DNA from: Sipunculus nudus
Taxonomy: Eukaryota > Annelida > Sipuncula > Golfingiida > Sipunculidae
Length of the DNA: 64,000 bases
NCBI GenBank assembly: GCA_026874595.1
Contig: CM049307.1
Span: 79,832,643-79,896,642 of the forward strand
Direction: 5' to 3'
Part shown: positions 1 to 64,000 of the stretch, in pieces
Position numbering within the stretch: the stretch's first letter is position 1
How the letters are laid out: each line of letters begins with the position of its first letter
Translations under genes and position numbers: made by a program
Notes under the pieces: model-generated
Told to the model about the DNA's origin: nothing
Databases searched by the model: none
The model's input: the letters and a program-made list of their open reading frames with translations, nothing else

Positions 1-124
1 AGGTGAGGCTTTTTCTGAACTTTTGTCCAATCAGAAACGATGGTTAATAATTGAGTAGGCTCAGGCATATTAACATTTTCTGGAGATTAAGATTTTTTCA
101 GAAGTTGTTTAAAGGATCTTCAAA

Positions 125-3100
125 ATGCTTTCACCTGAACAATACAGGGCTGATAGGGCAGCTGTGAGCTGTCATAACCTTTTAGTTACAGGTATGTAAT
201 ATACCAAAACCAAGCCCCTGCTTATGGAAAAAAATGTAAAATTTATAATAGTTACCAAACTGTAAAAATGACACTATCTGTCATATATGTGTGTATTATC
301 CTATTTTATTTGCATGGCATATAGTGGGAAAATGCATAAAACAAAGTTTTAATCCACAAAAAAAGGTTGAAATGCATTGGGGGGGGGGGGGGGGGGGGCT
401 TGACAAAGTTAGGGAGGCAGTTTCTTGTAAAGAAGGGTTAAGCTGAAGATATTTGTATTTAACTATTAAATTGTTGTATCATTGCAATATGGTCAAAATA
501 AAATTACATCAAATCAAATTTGTAGGTTATTAGCATCTCTCTGTTCTCTCTCAAATTTATATATCATTACTAGGTCATATATGAGTTACATATGCCCCTT
601 TACAGCTTTTGTATTCTATAAAATGTTTACTGAGTTCAGATTTGCAATCTTTGCATGTAGAGTTTGTTTATGCCTTTCCTCAATACAGAAGTTCCATCAA
701 AATATTACATGTTCAAAGATTGTATAGTACAGAAATAACAATACCAGGATTATAGATAGGATTGATTGTTAGTATATGGTATACAAAAAAACCAGAATCA
801 TTTGTGGACTTTGTAATCACCTTTTCCCACCCCAGCACTGTGGCAGCCAAACACAAAACAGTTCACAGCATAGACTTTCAGTTGGGCTTTGATAAGAAAA
901 ATCTTTCTCATAATTAAAAGTGACAATCATACAGTACTAAAGCTAGGTTAGACTGGTATCAGCTCAAGATTGACTTGTTAGGTTGCTCACTGAATCAATC
1001 CACCTCTTGAGCAGAACAACAAACTAATAGGTAATGATTATCTGTGAGCCCAGCTGTTGATCCACCTAAAGACTGCTTAAGCTTGGTTACATTACTGGTA
1101 GCCTTCCATGTTTGCTTTACAGTCCCCCACCCCCACCCCTGGGTCAACCATTTGTCTACTAGTACAAACCAAGCAGGGATCTTACACTACAAGTGGGAAA
1201 GTATACTCTTTTTGCTGTTTGTCAGTTGACCAGATTTATCCAGTATTTACCACTCATCTCACCAGTATGCATCTTTACCTTATTTTGCTGCCCCCGTTTA
1301 AATTATAGAAAGGTGAAATATATTAAGACATCAAATCACAAGTAATAATAGTTTGGTCTCATCTGTTTTCTTAAAGAAATAAAAACAATGATTATTCTAT
1401 TTTTAGTTTTTTTTTATAAAAAAGGATGTTCACAAAATGTTTGAAATATTTCATAGGCCAGGCTGGCACTGGAAAATCCTTCTGGTTGGTCAACCTTTCT
1501 AAGAAGCTGAAGGCAGCAGGGAGAGAAGTTGCTCTGCTTTCTACAACTGGACTGTCTGCATTGAACCTTGATGAGAATGCCACAACCATCCACAGGTAAT
1601 TACATAAGTAAACCAAAGTGTAGTCAAGACCAAAACTGATACTGAGATCTGGGGATTCCAGTCAAAAACTGAGAAGGGTTGGATGGGCAATACCCGACCG
1701 GGTAAACCAGGGGGGAAACACCTCTTTTCCCTGGGTTGAGCATGTGGATCTTATGGGCAAGACAATATGTATTTTTTCTAAAAATATTTGTGTTTATCTG
1801 TAAATTTATAAGTATAAAGTAACTGAAATATTCCATATCCTGTCATATATTTTTAAATTATCACTGTGTATATGTTATTGAATTGTTTGTGTTAAGTAAT
1901 AAATATCAAACATGGCTCTTGATATTGGTTTATTATTGCCCATAAAAATTATATTGACCCTATATTGCCTATAAAAAAATAGGTTAAACCCATAACACCC
2001 CCCCCCCCCCATTGGGCTGGCTTTTTTATTGGGCTGGCTTTTATGCTTAAACCAAGGTTTTGACCAACCCTGAGACTGAGCCCATGAGATTATAGACCAG
2101 AATCAGGAAAGAGACCAAAGGATATGAGAGTGTGAGACCATATGTTTCCTGTCATTTAATTCCTCATACATGAGTTTGTGCTGTGCCAAATTATTGCAGA
2201 AACCTTGATCAGTAGTTCATATTTAAATTAAACTGAACAAAGTACATATATTTGCACTGTGTGGTGCATACTTTATTTAAACAAAAGTTTTGGTCTAAAA
2301 TGTTAAGACCATTTTGGTTTTAGATTTGAGGTGATAGACCAAGACCTGGAGCTCCAAGACTAAGGCCAAAAATTGTTTTTTTTTTTAGTTTCAAGTTTTG
2401 TTATGATATATCATGCTGATTTCAAGTGAATTCAATTTTCAGAAAACCAGCATTTCAATGCTAAAAGTAATTAATCAATATTATGAGACTGACAATCAGA
2501 AGTCAGTTCAGTATGTAAGAAAACAATACTTTTTGGGGCCTGCAAGAAGATTGTTTAAATTTAGGCCAAGGATTTTCAAGTATTAAATGGAGACCTGTAT
2601 CATGTCTTGACTATGTGCTCTTTCCATGACACTTTATTTTCCTGTTACGACAGAACTGACAAAAAACAAAAAAAACAATTTCAGGTCAGGTGACTTTAGG
2701 TCAAGCTGAAGTAAATTGACAAGTCTCAACTTACTAGTGCAAAATTTGCAACCATCATTGAATTTTCAATTATACCATGTTACCATGAGTACCATGGTAA
2801 CATGTATTAATGTATTAATTTTGTTTTTTTTTTGTATGTAAACGAGTATATGTATTGTCCTGAAATTTGAATGTATATTGTTCAGGGTGAGTAAACAGGG
2901 TTGAACAACACCAGTGCTGACACTAATATATTTTTATTAGCTCAACAGTATTCATTATATTTTTCAGCTGCAAACGTGTTATTTCCCACCAGTGGATGAA
3001 TGCATTGTCTGATAATGTGAAGTTACCATAAAACTAACAAATAGCAGTCATATAAGCATCTGAACTAAGCAATACATATTGTATGACCACTATTAAAGTT

Positions 3101-6100
3101 GTAATTTTGTCCATCAGTTAGAGCTGCCAATATCCTGCAATATTTCATTTTCCTACATTTCACAAGATTCAAGTGATCTGAAAAAATATGATTTGGTATT
3201 GTAAAATTGTCCTGCAATCAGTCTATTTTAAGTACATATTTATTCAAAATGACATATTCCCAAGTAAGCCATGTGTAATGTAACAATTACTGATTCACAA
3301 TTGAGAGCACAAGGGCCTGTCACAAAAGAGTAAAAAAAAAAAGAACTCCAAATTTGAGCCATAAAACCCCAAGAATAAGTGATATAGTCATTCTGACAGT
3401 TTATGTCAGAATGGGCTATATCACTTATTCTTGGGGTTTTATGGCTCAAATTTGGAGCTATTTTTTTTACTCTTTTGTGACAGGCCCTTGGGGTTGAGAG
3501 TCTTTGCCCTTGGGTTCATTTAAGTCATATAAGAAAAAAGAAGCAAACAAGGTTTATAATCTATTTGTATGTTAATCACAGTAATCAAGTACACCTTGAA
3601 ATTTCGGGGTAGTTGGTCACATAGAATCAGTTCTATTATTGTATGTCTCCCAAATAAGACTACAAGGTTACATTCAAGGTTAATGATTCAGGCAACACAC
3701 TGCTTCATTTTTAGCATGTTACAAAAAAATACATTATATATATATAAAGTCAAAATAAAGAAAAATTAGCTTTCTGTTCATTGATGGGCTGGATTGCTAA
3801 TTGGCTGAAGTTTATTTATTATGCACAATAGTCTGGTATACTAAGACATATCAGGTATACTTGTCACACAGAGTTAACTCTATTATTGTATATCTCCCCA
3901 GTTAACTCTATTATTGTATGTCTCTGTATAAGGACAAAATGTCACATTTCATGAGTGATTCAGGCAACAAACAGCTGCCATTTGTCATGTTACAATAATG
4001 AATTATATGATATACATTAAATAAAAAAAATCTTGTCTTTCTGTTCGCAGATGGGCTGGTTTGCTGGATGGTCGCTTCACCAAGAGTGAACTGGAACAGC
4101 TTGCCGCCTGCGATGATACTTTCCACAGTGTCAGGCAGAGGGTTGCCAAAGCTGAAACAATAATGATAGATGAGGTATCCATGTTGTCCAGGCATATTTT
4201 TGAACAGCTGGAATTGGTTTGCCGCATAATAAGAGATGGTAACTTATGTTTTGGTGGAATACAAGTCATTGCTACTGGAGACTTCTTCCAGTTGCCACCT
4301 GTTGCCAATCCCCTAGTGCAGGATGATGGGGCTTTCTGCTTCACTAGCAGCATATGGGACACTGTTTTTCCCCATCATGTTCATTTTGACCAAGTTCACA
4401 GGCAAGCTGACAAGAGCTTAATTGCCATAGTGCAGGAGACCGCAATGGGAACAGTCTCTGAGGAAACTGAAATGATGCTGCAGACACTCAGCAGACCAAT
4501 CAGTAAATTAAACCCAGTGCATCTGTTCTCCAGCAAATATCAAGCTTGTGTTTTGAATAGTGAAAAACTGGAGATGTTGGCTGGTGAGCAGTATACATAC
4601 CATGGAAAGGACCATTATCAGCAAGGATGGAAGAAAGCTCTGCATCAGATCCCAGCTCCCAAAGTTCTGGCAGTTAAGAAAGGGTGCAGAGTTATGCTGC
4701 GTAAGAACCTAAGCCATCAGCTTGTGAATGGACTTCAAGGTGTAGTACTTAGCACTGCAGCAGACTACATTGAAGTTGACTTCCCAGTGATAAAAGTGAC
4801 ACACAAAGTGACAAGGGAAAAGTTTGATGTTTTCAGCTCAAGAGAGCATAAGCTTGTTGCTACAAGGTTGCAATTTCCCCTTGAGCTGTCATATGGGATA
4901 ACTCTGCACAAAGCACAGGGGCTCACCTTAGATGCAGCTGTAGTGCATTGCAAAGGTGCCTTTGAACCTGGCCAGATCTCAGTAGGGTTAGGTAGAGTAA
5001 AGGACACAGAGCACCTACAAGTTCTTGATTTCAGCAGTAATCTGTGTAAAGTGCCCAGCAGGCAGGTATTTACCTACTATCAACAGTGCTCAATGAGATT
5101 CATGCCTTCACTGGAATGCTGTCAGAGGAGGGAAGTTCCTGTTGTGGTTTCTCATGATGTGCCAGAGAGTTCTGAGCCCACTGTGGCTGCAGCACATTTA
5201 GATTTTGACTCGAGTGACTTCGATGAAAATGATCTACAAGCAGTTGAAGACTTGGAAATGGATGAACTGATGGCATCTGTTAATTTTGTAGAATCTGAAT
5301 CCAGAGGGATACAACTTCAATTTGATTCAACTAATATTTGTCAACAGTGCTTAGAGTTATCAGAGGGCTCACCGAACTATGGTGAAATGCAGAAAGTATG
5401 CCAGAAGATTTTATGTACTGGGGAGAAATTAAAGACCTGGTGTTTAGTTCAGCAAATAAAAATCAGCACATTGCTGCAAGAAGCTGTGCCTTCAGTGGGT
5501 GTTGAGAAGACAACATCAAAACAATGGAGCTGTTACCAACAGATGTTTTCACAGTACATTGTAAGTGAAACATTTTCAGAAAGCTTACACCAGCTGTATG
5601 GCCATTTTGATATATCTTCCAATGAGCGACATTTTGCTGTGAGTATTGCTTTGGAGGTACAGAGAGAGATTCTACAGGCTGAAGAAAAGAAGATTGTAGC
5701 AGCAGCAGCAACTCCTGTAGTACAAAGAGAGATGAGGGAAGGAGGTAGAGGGAAAGTACGGTATGTAGGGGGGATGTGTATTGCCAAGGCAAGGTACCAT
5801 TCCAGACAGATTGTATCAAACAACCTGTTTAATCCCAAAGAGAAAGTTAAAGTTGCAAGGGAAAAGAAGAAAGTAGAACTACTCGACTCCTTGATCAGGA
5901 GCTACCATGACCTGTTCGAGACAAGTCAAGACCCTGAAAGCCTGATTGAAATAGAACGGAAGCAAAATTTGAGACATGGACTGACACACATCAGTGATGA
6001 ATGTGCAAACTTCTTCCTGATTTTGACATCCTGCATACAAACGTCTCTGACAAAGGAGGCCTTGAAGTTGCAGCAAGAAAGAATATTGATCCATGTTGTT

Positions 6101-7000
6101 GAGACTTGCCTTCATTCTCCAAATGTTGTGAGAGCATGGCAAGCTCTGTTCATCAGTGCCCCTCAAGAACTTGTACAAGAGCTTATGACATTGGTTGTGA
6201 ATAGATTTGTGAAAGTCACTGGTAAACAATTCAGAAAAGATCTGAGGGATGAGCTACAAGTAAAGAAAAGGCAGGCCCATAGAAAGCAGATTTTGGAGAA
6301 GAGTGAAAAGGCCAGGGCTAAAGTAGTTTCAGTCAATTTCAAGGATATTATCACTGATTCCAGTGAAATGTGCACCCAGTCACATCTAAAACTCAAAGTT
6401 TTAACTATGGAAAATCCAGACTACTTTGTGGGTCAGGTTTTCACAAAGAAAGAACTACAACAACTGTGTGCTGCATATGGAGTCAGGTATATCAGCAAAG
6501 ATACAAAGAAAATCCTTGGTGAAAAGTTAGTTGACATAATCCAAAATGGTGACCTGAATCATATACCAAATCCCTTTCCTGGTGGAAGTCAGAATGAACG
6601 TAGAACACCAGCTAGCCAAGACACCTCACAGGAAGTATGTGCCAGCACTACAGTACAAAGTCATGAGGCTTTAGCAGAGGGTGGTATAAGTACACAATCT
6701 GACAGCCCTAAAACCACTCCTGAACCTGGCAGTTCAATATCTAAAGGTAATACCAGAGGGAAATTCAAAGGGAAAGGAAAGGGAAAAGGCAAGGGCAAGG
6801 CAAGCAAAAATGTTGTTTTATGTCCTGAATGCCAACAAGGAAATGAGGATGAGCCATGGATCCAGTGTGACATTTGTAACCAGTGGTGGCACAAGAAATG
6901 TGCAGATATATGTGAACAGGAATGGGAAGCTCTGCAGGATGAGGATCAGTTATGGCACTGCCATCATTGCATTTCTGCCAAAAAAGCCAAAAAGTCCTAA
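125..7000 (+). CDS. Pif1-family DNA helicase with SAP-like and PHD-finger domains (three exons)
   Basis: Exons 125-191, 1457-1595 and 4051-7000 join with matching phases: ACAG|GTATGT to TCATAG|GC, then CACAG|GTAATT to TTCGCAG|ATGG. They give 3,156 nt, 1,051 residues plus stop. An in-frame TAA lies upstream of ATG 125 in the putative first exon, which supports that start. SF1B helicase motifs are in order: GQAGTGKS (Walker A, start of exon 2), IDEVSM (residues about 108-113), GDFFQLPPV, VHRQ, YGITLHKAQG and VGLGRV. Thus it is a probable 5'-3' ATP-dependent DNA helicase with an intact ATPase core. A SAP-like segment (about 856-899) precedes a lysine/glycine-rich linker and a C-terminal PHD finger (about 993-1045) with CPEC, CDIC, HKKC and CHHC zinc ligands. 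SAP binds DNA and PHD often reads histone tails. Ordinary cellular Pif1 lacks both, so a role with chromatin or with a mobile element is inferred. The neighbouring transposase gene is convergent. No recognised domain was seen between about residues 400 and 850. Confidence 0.85.
192..1456 (+). other. Intron 1 of the Pif1-like gene
   Basis: AT-rich intron between the start exon and the Walker A exon. It holds a long poly-G run at about 380-398. I see no gene or recognised element in it. Confidence 0.7.
1596..4050 (+). other. Intron 2 of the Pif1-like gene
   Basis: A 2.45 kb intron interrupting the helicase between Walker A and Walker B. It contains a poly-C run (about 1999-2011), a diverged interspersed repeat at about 1900-2230 that resembles 43,960-44,200, a foldback MITE (3313-3487) and a tandem duplication covering the 3' splice region (about 3600-4075). 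Confidence 0.75.
3313..3487. mobile_element. Foldback MITE with about 85-bp terminal inverted repeats
   Basis: The two halves are near-perfect reverse complements. Outer ends read GGGCCTGTCACAAAAGAG and its complement, and the halves meet at a small palindrome around ATTCTGACAGTTTATGTCAG. The flanks CAA/TTG extend the symmetry slightly, so exact ends and target duplication are uncertain. It has no coding capacity, lies in an intron, and matches a half copy at 13,803-13,895. Confidence 0.8.
3600..4075 (+). repeat. Tandem duplication of the intron end and exon 3 start
   Basis: Two diverged copies (about 3600-3815 and 3865-4075, offset about 270) share TATTATTGTATGTCTC, GATTCAGGCAACA, a CATGTTACAA run and CTTTCTGTTC followed by ATGGGCTGG. 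The downstream copy has the working CAG acceptor at 4048-4050. The upstream copy reads TTCATTG where the acceptor should be, so it is a dead decoy of the exon start. Confidence 0.7.
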
Positions 7001-8011
7001 GTTAGGGGGTTTAAACTTTTACAATTATATACAATTTATTAAGCACATAAAGAATTGTCATTCATGCACAATACAGGGCTGGTGGGGGGGGGGGGGGGGT
7101 GGCTATCTACATTTCAAGCCTGTCAGATTATGTGTTAATGAAAAGCAATCAATGTACAACCAGTAAAACAAAAAAGAGACTAATGACAAGCTGTCAGAGA
7201 TAGATTCTGCTCAGGAGAACCCCATGCACACAGAATTCAAAGCACAGTGGATATCATTCTGACATTACAGATGGACTTAACTTCTGTACATTACACAGTG
7301 AGATGGAACCACATTCTTTCCATTAAAAGGCAGCTGATATGATCCTGAATATGTGGCATTCAAGGCTATGATTCACATCATGATGAGGTAAGTATTTAGT
7401 CTGTTTCATTTATTGCTATTTATTTACACTAATGGGCCACTGTAAATCTTATCCACCATTTATTTTGTAAGCAGCACATGATAAGTCATTATGAAAATAT
7501 GTTTAATGTACCTTTCTTTTTTTGGGTGCATGTAATCCTGTCCCCTCATGTCTGGTTAGTTCCAGTGAAGACCGTACTGTAAGCATAATTGACAAATGAT
7601 GTTGTTTATGCATTCATTGGATTGGTTACACATTTCCATATGCATGTTTAGTTACACTTAAACATATGTGTGGGAATAGAGACAAAAAAATAGAAAAGTG
7701 CACTGAAATCATTTCCTTACCTGGTTATAATAATTACAGCTAATATTATTATTATTTTTATTATTATCATTACTATCACTTTTATTGTAATATCATTATT
7801 ACTTTTATTTGAAAGAAAGAAGTGTTTGTATATGTATGCTGATATCAAATATATATATATATATATCATATGTTAATGAATATTTGAAATTTTTTACAAA
7901 AATTATTAAATTATGAATATGATTCCCTTAATTTTGAAAACATTTATTATTCCCATATTAAAATAAAGGTTCTACTGTTTTTTTTTATAAATAGCAACAG
8001 TAAAGCTAAAA
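7001..8011. other. Convergent intergenic region
   Basis: Lies between the 3' ends of the Pif1-like and transposase genes. It has a poly-G run at about 7083-7099, an imperfect (TTA)n tract near 7745-7800 and a short (TA)n near 7848-7866. I see no gene. Confidence 0.6.
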
Positions 8012-11000
8012 TTACTTTTCAATTGATGACAATGCTGGTCTTCTTGGTGTCAGAGCTGTTTTGGTTGACAGGTTGAATGGCTGGGCTGCATGCTTGGAGT
8101 TGCTGGCATTTGATTTCTTGGAAACTGTTTTAGTGCCAAGAACTGAAGCATTAACTGCATGCTGATACTGGAGCACTGTAGGGTTCGTGTTTGCACCATG
8201 GTGGGTTGCCCTCTGCTGGGAAAACATATTTTCCACAATATCACTGTTAATTCCTGCAGGCACTAGCGACTGATTTGAGGAATCCAGGTGGTACTTTACA
8301 AGCTCCTGAAAGCCTATGAGCAGGCAAGAAATATCATGCCGTGTCTCCTGGGACATTAACCTCTTGTTCTTTTCTGCAGCGGTAATGTCTGAGCCTTTCA
8401 CTTCAGCCTCCCAGGTCTGGAAGAAGTCAAGCACTTCCTTGAGGACAGACAACCGCATATCATCCTGGCTGCAGATGGGGCGAGAGTCTCTAAAGAAGGA
8501 TACTAGTTTGCTGGTGACTTGCAGAATGGCCACAGTGGAATCCAGGTGCCCTCCCTCACTGCCCAGGCTTCTTTGAAAATTGACCATCAGGTTCAGCATA
8601 TCAGCATCAAGAACCTGCAATGATGTGGCAAGTGAACATTTTACAATATTTGGATAAACTTTTTTGAGTGTCTTGGTAGAACTTAAAGGGGCCAGATCAG
8701 TGAGATCACCTACCTTACTTTTATAAACTTAGTATAAAAAAGGGCCTGAAAACCTTTATAGTATAGTTACCCCTTACAAAAATAATACATACACTCACAG
8801 TGAACCCCAACTCAATTACATAGGTTCTTCATTGAAACAGGCTTAACATTGATAAACTTTATTTTCATCTTTCACTTTTTCAGTGTTACTAAAGGTCTAG
8901 GGGGATACCACCAGTGTATGCTTTCTGTGTATGCACTAACTACATTCCTAATATGGTCCAATGCAATGGCAGTGACCATGAGTCTGTCAACTTTGGAATA
9001 TTGAAAAAGACATTCATTGCTACATGTAGAATCCCAAACTTGGCTTCCGATAATGTATACTTATATTACATAACATATGTTTAACCATTTCAAAGTTACA
9101 CATGTTTGAAGAAATATATATATAAGGTTTACACAAATGACCAGTATCTAAAGACTTTATGTTATATCAGTGTCATGGACCTGTTGTCAGCCCTGCAGAT
9201 TTTGAAATCTGTTATATTACACAGATGCACACACAAAGCCAAACACAGTATATGGGAAGAAATTAATCATAAAGGTCACATATGAATAATGTCTTAGTCC
9301 TGAAAATGTCAGGACTTAGCATGAAGGATAAACACTTGCCAAGGGCAAAGAGCAGTTCAATGAAATATTTGTAGGGTTTACCAAAAGCATTCCTGTTTAG
9401 TCTGGCTTGTCAGGTGGATTAAATATAACATATGATATCAATATGAAATATTGATGATACCGGTTTATCATGAAATATCTGTATGGCATGCTGTATGTTG
9501 AAAACTAATTAGAAATAATAAAGAAGCAAACATTTAAATGTATATTGTGTTGCTTGTTATAAAACATCAGAATAATAATGTTGAACACACTATATTCTAT
9601 ATTTTTGATTCCCTATTTTTTAGCGCTAATAAAAAATTGGTTAGTCAAGTGACTTGGAAAATATATGTACAGACTTTTTATCAATCAACAAAGTACTTCT
9701 AAATTCTTATAGTTAATGTTGAGCCTCAAATGGTATTACCTTTATCTTGTGTTCAAAGTGTTTGAACATTTTTTATTTACCCCTGCCAAGGAGGTTATGT
9801 TTTTGCAGGCTTTGGTTTGTTTGACTGATAGTAACATTGCTCAAAAAGTTTTCTGGGATTTTGATGCAAAATGTTCAAGAGAGCTCAGATATAATACAAG
9901 GAACAACTAATTAAATTTTAGGAAGATCTAGATCACTATCTGGATCCAGGAACATTTAAGAAAAAATGATGCATTTCAGACAGTGCCGTATGAGAGAATG
10001 AGCAGCATTGGCATCTGCATAGATCTGCACTCTGAGTAGTAATTTCTAGTTGATATATTTCTTACATATATTTCATGTAACAGTCACATGTAAATAGTTT
10101 TAAGATTCTAAACATTTACCTGCTCTGCCAGGTGATTGCGCATTTTAAGCTGATTGTTTAAGAATATGTGGTCATCTGTGATATGTTGGTGGATGCGGAT
10201 GACAGGATTAGAGTTCTTGTCCCAATAGTAGGCCTGCTGAAAGTGTTTCCACACAATTTCATTTCCTTTCATTTCTAGCAGTCTTGTACATTTATCTTCT
10301 ACTCCACTTGAGTAGATATTGTTCCTGATTCTTTTTATTACATGTGAATAATCCATTAACATTACTATTTTCTTGTTTGTGTTGTAAATATTTTGCACTG
10401 CAAAAGATTCCCGGCAATCACTTGGCATCAGAATTTTCATAAAAGTACGATTACAGTTGGCGCCATCCATGCAGGTATAATCAACTTGAAAGTTGTATAG
10501 CTCCAGCATTTGAATTACTCTCCAAAATAAAACATTTACTTCAGGTGCAGTAATACCAGTTGTAGGAAAAAATGCAAACGGGAAGCGAAATCCATCATAC
10601 CCTAGGAATATAAATTGCAATACATGTGTAGCCATTCTAATGGCTTTCTCATGGTTTTGGAGATTGGACATGGCAGTGCACTCAGGACCTGTCTCAACCA
10701 ACCCTCTGAACTCCAGACTCGTACCGCCACACTGTTCCATCTCCAAATCCTGCTGCACTGCCATTTCGTCAAAAATAACCCCACCTGACCTGCATGACTT
10801 TTGCCTGGTTGCCTCTGAACTCATCCATTGCAACATTTTTGGATGCAACCCAGGTTTTTGTTTAATGACATTTTTGTATTTTTGTAATAGTTTCTCTGAT
10901 GGCAAAATTAATAATCCACTATTTCTTAGCTCGGTGTAGCCTTGTGGACTCCGATTCCATATTGATAGACAAATTGTAACAATGGCTTTGTCCCACCTTC

Positions 11001-12022
11001 TGCACCTAGGGTCTTTTGCAGATGCATTATATTTATGTTGGGCAGATATGAGTGCCAGCATCTGTGGACTTGCACCTGGTAATAATTTGCTGAAAATATC
11101 AGTAGAGTCATAATTTAGTAAACTTGTGTCAACGTTTTGTTTTTGTGTTTGTGTTCTTAAGCTTTCTTCCCTGTGTATAGTGTTGTCTCCTCTGTCTGAG
11201 ACATCTTTCAGTGAAGTATTTTCTCCAGTTATTTCAATGTTGTGTAGTTGCTCTGTGTCTTGTAATCTTGTGGAAGTTTCGCTTTCTTTTCTTTTCTTTG
11301 TAGGTTTACAAGATTTGTCCCCAAGGGTAGCTATACACTTCCTACATGAAGAACCAATGGCTGAATACTGTATCACACCCTGACATGCTCTGCTACGATG
11401 ACGACGTTCAGGCTGAAGATTTTCACTTGTGCACGTCCAAAGTTCAATCATAGTGCTGCTGTCTCCACTCACAGCCTGAAGCAATTTTCCTCTGCACACC
11501 TGTGCCCGCTGTACAAGATCACAAATAAGTTCAACATCCGTAGCACTAGCAATATGAACTCGCTCCAAACCAAGTATGTTTTTATTAACAACTTTTGTCC
11601 CAATACTCAGTTCCCAGGAACCCTGTGAGCTGAAAGTTAGCTCTTTGGTTTGCCTGACACCATTTATTGTGTTGCCTGTAAAATGTATGAAATGACACAG
11701 ATCACTAGTTTCACTTATCAAGTTGAAGCTTTTAGGCACATGTTTCTTTATGTTCTCGAAATTTAAACTGAAAGGCTGGATGTCAGGGTTATACCCACCA
11801 ATCACTGCAGCCCTCAAACATATACCCTGATAGGCTGTCTTTGGTTTTCCATTGAAACTAACATGCCTGGTTTTGACCTTGTAGATACCAGACATGATTT
11901 TGGCACAGTGGTCTTTACTTAAAGGCTTCTCTCCTGTAGACTTGCATTGTTCAGTGTACTTGGTGTACAGAATGTCTTTCAAGATGTATCCATCAGGATG
12001 CGGGGTTACAGTGTGATACAAC
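8012..12022 (-). CDS. P-element/THAP9-like transposase, 5' end not found
   Basis: Two minus-strand exons, 12022-10120 and 8614-8012, are separated by a 1,505-bp phase-0 intron (GCAGAGCAG|GTAAAT to CATTGCAG|GTTCTT). They encode 834 residues. The RNase H-like transposase fold of the P superfamily is indicated by DGANCNRTF (Asp near 10467), the MDYSHVIKRIRN motif (Asp near 10353; P elements and THAP9 have DPPH with KxxRN), FDEM upstream, and in exon 2 SDIVENMFSQQR followed by GANTNP. The three expected acidic residues are therefore present, split by the intron. Exon 1 opens at a TTGATAG acceptor in phase 2, so at least one 5' exon is missing. A THAP zinc-finger exon is expected there by family knowledge but was not seen before 13.8 kb. 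The exons have no internal stops, so it could be a domesticated gene or a recently active element. Confidence 0.8.
8615..10119 (-). other. Intron of the P-like transposase gene
   Basis: AT-rich, 1.5 kb, with consensus GT and AG ends on the minus strand. I see no gene or recognised repeat inside. Confidence 0.7.
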
Positions 12023-12557
12023 CTATCAATAATAAAAAAATATATGGAAATGGTGAACCAGGACTTGATATTCACTGCATTACATTAGATTTCAATAAAT
12101 ATTTTCGAGGCATATATTGGTTTGACATGTTAAACGAGAGACCCATGGGTCACTGTGCTCAGCTGAAGTTGATCTTCAAGGTAAAAATATAAAATAATAT
12201 CAAATGGAGATATAGATGCACACACAGTTATTAATTTTTTTCTAAAATATATATTTTTTTAATTGCAATAAAAAACATATCTGAAAAGAACACTTGATTC
12301 ATAATTCACAATTCTAAATCACACCTTTTTTTATCCATGATTTGATTCATATATTATCAAATTATGCCTACTGATGGGTTTAATTATATTTTAATTAAAT
12401 GATTTCAGTGGAAATATAATTCTTAAAAAATGCTACATTACCACAACATGGCAAAATTGTTTTGTACTTTGGAGTGGAAACAGCTTTACAATTGTAAGAA
12501 TCAGTTCGAACAATAACAGTAATTGCAATACACTTAGTGCTGGTAAGGGGGGGGGGG

Positions 12558-12858
12558 CATGAGAATAATTTTACACCTATCACAGCGGAAGTGCTGGACC
12601 AGTATTCCATCACTAATAAAGTTACCCAGGCAGGGCTGTAGTGACCAAAAGTAAGAAGCCTGGACCTTGCATGACAATAAGCCCAATACAATGGGACCCT
12701 GAAAAAAATTAAATAACTGGCCTAATTTTGGTATACAATTGAATCTTGACACATGAGAATAACTGTACACTTGTCACAGCAGAATTGCTGTACCAGTATT
12801 GCTTCACAAATAAGGTTACTCAGGCAGGGCTGAAGTGACCAGAATTAGACAGCCTGGT
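12558..12858 (+). repeat. Pair of diverged direct repeats
   Basis: About 12,558-12,665 and 12,752-12,858 share ATGAGAATAA, CACAGC, CCAGTATT, AAGTTAC/AGGTTAC, CAGGCAGGGCTG and AGTGACCA in the same order. The copies are about 195 bp apart. Their origin is unknown. Confidence 0.65.
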
Positions 12859-12874
12859 AAAAAAAAATGCAATT

Positions 12875-12880
12875 ACTATA

Positions 12881-12934
<54 letters not shown>

Positions 12935-12935
12935 T
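12875..12935. repeat. (TA)n microsatellite
   Basis: About 55 bp of uninterrupted TA dinucleotides between the transposase gene and the Gypsy element. Confidence 0.95.
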
Positions 12936-13802
12936 ATACTGAGTCACCAATTAGTACTATGGAATGTCTCACAAAGCAAACATCAAGGAACCAAAACAAC
13001 CAAGCACCAACCAAGTTATCATTGTAATTTGTATTATTAATCATGTACACCGTCTCAAGAAAATACAAACAATAGTGCATGAATGACATACTATAGCATA
13101 GTATGTTATGATAACTAATACGAACAATTCACAGTTTGACAACATTAAGAATATTATATTATCATTATTAAAATGAAAATATTAACAATAGGAGTATTTT
13201 TGATGTTCTTATTCCAGGTGATTTTTAATATCAACAATATAATTATATATTGAACTTATGATAATCATTTAATATAACAGAAATGTTTTAATGGTACTGA
13301 ATGCAATTGTTTTGGATATTACTATTATCTTGATAGTGAATTTTAATGTTTTACCAAGGAATGAAGTGATTCCGGCTGTTCTCCGATGACATGTTGATGC
13401 TTGTCAACTTTGACAGTAGTTTGAAATCGGCGCCAATGCTTCAGGATTCCCCTGCATCTCATTTCCTCAGGTGCACTGCATCCAGCCAATCACAAAGGGA
13501 GTTTTCCCGTACGCCCGGTACTATTCTCCCTCACCGGAAGTAGGAATCAAACAGCTGATGTCCAGGCGGCGGGTGACCGTCAATACGCGTTGATAAAAAG
13601 TGGATTACACCATAAATAACCGTATATATGAACGATTTCATGGTGCACGTGTGTGCATTTGATTCATCTGTATCAGGTGAGCAGCGGTTATTGTGTTTGT
13701 TTGGGGTCATTACGTGAAAATAAAGTGGTGACAGCCGAGATGGTCAGTGGGCGACATTGGAGGACTTATCCCCCTTGTGTTGTTATTAAGTAGTCAAGGA
13801 AG
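12936..13802. other. Upstream region of the transposase gene, possible promoter
   Basis: AT-rich to 13,370, then a more CpG-rich stretch (about 13,400-13,600). At 13,724-13,750 AATAAAGTGGTGACAGCC resembles the junction between an LTR end and a TGG-initial primer-binding site. No sequence like the 3' LTR at 25,952-26,354 lies upstream, so it was not called as an LTR. Confidence 0.35.
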
Positions 13803-13895
13803 CTGTTTATGTCAGAATGGGCTATATCGCTTATTCTTGGGGTTTTATGGCTCAAATTTGGAGTGATTTTTTTTTAACTCTTTTGTGACAGGCCC
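13803..13895. mobile_element. Half copy of the foldback MITE / terminal inverted repeat
   Basis: Nearly identical to the right half of the MITE at 3313-3487, ending in CTCTTTTGTGACAGGCCC. No facing left half is present nearby. It is either a truncated MITE or the right end of a larger element whose left end is outside the window or deleted. Confidence 0.75.
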
Positions 13896-14632
13896 CTGTG
13901 CGTGAGAGTGACTCTTCACAACGGGACTGTTACTGGCATGGACAGTATTTGTATTGTGAACTTCTAGTGTTTGTTTTGTTTGCATGCTGCTTTGTATTCA
14001 CGCATGTGATTTGTAAACAATTTGTAAATATTTGCATGGACTTGCCTGTTAAACTTTGCATGTTAAACTTACTATTTATAGCATATTTGATTAGTGCATG
14101 ATTGATTGTAATCAGCTTAACTCAACTTCTTGCTTTGTTCATGCAAGTATCGACAGAAGACTAATGCTTTTTAAGATAGGTATATGCAGTTCGCTCTTTG
14201 TTCGCAATGTATATTGATCTGAGATCCTTCGATGTAGTTTGCACAATAATTTAAGTTGTACATTTTCTTCAATGCTTAAAGTAAGAGGTTACTGCTTCAG
14301 ACATATGGTAACAACAGTTCCATTGCAAGTCGGCTAATTGATTGCTTACCTTGTGCTGACCTTATGATTATTCACTCACAGTGAGACTTGCGTGGGCACC
14401 GTATTCCTATGGTAATCCAGTCAAATGTTGAAGCATTATCTGCCAGAGGTATGTAAGTAGAAGCATGTTTATACCCGACCAAATGTGATGTGAACATTAC
14501 ATTTTGTCCATACCTCCATCGCACCCGATACCCAATTATATACTTCTGGTCAAATGAACTCATTCATTTTGAGCAGCCACTATTCATCTCCAGTTAGGAT
14601 TCTTTTTTATATATACATACCTTAGTGTCAAT
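13896..14632 (+). other. Leader region 5' of Gypsy gag
   Basis: AT-rich sequence before the gag ATG without a recognised gene. It probably includes the Gypsy 5' untranslated region. A copy of the 3' LTR is not seen in it. Confidence 0.4.
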
Positions 14633-15771
14633 ATGTCTGAAAACAAACAGTCCGATGTATCACAACTCAGAATGTCTTTAGTAGAGCAGGTAGTGGAAAC
14701 TTTAAACAAGCTTGATCCAGATACTCGTAGCGAGGTGTTTACGAGAGTACAGGGCGCCAGGCCTAAACAGGAACTTAGCTCTCCTATCCATTCAACGCCT
14801 AAAAGATACCCTCCTGATTTCCATAAAAGCCATGACCATGATCTGGGATACCTTGACAAGGCATATAGGTCACCAGAACAAACACACAGACATGACCCAC
14901 CTCTCGAGCCAATGCCATCGAGTCAGAGTTACCAGGTAGATTATGCAGGTGTCCCAATGTCCCCCGTAAAGTTGCCCTCTTTTTTTCTGGGGATGGGAAG
15001 GGAGATATCGCGTATAAGCAATGGAGATATCAAGTCAAGTGCTTGATGAAAGATGGTAAGTACCCCGAAACTACCATACTTCATATGGTTCGGCAGTCAG
15101 TCAGAGGAACAGCTGCTGATGTCATGATGTTCCTTGGTGAATCCATTACTTTAGCCACATTGTTGCTTAAATTTTACTCCATCTTTTGCAATGTCTATTC
15201 ACATAGCCAGTCAATCGAGCTCTTCCATTCCTCTAAACAAAGAGCTGGAGAGAGTATTGTCTCATGGTTTTGTCGACTCCAACAGCTTATGTGCCAAATA
15301 AAGGAGATCGAACCTCAACCTAATGAGGGTGAACTCTTAAGAACCAAGTTCTTTTACGGGCTCATAGACATTGAGGTAAAAGAAGCCATACGCCATAAAT
15401 TTGATCAGGGTGAGTCTTTTGATCAGTTATTTGTCGCTGCTAGATCAGTTGAGTCTGAGGACACGGTTGTGTCATCTGTTCCGTCTGTTTCTAAAGGAAA
15501 ATTCCTTAAGAGACCGGTTCATTTGCAGCAGAGTCCTGCTGGATCTAATGATGCATTGCAGGAGATTAACAGAGCACTTCAGTCGATAACTAAGCGACTG
15601 TCTGCATTAGAGAGTAGGGATAAAAACAAAATTCCGAGAAAGAATCAGAATGATTCAGGGTCCGCTAGCGCTGGTCAAACTCAGAAGTATTGTGAAAGAT
15701 GTGGTCGTAGAAATCACCTACGTAGTGAATGCCATGCTAAGAAGGACGTTAAAGGAAATCCTTTAAACTGA
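14633..15771 (+). pseudogene. gag: Gypsy gag (capsid and nucleocapsid), frameshifted
   Basis: The ATG at 14633 opens a frame to 15046. The rest (at least 15043-15771) is in another frame, with the break mapping to a run of seven T at 14,980-14,986. The second part has a Ty3/Gypsy capsid-like region (SVRGTA, ESIVSWFCRLQQL) and a C-terminal zinc knuckle CERCGRRNHLRSEC (CX2CX4HX4C) that would bind element RNA in virus-like particles. The gag stop (TGA 15769-15771) directly follows a canonical slippery heptamer, which links gag to the protease frame. One base in a homopolymer could be an assembly error. Confidence 0.85.
15762..15768 (+). promoter_or_regulatory. Programmed -1 ribosomal frameshift site (T TTA AAC)
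   Basis: TTTAAAC sits in the gag frame as T TTA AAC, with the gag stop TGA as the next codon. A -1 slip moves ribosomes into the frame starting at CTG 15768. That frame is open through the protease to 16334. Position, frame and direction all fit the X XXY YYZ rule. No downstream pseudoknot was modelled. Confidence 0.75.
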
Positions 15772-16334
15772 AAGAAGCCTGCACTGGGTTAAGGGGTAGT
15801 ACAGGTTTTAGTGCAGATAAAGCCCCAAACGAAGTCAAGACCACCGAACAGATACCCATTATTGGTAATCCCAATGAAATTGAAATCATTGTCAATGAGG
15901 TCAGGACAGAAGGATTATTAGATACTGGTTCACAGATCACAACAATAGCCATATGGTTTTGTAAACAATACCTTCCTGAAATACCCATTCATACTCTTCA
16001 AGAACACCTACATATTCACGTTCCTGGGGGTTACAGCCTTGATTATGAAGGTATCATTGATCTTGAAATTCAACTCCCCGGTTCTGGTAGTGATGATGTT
16101 TTTCCAACTCCTGTGCTTGTAGTACAAGACACCATTTATAATAAACAAACGCCTTTAGTGATTGGCACTAATGTCATCAGTCCGTGCTTTGTATCTTGTA
16201 AGGACGCACTTGGGAAGGATTTCTATGAAACAATGAGTGTAAACGAGTCTTGGCGTCTTGCCCACCAGTGTATGTCTACAAGTGACACCCGAATATTGTC
16301 GGATAGTTTAGGACGAGTTTACTGTTTACTGTAA
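15768..16334 (+). pseudogene. Gypsy aspartic protease region of pol
   Basis: Open in the -1 frame relative to gag from CTG 15768 to TAA 16332-16334. The catalytic motif LLDTGSQIT is present (codons near 15,910-15,940), as in retropepsins that cleave Gag-Pol in the particle. A tandem duplication of TTTACTG just before 16,332 shifts the frame and ends this segment early, so the protease is separated from the RT part. Confidence 0.8.
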
Positions 16335-16830
16335 TGAGGTTAAAATCCCCGCAAACAGCAGTTATAGTGTGCAGCGAATGACACATACAAATCTTAAGTC
16401 CAACACCCTTGTGATCACAGAGGTAAACGAAAACTCCTCCTCATCTGCAGGCATTGTGGTGATACCGACTCTTCAAAAAGTAATGAATAAACAAGGACCT
16501 CTCACGAAAGTTTATGTACAAGTCCATAATTTGTCAAATCATTCTGTGACACTCCCAGCCAGGTCAATCTGGCAAATTTGCGATTTACATGAGGCTGTTC
16601 CTGTACATTCTATGTCTACAACTGTTTCTGTAGAACGTGAAGAGACTTTTCCTAAAAACTTCACATTTGGGCCTGATTTAAGCCCCGAGGAAAAGTTGCA
16701 AATCGAACAATTACTTCTAAAATGGTCACATTTGTTTTCAACAAGTGACACAGACATCGGTAGAACCGATGAGATTGAGCATAGGATTAACCTAAGTGAT
16801 CCTACCCCATTCAAAGAGCGTCACAGGAGG
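16335..16830 (+). pseudogene. Gypsy pol: protease-RT linker and start of RT, cut by insertion
   Basis: A different frame from the protease, read through 16,369 up to the codons for HRR at 16,822-16,830, where the DIRS element begins. It ends with the block HRINLSDPTPFKERHRR that in Gypsy elements immediately precedes the RT N-terminal IPP motif. That IPP continues at 22,440 on the far side of the insertion. Confidence 0.8.
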
Positions 16831-17005
16831 TTTTATTACGTAAACATAATTGTGAGCTGTTTCTGTATTAATGAGAATTTTCTCTGTTAAAGTTTATACG
16901 CCAGAGTAAGCCAACCGAAAATTTTCCCTTATTGGGCCTATTATCGCCCATCCCGCCTCGTTTCCGTGTATCTAGGTCACACTTCCGTTACCCATAATCA
17001 CATTT
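16831..17005 (+). repeat. DIRS left inverted terminal repeat
   Basis: Runs from TTTTATTACGTAAAC to CCCATAATCACATT. The inner about 140 bp is almost identical to the reverse complement of 22,241-22,380. The outermost about 45 bp is copied in reverse complement in the internal complementary region. Confidence 0.9.
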
Positions 17006-17125
17006 TCTTCTGGCGTACGCCATGATGGACGTTTGATCCCGCGCTGCGAGATTCGTCCACTTTTGGGTTTGTCGTTTTGAGTTTGCCAACTGATTGTAAG
17101 TTTTTCTTATTTTCCCTTGCCCGCC

Positions 17126-19084
17126 ATGGAGAACCCCGCTTATTGTGTCTCTTGTGGCACTATAATCCCGGTATGGGACTCCCACCCCACTTGTTATAGT
17201 TGCCGCACCAACAATGCCTCCTGCCGCGGTCCGGCTGATCCTTGTTTCCATTGCCAGACGTGGTCCACTGACAAGTGGGCCTTGTTCCAGGATTGGGTTC
17301 ATTCCCCGGTTATTGGGGGTTCCCCCTCCGTTATTCCCTTGTCTGGCCCCGTGGTTGTCTCCGGGGGGGGGGGGGGGGGAGCCTACCCTGGTTGACCGCA
17401 CCACGGCCGTGCTGCGTTCACCGTCCGTTCCCGCCAACCTGTCACCTCTCCCGTGGTTTCGTCAGTTAAATCATTGCTTTCTCATTCACGGAAACGGAAA
17501 TCTTCCCCAGTTCCCGCGGCCTCCCGTTCTGACAGCACATCTGCATATTCCATATTACATAAATTGTCCCGGTTTTGTTCATCCCTGATGTCGGATCTAG
17601 ACGATTCGTCTAGACCCGCATCCGTCCGCCCGGCGCCCTCACCGGCGCCCCCGGTCCTTTCTCCCCAGCCGTTCTCGTCGCCCCCGGCTCCTCGCCGTCT
17701 TCCATCATTGTCGCTGGGGCCGGCTGGAGCCGTCCCGCTGGATCGCCCGATCCTTCCTGGGGTGCAGGTAAGTGCGTCGGTCCCTCCTGCCTCCGTTTCA
17801 GGGCGGCTGGTTCCTCCGTCTCCCGCCGCTACTTCCCGGCCGACCGGCTCTTTATTTCGGACGCCGTCTGCTGTGCGGCCTGCGGATCCGGTTCCGGTGC
17901 CTTCCAGGATGGGTCCTGCTGCTGCTCGTTCCCCGGCTTCCTGTTTCCAGCCTCCGGTAGTTCCAGCTCAGATGGTCTCTCTGGCTCCCCCTACCCGGGG
18001 TTCTCCAGGGTCCTCGTCTTCTCAGTCAGCCGATCCCGCCCTGGCGCCTGACCAGTGGTCGGAGATCGCGCTGCAACGCCAGGCTTGGTGTATGCGCAAA
18101 TCTGCGCTTCTGGACCTAGTGGCTACCTCCACACAGGAGGCTAACCCTTCTGGTCTGAAGTTCCGTCGGTTACAACCTCGGACTTCCTTGGCGTCGGCGG
18201 CAGGTTCCTTTTTGAATCCTGCCGCCCTTCAATCGCCCTCGGCCGCGCCCGCCGTGTGTATGGAGTTTTCCGAACACACGGGGGATATCTTACGTGAGCA
18301 CCAAGCGGTGGTCTCGGGGTCTCGCTCTGCTACTACTGGGGCCCTGCTTCCGCCGGGTTCGGAGAAACCTTGGTCCCCCGGTACCCTCTGGAATTCCCGT
18401 GGATACCGGGCTACCTGTTTCGATCGCTTACTGCCCTATCCTGATCACCCGGATATTCCGTCTGCTCCGATGCGTCTCGAGTCCGGCCTTGAACAGCCGT
18501 TTGCGGATGGCAAGTCTTTATTTCCATCCTCTGTCCAACTTTCCGATCGTCACTTGTCGGATCTGGAGGGGCTCGGCCGGCAAGCGGCCGGCATGGTTAA
18601 CGACTTGCAGGCTGTCACTAGCTTGCTCGCCGTTTCTCCAGACACGCTAACTCTCAACGACATATGGCAGGCTTCTGCCCATACTTGCGCTGAGTTGAAT
18701 CAGGTCGTTTGGCGCCTGGTTGAAAATTGCATCTTGTTACGCCGCACGGCTTGCATTCAGTCGTTAAAGCACTTCAAGCTGAAGCTTACTCAGGCGGAGT
18801 TAACTGAACTTTTTTCTCAGCCTTTTACCGGTTCCCTGCTGTTTGGCGGCCACTTACGGCCTCTCTTTGACCGCGCCTTGGAGCGCTCCGATGGTCAGGC
18901 CCGCCTCCGCTCGACCTCTCCTGTGCCTCGGCCATCCTTCCGCGTTCCCCGCCCTCGGCCTCCAGTTGCGGCTTCCGCTCCACCGCGGCGCGCATCTGCT
19001 CCGTCTTCACGTCCTTCCGGACGTTCCGGCCGTTCTCAGCCTTTTCGTGGTCGATCCTCCAAACGAGGTTCGACCAAGGAATGA
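17126..19084 (+). pseudogene. DIRS ORF1 (gag-like), interrupted after a poly-G run
   Basis: The ATG at 17126 has a strong context (GCCCGCCATGG) and lies just inside the left terminal repeat. The N-terminus is Cys/His-rich (CVSCG, HPTCYSC, CFHC), as in DIRS ORF1 proteins. A TGA at 17393-17395 follows a poly-G run at 17,364-17,380. The frame then resumes and runs open (from before 17,453) to 19084, about 543 residues that are Pro/Ser-rich in the first half and Arg/Pro/Ser-rich at the end. It likely makes the RNA-packaging protein. The poly-G run is a plausible site of indel or assembly error. The RT frame is already open from 18,843, so ORF1 and pol overlap. Confidence 0.75.
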
Positions 19085-19935
19085 CTCTGTCGCTCCGGTC
19101 GGCGCTCGTCTCAGCGCCCATTTTCCTGCATGGGCGGGTATCACCTCACAGCGTTTAATTCTCAGCACCGTCAAGTTCGGGTTCCATCTTACATTTTTGC
19201 ACGCACCTCCCGTCACCTTGCACCCGTTCTTCACTCCGCCTCCGTCCGATCCGGCAAAACGCCTCGCTTTGGAGGAGGCCATTCAATCGATGTTAGACAA
19301 ACGGGCAATTATCGAGGTTTCCCCTTCCACCGTGGGGTTTTACTCTCGCCTTTTTCTTGTTCCCAAACCGCACGGCCGTTGGCGCCCGATCATAGACCTG
19401 AAGCGCCTCAATTCGTTCATCCGCCCGCCCCCGTTTCGGATGTTCAATATCCATGCTGTGCTCCGCATTGTTCGGCGGATGGATTGGGCGTTCATGATAG
19501 ACCTTACGGATGCCTTTTTTCACGTTCCAATCCATCCCTCGTCTCAACCGTTTCTTTGCTTCGCGTATCAGAACCGCGTTTTTCAATTCCGGGCCCTTCC
19601 GTTCAGGATCAACGTGGCCCCCTGGATTTTTACCATGTTGGTTCACACGGTCACGAGTTATCTCCGTTTACAGGGCATTTCTGTGCTCCCTTATCTGGAC
19701 GATTGGCTGGTCCATGCGGCTGATCGCTCCCTCTTACTGTCTCATCGCTCCCGGGTTCTCACCTTACTTCGGAACCTCGGCTTCCTGGTCCATGCGGAGA
19801 AATCTCTTCTCACTCCCACCCAGTCCCTCCAATTTCTGGGTGTCACGCTCGATTTTGCGTCCGGCACAGCGTCGCTCCCGCGCGATTTTGCTCTCAAGCT
19901 CCGCCGCCTAATTCATTCCTTTCTCACGCGGCGCT
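18843..19935 (+). pseudogene. DIRS reverse transcriptase region
   Basis: The frame is open from 18,843 and homology begins near 19,100. The protein has PKPHGRWRPIIDLKRLN, the catalytic MIDLTDAFFHVPI (first Asp) and PYLDDWLVH (YLDD near 19,695), then LQFLGVTLDF. These are the palm motifs of DIRS-class RT. There is no good ATG at the start of homology, so expression by overlap or frameshift from ORF1 is likely. After about 19,935 the homologous reading moves to another frame, and the 3' part of this open frame is a shadow. Confidence 0.85.
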
Positions 19936-21054
19936 CTCAACTGGGCCGCGTCTTTCATCCCGTTCGGCCGACTGTACCTCCGTCCGATTCCGTCTATCTT
20001 GCGCCGTCACGGCCTTCTCCAGTTAACCTCGGTTCGTCCTCCGATGCTCCTGTTTCGGAGCACCTGGCGGTCCCTTCGTCCCTGGTTGGACCTTTCCTTT
20101 CTCCTGCGCGGCGTTCCTTTTTCCAGGGATGTCAATTGCACCATCTATACCGATGCGTCTCTCCTCGGTTGGGGGGCCCATCTCACCAATCTTCGCGCTT
20201 CCGGGATATGGTCCCCGTCGGAACGTCTGCTCCATATCAATATCCTCGAACTGCGTGCCGTCCGTCGCGCGATCTCCCACTGGTCTCCCCCCTTGATCAG
20301 ACGTCACATTCTCATCCCGACCGACAATACCACGGTTGTGGCATATATCAACAAGCAGGGTGGTACTCGGTCTCCCTCGCTCATGCAGGAGACTTACCTT
20401 TTGTTCGATCTATGCCTCTCTCTCCGGGCATCAGTTCGTGCATCCCATCTTCCGGGCGTGTGGAACATCCTAGTGGACGCCCTTTCCCGTCATCCGGCGT
20501 CTCTTCCTTCCCCGCCGCTCCTTCCGCTCCCAGTTATTCGGAGTGTTTTCGCTCGCCTGGGGCGGCCGGAATTCGATCTGTTCGATTTTCCGTCCCCCCC
20601 CGTTCTCGTGCCTTCCGCGACGCGTCTACGTCACCCTCGCGACCGTCTCCCCGACACGCCGCCGTCAGGGTGGTCTCACCGGTTTCTCTTTGCGTTTCCA
20701 GCGCCTCCTCTCATCTGCCGTGTCCTTCTCCGCTTGTCCCGCGCGGACCAGACTACCCTGCTTCTCATCCTCCCGTTTCAACCTGCGGCTCCATGGTTTC
20801 CTCTGTGGCACTCGCTTCTCTCTCGCCCCCCGCTTATACTACCGCTCCGCATCGCGCTCCCGTCGTTCCCTCGAGCGCGTTGCCCGTTTCGTTTGTGCCC
20901 TCTATGCACATGCGTGCTCTCATTGGACACCTCAAGGATCAGGGCATTTCAAGTCCTGCTGCTCTCCTTGCCTCGGCTACCCATCGCCGTTCTTCGGACC
21001 GCATCTATGACTCTTCACGGAGTGGGCGTCTTCCCGCGGAATCTCCCCTTTAGA
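19921..21054 (+). pseudogene. DIRS RNase H and connecting domain
   Basis: Continues RT homology in a second frame (GRLYLRPIPSILRRHG), then RNase H with YTDASLLGWGAHL, NILELRAVRRA, PTDNTTVVAYI and NILVDALSRH, so all four acidic positions are kept. The segment with FDLFDFPSP, FAFPAPP and WFPLWHSLL is the connector seen before the recombinase in DIRS-like pol. The frame drifts again near 20,850-20,920, before the recombinase. Confidence 0.8.
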
Positions 21055-22029
21055 TCCGTCGCTTGCGGCTGTTTTGGATTTCTTCGTGTTCTTACTGCAG
21101 GATAAACATTTATCCTATCCCTCTCTGCGTGGCTATCGCGCCGCCCTGCTGTCGGTGCTCCGTCCGCTGGGTCACGATCGTGTCCTTCATCACCCGTTGG
21201 TGTCGGACTTTCTCAAGGGGGTTCATGCCCGTGCGTCTCGTCCTCGGTAAGCTGCGCCTTCCTGGCGCCTGGACGTCGTCTTACGTCACCTCCGGGAACC
21301 CCCTTATGAGCCGTTGCGTTCGGCCCATCTTCTCCATTTGTCTCAGAAAACGGTTTTCCTCCTAGCTCTTGCCTCGGCAGGTCGCCGTTCTGAGCTTCAT
21401 GCCCTCGTGGCTGATTCGAAATTCACGCAAATTGCGGCCGACGGTTCGTCGGCCACCCTACATTTTCCTCCGGACTTTTATCGGAAAAATCAAAATTTCG
21501 ATGATCCTCCGTCTGCTTGGCACGTTCCGGCCCTCCCTAATGGTCAGTACCGTTATGGGGCTACCCATTGCCCGGTTCGTGCGTTGCGTTATTATCTCAA
21601 AGCTACTCATTCTTTACGGGGGGGCGCAAGAAGTTGTTTATTTCTACAAAAGTCACATCTTCCAATAAAGAGATTAGCCCTATCACCATTAGTGCGTGGC
21701 TCAAAGCTACTATAGTCGCCGCATATGAATCAGCTTCTCAATCCACATTAGACCAATTTCACATCAAGGCCCATGACATTCGGGCTATTTCGACTTCCTT
21801 AGCCCATTTCTCCGGGATCTCACCCAATCAGTTGGTCAAGAAGGGATACTGGAAATCCCCATATACGTTCACACGCTTCTATCTGAAAGCTGTTCAGCTC
21901 CAGGCTTCGGGCCTCTACTTCATGGGCCCTGTGATTGCGTCGGGTGAGGTCCTACAATTTTCCAGGCCTTCTTCTTCCTCTCCGTCGGTCCCACCACCGA
22001 CGTCGACTGCTGCTCCATCACCGCACTGA
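21055..22029 (+). pseudogene. DIRS tyrosine recombinase, broken
   Basis: The N-terminal core-binding part reads from 21,055 (SLRGYRAALLSVLRPLG) and has an in-frame TAA near 21,249. The catalytic domain follows with SAGRRSELHAL (Arg I, about 21,380). After a frame change near 21,665 come KAHDIRAIS (His-x-x-Arg II, about 21,765) and GYWKSPYTFTRFYLK with the nucleophile Tyr. The full R-H-R-Y set is thus present but spread over two frames plus a stop. The enzyme would integrate the circular cDNA. Confidence 0.85.
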
Positions 22030-22088
22030 GATTCCTCGTTCCAGCGTTACAGGTAGGTGCCCCCTCCCCAAGGCATGTCTGTTTTTTT

Positions 22089-22199
22089 CTCATTAATACA
22101 GAAACAGCTCACAATTATGTTTACGTAATAAAACCCCCCCATTCCCTCCCTGTGAATGGTGGTTTTGTTAGTAAACTGTTGTGAGCTTTTCTGTATTAC
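22089..22199 (+). repeat. DIRS internal complementary region
   Basis: The first about 45 bp is the reverse complement of the left terminus (16,831-16,876), and the next about 65 bp is the reverse complement of the right terminus (22,366-22,439), joined at a poly-C run at 22,133-22,140. It serves as template to complete the ends during circularisation. Confidence 0.9.
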
Positions 22200-22240
22200 A
22201 AACATCGCTCCCTCCCAGTCCTCTTCCTTACGCCTTCGAC

Positions 22241-22439
22241 AATGTGATTATGGGTAACGGAAGTGTGACCTAGATACACGGGAACGAGGCGGGATGGGCG
22301 ATAATAGGCCCAATAAGGGAAAATTTTCGGTTGGCTTACTCTGGCGTAAAAACTTTAACAGAGAAAATTCTCATTAATACAGAAAAGCTCACAACAGTTT
22401 ACTAACAAAACCACCATTCACAGGGAGGGAATGGGGGGG
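22241..22439 (-). repeat. DIRS right inverted terminal repeat
   Basis: Starts AATGTGATTATGGGTAACGG and ends GGAGGGAATGGGGGGG against the Gypsy ATTCCTCC. It is about 25 bp longer than the left repeat because of an extra outer segment, the usual asymmetry of DIRS ends. Confidence 0.9.
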
Positions 22440-24795
22440 ATTCCTCCACACCTGTATGATGAAGTCCGCAATCACATTCAGGATATGTTGCATGCCAATG
22501 TAATTCGTGAGAGTCAGTCCCCTTTTGCATCAAACGTTGTATTAGTTAGAAAAAAGAACGGAAAGTTGCGCTTCTGTGTGGACTATAGAAAACTAAACAG
22601 TCGCACTATCAAAGATTCCCATCCACTTCCTCGCATAGACGAGACTTTAGACTCACTTGCCGGGACTAAGTATTTCAGTTCCTTGGATCTAAAGGCAGGT
22701 TATTGGCAAATTGAAATTTCCGAATCCGACAAACAGAAAAACCGCCTTCACCGTAGGACCGCTCGGGTTCTACGAGTTTAACACCATGGCGTTTGGTCTT
22801 TCTAACGCACCCGCGACATTCCAAAGAGTAATGCAGGCGACTCTCGGTGATCTCCACCTCAGTCAGTGTCTTTTTTACTTAGATGACATTATCGTCTACA
22901 GTAAGACATTTGAGAGTCATCTTGAAAATCTAGATAGGGTGTTTGAGCGGCTGTCTCAGGCTAATCTCAAGCTAAATCCTTGTAAATGCACTTTCCTACA
23001 AAAAGAGGTCAAATACCTTGGACACATGGTGTCTAAAGAAGGTATAAAACCAGACCCAGACAAAACCTGTGCTTTGATAAATTGGCCGGTTCCAACATCA
23101 GTCCAGGAAGTCCGTAGATTCCTCGGTTTCGCTGGGTTTTATAGGAAATTCGTGAAAGACTTCAGTAGGATAGCAAAGCCCCTACACAATCTAACCCGTG
23201 GCGAAAACCGAAAGGTCAAAGGAAAAACCGTAGATACTTCACCAACACGACCTAAACATACTAACTGCGGTCTGAAAACTACCACTGTAAACAACAAGTG
23301 GTCTGACGAACACCAGCTGGCATTCAAAAAGCTTCAAGAACTACTTTGTTCACCCCCTGTTCTAGCTTATGCCGATTTTTCTAGGCCTTTCACTCTACAC
23401 ACTGATGCTTCAAGAGCAGGGCTTGGTGTGGTTTTGTTCCAGGAATTTGAGGGACGTGAGCATCCCATCGCTTTTGCCAGTCGGTCACTCACCTCATCTG
23501 AACTTAACTACCCTGCACATAAACTAGAATTCCTTTGTTTAAAATGGGCAGTGTGTACAAAATTCAAAGATTATCTGTATGGTACCAAATTTGTCGTTAG
23601 GACTGACAACAACCCTTTGACCAACGTTCTAAGTAGTGCTAAACTTGACGCTACTGGTCAGAGATGGGTTGCCGAATTAGCAGGATATGACTTTTCCATA
23701 TTGTACCGTTCAGGGAAGGAAAACATCGATGCTGACTTCTTGTCTAGGCTACCTCAGGCGCACGTCGCATCCATGTGTCTTATTCCAACTGATAACACAC
23801 CAAACCGATCGGAGTCAAATACTGATACGTCCTCAGACGTAGTGTCTGCTATCCTAAATAGTCATGTTGTGAATGACACCTGTTTTGCTCTGTCTCACCT
23901 TGCTAAAGAAGCAAATGTGAATGTTCCAACCATAGGATCTGCTTTATTTCACATGACCAAAGAAAAATGGTCAAAAGAGCAAAAAGCTGACCCCGTCATT
24001 AGTATTGTTTTGCAACATCTTAAACACAACTCAAAGCTGTCGATGTCTACTAGGCAAAACCAAGGTGTAAGAGTGCTCCTTCGGGACCACAAGACGTTAG
24101 TCCTGAAAGATGATGTCCTCTATAGAAAGAGAAATATCAATGGAGATGTATGTTACCAATTAGTCCTTCCTTCAAAGTTTCGCGATGACGTGCTCAAATG
24201 TGTCCATAATGAAATGGGTCATATGGGACAAGAGAGAACCCTTCAGTTCCTCCAAGAGAGATGCTATTGGCCTTGTATGGCTACGGAGGTAAATAAGTAT
24301 ATCTCTCAATGCCCTCGTTGCTTATGCAAAAAAACCCCAACCAATCAGAGAGCCCCACTAACCAATATTGATTCTAGTCAGCCAAAGGAGATCCTCTGTG
24401 TTAATTTCCTCACACTAGAAACCAGTAAGGGCGGACTAGAAAACGTGTTAGTCATGACCGGTCATTTCACCCGTTATTCCCAAGCCATTCCAACAAGAAA
24501 CCAGACAGCTAAGGTCACAGCCAAAGCACTGTTTGACACCTATGTATGTCATTACGGTATGCCACAAAGGTTACACAGCGACCAAGGTCGTAATTTTGAG
24601 TCATGTGTGATCCAGGAACTGTGCACGCTCACTGGTACCACAAAATCTCATACAACGCCATATCACCCACAGGGCAAAGGGCAATGTGAGCGTTTCCCGA
24701 AAAGAAGGCCGATTGGAAGTCTCACATTGGCCCAATTGTCCATGCATATAATTGCAGCAAGCATGAAACAACTGGCTTCTCGCCATTTTACCTGA
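22440..24795 (+). pseudogene. pol: Gypsy pol: RT, RNase H and integrase core
   Basis: Begins with IPPHLYDEVRNHI, the continuation of the interrupted RT. RT has [11 protein letters not shown] and the YLDDIIVYS active site, with a frame change near 22,735. RNase H has [28 protein letters not shown] and NIDADFLSR. Integrase has an HHCC zinc motif (HNEMGH ... CPRC). In its core, the position of the first catalytic Asp reads Asn (CVNFLTLE, codon 24,403-24,405), while SDQGRNF and the Glu of CERF are kept. A frameshift follows CERF near 24,695. With these defects the copy is predicted to be non-autonomous. Confidence 0.88.
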
Positions 24796-25870
24796 TGTTT
24801 GGTCGCCACCCACGTTTGGCCATTGATATCCTTCTTGGGTTAACTGAAAACAGCCCACAAAATGACTACTCCACTTATGTGCAGTCATTAAAGCAGAAAC
24901 TTGAAGATGCATACCGTATTGCCCAATAAGAGAGTCTCAAGCCCATGGTAGGAAACACTATGATCGGAAGATCAAGGGCCATTCTCTTGATAAGGGAGAC
25001 AGAGTTTTAGTTCGTAACACCTATATACAGGGCAAACAGAAATTAGCTGACAGATGGGAAGATACCGTCTTTATTGTGGTAAACACACCATATAAAAACA
25101 TTCCAGTTTACGAGGTAAAACCTGAAAACCGTTCAGGGCAGGCCCGTACGTTACACAGGAATCTTCTGCTTCCCATTAATACTATACCCTTAACGGATCA
25201 ATTACCATCTAACAGTCAAACACCCAAACCCGCCAAACGTCGGGGTTCCCCTAAATCGTCTGATATGCAGACCATGAGCCATGCTTTTTGCTCAGATGAA
25301 TCTGATTATACAGATACTGAATGCGCCGTTGTTCCATTCTTAAGAAAACGGAATACTTCTAAGGCAGCACAGAGTAGGTCCTCCGGTCATTTAGAGGAGG
25401 ATGTTCCAACAGCTGAAACCAATGAGCCGTTTTCAGATCATTCCTCTGAACATTCTATAAGAAGTATTCAGAATGAGCCAGATCATACTGATAACCCGAC
25501 AACTAACGTTAATCGGAGTCTCAGTGAAACAAGTATAAATGGATCCCATAGATCAGCTCTCGTAACAAGAGCTGATGGCCAAACTCGAGAAAGCAGTGAT
25601 CATTCCTTTACCAATTTATCTAAGACATCAGCTGACTCAGTGGATATGAGTAATCAGAATTTTACACGACAGGACACTGACATAGCTGATGCAGATAGCG
25701 ATGCACCAGATGCAAATTCTCATGTCTCTATAGAGTCTAATGTCAAGAGTCGTCCGTCCAGACAAAGAAAACGTCGTGGTTGGATGAGATCGAATGAGTA
25801 CATTGTAGATTATCTACCTACACTATCTTCACAATTATCTCAAATATACTACGATATCGGACAGTTTTAA
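24793..25870 (+). pseudogene. Gypsy integrase C-terminus and pol tail
   Basis: Carries [14 protein letters not shown] and GDRVLVRNTYIQGKQKLADR, the usual end of Gypsy integrase with its GPY/F-like module, then VYEVKPE and RTLHRNLLLP. A frame break with TAA lies near 24,928. From 25,076 the frame is open to TAA 25868-25870. Its last about 200 residues are Ser/Asp/Asn-rich with a basic RPSRQRKRRGW patch and match no domain I know. Confidence 0.75.
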
Positions 25871-25940
25871 TACTTATAGTGCCCGCATACCGCATTTATT
25901 GATATTGCTAAATTAATGATGAGGCCATCATTCTCACTTG

Positions 25941-25951
25941 ACAGGGGAGAG
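25941..25951 (+). promoter_or_regulatory. Polypurine tract
   Basis: ACAGGGGAGAG directly precedes the LTR and would prime plus-strand DNA synthesis. Confidence 0.75.
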
Positions 25952-26354
25952 TGTTACGCCATCAAATGATATCACATCCATACGTGGAATATTTTGCTTC
26001 TTCATTTGGTATATGGTGATCCCCTCCGTTTTACTCAGTTGTCCCCTGTGTTTTCACACTGTCCGGTAGCTCATTGTCTGCGCAGGTCACGGTCTCTGCA
26101 TTTGTCCTGCCTGGCAACACCAGGGATTTTGACCGTGGCCTAGCGCAGAACACCTCATGCACGTGCCCGGAGTGGACGTGTGCACTGTGTATTACCGGCA
26201 GTCCTTTGTCTTTGCAGGTCAGACCTGCACCGGACTGTGTATATATACACAGAGGAAATAAAGAATTGTTGTGTTGTCCGCTTTCGTTATGTTCTTTTAA
26301 CAAGAACTCCGCCGCCCGGCAATGACAGTCCATAGTGATAAGCCCGGCGTAACA
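25952..26354 (+). repeat. Gypsy 3' LTR (403 bp)
   Basis: Begins TGTTACGCC and ends GGCGTAACA, a 9-bp perfect terminal inverted repeat with TG...CA ends. Inside are a TATA-like GTATATATAC (about 26,239) and an AATAAA signal (26,257-26,262), giving promoter and polyadenylation elements. The sequence to the right is a TA microsatellite, so a target duplication cannot be judged. Confidence 0.88.
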
Positions 26355-26448
26355 TATATATATACATATATATGTATATCATTGACAACCATATAATGTA
26401 TACATACATACACATATATATATATATAAATATAAATTTAATGTACAT

Positions 26449-26490
<42 letters not shown>

Positions 26491-29400
26491 ATATATATAT
26501 ATATATGTTTATATACTGAACAGTAAAAGAATAGGTTCATGAGGATAAATGATAAAGAAAAGCTATGCTTACGCAGTAAAAAGTAGGAGTAATACTTACG
26601 AATATGAAGAGTATGTTAAAATAAACTGATGAATCCAAATATGAATGACGTGAACCTTAGCTTCCCGTAGTCAGTGTTGATGTGTGGACCTGCCCCTGTG
26701 TAGGTTCACTATTGACATGCCTGTCCTTTGAAGCGGAACCAATGTGGACTCGTGTGTAACCGATCTCTGTGACTGAAGCTTGACCTATTTTGGACGTGTT
26801 CTTTGTGTTTGAGGAGGATACCACACTCCGTACAGATTTATTATATTGAGTACTTATCTCATGCCAGGCTACAGTGTCAAAACGAGTAAGGCTAAGTTAC
26901 CAAATCAAATAATAAGAAAGTTACACGAGCAAGGAATTAAAAAAGGTGCCTTTCCGTTTAAAAAGGGAATCATCATTAGAATAACAAACAAGTTACTTCC
27001 GTGTTTTTTTATATCATATTGGTCTCTTCTGAAATGTTTTGATAAAAGAAACAAAACAACTATTTTTATAATATAAATCTTCATATTGTGACCTAACAGT
27101 TATAATAATATCATAGTAAGCAAAAGATAATATTATTTCAAGGGAAAACCCATAAATTTGATTGATATTATAACTGTTCGGTCAGTAAAACAGTAATTTA
27201 AATGATCTCTCTCTTACCTTGGGACTGACAAAAACGCAATTGCTTTTATGGTTAAGTAGAAATATTGCATTTAAAAGATTCATCACTCTTCAGTGCAAAT
27301 AGACTTAGGCAAACGATCTGTGTCTTTCATCCTGTTAGGCTTATCACTAGTAGTTTAATGTTTGCTTTACTAGACTTTTGTTTTAGCAATGGTTGGACAA
27401 AAACAGTCAACGCACATACTGCACACACTTAAATTTTATTCATGTTTTATAAAATCATCTCGTCTTTTCCCACAGTTCCATTACAGAAAGTGTCATGTAT
27501 GGAGAGACCTCTTAGGAGATCATATCTCTCTAAATATTATTTTTGACTCAAGTGACCGTGCCGACAGGATGAAGAATATATTATATATTCTGAGTACAAT
27601 TTATTAGTCAAAGACCACAACAGAAAGTAACATATAAAGATATACAGACCTACATTTTGAAATGTATAGGAAAATGAATAAAGAAGTCAGTGGTTTTAAA
27701 TCAATTCGAACATTACAAAACATAAAATCCATAAAATTATACAATATAACAACATAGAATCGGATAAACTAGAACAAGGAACGCTGTGAATCTACTCTAC
27801 AGACCCCACACGCGAGCCAGCGCCCAGCAAGCGAGGTTCCCATAGAATGTCAACAGACACATGTAACATTTCTGCGCCCATTAATACAGACACCTGATAC
27901 TATATATATATACCCATATACACACACATACCCATATATATATATATATGGGTATGTGTGTGTTGTATGTGTGTGTAAATATATGTATATAAATGTATGT
28001 AAGTGTATGGAAAAACCAGGTAAGACTAGACAAATGAAAGTTATTTGTTTCAGCTACATAGAGCAAGGTACTTATAGTATTCTCTAAGCCAAAACTCAAT
28101 GCTATGTCATTCTATCTTCTGGTGACTGGATGCAAAAAGATAGAATACCTGTGATTTTACGTTTCTTAAAGGCTCATAACACATCGTAATGTTATATAAA
28201 TAAACTGACCCTGAGACTGTTTGAACACCGAAAAACAAAAACTTGCTCGACTAAACTCTGGAGTGCGTTTGATGTCACTTAGTACAGACACAGACAGGAA
28301 CCACTCAATTTCCATGTGTTAAAAGAATAATAAATGCAAGGCTTTACCATTTGACAGTAGTATTTAATAACAAAATCGTAAAAAAACTTTGCATAATCAA
28401 CTTCACAGTGCAAGGCAAATCAGCGGGAAATATGTTTTACTTCTGCGTCGTTTAGCTTTCAGCGTATAGAGATAATATTTTTATCTTGTGGGTAACTTTC
28501 TGAAGCAAATGTATGTCTATTGAAGACGAAGTTGGAAGGCTACAAAAATGTATTTGACACGATCGTTTATACATTGCCCCTCTCAATTTAATCATGACCT
28601 CAATGGCTTTGCATTAATCGATGCAAATGCGCATAAGTAAACGGAAAAAAAGACATCCGTAGAAGCGCACATGGACAGGATGCTTTTGGAGATAATAATA
28701 TCCTTGATAAATATCATTAGCAGTCCGGCTTGTCTTGAAATCACTACAATATGTGGGATAACCTTCATAGGTCCTGAGCACTTATTTGTGTATACTGAAT
28801 GTGAAAAGACGTGAACTTGAATTTTGCAGCAGAAAACGTTATGAATCGAGGTGAACAATTAAGGTATGAATGTTTTTTAGGTTTCATAGCTAAATGTTCA
28901 GGAAGGAGCAAAAAATTTATATTGATTTAACAATGTGTCACTCAAGTACTTACAGTTAGGTAATTTGAATAAAATATTCACGTGATTTCACCTGTGATTT
29001 GAGTCTGTGATAACTTTAAAGATGCACAAACCCCTTTATGCACGCTAGGTACGCCGCTTACTTGAGGAATACGTCATGTAACATCATGGTCGATTAATGG
29101 AAATATTTTAACATCTGTGAACTTCTTGCCAGAAAGAAAAGAAGCAGAGGACCGATGCAGCACTAATAAAAATTGCTGAAGGGAAATTGGAATAAAATAT
29201 ACTTGACAGTCGTAAACAGGGACGTTCTGAAGTAGGGACCAGGTTGATTATTTCTGTTTTCATAAAACAGATTGGACGGATTATCTTATAATCATGAACA
29301 CAATGAAGGATAATATATTTTCCATTTCTGAAATGTTAGATATTTGGTAGCCATTTTCATCATTCCAATCTTTTTTCTCATATTTGGCACATCAGGTAAA

Positions 29401-30118
29401 CTGTAAAACTGCATATTAAAGCTATTGATCCAGCTGTTACTGCGACATTGAAACTTTGAAAAAAATCTCAAATATTAGCTGAATTAAGAGGGAATGGTTA
29501 ACGATTTTTTTAAATTTTATTTTGGATATATTCTAAGATAAGCAATTTCTTGTTTTACATTTAGGCCTACATGATTCAATATTTTCGATTTTCCAGCTCA
29601 AATTGATATAAAGGATTGACACTCTAAAACACAGATTAAAAAACTAGCTTATCTAGTAGACAATCAAGATAGTTCAATTATATATATTTTTATTTTTTCA
29701 CTTTTTTAAAGCAAATTCTTTTAAACGAATCTCAGTTCGACAAAGTAATATGCTCGTGGAATATAATAACCTTATTACTGTATAGATGATTTTCCTATTG
29801 CCTATTATCTGCATTTAGGTTATATAATTAAACAGTTTATTCATATTATATCATTTCATATTTACACATTACACAATGATTAAATGCCATATTTTTGTCT
29901 AGTATAAGGCATGAAGATCCAGTAAATGATTGCATTTAACTGCAATAATATTATCATACGCATAATAAATGTGTTTAGGTGTAGCATAGTTTGAAAGTAG
30001 AAAATATTCATTTTATAAAATTATAAATATATTACGTGTGTAATATGGGCACCAATTGCCTTTCTTTTTAATGTCAATTAAACTAAATTATAAAAATTCT
30101 TAATACAGTGGCTTCCAG

Positions 30119-30120
<2 letters not shown>
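26355..30120. other. AT-rich intergenic region with microsatellites
   Basis: (TA)n tracts lie at about 26,352-26,380, 26,415-26,510 and 27,900-27,990, the last mixed with (TATG)n and an inverted CCATATA/TATATGGG arrangement. I see no convincing coding exon, RNA gene or element in the rest. Confidence 0.5.

Positions 30121-30169
<49 letters not shown>
30120..30169. repeat. (TA)n microsatellite
   Basis: About 48 bp of pure AT dinucleotide repeat. Confidence 0.95.
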
Positions 30170-30172
<3 letters not shown>

Positions 30173-30199
30173 GATAACTTGCATTGTATCGCCAAGGAA

Positions 30200-30336
30200 G
30201 GGGCAAGGCTCAGTCATTGTGATCTGGGTATGTTCATATCTGTCGGGATGGCCAGATGGGCGGACGGCCGGACGGAGGACGGACAAAGGGTGATCGCTAT
30301 AGCTCAGATGACTTACAGTCAGCTGAGCTAAAAATT
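30200..30336 (+). repeat. Repeat end with GGACGGACGG tract and terminal hairpin
   Basis: A GGACGGCCGGACGGAGGAC tract is followed by GATCGCTATAGCTCAG and a hairpin AGCTCAGATGAC / GTCAGCTGAGCT (one mismatch, five-base loop), then AAAAA. The same end recurs at 34,235-34,268, partly at 34,756-34,786, and at 36,748-36,780, so it is a mobile-element boundary. The form suggests a Helitron/helentron-like 3' end, but there is no typical CTRR. Confidence 0.6.
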
Positions 30337-32628
30337 GTTACCAAAGCTTCCCTGTCTGAACATTTAATGAGTTGGTCACCATGTTTCTTCGCCAGCATAT
30401 TGATCATGTAGTGGTTCATCAGTTCCTGCAGACGCCATCCTTATTTTTCCTATTTTTTCTGCATTGTTTTCTCTATTTTGATATCATTAAAGATGCATCG
30501 GGCACAACAGGGCACAAATCGTAACTATATCTCCTAGAATATTCTAACTTGAAATCGAAGGAAGGTCAATGAAAAATCTTTTTTGGAATCCTGAAATTAA
30601 GTCTCTGTTACTCATATTCTCTGAGTTAATAATTGCCTGCGCTTGGACATATGGTCAATATGTCAGTCGGCTGAGCGTCATGACCCATGGTTCACTTGTA
30701 TGTGTCCTGCTTTGCAATCACAGTACCAGACCAGTTCTTTACCAGACTGAATGTGTCAGGCAGAGCTGCTACTCCATTCGTAATACGTAATTTGAATAAA
30801 TATCCGTCTCTTGGTGTTTATCTAGTTTCCAGTCTTTTATACCTGCAGTCATATGTACTTATGCAATGCACAGGGAAACTACACAGGAAACAAAAGCTGG
30901 ACCAGCCATATAATCAGCACTGGACACTGCAGTGGCGCTTTAGGCGTTTGCCTACCTGCCAGTGCGCATGCGTGGGGATGGTGGCATGCAAGCAAATGAC
31001 AGTGGATGCTCCTTTATATATTGAATAGCTTCGTCATATACAAGACAAGTGGCACCAATTACAATGATTTTTACACAGTGTATGATCCTGCTTATTTCTC
31101 GGGAATGACTTGACACCAGCTTGAAATTATGTCCATACAACTCGGATAGTTTGTTATATACAATACTTTTGGCGCCACCTACAATTGTTTCTTGGTTTCT
31201 TTCATCTGTGCACAAGAGTGGTCCTAAGTATCTGCCTATAATTTTGCATATCCATACATCTTCGATGGCTATTTCGCACACAACACCGGTGGCGCCACCT
31301 ACAGTCAGCTTGTGTTGTGTTCATATCTGCAAGTATTTCAGGAGTGACGTTTGTGTAATTGGTGCATGTACTCGGGTTCAAAATCTTCAGTGCTTGCATT
31401 GTACATATACATGTCGCAAATGTACTTGAAAGGTAATGGTCCAGCATGGAAGCATTAAACTTGATGTGTATCCCATTGCGCAGGTTGCTAATTTCAGTTT
31501 TTCTACGATTTCTCATGGCCCTTCCATCCACGACAATTTCTTCAAAACCACACAAAGATCATTTTTAGTATTGAGTGCAAAAGCACCTATACATCAGGCA
31601 TCCCTTACATGATGGCCAATAGAAAATTTAACTGTGAATCATTACCACATATATCCCTGTCATCATTCAAATTTGGATGATAATCGACATTTTTTATATT
31701 TTTTCAGAACTTTCACACACGCAAATATAAATTGGACTGAAGTGGTGTTCATTTCATTTTTTAAATAAAAAAAATCAACGCAATAGCCTGATGCATTATT
31801 GCACTAATATATCACAATATTATATGAAAAGATGTCTGGTTATTTTGGGGTCAACCGCATATATTAAAATAGATTATTATTATAATTATTTCACTAGAAA
31901 GCGGTAGTTTCTTTAGATCGTGCAATCAAGTTGAACAATTGTTTTCCTTGCATTATCCAGTATCACATATTATATGGTGAACTTGATTCACTAGCCTTTG
32001 TTTTTAGCCACAACACTTTTTTTAGTTTCACTAATAATGAGATAAAGCGAAATATAGTGTTTGTTCTTGCCGTCGTCCTGTCCGTTTAGTCGTGAACAGA
32101 GCACAAATTGGACTCTGCAAGCCCAGAGCAGTGTTGTTATCGGACACTGCTACCAGACACCAGGGCACGCGGGTCTTAATACTCAGAGGCAAAGAATACT
32201 CAAAACATAATATTAAAAATTCATAAATCCCGAATTAAATCTTTCACAAAACTGCCTGTGTCTGTGTGCTTAGACCGTCTTATTACATTTAATAAGGAAC
32301 TGCCCCCCCCCCATATATTAAAATATTCGTTTGATGATAAAAGCTTACATGACTTCAATTTGTGATCAGTATCCAAAGTTGCCAGTAGGGGGCGCTGTAT
32401 GATGTTGGACTCCGGGTCGGCTTGCAGAGGGTGCTAGAAGGCGCACTTTTTAGAACCAAGGAAGGAGGCCAAGCTCTCGGTATGATGAAATGCTAAGTAC
32501 CCTGTTGTAACCAGTAGCAACAACAGCATACCATGCAGCAACATCTAACTGGCCAGTATTATGGATAATATTGAACATAACAAGTGACCCAGGGGTCATG
32601 ACGCTCAGCTGACCAGGAAGGCATTGAC
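30337..32628. other. Unannotated region with a short GGCGCCACC repeat
   Basis: At about 31,020-31,320 three diverged units of about 120 bp each carry GTGGCACCAATTACA, TGGCGCCACCTACA or GGTGGCGCCACCTACA with ATACA/CACACAAC before them. The rest is AT-rich without a recognised gene. A poly-C run lies near 32,305. Confidence 0.5.
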
Positions 32629-34136
32629 AAAAGTAATTTTATCATCTGAATGTCAAATTTGAATGAAATACTTTTTCCAAACTTGATCTTTTGTATAAAA
32701 TCATCCAATATTCATTGGGGTACTATGGAGCTCTGTAGCATGAAGGATATGGGTAACAGACACCTATTTTCAAGGTTTACAAGATGACTTTTCAGGGGTC
32801 TCCCAGCATGTCAAAAAATAAAATTCTAGGTCCAGTTATTATGATTTGTGCCCTGTTAACAAATCCAAATGTTTATTCTGGGGGGTATTTCAAAGCCGCA
32901 TAGGATGAAGGATATGGGTAACAGAGATGTAATTTCAGGTGCACAAGGAGACTTTTCAGGGGCCTCCCAGCATATCAAGAAAGGAGATTCTAGGTCAAGT
33001 CATTATAATTTGTGCTCTGTTAACAGATGACCAAATCTTTATTCTGGGGAGTACTTCAGAGCCCCAGAGCATGAAGGATATGGGTAACAGGGACCTTATT
33101 TCGGGTTTCCATGTAGACCTTTTATGAGCTTCCCTGGAGGTGAGGACAGAAGATTCTAGGTCCAGTCATTATGATTTGTGCCCTGTTAATATATGACCAA
33201 ATCTTTATTCTGGGGGGTACTTCAGAGCCCCATAGCTCACAGAATATGGGTAACAGGGACCTTATTTCGGGTTTCCATGTAGACCTTTTATGGGCTTCCC
33301 TAGAGGTGAGGACAGAAGATTCTAGGTCCAGTCATTATGATTTGTGCCCTGTTTACAGATGACCAAATGTTTAAAGATCACAAAAGTAGAGAAAAAAAAT
33401 CGTAAAAAATAAAAAAAATATAGGTGGCGCCACCAATCTCCAGAAATTGATGAAACACTCCATGATCAATATCCATGCAAAGAATCATGGTGATTAATGC
33501 ATTAGTTGTTCAGATACTTGAGCTTTTGTATTAAATTTTGCATTATTCTGGGGGTTACTTCAGAACCCCATAGCTCGAAGAATATAGGTCACAGTGACCT
33601 AATTTCAGGTTTACAAGGAGAATTTTCATAGACCTCCCAGGATTTCAAGTAAGAAGATTAATAAGTAAAAGTAATTTTATCATCTGAATGTCAAATTTGA
33701 ATGAAATACTTTTTCCAAACTTGACCTTTTGTATAAAATCATCCAATATTCATTGGGGTACTATGGAGCTCTGTAGCATGAAGGATATGGGTAACAGACA
33801 CCTATTTTCAAGGTTTACAAGATGACTTTTCAGGGGTCTCCCAGCATGTCAAAAAATAAAATTCTAGGTCCAGTTATTATGATTTGTGCCCTGTTAACAA
33901 ATCCAAATGTTTATTCTGGGGGGTATTTCAAAGCCGCATAGGATGAAGGATATGGGTAACAGAGATGTAATTTCAGGTGCACAAGGAGACTTTTCAGGGG
34001 CCTCCCAGCATATCAAGAAAGGAGATTCTAGGTCAAGTCATTATAATTTGTGCTCTGTTAACAGATGACCAAATCTTTATTCTGGGGAGTACTTCGGAGC
34101 CCCAGAGCATGAAGGATATGGGTAACAGGGACCTTA
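32629..34136 (+). repeat. 470-bp near-identical direct duplication
   Basis: 32,629-33,098 and 33,667-34,136 match at a constant offset of 1,038 with only a couple of differences seen (TTGATC/TTGACC, CTTCAGA/CTTCGGA). Within each copy a shorter motif ATGAAGGATATGGGTAACAG recurs. Confidence 0.85.
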
Positions 34137-36660
34137 AGTAAGAAGATTCGAGGTCTAGCGGTTACGATTTGTGCCCTGTTAACAGACAGACGCCTGGATG
34201 GCCGGACGGACGACGGACATAAGGTGATCCCTACAGCTCAGATGACTTTCAGTCAGCTGAGCTAAAAATTGAAAAAATACAGGTGGCGCCACCAGAATGC
34301 AGAAACTGATGAAACATTTCATGATCAATATCCATGCAAAGAATCATGGTGATCAATATAATAATTGTTCAGATACTTGAGCTTTTGTATCAAATTTTCC
34401 ATTATTCTGGGGGGTACTTCGGAGCCCCATAGCTCAGAGGTTATGGGTAACAGAGACCTAATTTCAAGTTTTTAAGGAAACTTTTCATGGGCCTCTCAGC
34501 ATGTCAAGAGAATAGATTCTAGGTCCAGTTGTTACGATTTGTGCCATGTTAACAGATGACCGCATCTTATGAGGTCTCAAAAATAGAGAAAAAAAATCGT
34601 AAAAATAAAAAAAATACAGGTGGCGCCACCATACTGCAGAAACTGATGACACATTCCATGATCAATATCCATGCAAAGAATCATGGTGATCACTGCAATA
34701 GTTGTTTAGATACTTGAGCTTTTGTATAAAATTGTCCATTATTCTGAGGGATACTTCAGATGACTTACAGTCAGCTGAGCTAAAAACACTTAATGGTTAA
34801 TGGTCAATATCCATGCAAAGAATCATGAAGATCTCCGTATTAGTTGTTCAGATACTTCAGCTTTTGTATCAAATTGTCCATTATTCTGAGGGATACTTCA
34901 GAGTCCTATAGCTTGAAGGATATGGGTAACAGAGACCTAATTTCAAGTTTCCACAGGCACTCTTCATGGGCCTCCTTGCATGACAAGAATGAAGTTTCTA
35001 GGTCCAGTTGTTGCAATTTGTACCCTCTTGATAGATAACATAGGTGGCGCCACCAGTCTGCAGGAACTGATGGAACATCTCATAATCAATATGTATGCCA
35101 AAAATCATGACCATCAGTGATGTAGTTATTGAGATATTGAAGTTTTTGTATGAAATTTTTGACTACTCTTGGGGGGGGGGGGGGGGTACTTTGGGGCCCC
35201 ATAGCTCCAAGGATATGGGTAACAGAGACCTAATTTCTGGTTTCCATGGAGACTTTTCATAGGTCTTCTAGTGTGATGAGAATGTAGATTCTAGGTCCAG
35301 TCGTTACTATTTGTGCCATGCTAACAGATGACAGCATCCTTAAAGGTCTCAAAAATAGAGGAAAAAATCGTAAAAAATCGAACGATACAGGTGGCGCCAC
35401 CAGCCTGCAGGAACAGATGACACATCTCATGATCAATAGTTATGCCACAAATCATGACCATCATTCAAGTAGTTAATGAGATATTGAAGTTTTTGTATGA
35501 AATTTTTTACTTTTCTTGGGGGTACTTTAGGGCTCCATAGCTCGAAGAATATGGGTAACAGAAACCTAATTTTGGTTTCCATGGAGACTTTTCATAGGTC
35601 TCTCAGTGTTATCTAGAATGAAGATTTTAGGTCCAGTCGTTATGATTTGTGCCACGTTAACAGATGACAGCATCCTTAAAGGTCTCAAAAATAGAGGAAA
35701 AAATCGTAAAAAATCAAACAATACAGGTGGCGCCACAAGTCTGCAGGAACTGATGGAACATTTCATAATCAATATGTATGCCAAAAATCATGACCATCAG
35801 TGATGTAGTTATTGAGATATTGAAGTTTTTGTATGAAACTTTGGACTACTCGTGGGGGGGGGGGGGGTACTTTGGGGCCCCATAGCTCGAAGGAAATGGT
35901 TAACAGAGACCTAATTTCTGGTTTCCAAGGATATTTTTCATGGACCTCTCAGTGTGTCAAGAATGAAGATTCTAGGTCCAGTCGTTACGATTTTTGCCAT
36001 GCTAACAGATGACAGCATCTTTAAAGGTCTCAAAAATAGAGGAAAAAATCGTAAAAAATCGAACGATACAGGTGGCGCCACCAGTCTGCAGTAAGTGATG
36101 GAACATATCATGATCAATATGTATGACAAAAATCATGACCATCAGTCAAGTATTTAATGAGATATTGAAGTTTTTGTTTGAAATTTTTTACTTTTCTGGG
36201 GGGTAGTTTGGGGCCCCATAGCTGGAAGGATATGGGTAACAGAGACCTAATTTCTGGTTTCCATGGAGACTTTTCATAGGTCTCTCAGTGTGTCGAGAAT
36301 GAAGATTCTAAATCCAGTCATTACGATTTGTGCCTTGTTAACAGATGTTCACATTTTTAAAGGTCTCAAAAATAGAGAAAAAAATTCGTAAAAAGTGGAA
36401 AAATACAGGTGGCGCCACCAGTCTTCAGGAACTGATGGAACCTCTCATGATCAATATGTATGCCAAAAATCATGACCATCAGTCAAGTAATTAATGAGAT
36501 ACTGAAGTTTTTGTATGAAATTTTGGACTTTTCTGGGGGGTACTTTGGGGCCCCATAGCTCGAAGGATATGGGTAACAGAGACCTAATTTCTGGTTTCCA
36601 AGGAGATTTTTCATGGACCTCCCATGATGTCACGTAAGAAGATTCCAGTTCTAGCGGTTA
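33370..36660 (+). repeat. Tandem array of about 340-bp units with GGTGGCGCCACC
   Basis: GGTGGCGCCAC(C) occurs near 33,424, 34,283, 34,620, 35,043, 35,391, 35,727, 36,070 and 36,410. The last five spacings after the first are about 337, then 423, 348, 336, 343 and 340. Units share ATGATCAATATGTATGCCA, a poly-G near GGGGTACTTTGGGGCCCC, ATATGGGTAACAGAGACC, TAGGTCCAGTCGTTACGA and AAAAATAGAGGAAAAAATCG. Units at 35.0-36.5 kb are the most alike. Short open frames here are by-products. Confidence 0.9.
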
Positions 36661-36662
36661 CG

Positions 36663-36780
36663 ATTTGTGCCTGGTTAACGGACAGACAGACGGACAGACA
36701 GACGGACGGACAGACAGACAGACAGACGGACAAAGAGTGATCGCTATAGCTCAGATGACTTTCAGTCAGCTGAGCTAAAA
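36663..36780 (+). repeat. (GACA)n/(GACG)n tract and terminal hairpin of the array
   Basis: A GGACAGACAGACGGACAG-type microsatellite (36,678-36,730) is followed by GATCGCTATAGCTCAG, the 12-bp hairpin stem and AAAAA, matching the end at 30,300. It marks the right boundary of the 340-bp array. Confidence 0.75.
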
Positions 36781-37089
36781 ATGATACGAGCTGGTTCGAC
36801 AATTACTTTAAGTTCCTAACAAGAAGAATTTAACGGAGGTGCCAACAGCATTCTAAAGTCGGTAATTCTATTGATTCACTGAAGTAACTGAAGAACAAGT
36901 CGGGCTAATCATCCGTCGCTCATCCTGCAGACCATGTATACTCAATTCTATTCCGACCTGGATGATTAAAGAACTTAGCTCAGCTTTAATCCACTTTCAT
37001 TACGTATTATAATTAAATTATTGGTAAAAGGAAATGTACAAAACCCCATGAAAATTGCACCCCACTTTTCAATATATATAGTTACGAAG

Positions 37090-37200
37090 AAAAATTGCTC
37101 AGGGTAAAACATTGTACCTATCCCGGTTTCGAACCAATAACAGTGGCGCACAAGCCGGCGTACCAACCGTTCGCAAAGCAAGCTTCACTAGTGAGACAGT
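37090..37200 (-). repeat. Possible tRNA-derived SINE fragment
   Basis: On the minus strand GGTTGGTACGCCGG resembles a pol III A box and GGTTCGAAACC a B box, about 35 bp apart. A cloverleaf cannot be completed (poor anticodon stem), so it is not a functional tRNA gene. Confidence 0.35.
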
Positions 37201-38530
37201 TCGGTCCGCTTTTTATGTCAACCCGTAAAACACCCCCTCTGACAGTAGGGGAGAGCAGGCAGGTTGTCACAGGACAGTAAGAAAGTGTCTCAGGACACCA
37301 GAGGACATCAATTTGTATCTTGTAGGACCCTGAAGTTGGTAAAAGTGTTACAAGTTTAGAAATTGAACATAGTTCATTAGTCACATTGAAACTATGATTA
37401 ACAAGTATAAGTTATAATTAATTATAGAAAGCTCTCGTAAAAGTGCATACCTCCGCCATCACCTGTTCTGTATCTTGGCCCTCAAAATTTAAATGAATGC
37501 CTACTTTTCATTGTACCATCAGGTAAAAGGCATTATTCTGTGACATTGGTTTCTTGGCTTTGAACAACTTTTTTTTTTTAATTTGCACCTACGCGGGGTG
37601 CAGTTCACGCTAATCAGGAATCTGTTTGTTTTTTTTGTTTTGTTTTGGTTTTCTTTCATACATATTGACACACTATACAGGCAGGAGGGCTGTTCTTGTG
37701 TGATCCGGTAATAAAATCATTGTTTGGCGGTTGTAGCGGTTGCCGCTCTCTTTGCCTGGGCTTGATAAATTTGCGTAATAATGTTGGGAAAGAGTGCGCG
37801 ACCATCGACGTTTTACCGGATCAATGCTACAGCTGAGGGATTAGTGAGTGTATGAATAATTGTGACGTAGGTGGTATTTTAAGAGTTGGAGAAGCCGGTG
37901 AATGAGACAAGAATTCTAAAAATTACACCTAATGAAGTTTTCAGCGATTTGAGATTTTATTCATCAGGAATTGTCATTCGAATTATGTACTTTGGCGTGT
38001 TAACATGAAGTAACTTGTAACAGTTTCGACCATCGTCCGTTGGCCGGATCTGCGGGGACTGGAGAGGGGGCGTGTCAGATCGACTAATCAAGACACGCTG
38101 TTTAAAAAATCAATAACTGACATTGTAATGCTTCTAGAAAGTAAACATAGTATTATGTGCGACATGCCGGCAATTTTACCTAAAATTGGCACTCATTTGA
38201 TGTAATGAAAATGTATTTGGTTTCTGTTTACTTTCTAGTAATGCATTATTGTACGAGTATTATTTTCTTTCTTCTTGGTTTTGTGAATAACTTTTATATG
38301 TGTGTGTACTGGTCGCGTATTGGTTGTACATTTCATTATATCACCAGCATTGCTTGCTACAGTCATGTGGCTTATAGACTACGGTAACCATTACGAATGG
38401 AGACCGTAGGTGTCGGGCTTCATCAAAGAGAGCCAAAGTGAGGGAGACTCAGTTCATGATTGCTCGAGGTATTCTGTGAACGAATGCACACACATACACG
38501 CACACCCTCACACACACACACACACACACA
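37201..38530. other. No gene recognised
   Basis: AT-rich intergenic DNA with T-runs near 37,570 and 37,630 and a (CA)n microsatellite at about 38,500-38,532 that abuts the following element. Confidence 0.5.
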
Positions 38531-39831
38531 CAGTGAAACCTGTCTAAAGCGGAAAGTCAAGTTACTCAATCATTTTGTCCTTAATAGTGAGGTGTCCTTA
38601 TTAGGCAGGTTGATCGTGGTTGATAACTAAGGGATTATAAATACAGACAACGAAAAGCTGCAAGAACGTGTTTATTGTTTATTATATCAGGTTTCATGTA
38701 CTTGTACAACATATTCATGCACACATTATGCATTCAATAGTCATATACAAACTATGATTATTTTTACTTATCTCATGTTGTATTCAATATGAGGAAAAGG
38801 GTCTATGAAATCATCCGTAAAAAAAATCATAAATTCTTCTGCAAGTTCGCGTACGCTCTTTTTCGCGGATTCACTCAGAGAAATAAGCTCGACTTTTTCA
38901 GATAGCGTAAGCGCCCCCTGAAGTATGTGTGGTGCAACCTGGGGGCATTGTTTAAACTATCCTGTTCAGGTGCCCCAATGCGATAATCTCAAAAATAATG
39001 ACCACGTTGATAATGCGAAGATTGTAATGGCTACGAGCCCGGGAACATTCTTTCTTTTACAGGTGAGTGTAGCTTTAGCATTAAATAAACTTTCTTAGAT
39101 GATGGTTGTTTGGTTTGATTTGCTTTAATGTTGATGGCACCCGAGATAAAACGAACCCCGAGGAGCTTGTGCACGGCGGCACGACACGCGTAACTACGGA
39201 GCGAGCACCTGGTTGACACTGAGCAGATCAGTTCGAGATATATTGAGCAAAACTAATTAATTTATATCAAACAGCCTGCTACAACAAAGTGGCTAGTTTA
39301 CAGTTAGATATTGCGTGGTGAAATCATGGACGCACGGGTAACGGCAGCCGTTTGATCATTTTAATGACCCCACGATTGAGCAAATAATATGCAGCTTCGC
39401 AACGTGTTAATGATCAACCGTGAAATAAAGTAACAGGATGTTTACCGCTTCATCCTTGCTGTGTTTATCCTGTGAGCACATCACACCGTGACATGAACAC
39501 CTACCTACACGCATAAAGGTAACAACTGGGGATTGCTCATTCCCCTTGTGTTCCAGTCCCGGGAACAACAGTAACAGTGGCCTTTGATGTTGTCCGGGGC
39601 GAGTGATCAATGTCCGCCGGAGATGGCGTATCGTGTCCGTATTTGTAAGGTTTACTCTCAGAATGTTAGTTTGAGTTAAAATCCGCTGTCCCTTGTCCGC
39701 AGTTGTGAGGTATCCGCCTTATAGAGGTTCCGCTTATACATAACAAATAGGAAATTTTGAAGGGACTTAACTATATTGTCCGTTATAGCCAGTAGTCCGC
39801 CTTGAGGTGTCCGTTAGACCAGTTTTCACTG
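38531..39831. mobile_element. Pogo/Tigger-like non-autonomous DNA transposon
   Basis: The left end CAGTGAAACCTGTCTAAAG mirrors the right end, whose complement starts CAGTGAAAACTGGTCTAACG. Subterminal GGTGTCC and TTCCGCTTATA blocks are also of the pogo/Tigger kind. It is 1.3 kb. No transposase motif is readable inside. A TA duplication is not clean because the left side joins a CA microsatellite. Confidence 0.65.
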
Positions 39832-39874
39832 TACATATATATTTACATATATAATAATATAATATATATATATG

Positions 39875-39913
<39 letters not shown>

Positions 39914-40746
39914 ATTTCTACAAATATTACCTCACTTCAGGGGTAACACTGACCATTTCTTGTTAAAATATTAAGCCAATCTTATGTGTAGAATGGGTAT
40001 TCTCATATGATTTTACGTCAGCTTGTACTAACATACATGGAACTTTCAATTTTTTACGTGAAAATGTCTTAATATCGTACGTATAACTCTAAACCGTTAT
40101 ACACTTTGAAACCAGAATAAACAAATTATTTGAGTTACCATGACAAGAAAACTTTTACTTTAAAATCAATAAAAGAATTAAAGAAAATCGTAAGTATATT
40201 TCAATTTTTTTATATGATTGATGATAATATACTGAATTTATTAAATATAAGTTTTCATTTTGGAAAGAAAAAAACTTATAAATTTTTCTGGGGGGGGGGG
40301 GGGGGGGGTTTCAAACGTTTCTATTCTTATAATATGAATATAAAAGTATTTTGCTATAAATATAAATTAGGGATTAAATATTAAGTGTGAATTCTATTTG
40401 TCACTACGAATAATTATAATTTGATATGTATTGGGGTCACAGTTTGAATGGGATTGAGTCATTGTAACGGTGCTGTGTTTTACAGAACATATCTCTTTAT
40501 AAAGTGCCCCTTGGCACTCTGTGTAGAAAGGGTTTATTGATATCTATTCTCTATAAAGAGCATATAAATCAAGCATTGGCGGATCCAGCCTCTTGGAAGG
40601 GGAGGGTCACGCCAAGGAAGACTGAAAGAAAACCAAAAAAGGGGGCCTCAGGTAATCAGGATCTGATGCCAGAAATGACATTTATACCAGTTGGAAATAG
40701 AGACTGTGCATACAGCACGGCCCGAATGGGGAAACTCTATGCTAAC
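39832..40746. other. AT-rich region with microsatellites
   Basis: (TA)n then (TG)n at 39,833-39,913, and a poly-G run at about 40,291-40,308. No gene recognised. Confidence 0.5.
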
Positions 40747-41025
40747 ACTGAAATCGACACGATGATTGGTATGCGTAGTGCACAAAATCGCTCCCGGCAG
40801 CGTGCGGACATGGACTACGCATACGGATTAAGGTGCATTTCCATAAATGGGTAGTCCGTATCCGTAGTCCGCAAAAATCGCTTTTCAGACTTTTTAACTG
40901 GGCCGTTTCCATTCATCCGCATGCGTAGTACGTATGCGTAGTCCGTATGCGAAGTCCGTATCCGCACGCTGCGAGGAGCGATTTTTGCGCACTACGCATA
41001 CCAATCATCGTGTCGATTTCACAGT
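40747..41025. mobile_element. Foldback element (MITE-like)
   Basis: Left arm ACTGAAATCGACACGATG mirrors right arm CATCGTGTCGATTTCACAGT. The arms extend about 90 bp through GGTATGCGTAGTGC and GCAGCGTGCGG. The centre repeats GTAGTCCGTA units. It is non-coding. Confidence 0.8.
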
Positions 41026-41067
41026 ATGGTAGGGGGATTTCCAACTTTCCACGTGACATTTTAATGA

Positions 41068-41440
41068 CACATGTACGGACTTTTTTTCGCAATGCCTGCA
41101 GATATTGGCCTGATTTTTTGGTGTGTGGGTAGATATTGACCATTTACAGATCGAGTTCGCGTTTCGTTCCAAATGACCTACTTTTGACAGTTTTACGTCT
41201 CCTTAACTTAGAAAATTTTATAAAGAATAGAGATTTTCAAGACAAGTGCACATGTACGGACTTTTTTTCGCAATGCCTGCAGATATTGGCCTGATTTTTG
41301 GTGTGTGGGCAGATATTGACCAGTTACAGATCGAGTTCGCGTTTCGTCCCTGTTGACCGACTATTCACCGTTTTATGGCTCCTGAACATAGGAAATTTCA
41401 TGAAAAATATAAATTTCCATGAAAAACGTACATGTACAGC
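41068..41440 (+). repeat. Tandem duplication, about 181-bp unit
   Basis: Two copies share ATGTACGGACTTTTTTTCGC, AATGCCTGCAGATATTGGCC, GGTGTGTGGG and CAGATCGAGTTCGCGTTTCG. A partial third copy begins near 41,430. Confidence 0.8.
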
Positions 41441-42020
41441 CGTTTTTAGCCCTCAGCTCATAGGCTGATGGGCTATTGTCGTCACCCAAGCTGTCTGTCT
41501 GTCCGTCCGTCTGTCTGCTCTTACATGAACTACAATGTGGGGTGGTTTAATAGTAGAGTATTAGCTTGTGGGTTTTTTTTTTTTTTTACATTGTGGGGAT
41601 GACCCCACAATGAAATGGCTTTCTAATGGTACAAAACAACATTTCGGGGCTTTTTAGACATATCCGGAAAAATGACCCCACAACGTTTTGTCTTATGTCT
41701 GAAAGCACTTTGTCGCGAAAAGTGTCTGTGTTGGACGTACTGGCCTTACGACATCGCCATCTGCAGGGAAACTGTGGAACTACAGCCATGAATCTCGTTA
41801 CTGCGTGACGTCACGCCCTGACAACCACCACTCGGAACACCTCGGTCGAATCCGTCGGCCGAGATGTTCCGAGTGCGACAAACACGTATTTTTGTTTGTT
41901 TTGTTTTTTATATTTTATGTTAATAATATCAATTAAAGCAATAATTTACAAAAGAATAATGATTTTGTATGTGTAAATCCTAGGAATAAATGCTAAAACA
42001 AAAAAGTTAGAAAAATTAGC
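41441..42020. other. Repeat-like sequence, no gene recognised
   Basis: TTTTTAGCCCTCAGCTCATAG followed by (GTCT)n and (GTCC)n at 41,448-41,520 looks like a left end of the hairpin-ended repeat family. A T-run is at 41,572-41,587. Confidence 0.4.
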
Positions 42021-42840
42021 CCTGTTCCGGCGTGACGTCAGACGCTTAATTTGGAAGTTACCCCGCGTTCTCGTTCGACGGATCGAGAAGCCGGGTTCCG
42101 AGGATCTAAAGATTGATGAAATATCAACGTATCAGCCAGTTACCAGAAACGGAAGGTAATGGATTACATTATTAATATTTTTTTCTGACGGAATGAAGCC
42201 CTCTCGATCATCATTTTGTCGCGCGACGGGTGAATGCCGCTTCAGATTTATAAATTTTACTCCGTTCCACTGTCTTTCAAATCTTTCGCTATATTTCTTT
42301 CAAATTTGTTTCCTTATCAAATAAAATTTAGTTGCCACAAGATGAATTGATTTGCAATATTAGCGAACCTAAATAATTATGCTATTTATTATATTCATTC
42401 ATTAATATGGCCCAGAAAGTCTGAAACCTTTTCTGTTGTTGCACTATAATAATATATATAATGAATCGGCTGCAAGTTTAAAGTTCCCAATATCTTTATC
42501 TATTGTAATTTAGGATTTAGTTTTGTGTTCAGATTTGATTTCAATAGGTGTCTCATCTTTTTGGTTTAAAATGTTTAACAAGAAAATGTTTGCAATTTTA
42601 AGTTATTTTTCTTTTTACATTTTTATTTGATTCTAATTTTTTTAAAGAGAGAATTCCATTTACTTTTTAACTAGAAGATAATGGTTACAATTTAAGTTTT
42701 ACAGTTTGGAGCCTGTTTCAGTTTATTTTAGATAATATTTTTTTCATTTTAATTCAAACATATTAACTTGAAGATATTGATGCAATTAATTAACCTGGCT
42801 GACGTTGTTCTGTGTTTTGATTTATCAACAGGTTACCATA

Positions 42841-43053
42841 ATGGACCTCCCTGCTGCTCTGGTTTTCTTTGATGACAGTCGTGTGTTGTCTTCCACCCTG
42901 TATTATTGTCAGCTGTTAAATATTGATGTTACAGATATAGTTTTATTTCATCATTATTGTTTGGTTGCTGACCAGTTTGATGATCTTCCATTAGTTCTTG
43001 GTTTTATTACTTCACATTTTGGATTCCACCCATATGTGATGACTAATTTGTAA
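42841..43053 (+). CDS. Possible small gene of unknown function (70 aa)
   Basis: ATGGACCTCC at 42841 has a good start context (ACCATAATGG) and follows an acceptor-like TTTATCAACAG at 42,821-42,831. A CG-richer stretch at about 42,030-42,155 that ends in a donor-like GGAAG|GTAATG could be an untranslated first exon. The product would be a short hydrophobic/aromatic protein. No family was recognised, and the frame could be chance. Confidence 0.2.
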   Translation: MDLPAALVFFDDSRVLSSTLYYCQLLNIDVTDIVLFHHYCLVADQFDDLPLVLGFITSHFGFHPYVMTNL

Positions 43054-43486
43054 AACCATAGGTAAATACTTGGTAATTTCACGGAAATTAACAAGTTTTT
43101 TTTGTGTTAAGAGTATTTCCAGAGGGTTTAATATGTAAAAAGTACCCCAGTGTGTCAGACATTTTAATGATTTGGTATATACCCAACTTGAAACAGGACT
43201 TAATTTTAATTTTCAGTTTTTAACTGAATTTAGACAAATTCTCCATTCTCAATGTCAGAGCTCATTATCAGAGCCCTATGGCTATGGAAAACATCAGCTT
43301 GGAAGCCTTCTTTGACCCAGTTAGTGTCTTGCTCTAATGTGCATTGTTGTCCCATTCAGCACACAGATAACTAGAAATGGCGCATTGAAACAGTATATGG
43401 GCTGGCCAGCTATAACACCCTGACAGATGTTTCAGCTCTCCAGGGATTACTGAAGAATCCCTTCACATCCACCACTTAACTCCCTG

Positions 43487-43647
43487 AGGCCTGTTGCAAT
43501 AACATTTTACTGGACTTAAGCCCAGTTGGGGGCCTAAGTACCATGATTACAATTGTGATGTCATAATGGTTACCATGGTGACACACAGATGCCCCTGGGC
43601 TTAAGTCACCTACATGACTTAAGTCACCTTATTGCAACACACCCCTG
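43487..43647. mobile_element. Short MITE
   Basis: The ends share GTTGCAATAA and its complement TTATTGCAAC, and inner blocks ACTTAAGCCCAG / CTGGGCTTAAGT pair. It is 160 bp and non-coding. The centre has CCATGGT palindromes. Confidence 0.6.
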
Positions 43648-44193
43648 GTATCTGTATCTTGTCATTTGCTAACAATTAAAAGTGCACAAGTCCTCCTTTA
43701 GCCTGGCCAAGAATACTGGTAACAATCAGAGTAGGTGCTGTGCACAGCTTTGCTAGGTGGCTGAATCTGCAGGTCATGTTTAATTCGATATCAACCTGCC
43801 CTGGGTGGATGATCATTATCATCAGGGTGGGATTATGATCTACCTTTGATGCAGATCATTACTGAATACTTGTACAAATCCCAAATAAAGTGATAGCCAG
43901 TGACCAGAGAATATGACAGCCAGTGGCCACTTGTAGTACATCATTTTGTTAAGTGTATCATAATTAATTGCTTCATATGTTAAATATTGTCAGACATAGA
44001 CCTTAAAACAGCATTATATTGACAAAATATAAAAGCACAGAATCATATTTACCAATTAATATAAGCATATTCAATTTCGAATCGACCTTATATTGCCTGT
44101 ATAACTCGTAAAATCCATAAAACCAGGGTTAACCTAGAAAAACCCACTGGGCTAGGCTTTATGCTTAAACCTGGGTTTTGCCCAACCTGGATG
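43648..44193. other. No gene; interspersed repeat before an insertion
   Basis: From about 43,960 the sequence resembles 1900-2200 (TATATTGCCT, GGGCT(A/G)GCTTTATGCTTAAACC, GACC/GCCCAACC). The same family resumes at 45,792 (CTTGATCAGTAGTT), as expected if the next element inserted into it. Confidence 0.5.
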
Positions 44194-44201
44194 CAGCTGA
44201 C

Positions 44202-45783
44202 GGTACCTGGAGATCTCGGACCTTTTACATCTCGGCCCACACGAAGTCGGACCACTTCAGATTGGACCATTACGATCTCGGACCACTGGGCCGACAATCT
44301 CGGACCTCTTTGTATCTGGCCACTACGATCTCGGACCACCTTGTGATCGGGCAACTATTATCTCGGACCAAAGTAACATATACATGTCCTGGCCGCCTAA
44401 ACTGTATATTCACTCCGAAAACATTTGACACACACAAGCACACACTCTTACACTTAATTTTTAATAGTTTGTGTGAAACGCATGACACCATATTCTAACT
44501 CAAAGGAAAATGACAAAGTTTATTAGAATTTATTAAATATAAACAATATTAAAAGAGGTATGAAAACCGAAATATGAAATTTGTGATAAACTACGTAAAC
44601 CAAAAATGAACAAGTGAGCATGTGTGAATCAAAGAATCAGAACTGGTGTATCGCTGTTACATATCTATACTATTAAACTACTGTACTTGATAACATTAAA
44701 GAGTGAAAACAGTTGTAGTTTAGATATATACATATAAAACAAATTCAAAAGTGGGAATTGACACCAAATTAAACTCAAAGAGCTAAAAAGTTTATTAGAA
44801 TTTCGTATGTATACAATATAAAAACGTGATTCAATCTTTCTCTAATTCAATCTTTCATTCATTTTGACTATCAATCAGTCATTTTTTTTTTTCATTCAAA
44901 CTGTCAATAATTCAACCTTTCTTACTTTCATTCATTCTTTCCTTCCTTCATTCAATCTTTTATTTATTTTGTCTGTCTATCATTCAATATCTCTTTCATT
45001 AATTCATTCAATCCTTCGTTCATTAAAATTTTGTTTCATTCATTCTTTCTTTCATTCAATCATTTATTTAGTCTCATTCAAACTTTCATTCATTTTGTCT
45101 TACATTCAATCTTTCTTTCATTCAATCTGTCTATCATTCATTCTATCCTTCCTTCATTCCTTCAATCTTTCTTTCATTATTTTTTTCATTAATCTTTCTT
45201 TCATTCATTCTTTCCTTCCTTCATTCAATCTTTCATTTATTTTGTCTGCCTATCATCCATTCATTCATTTATTCATTCATTCATTCAATATTTTTTTCAT
45301 TAAATCTTTTTTTCGTTCATTCTTTCATTCATTCATTCATTCATTCATTCAATCCTTCTCTCATTCATTCTTTCGTGCATTTAATATTACATTCATTCTG
45401 TCTTTCTTTCATTCTTTATCACACACACTCGTATACTTTAATACACGATCAAATGCACAAATTAAGAATTATTTATAAATTAGTATTAAGACGATATGTA
45501 GCGAATGATTAATGATAGAGAGAATGATAAAGAGAGAGAGGCAACATGCAGTTATGCGTGGAGTAATAATGTTTTAATAATTAGCTTTAACATCCTTTGA
45601 AGACGGAACATGTCACATTTGACAACGACAACGAGTCTAATCGAAGTCTGTACGGGTTCGATATAGTGGTCCGAGATGGTACAAAATGAGGTCCGAGATC
45701 GTCGGCGGGGTGGTCCGAGATTGTACTAAGTGGTCCGACTTCGTGTGGGTCGAGATGTAAAAGGTCCATGATCTCCAGAAAGC
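44202..45783. mobile_element. 1.6-kb inverted-repeat DNA element with 8-bp target duplication
   Basis: The direct repeat CAGCTGAC flanks it (44,194-44,201 and 45,784-45,791). Inverted arms of about 170 bp contain TGGAGATC, GGACCTTTTACATCTCG, CCCACACGAAGTCGGACCAC and repeated TCTCGGACCAC. The core is largely a (TTCA)n/(TTTC)n microsatellite at 44,860-45,415. An 8-bp duplication fits hAT, P or Merlin-type transposases, and the superfamily is unresolved. No transposase is encoded. Confidence 0.8.
44860..45415 (+). repeat. Degenerate (TTCA)n/(TTTC)n microsatellite
   Basis: About 550 bp of imperfect CATTCATT and CTTTCATT units. It gives an open frame of about 200 codons made of Ser-Phe-Ile-His repeats, which is an artefact of the repeat. 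Confidence 0.9.
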
Positions 45784-45791
45784 CAGCTGAC

Positions 45792-47403
45792 TTGATCAGT
45801 AGTTTATGTCACCACAAGTAAATCTCTAAATTATCAGGTGGCGTTGTGTCTTATGTCTTGCAGTGTCTTAGTTCAGGCCAATAATAAAGTTAGCTTTCAA
45901 AAGTGAATACCATATTGCAGTTGTATAAACATTGTATGTTTGTATTCAGGAGATGCCACGGAAAAAGATGCCACGGAAGAAAAGAAACCAAACACCAGTG
46001 CTTCTTTTCAGAGGTAATAAAATTAGACAGATACTGTAAATGCTGGAACTATACTAGTGCCTACGCTCCACACGCAGTGGTAAACCATTGCACGTAATAA
46101 ACTCTGGTTACACGCTGCTTTGTCTGCACATTGGCACCAGGTGGCAAGGCAGCATACCCTTGCAAGATGCAACAAACGCCAGTTCAGATAATCAATAAAC
46201 ATCATGGCTGCACTGATAACTTTTCTGTATGTTATTCTTGGCTGTTGTGGGTGTACACATAATACATGCATACAGGGCATGTAATTGGCAAAAAATTGAA
46301 CTGGTCCTTCAGTAAATGAACCGGCCTTGCCAGTTTTTAATAGGTCCTCTCAAAGCACTTTTTATTTGCCAAAGATCTACCTTATTAAAATAAATGTATA
46401 TATAAAGACAGTTTGAGTAAACAGGAAGTTTTATTAAGATGAACAATCGGGTAAATGTTGTTTAAACACAACAAAATAGTCTTGGGTGGATAAACTTTAA
46501 ACTTTCATGCTGTTACCAAGAGCTGATATTGCACTAAATTCAGAGCACATGTTAATCTATATTATCTGTGCATGGAGGTGTAGTTGACTGTGCTTTTGTT
46601 TAAGTAAAGAGTTTATTATCATTTTGAATCAATGATCCTGGGTCATACTAATCATATATTTCTCTACTTGGGTATGAAAAGGAAAGGTATATGAATTACA
46701 AAAATATTAAATACCCATTTTATTTATTATAAATGATAATACATGTAAACATGCCCAACATACAGTCTTGGCCTGTGTCACCAACGGGTTGATGTGATTG
46801 CTAGTTTTATTTGTTACCATTCTGGGGAATAGTTGCCCCATCATGATTTGCATTGACTAGTTTTATGAAACTTGTCATTATGATCAATGTAGATATGTAT
46901 AAATATCAAATATGATTTATAAATGAAAATATACATAAACCGTAAAAAGGAAATTTAAATGTTTTAATATATTTAATATAAATTTATTGTTTTTAATATA
47001 TATATTATGTTCATCAATAAAATTTAATCACATATATTAACAAGGTAAAGGATAGTGATTTTGCTTATTTTAGACATACTTTAAAAAGTATAAAAAAATA
47101 TTCGATAATAATAGAAGTTAAATCCAAGATAGAAGAAAATGATAAGGCATGTGACTGTAGTATGTGTGCATGCAGGTGTTCCTTTTTATCCAAGTGAGTA
47201 TGTATGTGAACATGTATCTGTGCATGTGTTATATATATACACGTGTTTATGTATATACATGTATATGTACATGTATACGTGTTTATGTATACACGTACAT
47301 ATACGGATGTATAGATATGGATGTACTTACATATTTGCGCATATGTGAGTATATACAGGTGTGTATATTTGATTTGAACACATTTGTTTATGTCCATATA
47401 TAT

Positions 47404-47438
<35 letters not shown>

Positions 47439-47634
47439 CACATGTTCTTATTTAGATGTATATAGATGCACATTTTGTTAATGTATATATATATATATAT
47501 ATATATGCATTTTTTTCTGTATGTCTGAGTGTATATTTATAATAATATATATATATGTATATATATATCTATATATATATATATATATATACGTGTTATG
47601 TATGTATGCAAATGCAGTATAGGTATGTATATAA

Positions 47635-47688
<54 letters not shown>

Positions 47689-48113
47689 TGTGGAAGAAGT
47701 CAATTTGGCGTGTCTGAATCTTTTTTTTTATTTCATGGCATTAGCGCAGTTTGAATTTTCGTGCAAATGAGTATGTATAGGTAATTTATTTTGCATCAAA
47801 TTATGAACATTTTTGAACGTTTATACAGTTGACAACTAAAACGTTCCTGGTGACAGTGTAGATGCTACGGACGAATGAGTATACCATGACCGCAAGGTGT
47901 AAACAATACGTAATTAAACAACAGTATATCACGTTTGATGATGCAATGGGACCTGAAGCCACGTTATTTGACATCTGAGTAAGTTGCAGAATTTCTCAAC
48001 AATAACAACTGTGTTCATTAACTAGAAGTTGTATGAAATAACGTGTGTTCTTAATTTAGCGCAAATCTATAGCTCCCGTGAAAAGCGCGAACGAAAAAGT
48101 GTGTAAGTTTATG

Positions 48114-48118
<5 letters not shown>
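45792..48118. other. Intergenic, microsatellite-rich to the right
   Basis: No gene recognised. From about 47,210 to 47,690 there is cryptic simple sequence of TA, TATG and GTATATACATG types, with (TA)n at 47,397-47,420, 47,483-47,506, 47,560-47,592 and 47,640-47,688. Confidence 0.6.

Positions 48119-48162
<44 letters not shown>
48119..48162. repeat. (TA)n microsatellite
   Basis: About 42 bp of TA repeat bordering the inverted-repeat element on its left. Confidence 0.95.
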
Positions 48163-48165
<3 letters not shown>

Positions 48166-48251
48166 GGTAGTGTTACCCTCCGATGTAAAGTGCTCTATGG
48201 CCTACAAGCTAGGCCAGAGCGGTATAACTCTGAAGAAAAACAACACTGTTA

Positions 48252-48299
48252 ATTCACAACAGACTGTTTCACGGGATGCGACCCGATCATCAGGTGAAT
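48252..48299 (-). ncRNA. Hammerhead-ribozyme-like motif (left arm)
   Basis: Exact reverse complement of the motif at 49,274-49,321, with the same core and stems, and read leftward. Confidence 0.5.
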
Positions 48300-48849
48300 G
48301 TGGTTAGAATGAAGCTAACGTCGTGGTTTGAAAAGCCGAGACTTTACGAGATTACGAGATTATGCTTTGTGCGATTCGGGTGGGGGGGGGGGGGGCATGT
48401 GAAAGACTGACACTGATCCTATTGTACTCGGGTGCACAATAGGATTGGTCGGGGTACACGTGCGATACTGGAACATAACAGGGCAGGGCAAAGAGGTTAT
48501 ATAGTGTAGTAAATAGTAAATATAATACAAAGATATAGCCAGGATGCTCAATCAGCATATTGAAATGATTTCTAATAGGGCCTTGGAAGCAGTGAAAATA
48601 TCAGTAGTATACATATGATATGATAAAAATACACATATACTGTGAAAATACACAATATACAAGGCAAATATACAATATAAAAGGCAAATATACTATACCC
48701 ATACCAAGTGGTGCAAGTCTCCTAGCTGAAGGTCGGTAAAGCCCATTAGACCAGGATAAAGTAGAACTTTCCTGTCATCCAATGGACTCCACGAGCCAGC
48801 AGTGAGAGAACAACTACCTGAACAAATGAGTCTGCCCAGCGGATCCTCG

Positions 48850-48883
<34 letters not shown>

Positions 48884-49273
48884 AGGGGGGGGGGTTAAGG
48901 GGGAGCACGCTGAATATTGTACGAATGCTAGGTTTTAAAATATTTCAGGGTGAATTTGTTTTGATGGCGGCACTTGGAGAGAATTTCAGCTCTTGAGTTC
49001 AACAATGATCCAGGGGGGGCCGTCGTAGCTATAAGTAGCTTTTCAGACAAGCAGAGATCACACTTCCTACCTATATAACCTCTTTGCCCTGCCCTGTTAT
49101 GTTCCAGTATCGCACGTGTACCCCGACCAATCCTATTGTGCACCCGAGTACAATAGGATCAGTGTCAGTCTTTCACATGCCCCCCCCCCCCACCCGAATC
49201 GCACAAAGCATAATCTCGTAATCTCGTAAAGTCTCGGCTTTTCAAACCACGACGTTAGCTTCATTCTAACCAC

Positions 49274-49321
49274 ATTCACCTGATGATCGGGTCGCATCCC
49301 GTGAAACAGTCTGTTGTGAAT
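49274..49321 (+). ncRNA. Hammerhead-ribozyme-like motif (right arm)
   Basis: Stem I pairs ATTCAC (49,274-49,279) with GTGAAT (49,316-49,321). The core CTGATGA follows at 49,280-49,286. Stem II is CGGG/CCCG (49,288-49,291 with 49,298-49,301) with a six-base loop. GAAA is at 49,303-49,306. Stem III is ACA/TGT with a three-base loop, and the predicted cleavage is after U at 49,315 (GUU). One weak point is a U-U opposition at the base of stem II. Confidence 0.55.
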
Positions 49322-49399
49322 TAACAGTGTTGTTTTTCTTCAGAGTTATATATATATATATATATATATATATGTCGTATAGAGTTTAGATAACTATAG

Positions 49400-49545
49400 A
49401 AAGTATACATTCTATGGTCCAAACCATAGAATGTATACATTCCATGGTCAAACCTACACATTCTATGTATTTTCTATAGAATGTATACATTTTATCATGG
49501 AATGTGTACATTCCGTGGGCAGGGTCATGGAATATGTACAATTCC
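49400..49545. repeat. Cluster of GAATGTATACATTC-type palindromes
   Basis: AGTATACATTCTATGG, CCATAGAATGTATACATTCC, GAATGTATACATTTTATC, ATGGAATGTGTACATTCCG and GGAATATGTAC recur within 150 bp, forming overlapping short palindromes. There is no coding sequence. Function unknown. Confidence 0.6.
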
Positions 49546-51088
49546 ACTCAGTTTACCTAGCTGGTGTCAGTACTCTTGTAGGGTGAGTGAAAAATATTAA
49601 AGCATACTTGTTTAATAAAACACGTTTTTATTCACATAATATATTTACATTTTATATATTCTTGTTGGGTGAGTGAAAATTATTAAAGCAGACTTGAATT
49701 GTTTAATACAGTGTAGAAATAAACCCGAATTCAATATATTTTGGTTGAGAAAAAACGCACGCGTCAGTCGGCAAACGCAGGGGAATTCCGCTTAAATGTC
49801 ATGTGTGGGGTTTCTCCTTATTCGTATCTTTTAGTCCGTTCATATGTGACAGGAAGGCATGTTTTTGCCTCGCGGCAAACGCTCACATGGAAAAGGACTG
49901 GCCGCGCGGCAAACGCTTGCAAAACGCGTACATGGACAAGCAGTAACACGTCGCTTTAAATCCCGATACGACGACAGTGCATGCATGCTGCCAGCTCTCA
50001 ACGTGTCAAGGCCGAGACTACGCTCCCGTGGCAGCGGAATCTTGCGCTTCTAAAGAAGCAACCGATTTTCACGCTGCCAGCTTTGACCGTTTATGATATA
50101 TTTAGACACCAGATGGCGGTTCGTTTTCCACTGAAATGAATGTGCGTATGATGTGACAAGCAGCCAATCAGATGCCAATAAACAAACACTCGACAGGCAT
50201 CCTGGCTCCGCCCATTGCTGCGCTTCAAGCGCCGCTTATTGCGTTTCCGGTCGAATTTAAATTGCTCTCTCTGCATTCTCGCATCATCGACCGATTCGAT
50301 TTTGACATTATGACTGTGTTAGCGTAGCCATGTATCTGTTGTCTGCAGAACTGAAACCAGCAAGCGAGGTGTGCACGCAGCCATTGTTGTTACGTTTCGT
50401 TTGAATTAAAGCTCACCGGCCGAGCTTCCTATGTGCCCAAGGCCCTAAGCAAACCACGTCAGGCTCTCTGAGCCTGTGGCCTGTTCAGACGGTTACGCTG
50501 GGGGATGAGCTGTCACTCAAAAAGAAATTAATATGATTGGCTCTGTGTATTCCTCGCTTGGCTTTGTCTTCCAGCACAAGGTCTCATCTGATTGGACAAA
50601 AATACAGTGCTCCCCTCTGGTGTTGCAATTCAGGATACGAGGTCATAACAAACAGCGCCTTACGATATAGGTAGTAGCCCTATAGGTAAAGCGCTGTGTA
50701 AAGAGCGTAGGCCGAGACGGGGAATATGAGGAGCAGAGTTGAAGACTTAAAGGTGCTTTTCCATAAGTGCGAAGCTGTACCGGCTATATTTTAAGTGAAA
50801 GTAAATATCTATGTATGATATATATAATGAAATGTGAAAAATATATTTTATTCAAAGATTCAAAGATCAGTCTCCCAAATTTTCGGTGGGAGGGATAACC
50901 TTGTATAAGCCATCTCACTGTGTGGAGTGCGCATGTCTGAGCGCAAGGCATCATGGGCTGTGTCAGAGGTCAATGCCACATGCCTGGGTCGTCAATGTCA
51001 ACAAACAGCTTTCAAACCGGCGCCGGCTTGAACATATAGGTCGTTCAGTTGTAATACTAATACTAGTAATAGTGACAGAACTCATGTC
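49546..51088. other. Upstream region of the THAP-like gene
   Basis: Two short repeats of GGGTGAGTGAAAA(A/T)TATTAAAGCA lie near 49,580 and 49,667. The stretch 49,740-50,060 is CpG-rich. It may be the antisense of a degenerate zinc-finger repeat, but too weakly to call. 50,280-50,760 is comparatively GC-rich and could include a promoter. No gene was supported. Confidence 0.35.
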
Positions 51089-52630
51089 ATGGATAATTGG
51101 TTTGCATGTGATACGGGTGTCACGGGGAGTTTGTGGGGTCACTGCAACGCATTTAACTGCAGTAATGGTAGGCGGCAAATTGCTGACTGGGAGGCTGAGA
51201 CTTGTATTGTTCATGAAGGTATACGCAACATACTAATACTAATAATATAGTATTAATAGTAATATTTCTACATTAATATTTTGTATTAAACTGTTCACAT
51301 ACGTGTGTATGGGCCAGGGGTTTATGTCTTTTAATTAATTGGGTGGTAAAATATATATATAAATGAGAATTTATATATTTATAGCTTATTTATTCTTAAT
51401 GCCATATGGATTATGGGTTCACAACTTAATTGTTATTAACACATCCCTGCCCTGGAGAGAAATTCTAAGCCTTGCACCAAAGTAAAGTTCTTCAGTTTAA
51501 AGATAAAAAGGTTTAGAAAATGGGATATATGATAATGAAATAAATATCAGAACATACTAATAACTTTGTATCATAAATTTAGGTTCAGCAATGATTTGGG
51601 ATATTAAACCCTTGTTCAACAAATGTCTATTGGTCCTTTAATCTTTAATTATTTCAAGGATAGCAGTTAGTTATTGGTATCCATTGAAATCATTTTCAGG
51701 CAACAAACACAACACAGGACAGTGTACCTGCCCACCTCCATTCATACTGTGGACTTTTCCCACCGAAAGGAATGACCCTGAAGCAAGGAAAACATGGATA
51801 AAATTAGTGAACAGAAAAAACTGGACAGCAAATGCGTTAGTATTTATATGAACATTAAATATAAATACTATTTAAAACATTTTGATACTTCTTGTTCAGT
51901 TTTTGTGGGGTTTTAATGGTAATCAAAAATACATTAACAAAACATGAGGTTTAGCAATATATATTTAGCCGTATAGTTAGATGTGATTTTTCAATAAACC
52001 CCTGAAAATATATAAAGGCCAGTGGTGTGAATAGCTGCATAAATATTGAACAAATTTGCTGAAACACAAAGTAATTAAAAATGCTTCAGATATAAAGGAT
52101 ATTGTTGTTTCATATAATTATTAAGTAATAATATTTCATTGTTATTACACATTCACTCACTTTTTAGCAGAATGTAAAACTCAGTGTGACTTATAACTGT
52201 TTATTAAAACATTTAAATTATAAAAATGAAAGCAAAGCATATTATAATGAAAATCTGTAAAAATCTTTATAGGAAATCAAGATTGTGCTCAAGACATTTT
52301 CCAGATGGAAAGCCAACAGTAAATAACCCTAATCCAACAAAGAACATGGGTTACATAGTTAATACTTCCTCCAGGAAGCCCCCTGCTAAAAGAATATATA
52401 CACAATCTGTTCCATCCACCAAGCCCAAAGAAAAATTAAATCAGGAAAAAAGCAAGCATCACTTAAAGCTAAATGACCCCTCAGATATACCACCTGATAT
52501 AACAAGGGAGCATGATTACAGCTGTAAATTGACAACATGTACCAAATGTAATGAGCTGCATCAGGTCATAGCACAGTTAAATCAAAAGATCAGGCAGCTT
52601 GAGATAAAGGACAAAGGTCTTCTTGCATGA
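51089..52630 (+). CDS. THAP-like zinc-finger DNA-binding protein (three exons)
   Basis: Exons 51,089-51,218, 51,700-51,835 and 52,273-52,630 join with matching phases (GAAG|GTATAC to TTTTCAG|GC; AATGC|GTTAGT to TTTATAG|G) into 624 nt, 207 residues. The frame upstream of exon 1 is closed by TGA near 51,029, and ATG 51,089 is its first Met. The C2CH pattern of THAP is seen: GHCNAFNC at the start, a CTCPPPF insert, FPTERNDPEARKTWIKLVNR, and SRLCSRHFPDGKPT with NPNPTKNMGY. The spacing between the Cys pairs is longer than in classical THAP, as in a variant common in invertebrate genomes. The tail is Lys/Pro-rich and ends in a Leu/Ile heptad segment (about the last 25 residues), probably a coiled coil for oligomerisation. 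It likely binds DNA in the nucleus. The partner gene is convergent and nearly abuts it. Confidence 0.75.
51219..51699 (+). other. Intron 1 of the THAP-like gene
   Basis: AT-rich, 481 bp, no recognised element. Confidence 0.65.
51836..52272 (+). other. Intron 2 of the THAP-like gene
   Basis: AT-rich, 437 bp. The donor GTTAGT is weak but the reading phases agree. No recognised element. Confidence 0.6.
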
Positions 52631-53150
52631 CTGTGCAATGGACAAAGGGCATTTTATTTCTAAAAGACCCTTGGATGGATTGCAGCATGAACAGCACACT
52701 ATGCCATCAGGGCTTGCTCCAATGAATATTTTATCTCTGATGACCAGCAAACCTGTTTCAGATACTGTTAGGTCTGTATGTCCTTTTCCCTTCATGTAAT
52801 CTATGTAGGCTGCTCTAGCCACTGGCTCCATTCTTATGCATACTTAACAGCTGGTAATCTGAAGGGACAGATTTTCTTCCAATGATGGTATCAGTCAGAT
52901 GTGAGGAGAAATCAGTTTCTCCATGTGCCATTTTGGTTGATCTGACAAGAACTGATTTTGCTGTGGATGAAGTGATTCTTCCAATGCGCTGTTGCTGCCA
53001 TACATTGTTGTAATGTTGCTTAACAGTTGCATCTGCAAGAGCAACTACCTCTGCCTGACTGAAGACAGGAATATCACACGACGAATCCTCCAGGAGCTGA
53101 GTGAGTGGCTTAGGAACTGAAACTGGTCTCTCTTCTGCGTCCACACTTAC
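52577..53150 (-). pseudogene. YqaJ-like exonuclease domain exon, frameshifted
   Basis: Read leftward from about 53,150 (acceptor-like AAATAAACAG just before). It has WQQQRIGRITSSTAKSV, the entry motif of YqaJ / lambda-exonuclease-like nucleases, then GASPDGIVCCSCC and GLLEIKCP, which supply the Asp and Glu-x-Lys of the PD-(D/E)xK active site. A single-base frame break lies at about 52,815-52,840, between the first motif and KNE/MEPVARAAY. The end overlaps the last exon of the THAP-like gene on the other strand by about 50 bp. The family processes DNA ends, and in invertebrates such domains often belong to mobile-element-derived proteins. It is probably a decaying gene, or a single-base assembly error. 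Confidence 0.65.
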
Positions 53151-55113
53151 CTGTTTATTTAAACCTTTCCATTTACTCAGTTGTGTTATAGCATATATCT
53201 TGTCATATATAAATAATCATAACTGTTTATATCTGTCTCAGATGTAAATAGTCATTCACTGTATTTATAAGCTGATTCAGATGACGAGCATGGTAAAGAA
53301 ATCCCTGGTGGCAGACCCCCCCCCCCCCCCTTATTGATAAAGAGGACTGAAGCCTGACATCACCCCCCCCCCCCCCCCCCTTCCAAAAAATTATAATTTA
53401 CATTTTATTTTACACATAGCAGCTAGCTGTTAGAATTTATGTGCTAAATGGACACATTGGCCAAAAATACAGAATGCATTATGCTCCTAAAAACAAACTT
53501 GTAGATATATATACTGATATTTATTCAAGTGACCCTGTTTCAGAATACAATAACCTGCCTAACACATACACACACACATACATTTCTATGTGTTATATGT
53601 GTTATAACTATATTTAAATGATTATTTTGGCCCCTAGGTTGATTCATTTTTGTTAACATACTTATGAGGTACAAATTTAATGCAGTTTTGGCAGGGTTGG
53701 GAAAATGCCGGCATTTTCTAGATTTTGCCATGCCAGTGGCATTTTATGGAATTTCCAAGAATTTCCTGGCATGATGTGGAATTTTCTGGTATTACCTGGC
53801 ATAACCTGGCAAATTCTCAGCTTTTGTTTTAAGTTTGTATATAAATGTCAAAATACTTTCTTAGCATCCCAGTTTCATATATCTGCAATCAAAGCCATGG
53901 AACAGATTAGGCATCCAAAAGACAGACAAGATGGTTACCTGTTACTGAGTGTATATATTGGGAAATTGCTAATTTGCATTAACGTGTTATGGATTTAGGA
54001 ATGTAGTGTGTAATTTGTGATGCAAACATTTATTTGTGGTGACACTGGAAGAGAGTATACAAGCTGAGATGTTGATATCCATTACAGGATAATACTTTTG
54101 TGATGTAAAATCTAAGTAGGCAACAACCCTACAGTATAATCCCTTAATAAAATGTTCATGCTTGATATTTGTATCCATCATATATGTTGTAGCATCTTTA
54201 CAGCCAGGGTATATACCTGGGTAAAATAGGGTTTTAGCATGGTCAGAGCCACATGGTTTGCTATCAATATTCACAAAATGTGACCAATCAGAAAGAATAT
54301 AAATGACTTTGCTTATGCTAGATTAAAGCAATAATGGTGGGGAAAAGCTTGGTTAAAAAATGGTCAAAATCCTTAGTAAAACACAGGCAAAACCTTGGTA
54401 AAATACTTTTAAACCAAATATTTTTTACCCAAGTCAAATGCTAATCTTGGACACTAGCGGGGCCTAGTTTAGGTCTGCCTCTGTAAAATGTTTTCTGATT
54501 TTTTTACTAGAAATGGGTCCTCATTTCTGGCACCTCAAATAGTAATTATCAATACGTTTGATGGATATATTAAATAAAATATTTTAATGTTTACATCCCT
54601 AAAGTCAGCAAACAATATATTTTTATGTAATACCCTAAGTTACTGTCAACTACATGTCTGCATAATTTACAGTCATTTATTATATAATCATATTAAGTAA
54701 ATTTATAACACCTGGATGTCAGTGTCAGTAATCCTATGAAAACCATATGAACGGGATGCACAAAATTAACATTCATCATGAATATACATTACTGATACTT
54801 CATTACTCCTTCTAATAACTGAAGTTGTATGCTCATCACCTGGCAGAGTAGGCCAACACCCTCAGCTCATTTAATGCTTATACTTACCATTAATGGCATT
54901 ATTTTTGTTCAGCCAGCATAACGTATATATGTACCTGTTCGCCTCCGGTTCACTAGTGGACAGCCATGTAGCAGCTATGTATATATACAGACCGCGGGGG
55001 GGGGGGGGGGGGGGGGGGGGGCTCCAGCGTATTTTTATCTAGTGTAAATGTCAATTTATCCATGTGCATCACATATTTATATTTCGGTTTCATAAATCAG
55101 ATGGGTTCCTTAC
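53151..55113. other. Probable intron region of the SAP-YqaJ gene
   Basis: Long poly-C runs lie at about 53,319-53,330 and 53,364-53,380, and poly-G at 54,998-55,021. A degraded copy of part of the next exon is at about 54,838-54,875 (CACCTGGCAGAGTAGGCCAAC). The phases of the two flanking exons do not match directly, so at least one middle exon is unrecognised. A minus-strand open frame at 54,274-53,987 might contribute but shows no clear motif. Confidence 0.4.
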
Positions 55114-55301
55114 CTTTGCTTCTCCTCTTCTTGTGGAGTCTGCACTGTTGGAACCCCCATCACCTGGGCAGAGTAGGCCAACGCCCTCAGCTCATGTATG
55201 GAACCCGTCACCGGCAGACAACTGGCTGACAGAAAGACCTTCAGCCGATCCCTTGGCCACAGGTTCAAACCATCCAGACTAGGATGGTTTGAAGTCATCA
55301 T
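55114..55301 (-). CDS. First coding exon of a SAP-domain protein, likely 5' part of the YqaJ-like gene
   Basis: The minus-strand ATGATG at 55,302-55,297 opens a frame ending at a consensus donor (AGCAAAG|GTAAGG at 55,113). The sequence LNLWPRDRLKVFLSASCLPV followed by TGSIHELRALAYSAQ fits the SAP helix-extended loop-helix pattern (L..FL...GLPVTG....L). SAP domains bind AT-rich DNA, and N-terminal SAP plus YqaJ is a combination known in invertebrate proteins. Linkage to the exon at 53,150-52,577 is inferred from strand, order and distance. The exon is 188 nt and ends in phase 2. Confidence 0.5.
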
Positions 55302-56043
55302 GGATGTAAGCTCCGGCTTTGTGGACGGCGAGGGGACATATAAAACGTGTGTAAACAAGGCACACATTCAGCAGACGACAGCTGATCATCGATGACCAAA
55401 GTGCACTCGATTGTTTTGATTGGAGACGGCATTGACCTTTGACATTACCCACAATCCCTCGCGCGCTCGAGACCGTGAGATGGCTTATTTCAGAAATACG
55501 GATCACCCTCATTTTGAAGTTTGAATAACTGGAACCATTACTGTGACGTATGCAGGGACTTCATTCAAAAGTTTATAAGTAAACACGAGAATGTATCCAT
55601 CTTGCAGGTACTATGAGGTAGCCAATGCAGTTCAAAAGTTGTCTGGGCTGGCAAAACAGAAATGTGTTTAGTGTCAAAATAAAATAAACATATAACTCAA
55701 TCTTAGAACTGACAAAAGATGTAAGTTTAAACGTCCCCTTGCCTTGATTAATGTGAGGTCTAGACTCTACGTATACGGTTAAAGACACATATTGAGTCAG
55801 ATATGGAAACTGAAACAAAAAGTTATGTGTGCAGACACTAGTGTAGTGTAGATTCAGTGTCACGTGGTTCATTTGAACGATCTCACACAAGTACGGGTGT
55901 ACTTTCCCTCCAGGGCATTGAAATTAACAACACTCGCCGGACTCGGCTTGTACATTTCAGTGTCACAGCTGTCTTGTTTACTCGAGAAAAAGTACTTGGA
56001 AGTTAAATATAAAGAGTTTATGGAGGTGGTATCTCCTACAGTA
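55302..56043. other. Upstream region of the SAP exon
   Basis: Contains the probable promoter side of the minus-strand gene. No motif can be supported and no other gene is recognised. Confidence 0.4.
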
Positions 56044-56434
56044 AAGCTGTGTTTCCATGTATCCGTAAATCTTATACGCCTCGTTCTCAAAAAAATCGAA
56101 TGCCTCTTTTTAAGATGAACTGTTTCCATGTGACGTAAACGTGCTCCGCATGGATATCCGCAAAAACGGACCGCATCGAAACGGAACGGTGAGCGATTCA
56201 TCCGTTTCGCGGATGGCAAAAATGGCTACAGTTCTAAACTGTGCCCCGGTGCTAGGTCGCCGGTGCATTTAAAATAAAATCGTGCATGTGTGCAGTTTCA
56301 AAAGAGGCACGCGAAAGGTTATTCGCAAGAAAAACGTACGTACTTATGGAAACAGTTTTTGCGGACTTCGCACTATGGAGCGTACGTACGTCTTTTGCGG
56401 AAACGATATTTGTGGATACATGGAAACACAGCTT
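56044..56434. mobile_element. MITE with AAGCTGTGTTTCCATGTA ends
   Basis: The left end GCTGTGTTTCCATGTATCC is matched by its complement ending at 56,434. It is 391 bp, with an internal related block near 56,118 (CTGTTTCCATGTGACG) and CGTACGTACG palindromes. It is non-coding. The target duplication is unclear. Confidence 0.75.
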
Positions 56435-56479
56435 AACAAACACTCCAGAAAATATAAAGGACATTTTATTTATTTCATA

Positions 56480-56481
56480 TT

Positions 56482-56523
<42 letters not shown>

Positions 56524-56631
56524 GATACATGTTTATATACACACACACACTTGGGACGCTCTCAACTCACATGGGACTCCCAAAAATTTATGCCTGTCTA
56601 AATCTTCAAATTTTCTTCCTTTTGAAAGCCT

Positions 56632-56710
<79 letters not shown>

Positions 56711-56722
56711 TATATATATATA
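56480..56722. repeat. (CT)n and (TA)n microsatellites
   Basis: (CT)n then (TA)n at about 56,480-56,523 and a (TA)n tract of about 88 bp at 56,634-56,722, followed by poly-G at about 56,737-56,751. Confidence 0.95.
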
Positions 56723-56751
56723 CACATTTATATGGGGAGGGGGGGGGGGGG

Positions 56752-57579
56752 GTACCGTTATTGTTATAAAAACCATTGTCATTAACCAGCTCCAAACCTG
56801 TTGCCGATAACTTGATCATTGAAGGTATCACATAATAACTGGATTTCATGTTAGATTGAATGACGGGAACAGTCAAGACAAAAACCATTTCAATCCTTGA
56901 TTTAGCAGCAGTAAAAACGGAAATACGGATAGAGAATGAATATTAGTTACAAGAAACACGCGATTCACAGAGGGGCCCAATGACCCATTTATAACATCCT
57001 AAAAAGAGCATGAAAATAATCCTCAATCAGACAATCGGTATAGACTACGAGTAAATCCTCACTAATACTACAAAAAAAGAGACCCAGTGATCATGAAACT
57101 TATAATCATTATCTTGAAGCATAGACAGTAACAATATACTGCCAAGTATAAAAACAACAATTAGTAATGTACCATCAATGTTTTATTATCCAACCCCCCC
57201 CCCCCCCCCCCCCCTCCGCCCCGACAAAAAAAAATCACATGACATAGAATGGTCACAGAAATAAATCATTGAAATATTTCCGCCTTTGATTTCATCAGGG
57301 CGTTTGCAATATATCACAATGGTAACCTAGTTAAATTACATTGATACTAATGAATTAACACTATATTTGCTCAAACTGACCAGCAGGGTCCAAGTCGTCG
57401 ATGACAACGAACACGCCTCAAAATATACACGAGAACTTTTGTAGGCCTGCCAATGTAATTTTTAAATATAACAGCCTGCTTTGAAAAAAAGTGACATTTC
57501 CATTTTAGGATCAGATTTTTAGGACCGTTTGATTTTATTGCATCCCTTAAAACACGGAAACCAGTAGGGTGCTAAAAAG

Positions 57580-57671
<92 letters not shown>

Positions 57672-60600
57672 CAACGTTAATTTAACTTTATTCCATATGA
57701 CATAATTTGGTCCATTGACATATTATATCAAACATGTTAACAAGCAGTCAATAATGAGTTATTCACACAACTGATCAAATATAAATTGATAAATATGAAA
57801 ATAAACCTATGAATTTGCATAAAATCTGTAGGATACGGAACAGTAAGCTATTGTGGACATAGTCAAAGACCTTCGAATAGTCCAAGAAATAAGACATTAT
57901 TTGGTCATTGTCGTGATATCCCTGACATCCTTCCGCCAGAGATCATTTCACACGAAACAAATCTATCCATGTGAGACACTGTGGTCAGAACTACTTCTCA
58001 ATGGTCAAACTTAAAAATTTGTTACATTTGCAGGAAATATTTTGTTTGTATTTCACACGATGATGCTTATAAAATATAACTTTTAGCATGAAATCCTTAC
58101 AATGTTTGTGTAATCTGCCTTGAAACAATTCTAATCCAACATATTTTAACGGACTTCTTTAACCTCTTCAAAATTTTTTTAAACTGTGCTGCTGGTGTAT
58201 GCAAAAGCCGCATTCCATTGTTGGGGTCAGACTGTGACGCTCATAATCTCTAAACAGCAGTGTCATACTCTTTGAAGTCTTTGTATTGCTGATGCATTTT
58301 CCAAGCTATGGAGGAAACGAATCGTTAAATATAATGATAGACAAGCTTGAAAAATTTGAAAAAGTCCAAAAATAATATTTGGCAAAGGTTAGTCACATGA
58401 AGAACATGCATTATCATGTTTATTAATAAGGCTAAGGCGTAATTTTCTTATATAATTTACCGCGATTGGTAGTACCTGTTCTAAGCGTTGCGACACAGCA
58501 AAAGCAGGTATGCTGCCCCTGACAGTGGGAGAAATTATGTTTAAATTATGTTTAATCGACTGGGCCAGTCTAAGTTAATCTGAGAGATTCTGCTCTGCAT
58601 GGCACAGTGGTTTGATTGTAACTACTTCTACTGCTAGTTGTATAACTTATGTGCAATCAGAAAACAGTAAAAGACCTCGAGACCAGAGGATTCTTGCTGT
58701 ATGACTGTCGTGACACCAGTTTAAATCCCCCTAATAACAGACGCCCAATCAGCAGAAAGAGAAAAGAATTTTACTAGTTTTGTATTGTGGAACCCAGGTT
58801 CGTCTTCCTGAAACGCCCATAGACATTTATTTTTTAAGTCTAAGGAATCCTTCCAGCCAGCCTGGACCTGCCACCTGTTTTCCTTTGTTGAACGGATTGT
58901 CTATTTTGTTTTTCTCGCCAAATGAATATACAAGATACTGAACGTCCATTATGGTAAGACCAAACAAGCGAGCTTCCATGTCTAGAATTATTTCGGTCAA
59001 CCCTTCTTCCTGTTCTGTGTTTAATACTGCGGGTCGTCCAACTTCTTTTCTGTCTTGTAATTATCTTGATTGTAAAACTTCAGTTACGGTATTGTTTGGT
59101 GATCACATTTGTCTCTCTTTGCTTACATGGATTCATGTTCCGATTTCCACCGTGTCGAGGCATATATTTGGTTTTTTTTTAGATGTTTAGTACGTAAATT
59201 GTTTAAACAGTAGTGGAGCATGCTATGCGTGTACACACAATGCAGGTTGTAGGCCGGGATAAGCTCTTTGAGGTCAGAAAATCAAAACTTAAGAGATAGT
59301 GAATGCAAACAGAGTAAGTTTAATGCACATACCAAGGATAGAGAGTTTGAATCTGTTCTTGACCTCTTTACAGTGTCTGGGATCAACAACGGTTGACTTG
59401 CCCGTTTGGATGTCTCTGTATTCCGACTGAGCTTCACTTTAGTCTAACAAAATATATTTCATTTACACATTGTACATATATTCCTATATTTGTAGATCAG
59501 TACATAACCTCACAGAATGCACCTCGAATGGAATTAGTATTCACCAATTACTTTTATGGAGATAAATATTTGTTGGGTAGTAATTTTACTACAACACAGG
59601 GAATATACATATTCAAGTCCTTTTAAAACTTCTTATTAGTGATTTTATCGAACTAGGCTGCCCAGTACAATTTTTGTTCACTTGTCTATCGATACCTTGT
59701 CAATACATGAACATCTTAAAGCATTAAATATATAAACTAATTATAATAACATAAAAATTTCTATGTCGGAAATATATTGTTTAGTTTTATTTAGAAAGGT
59801 AGTGATTCATCCAGGCTGGACTTATAATGAACTCTTGGTCTATTTGTAGCCATCTTTTCATTTTACAACTTTAAAGTTGTCAACCATATTTTAATAAAGT
59901 GATAATAGAGATGAGGGTAAAATTGTATGTATGGAAACACTGGAAAAGATAATTTGAGTATATGTGATTATGTCAACCATTTGAGTACAAATATCACTGA
60001 GGTAAAGCTTGGTATTACTTGTATTGTGAACACTCAGGCCATGCGTATCTATAGGCATATTGGTAGGTGAAACCAAGCACTAAAGCCTGAAAAAAATATA
60101 AAGACTGTAAACTGTGAATCTGTTTCCTCTTCACCATGTAAATGCAATGTTAACATCTAAGACAATATAAATCAATGTTCGAATTGTGAGGTTCTGTTTA
60201 AAAATTATTGAATCAATTAATCAAATCCTGTATTTGTATAAAATTCGAGACAGTCACGACTACGTTTTTTTTAACTAAAATTTCTAAAATAATATAGTAG
60301 ATGGCTCTGCATTCAACTTATTAACATAACGGGGCATTTTATGTACATACCTGCAGATATTCTTGCAGATCAAATATTGTCGGTACTGCAACTTCTCCCA
60401 GCCTCACAATCTGTCCAGTACGGTCTAGGCTGCATTCAGGAAAATGCTGACTGCATATTAGTGATTTCACCGATGAAAGGCACAGTCCGCCGGCAGTTTC
60501 TCACCCACTCTCCGGTCTCCGTGGCCTACAGGTTGCTTGATCTTGTTCGGAAATCTGCAATCATTTGAACACTCTTTTTTATGATATTTTTCTATCTTAA

Positions 60601-62227
60601 AATTATCATGGTAAATTTCCTCCGGCACCAATTTGGTAATAAACTTCGGCAGACCATTTTAATTAAGTTGCTTTCTGCCGCAGAATTTAGCTTATTTCGA
60701 TACTACCACATTAGTAAAGTCACTTGGTAAAAGTCTCTTATTGGTTTCTAATTGCAGCAATTGTGATACGGTTATGCTGTTCTGTCGACAAGCAGGACCT
60801 GGGTAATCAGGGTCATCTGTCATTGTAGACCAATCAAACACTGTAAATCAAGTGTGACGTCAATCTGTCTAATGGCTGGACCTAGGTACTCAATAGGGGG
60901 TCATTTGCCAATCGCTGATCAGCGTAAACACTGTGTTTTAATCAAGTGTAAATAATAATGTTATGATATTATATATCACTGCTGAAGCTTGAACTCAGCT
61001 GAGGATTACCTCCTGAACGCAGACCAACATGTGAAATACAGCTATTGACTGGTGTATTCAGTAGTGATGGGTTCCACACTTTTATAATTGATGACCAGCT
61101 GGTTGGTGCTAAACGATCAGATAATCAATGTTGCAGTGCATTGGATTAAAAAGTTTTTTTATATCTATTTCTTTGTCATGAAAAAATGTTTACAATAAAA
61201 AATCTATACAAATGTTTCTACTCATAGTACCACAACAAATGTCTGAACTAACAGAACTACTACTGTTAACTGCATGCCTTAGTTTACTACATACACATCT
61301 GGGCTATAGCATAAGCATTATCAAATACTAGCTGATAGACCCGGTATATCGGGCTTATTGCCGGGGTTGGGGAGATTTATTAACTGAGATGTGAAATGTT
61401 GGCTCATTTTTTTTAATCCAAAAGTTAACAGAAAATATAGGTTTTCAGTGGGAAACTATCTCCATAAGATATGTAAAAACATTTTGGCACGACTGCAGAA
61501 TGACTCACCCACCTCTCTGAGGCACAACACTTCTGTGAACAGAAAACGTTTCTATGTACAGCTGCTTGTATCTTAATTTTGCCACTTTTAAATTACATGA
61601 ATCCTTAACATCATACCTTCCGTCCGTATAAACTCCGTATAATCTGGTGGAGACAGTGCGTGAGTGATCCTGCAGTCGCTCCATTATTTTTAACATTCAT
61701 TCTGTGGTTCTGTCCTAGTGGCAAGAAATTTATACCCCGTTATGTTAACCTTGATGTCCTGGCCAGTGATGGTGTTGACATTGCGAACCGGAATGAGACG
61801 CGGGGGCATTCAGGTTTTCGATGATATGTGACTGGATTCTATAGGTGGACGTATAAAGATTGGGTTGATGTGAGGAACACATGAAAGATTTATTAAGCGG
61901 ACCCAACGGGATTCCATGCAGAGTGTCCGTATTCATTTTCAACCGCCGCAATGTTTTTTTTTTCATCGTATCAGGCAAATTTTGAGGCCTGAAACCCCAG
62001 ACACCACTCCACCGCACCCCACCCGACGCATGTTCCTGAAATTGGGACCTTGAATTAGGTTTTGTCATTAATCCTCCTGGGTTGATCTCTCCATTTCATA
62101 AAGCGAGAAACATGTGTTTTTCTCTTTCACTGACCACGCACGTCGGTCAAATCCCTCATTGAAAGCATGCGCTATTCATATGAACAATAGTCCTTAGTAT
62201 TAGGGGTAAAGTGACAACGATGCACGC
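56752..62227. other. Intergenic, no supported gene
   Basis: Holds poly-C (57,195-57,214) and (TA)n at 57,582-57,671. At about 60,352-60,568 an open plus-strand frame follows an acceptor-like TACCTGCAG, but with no donor or domain. At 61,328-61,370 TACTAGCTGATAGACCCGG resembles an element boundary seen in many invertebrate repeats. Nothing else was recognised. Confidence 0.45.
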
Positions 62228-64000
62228 ATTCCGGTAATTGCCGAAGACAGTTCGGTTGTGCTCGGTTAAAAAAAATGGAAAAATCACTCAAAATTATATG
62301 TATATTAAAAATTATTTATTTTCATATCGCCTATGTCACTGCGGGGATAATAACCTTTAAAATGATGTATGGCACAATATTGTACACAGCGCGGTTTTAG
62401 AGAACATTGCGCACAAACATGAACTGAATTCCTTTTATAAGTATTAGATATTATTTTTATTATACTATAACTGCAAACAAGTCTTAATAGCACTCTTGAG
62501 TTTGGAGGATGTGCCGCCCTTCCTTCGGTTATATATTTCATACTTCTAAACCTGTTCATACTGATTGACTATTGAATCGATTGATAAATGTCAACCAGAA
62601 TGAAAAATCATTGCATAACTTAAAAATTAAATTCCAACTGATTCCCATCACTATAGTATTCACAGTAGTATTTAAGAGTCATCTGCATGCCAGTGGTGGA
62701 TTAAGCCTTACTGGTCACAGTAACCTGGACCTGGGTGTTTATAGCTCAGGGTGGCCTGCCATTGCTGATCAACTACAAAATTAAAATAGTACATTGGCAT
62801 ATGTGAAAATATTTTCCCCATTGATACTTAAAATGTAAAAACAAACAAACAAACAAAAAACAGTGGTTACAACACACAAACTAGGCCACTACCTATTAGT
62901 AATATAAAGATTGAACGGTATTTATATCAAGTTCTGCCATAAATATGTTTACGTCATGATCATCGTGACTATAATACTATCTTTGTGTTTATCATTTAAA
63001 TCACCGCCATCAACCTGTGTGGCATTTATGTGCTTTCTGGAGACATGAGTTTGGAATGCTAGAGGCGGATCCGGGGGGGGGGGGGGGGGTGTACGGAGCT
63101 GTCATTCCACCTGGACGACTTCGGGATTGAAGACTCTGGGATTGACGACATTCTGAATGGAAGACATTCCGAAGACGACAATATAATTTGATACGTCAGA
63201 AGGAGTTCAAGGAGGGTAATTGGGGAATTACTACTGTAGTTGGGGCTAGGGTTAGGTTTTAGTAAGGGTTAAAGGTTAGGTTTTTAGTTTTGGGTTGGGT
63301 GGTAATTCCGGTAATTGCCGAAGACAGTTCGGTTGTGCTCGGTTAAAAAAAATGGAAAAATCACTCAAAATTATATGTATATTAAAAATTATTTATTTTC
63401 ATATCGCCTATGTCACTGCGGAGATAATAACCTTTAAAATGATGTATGGCACAATATTGTACACAGCGCGGTTTTAGAGAACATTGCGCACAAACGTGAA
63501 CTTAATTCCTTTTATAAGTATTAGATAGTATTTTTATTATACTATAACTGCAAACAAGTCTTCTAAACCTGTTCATACTGATTGTCTATTGAATCGATTG
63601 ATAAATGTCAACCAGAGTGAAAAATCATTGCATAACTTAAAAATAAAATTCCAACTGATTCCCATCACTAGTATTCACAGTAGTATTTAAGAGTCATCTG
63701 CATGCCAGTGGTGGATTAAGCCTTACTGGTCACAGTAACCTGGACCTGGGTGTTAATAGCTCAGGGTGGCCTGCCATTGCTGATCAACTACAAAATTAAA
63801 ATAGTACATTGGCATATGTGAAAATATTTTCCCATTGATACTTAAAATGTAAAAACAAACAAACAAACAAAAAAACAGTGGTTACAACACACAAACTATA
63901 GGCCATTACCTATTAGTAATATAAAGATTGAACGGTATTTATATCAAGTTCTGCCATAAATATGTTTACGTCATGATCATCGTGACTATAATACTATCTT
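62228..64000 (+). repeat. Direct duplication with unit offset of about 1.07 kb
   Basis: Copy 1 (62,228 to about 62,990) and copy 2 (63,305 to the window end) start at ATTCCGGTAATTGCCGAAG and stay nearly identical. Copy 2 lacks about 60 bp present in copy 1 at about 62,482-62,546, plus small indels. Copy 2 is cut by the window edge, so a longer tandem array is possible. Confidence 0.9.
63065..63304. other. Spacer between duplicate copies, with telomere-like motifs
   Basis: A poly-G run lies at 63,073-63,089. CATTCCGAAGACGAC-type repeats follow at about 63,103-63,180. GGCTAGGGTTAGG, AAGGGTTAAAGGTTAGG and GGGTTGGG at 63,240-63,300 resemble degenerate (TTAGGG)n. No gene. Confidence 0.5.

Follow-up and report, generated by a model that had tools for sequence, protein, structure and literature searches.

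A near-perfect inverted repeat in an animal-type genome with an outward-pointing hammerhead-like motif in each arm

Introduction

Do two hammerhead-like motifs that sit in opposite arms of an inverted repeat, each pointing away from the center, represent real ribozymes, and what kind of element would carry them in this arrangement? The question is raised by a locus in a 64-kb stretch of DNA that comes from an animal-type genome (the whole of this stretch is referred to here as the window, and all positions are counted from its first base). The hammerhead-bearing mobile elements described in those portions of the literature that were available to us are copied through RNA and carry tandem ribozymes. 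Placed in both arms of a palindrome, a ribozyme would, if real, imply a different use, such as the trimming of transcripts at the borders of the element, and it would offer a simple non-coding setting in which the role of genomic hammerheads could be tested. Should the motif instead be a product of chance, the element is an ordinary non-autonomous repeat.

Results

A near-perfect inverted repeat spans positions 48223-49350 of the window (Table 1). Two pairs of blocks, one of 171 nt (48223-48393/49180-49350) and one of 121 nt (48384-48504/49071-49191), show 100% complementarity, and the gapped alignment of the arms contains two differences in total: the poly-G tract differs in length by 2 nt, and a gap of 1 nt lies close to the inner end. 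Together, the blocks and the alignment bear out the 1.1-kb inverted repeat of the original prediction and its two inverted arms, although the length of the arms has to be corrected from 280 bp to about 285 bp. We entertained the idea that the repeat is a foldback artefact of assembly; this appears unlikely because 557 bp of other sequence separates the arms. When treated as RNA, the whole arms fold somewhat better than shuffled sequences (z -1.9). No tandem repeat over the element was reported at a score of at least 100, and the window contains no tandem copy of the element elsewhere.

Within the 64-kb window there is no second copy of the spacer that lies between the arms. The poly-G tracts of this spacer had been thought distinctive, an idea that we rejected because 15 of the 19 poly-G/C tracts of at least 10 nt in the window lie outside the element; poly-G is ordinary in this DNA. 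In contrast, the description of the element as lacking a protein held, since none was found in or near it: no open frame of at least 120 aa in the ORF list of the window overlaps the element, and the longest stop-free stretch in positions 47700-49900 is 83 codons.

Table 1 Features of the element and of its flanks (positions in the window)
Feature	Start	End	Strand	Basis
(TA)n microsatellite flanking the presumed insertion on the left	48119	48162		(TA)n tract list, sequence
60-bp segment that separates the left arm from the (TA)n and may form the 3' end of the element	48163	48222	-	Fold, (TA)n proximity
Left arm of inverted repeat	48223	48509		Repeat blocks and gapped alignment
Type I hammerhead-like motif, cut predicted between 48258 and 48257	48252	48299	-	Mirror of plus motif, descriptor, R1; no Rfam match
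10-bp perfect palindrome with 10-nt loop, inside left arm (mirror, 49130-49159)	48416	48445		Repeat listing
Spacer with 31-nt and 10-nt poly-G tracts, without long open frame	48510	49066		Repeat search, ORF list, tract count
Right arm of inverted repeat	49067	49350		Repeat blocks and gapped alignment
Type I hammerhead-like motif, cut predicted after U 49315	49274	49321	+	Descriptor, R1; no Rfam match
(TA)n microsatellite flanking the presumed insertion on the right, overlapping the last arm bases	49347	49373		(TA)n tract list

Both the descriptor and the covariance model R1 (described below) place one motif in each arm, with both motifs pointing outward and each strand holding one motif in sense. 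In the motif on the plus strand, stem I (49274-49279/49316-49321; 6 bp) encloses the core sequence CTGATGA (49280-49286), a stem II of 4 bp (49288-49291/49298-49301) with an unpaired U.U at its base (49287/49302), the sequence GAA (49303-49305), and a stem III of 3 bp (49306-49308/49312-49314) that is closed by a triloop. The CUGANGA and GAA core of a type I hammerhead is therefore present, as are stems I, II and III with stem I open. In the hammerhead numbering, the motif carries A15.1-U16.1 and H17; the base at the cut site is U, where C is usual. The descriptor, which covered types I and III, found exactly these two motifs in the window, in agreement with the outward-facing motifs, complete with core and three stems, that had originally been predicted in both arms, and it returned the same predicted cut on the plus strand, after 49315. 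The core and stems thus stand as first described, with the base of stem II corrected to an unpaired U.U. Similarly, when the 28-nt core was searched for at up to three mismatches, only these two copies were found in the window (expected, 0.00). Exact matches to the core numbered 0 in viral_contigs and 0 in genome_contigs, and exact matches to the ribozyme tail, the left-end hairpin and the left-end tail numbered 0 each in viral_contigs; these are viral and prokaryotic collections, and their silence weighs little for an animal element. A looser pattern that contained part of stem I of the motif matched 11 viral loci.

We compared the motif with what arises in randomized sequence. Among 1500 second-order Markov windows, 17 contained some type I or type III motif of the class and none contained a type I motif whose stems were at least as long and whose span was no greater, in a comparison whose thresholds were chosen after the motif was known and whose scan covered types I and III, with type II left out. 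The motif was drawn from a scan that may have taken in many windows, which counts against it. An unusual richness of the arms in hairpins is not supported as the cause of a chance motif, as the arm contains 9 hairpins of at least 4 bp against a shuffle mean of 7.1, and 283 of 1000 shuffles reach as many.

To score the motif we used a covariance model. A strict hammerhead pattern matched at least 120 loci on viral contigs, and the 130 pattern matches among the viral loci listed comprised 95 of type I, 27 of type III and 8 that were unassigned. Model R1 was made from 36 distinct phage type I motifs of seven chosen architectures, a selection that favored a basal G-C pair in stem II. In the window, R1 matched the two mirror sites at 21.1 bits with an E-value of 2.8e-4, the next best site reaching 11.4 bits (E 0.6), where the E-values are rough by the model's own statement. 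For validation, 39 of the listed viral loci were used, none of which had been part of the training set; R1 matched the pattern site in 33 of 33 type I loci, at 18.2-61.5 bits; among the type III loci it did so in 5 of 6, at 17.9-22.8 bits. The score in the window is below those of 31 of the 33 held-out type I sites and above those of the other two (L027 and L043). Off-pattern matches of R1 in the held-out loci that scored at least 25.7 bits were taken, unchecked, as further hammerheads; the remaining ones were a single match at 17.6 bits, truncated by the end of its contig, and four at 11.8-13.8 bits. (Several metagenomic viral contigs, L043, L107, L088, L018, L014, L025 and L050, showed more than one type I match per stretch and may hold arrays.)

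The motifs, although they fit R1, do not fit the hammerhead models of Rfam: no Rfam hammerhead was found in the window at the gathering score, and none was found up to an E-value of 10 in either the 1401 bases or the 86 bases around the motif. Because none of 14 control loci (12 of type I, 1 of type III and 1 left unassigned by the sorter) was reported at gathering either, we initially held that Rfam is blind to such motifs. This view was withdrawn after 6 of 6 controls (L042, L062, L044, L031, L002 and L027) were recognised in E-value mode, at 22.6-36.8 bits. One of them, L031, resembles the motif in the window in its 3-bp stem III and in the U at its cut site; it scores 36.8 bits, which is above the gathering score (it also belongs to the training set of R1). 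The other five, which are phage hammerheads, score 22.6-30.5 bits, fall below the gathering score of Rfam and are missed by a default scan. Since all six controls were recognised in E-value mode, the silence of Rfam counts against the motif, and we lowered our estimate of the probability of a real ribozyme and raised that of chance. The original prediction had named a covariance score below threshold as an outcome that would speak against it; we obtained such an outcome with Rfam but not with the phage-based R1 (21.1 bits).

Next to these model scores stand the predicted folds. For a 69-nt stretch containing the motif, the predicted fold does not stand out from those of shuffled versions, 101 of 200 of which fold as well (z 0.15). 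The ensemble probability of the hammerhead fold is 0.0017 for the bare core, which is below that of all 95 phage controls (median 0.39, lowest 0.0019). With 10-nt flanks it is 0.0008, compared with a median of 0.36 for 94 controls, 3 of which are lower, and on a 71-nt stretch it is 0.0003. A monomeric hammerhead fold is thus disfavored under the standard energy model, which leaves out the non-canonical pairs and contacts of the core. Together with its loop, stem III forms the palindrome ACAG-U-CUGU, so that a pair of transcripts can build a common stem III of eight pairs with one U.U and swap their stem I strands. The computed energy of the dimeric hammerhead is -26.3 kcal/mol, versus -7.5 kcal/mol for one monomer hammerhead and -12.4 kcal/mol for the free monomer ensemble; the best cofold, at -29.5 kcal/mol, is a differently shaped dimer and not the dimeric hammerhead. 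Because stem III is palindromic, a dimeric hammerhead would fit the motif better than a monomeric one. Dimeric hammerheads are known from newts. Moreover, cleavage as a dimer is reported for type I hammerheads with a weak helix III in the available part of a review (PMC7761336), and one family of axolotl retrozymes, as described in the part of its report available to us, has a U.U at the base of stem II (PMC7229834).

The 60-bp segment outside the left arm, which contains a hairpin at 48192-48220, has an energy of -11.1 kcal/mol when folded as DNA (z -3.18), a value that none of 200 shuffles equals. This strong hairpin (GCTCTATGGCCTACAAGCTAGGCCAGAGC) adjoins the outer side of the left arm and looks like the terminal hairpin of an element of the rolling-circle type. 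Read along the minus strand, the order of the parts is arm, spacer, arm, hairpin, 29 nt and (TA)n. A (TA)n tract lies within 70 nt to the left of 1.5% of window positions outside the element, a limit that was chosen afterwards, and the local chance is higher because (TA)n tracts cluster at 47.4-47.7 kb. On the simplest reading, the unit is probably a single insertion of about 1.19 kb, at 48163-49348, into one (TA)n. Given the hairpin segment at 48163-48222 and the (TA)n to its left, the left boundary first proposed, 48223, was probably drawn too narrowly. A possible alternative is that the element ends with its arms and that a duplicated TA or TATA is hidden in the (TA)n.

The remainder of the window is animal-like DNA with a GC content of 30-57% by 2-kb step, 19 (TA)n tracts of at least 16 nt and no tRNA genes according to ARAGORN. 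Domains of reverse transcriptase, RNase H and integrase are found in its ORFs (10 scanned of 40 listed). ORFs of an LTR-type retrotransposon, with gag zinc finger, reverse transcriptase, RNase H and integrase, occupy 14573-25870 and are apparently interrupted by a GC-rich stretch at about 16.8-22.4 kb that contains another reverse transcriptase and is flanked by an inverted pair of 94% identity (16826-17007/22238-22415). An open frame of 991 codons at 4025-7000 has a PIF1-like helicase domain and a C-terminal part that, by eye, is PHD-finger-like. On the minus strand, an open frame at 10108-12084, which we take to be P-element-like, has a TNP-like RNase H domain and a match to an RFX DNA-binding domain just under the cut-off. 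Tandem repeats of about 165 bp and 336 bp, which are diverged copies of each other, lie at 32736-36782. A segment of about 860 bp at 56723-57583 has (TA)n on both sides and poly-G and poly-C tracts inside; the inverted repeats listed there (among the 25 longest of 225) are the (TA)n itself.

Discussion

The layout of the locus is confirmed, and the question of whether the motif is a real ribozyme is about evenly balanced when a Penelope-like origin is counted as a ribozyme too. Our best explanation, to which we give slightly less than an even chance, is that the element is a non-autonomous mobile element in which each inverted arm carries a minimal, weak type I hammerhead that points outward. 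The near-identical arms, the complete core, the three compatible stems, the R1 E-value of 2.8e-4 and the absence of an equal from 1500 randomized windows all count for a ribozyme. The poor fold of the monomer, the silence of Rfam, the U at the cut and the fact that the best cofold is not a hammerhead count against it.

If each arm does carry a hammerhead, a transcript that exits the element in either direction would contain one ribozyme in sense, and the cut would fall about 35 nt short of the end of the arm. The RNA inside the element would then end in a 2',3'-cyclic phosphate, and the downstream RNA would begin with a 5'-OH. With a stem III that is short but palindromic, any cleavage would most likely call for two such transcripts joined in a dimeric hammerhead. 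A transcript across the whole element could behave differently, as its antisense arm could form a long duplex that hides the ribozyme; the first arm would be a perfect complement of the second in such a long transcript, which counts against a ribozyme. Unit-length circular RNAs, which had originally been suggested, are not supported. They would require two cuts on the same strand and only one site per strand is present, whereas the ribozymes of retrozymes and Penelope-like elements (PLEs) are tandem in the accounts available to us.

Of the other explanations, chance or a fossil sequence takes a substantial minority share of the probability. Here a long-TIR, foldback or similar non-autonomous element would contain short palindromes, possibly transposase sites, that happen to spell a hammerhead, and no RNA would be cleaved. 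Palindromes of the form AACA/TGTT do recur near the arm ends, the monomer fold is unfavorable, about 1% of random windows (17 of 1500) hold some motif of the class when many windows may have been scanned, and Rfam is silent up to an E-value of 10 while recognising 6 of 6 controls. Chance is harder to reconcile with the E-value of R1 (2.8e-4), with the lack of an equally good type I motif in any of the 1500 Markov windows, and with the ordinary hairpin content of the arms (equalled in 283 of 1000 shuffles). We consider it unlikely that a DNA transposon family, of the Helentron type or with long TIRs, took up a hammerhead into its long arms and that its transcripts are cut, as a dimer, just inside the end; if true, this would be the hammerhead of an element that is mobile as DNA rather than as RNA.

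An origin from a PLE, with arms that are pieces of pseudo-LTRs present as inverted partial copies and a motif that is a minimal PLE hammerhead, seems to us quite improbable. The available parts of two sources (PMC7761336, PMC11167929) describe minimal type I hammerheads in the pseudo-LTRs of PLEs, as well as a PLE reverse transcriptase that homes to AT-rich DNA, and inverted pairs of Penelope are described in introns of D. virilis in the accessible part of another (PMC1431729). The PLE ribozymes of the former two accounts are, however, arranged in tandem, whereas those at this locus are inverted. Moreover, all open frames of at least 120 aa lie clear of the element, and the two ORFs with an RVT_1 domain, one of which also has an integrase, are at least 23 kb away. 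GIY-YIG, the nuclease that accompanies the reverse transcriptase in PLEs, was not found in the 10 ORFs scanned of the 40 listed, although the element could be a non-autonomous copy. The idea of a retrozyme-type unit that makes a small circular RNA is very improbable and is contradicted at this locus: metazoan retrozymes are indeed small, low in GC and equipped with type I hammerheads, but those described in the available part of their report are repeated in tandem and yield RNAs of about 170-400 nt (PMC7229834), and the window contains neither a tandem copy of the element nor two ribozymes in the same direction flanking a unit, there being one sense motif per strand.

How, then, does the element compare with known systems? 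Like long-TIR MITEs and foldback elements, it is non-coding and has long, near-perfect TIRs with TATA at both arm ends; unlike in those, the left (TA)n and the hairpin are left unexplained, and a TA or TATA duplication would be indistinguishable from the (TA)n. We know of no hammerheads in the TIRs of long-TIR MITEs or foldback elements. Likewise, the titles and abstract beginnings that were searched contain no report of a hammerhead in the TIRs of a DNA transposon, which does not prove absence.

Minimal type I hammerheads number in the thousands in animal genomes, according to the available parts of two sources (PMC7229834, PMC7761336). Those of PLEs and Terminons, as described in the accessible part of PMC7761336, resemble the present motif in their small type I shape, weak stem III and link to mobile elements. 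They differ in their position, either within pseudo-LTRs arranged in tandem or at the 3' end of an element at a telomere, and in being accompanied by a reverse transcriptase, whereas this element has one motif per inverted arm and no protein was found. The metazoan non-LTR retrozymes, in the part of PMC7229834 available to us, share with the element a non-coding sequence, a low GC content and a type I hammerhead, as well as the U.U of the axolotl family, but their tandem monomers give circles of about 170-400 nt, whereas this element is inverted, 1.1-1.2 kb long and has a single sense motif per strand.

In the order of its parts, the element resembles HINE/DINE-1 elements (non-autonomous Helentrons), which in the available part of their description (PMC4067079) are non-coding and have a repeat at the 5' end that recurs in inverted form about 60 bp ahead of the 3' end, followed by a hairpin. 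In the HINE of a mite, according to the same part, one repeat is found close to the 5' end and its inverted counterpart sits 38-60 bp ahead of the 3' end, from which a palindrome is 8-35 bp away (PMC4067079). The asymmetric subterminal inverted repeats and the hairpin near the 3' end are found here as well (arm, 60 bp, hairpin at 48192-48220), with a far longer repeat: about 285 bp, compared with 12-15 bp. In addition, HINE/DINE-1 elements prefer TT targets, whereas the junctions here are (TA)n, with no TT or T-rich sequence at the insertion, and the available part of the description mentions no hammerhead (PMC4067079). Because of the mismatch in repeat length and TT target we do not file the element as a HINE, though the order of its parts fits.
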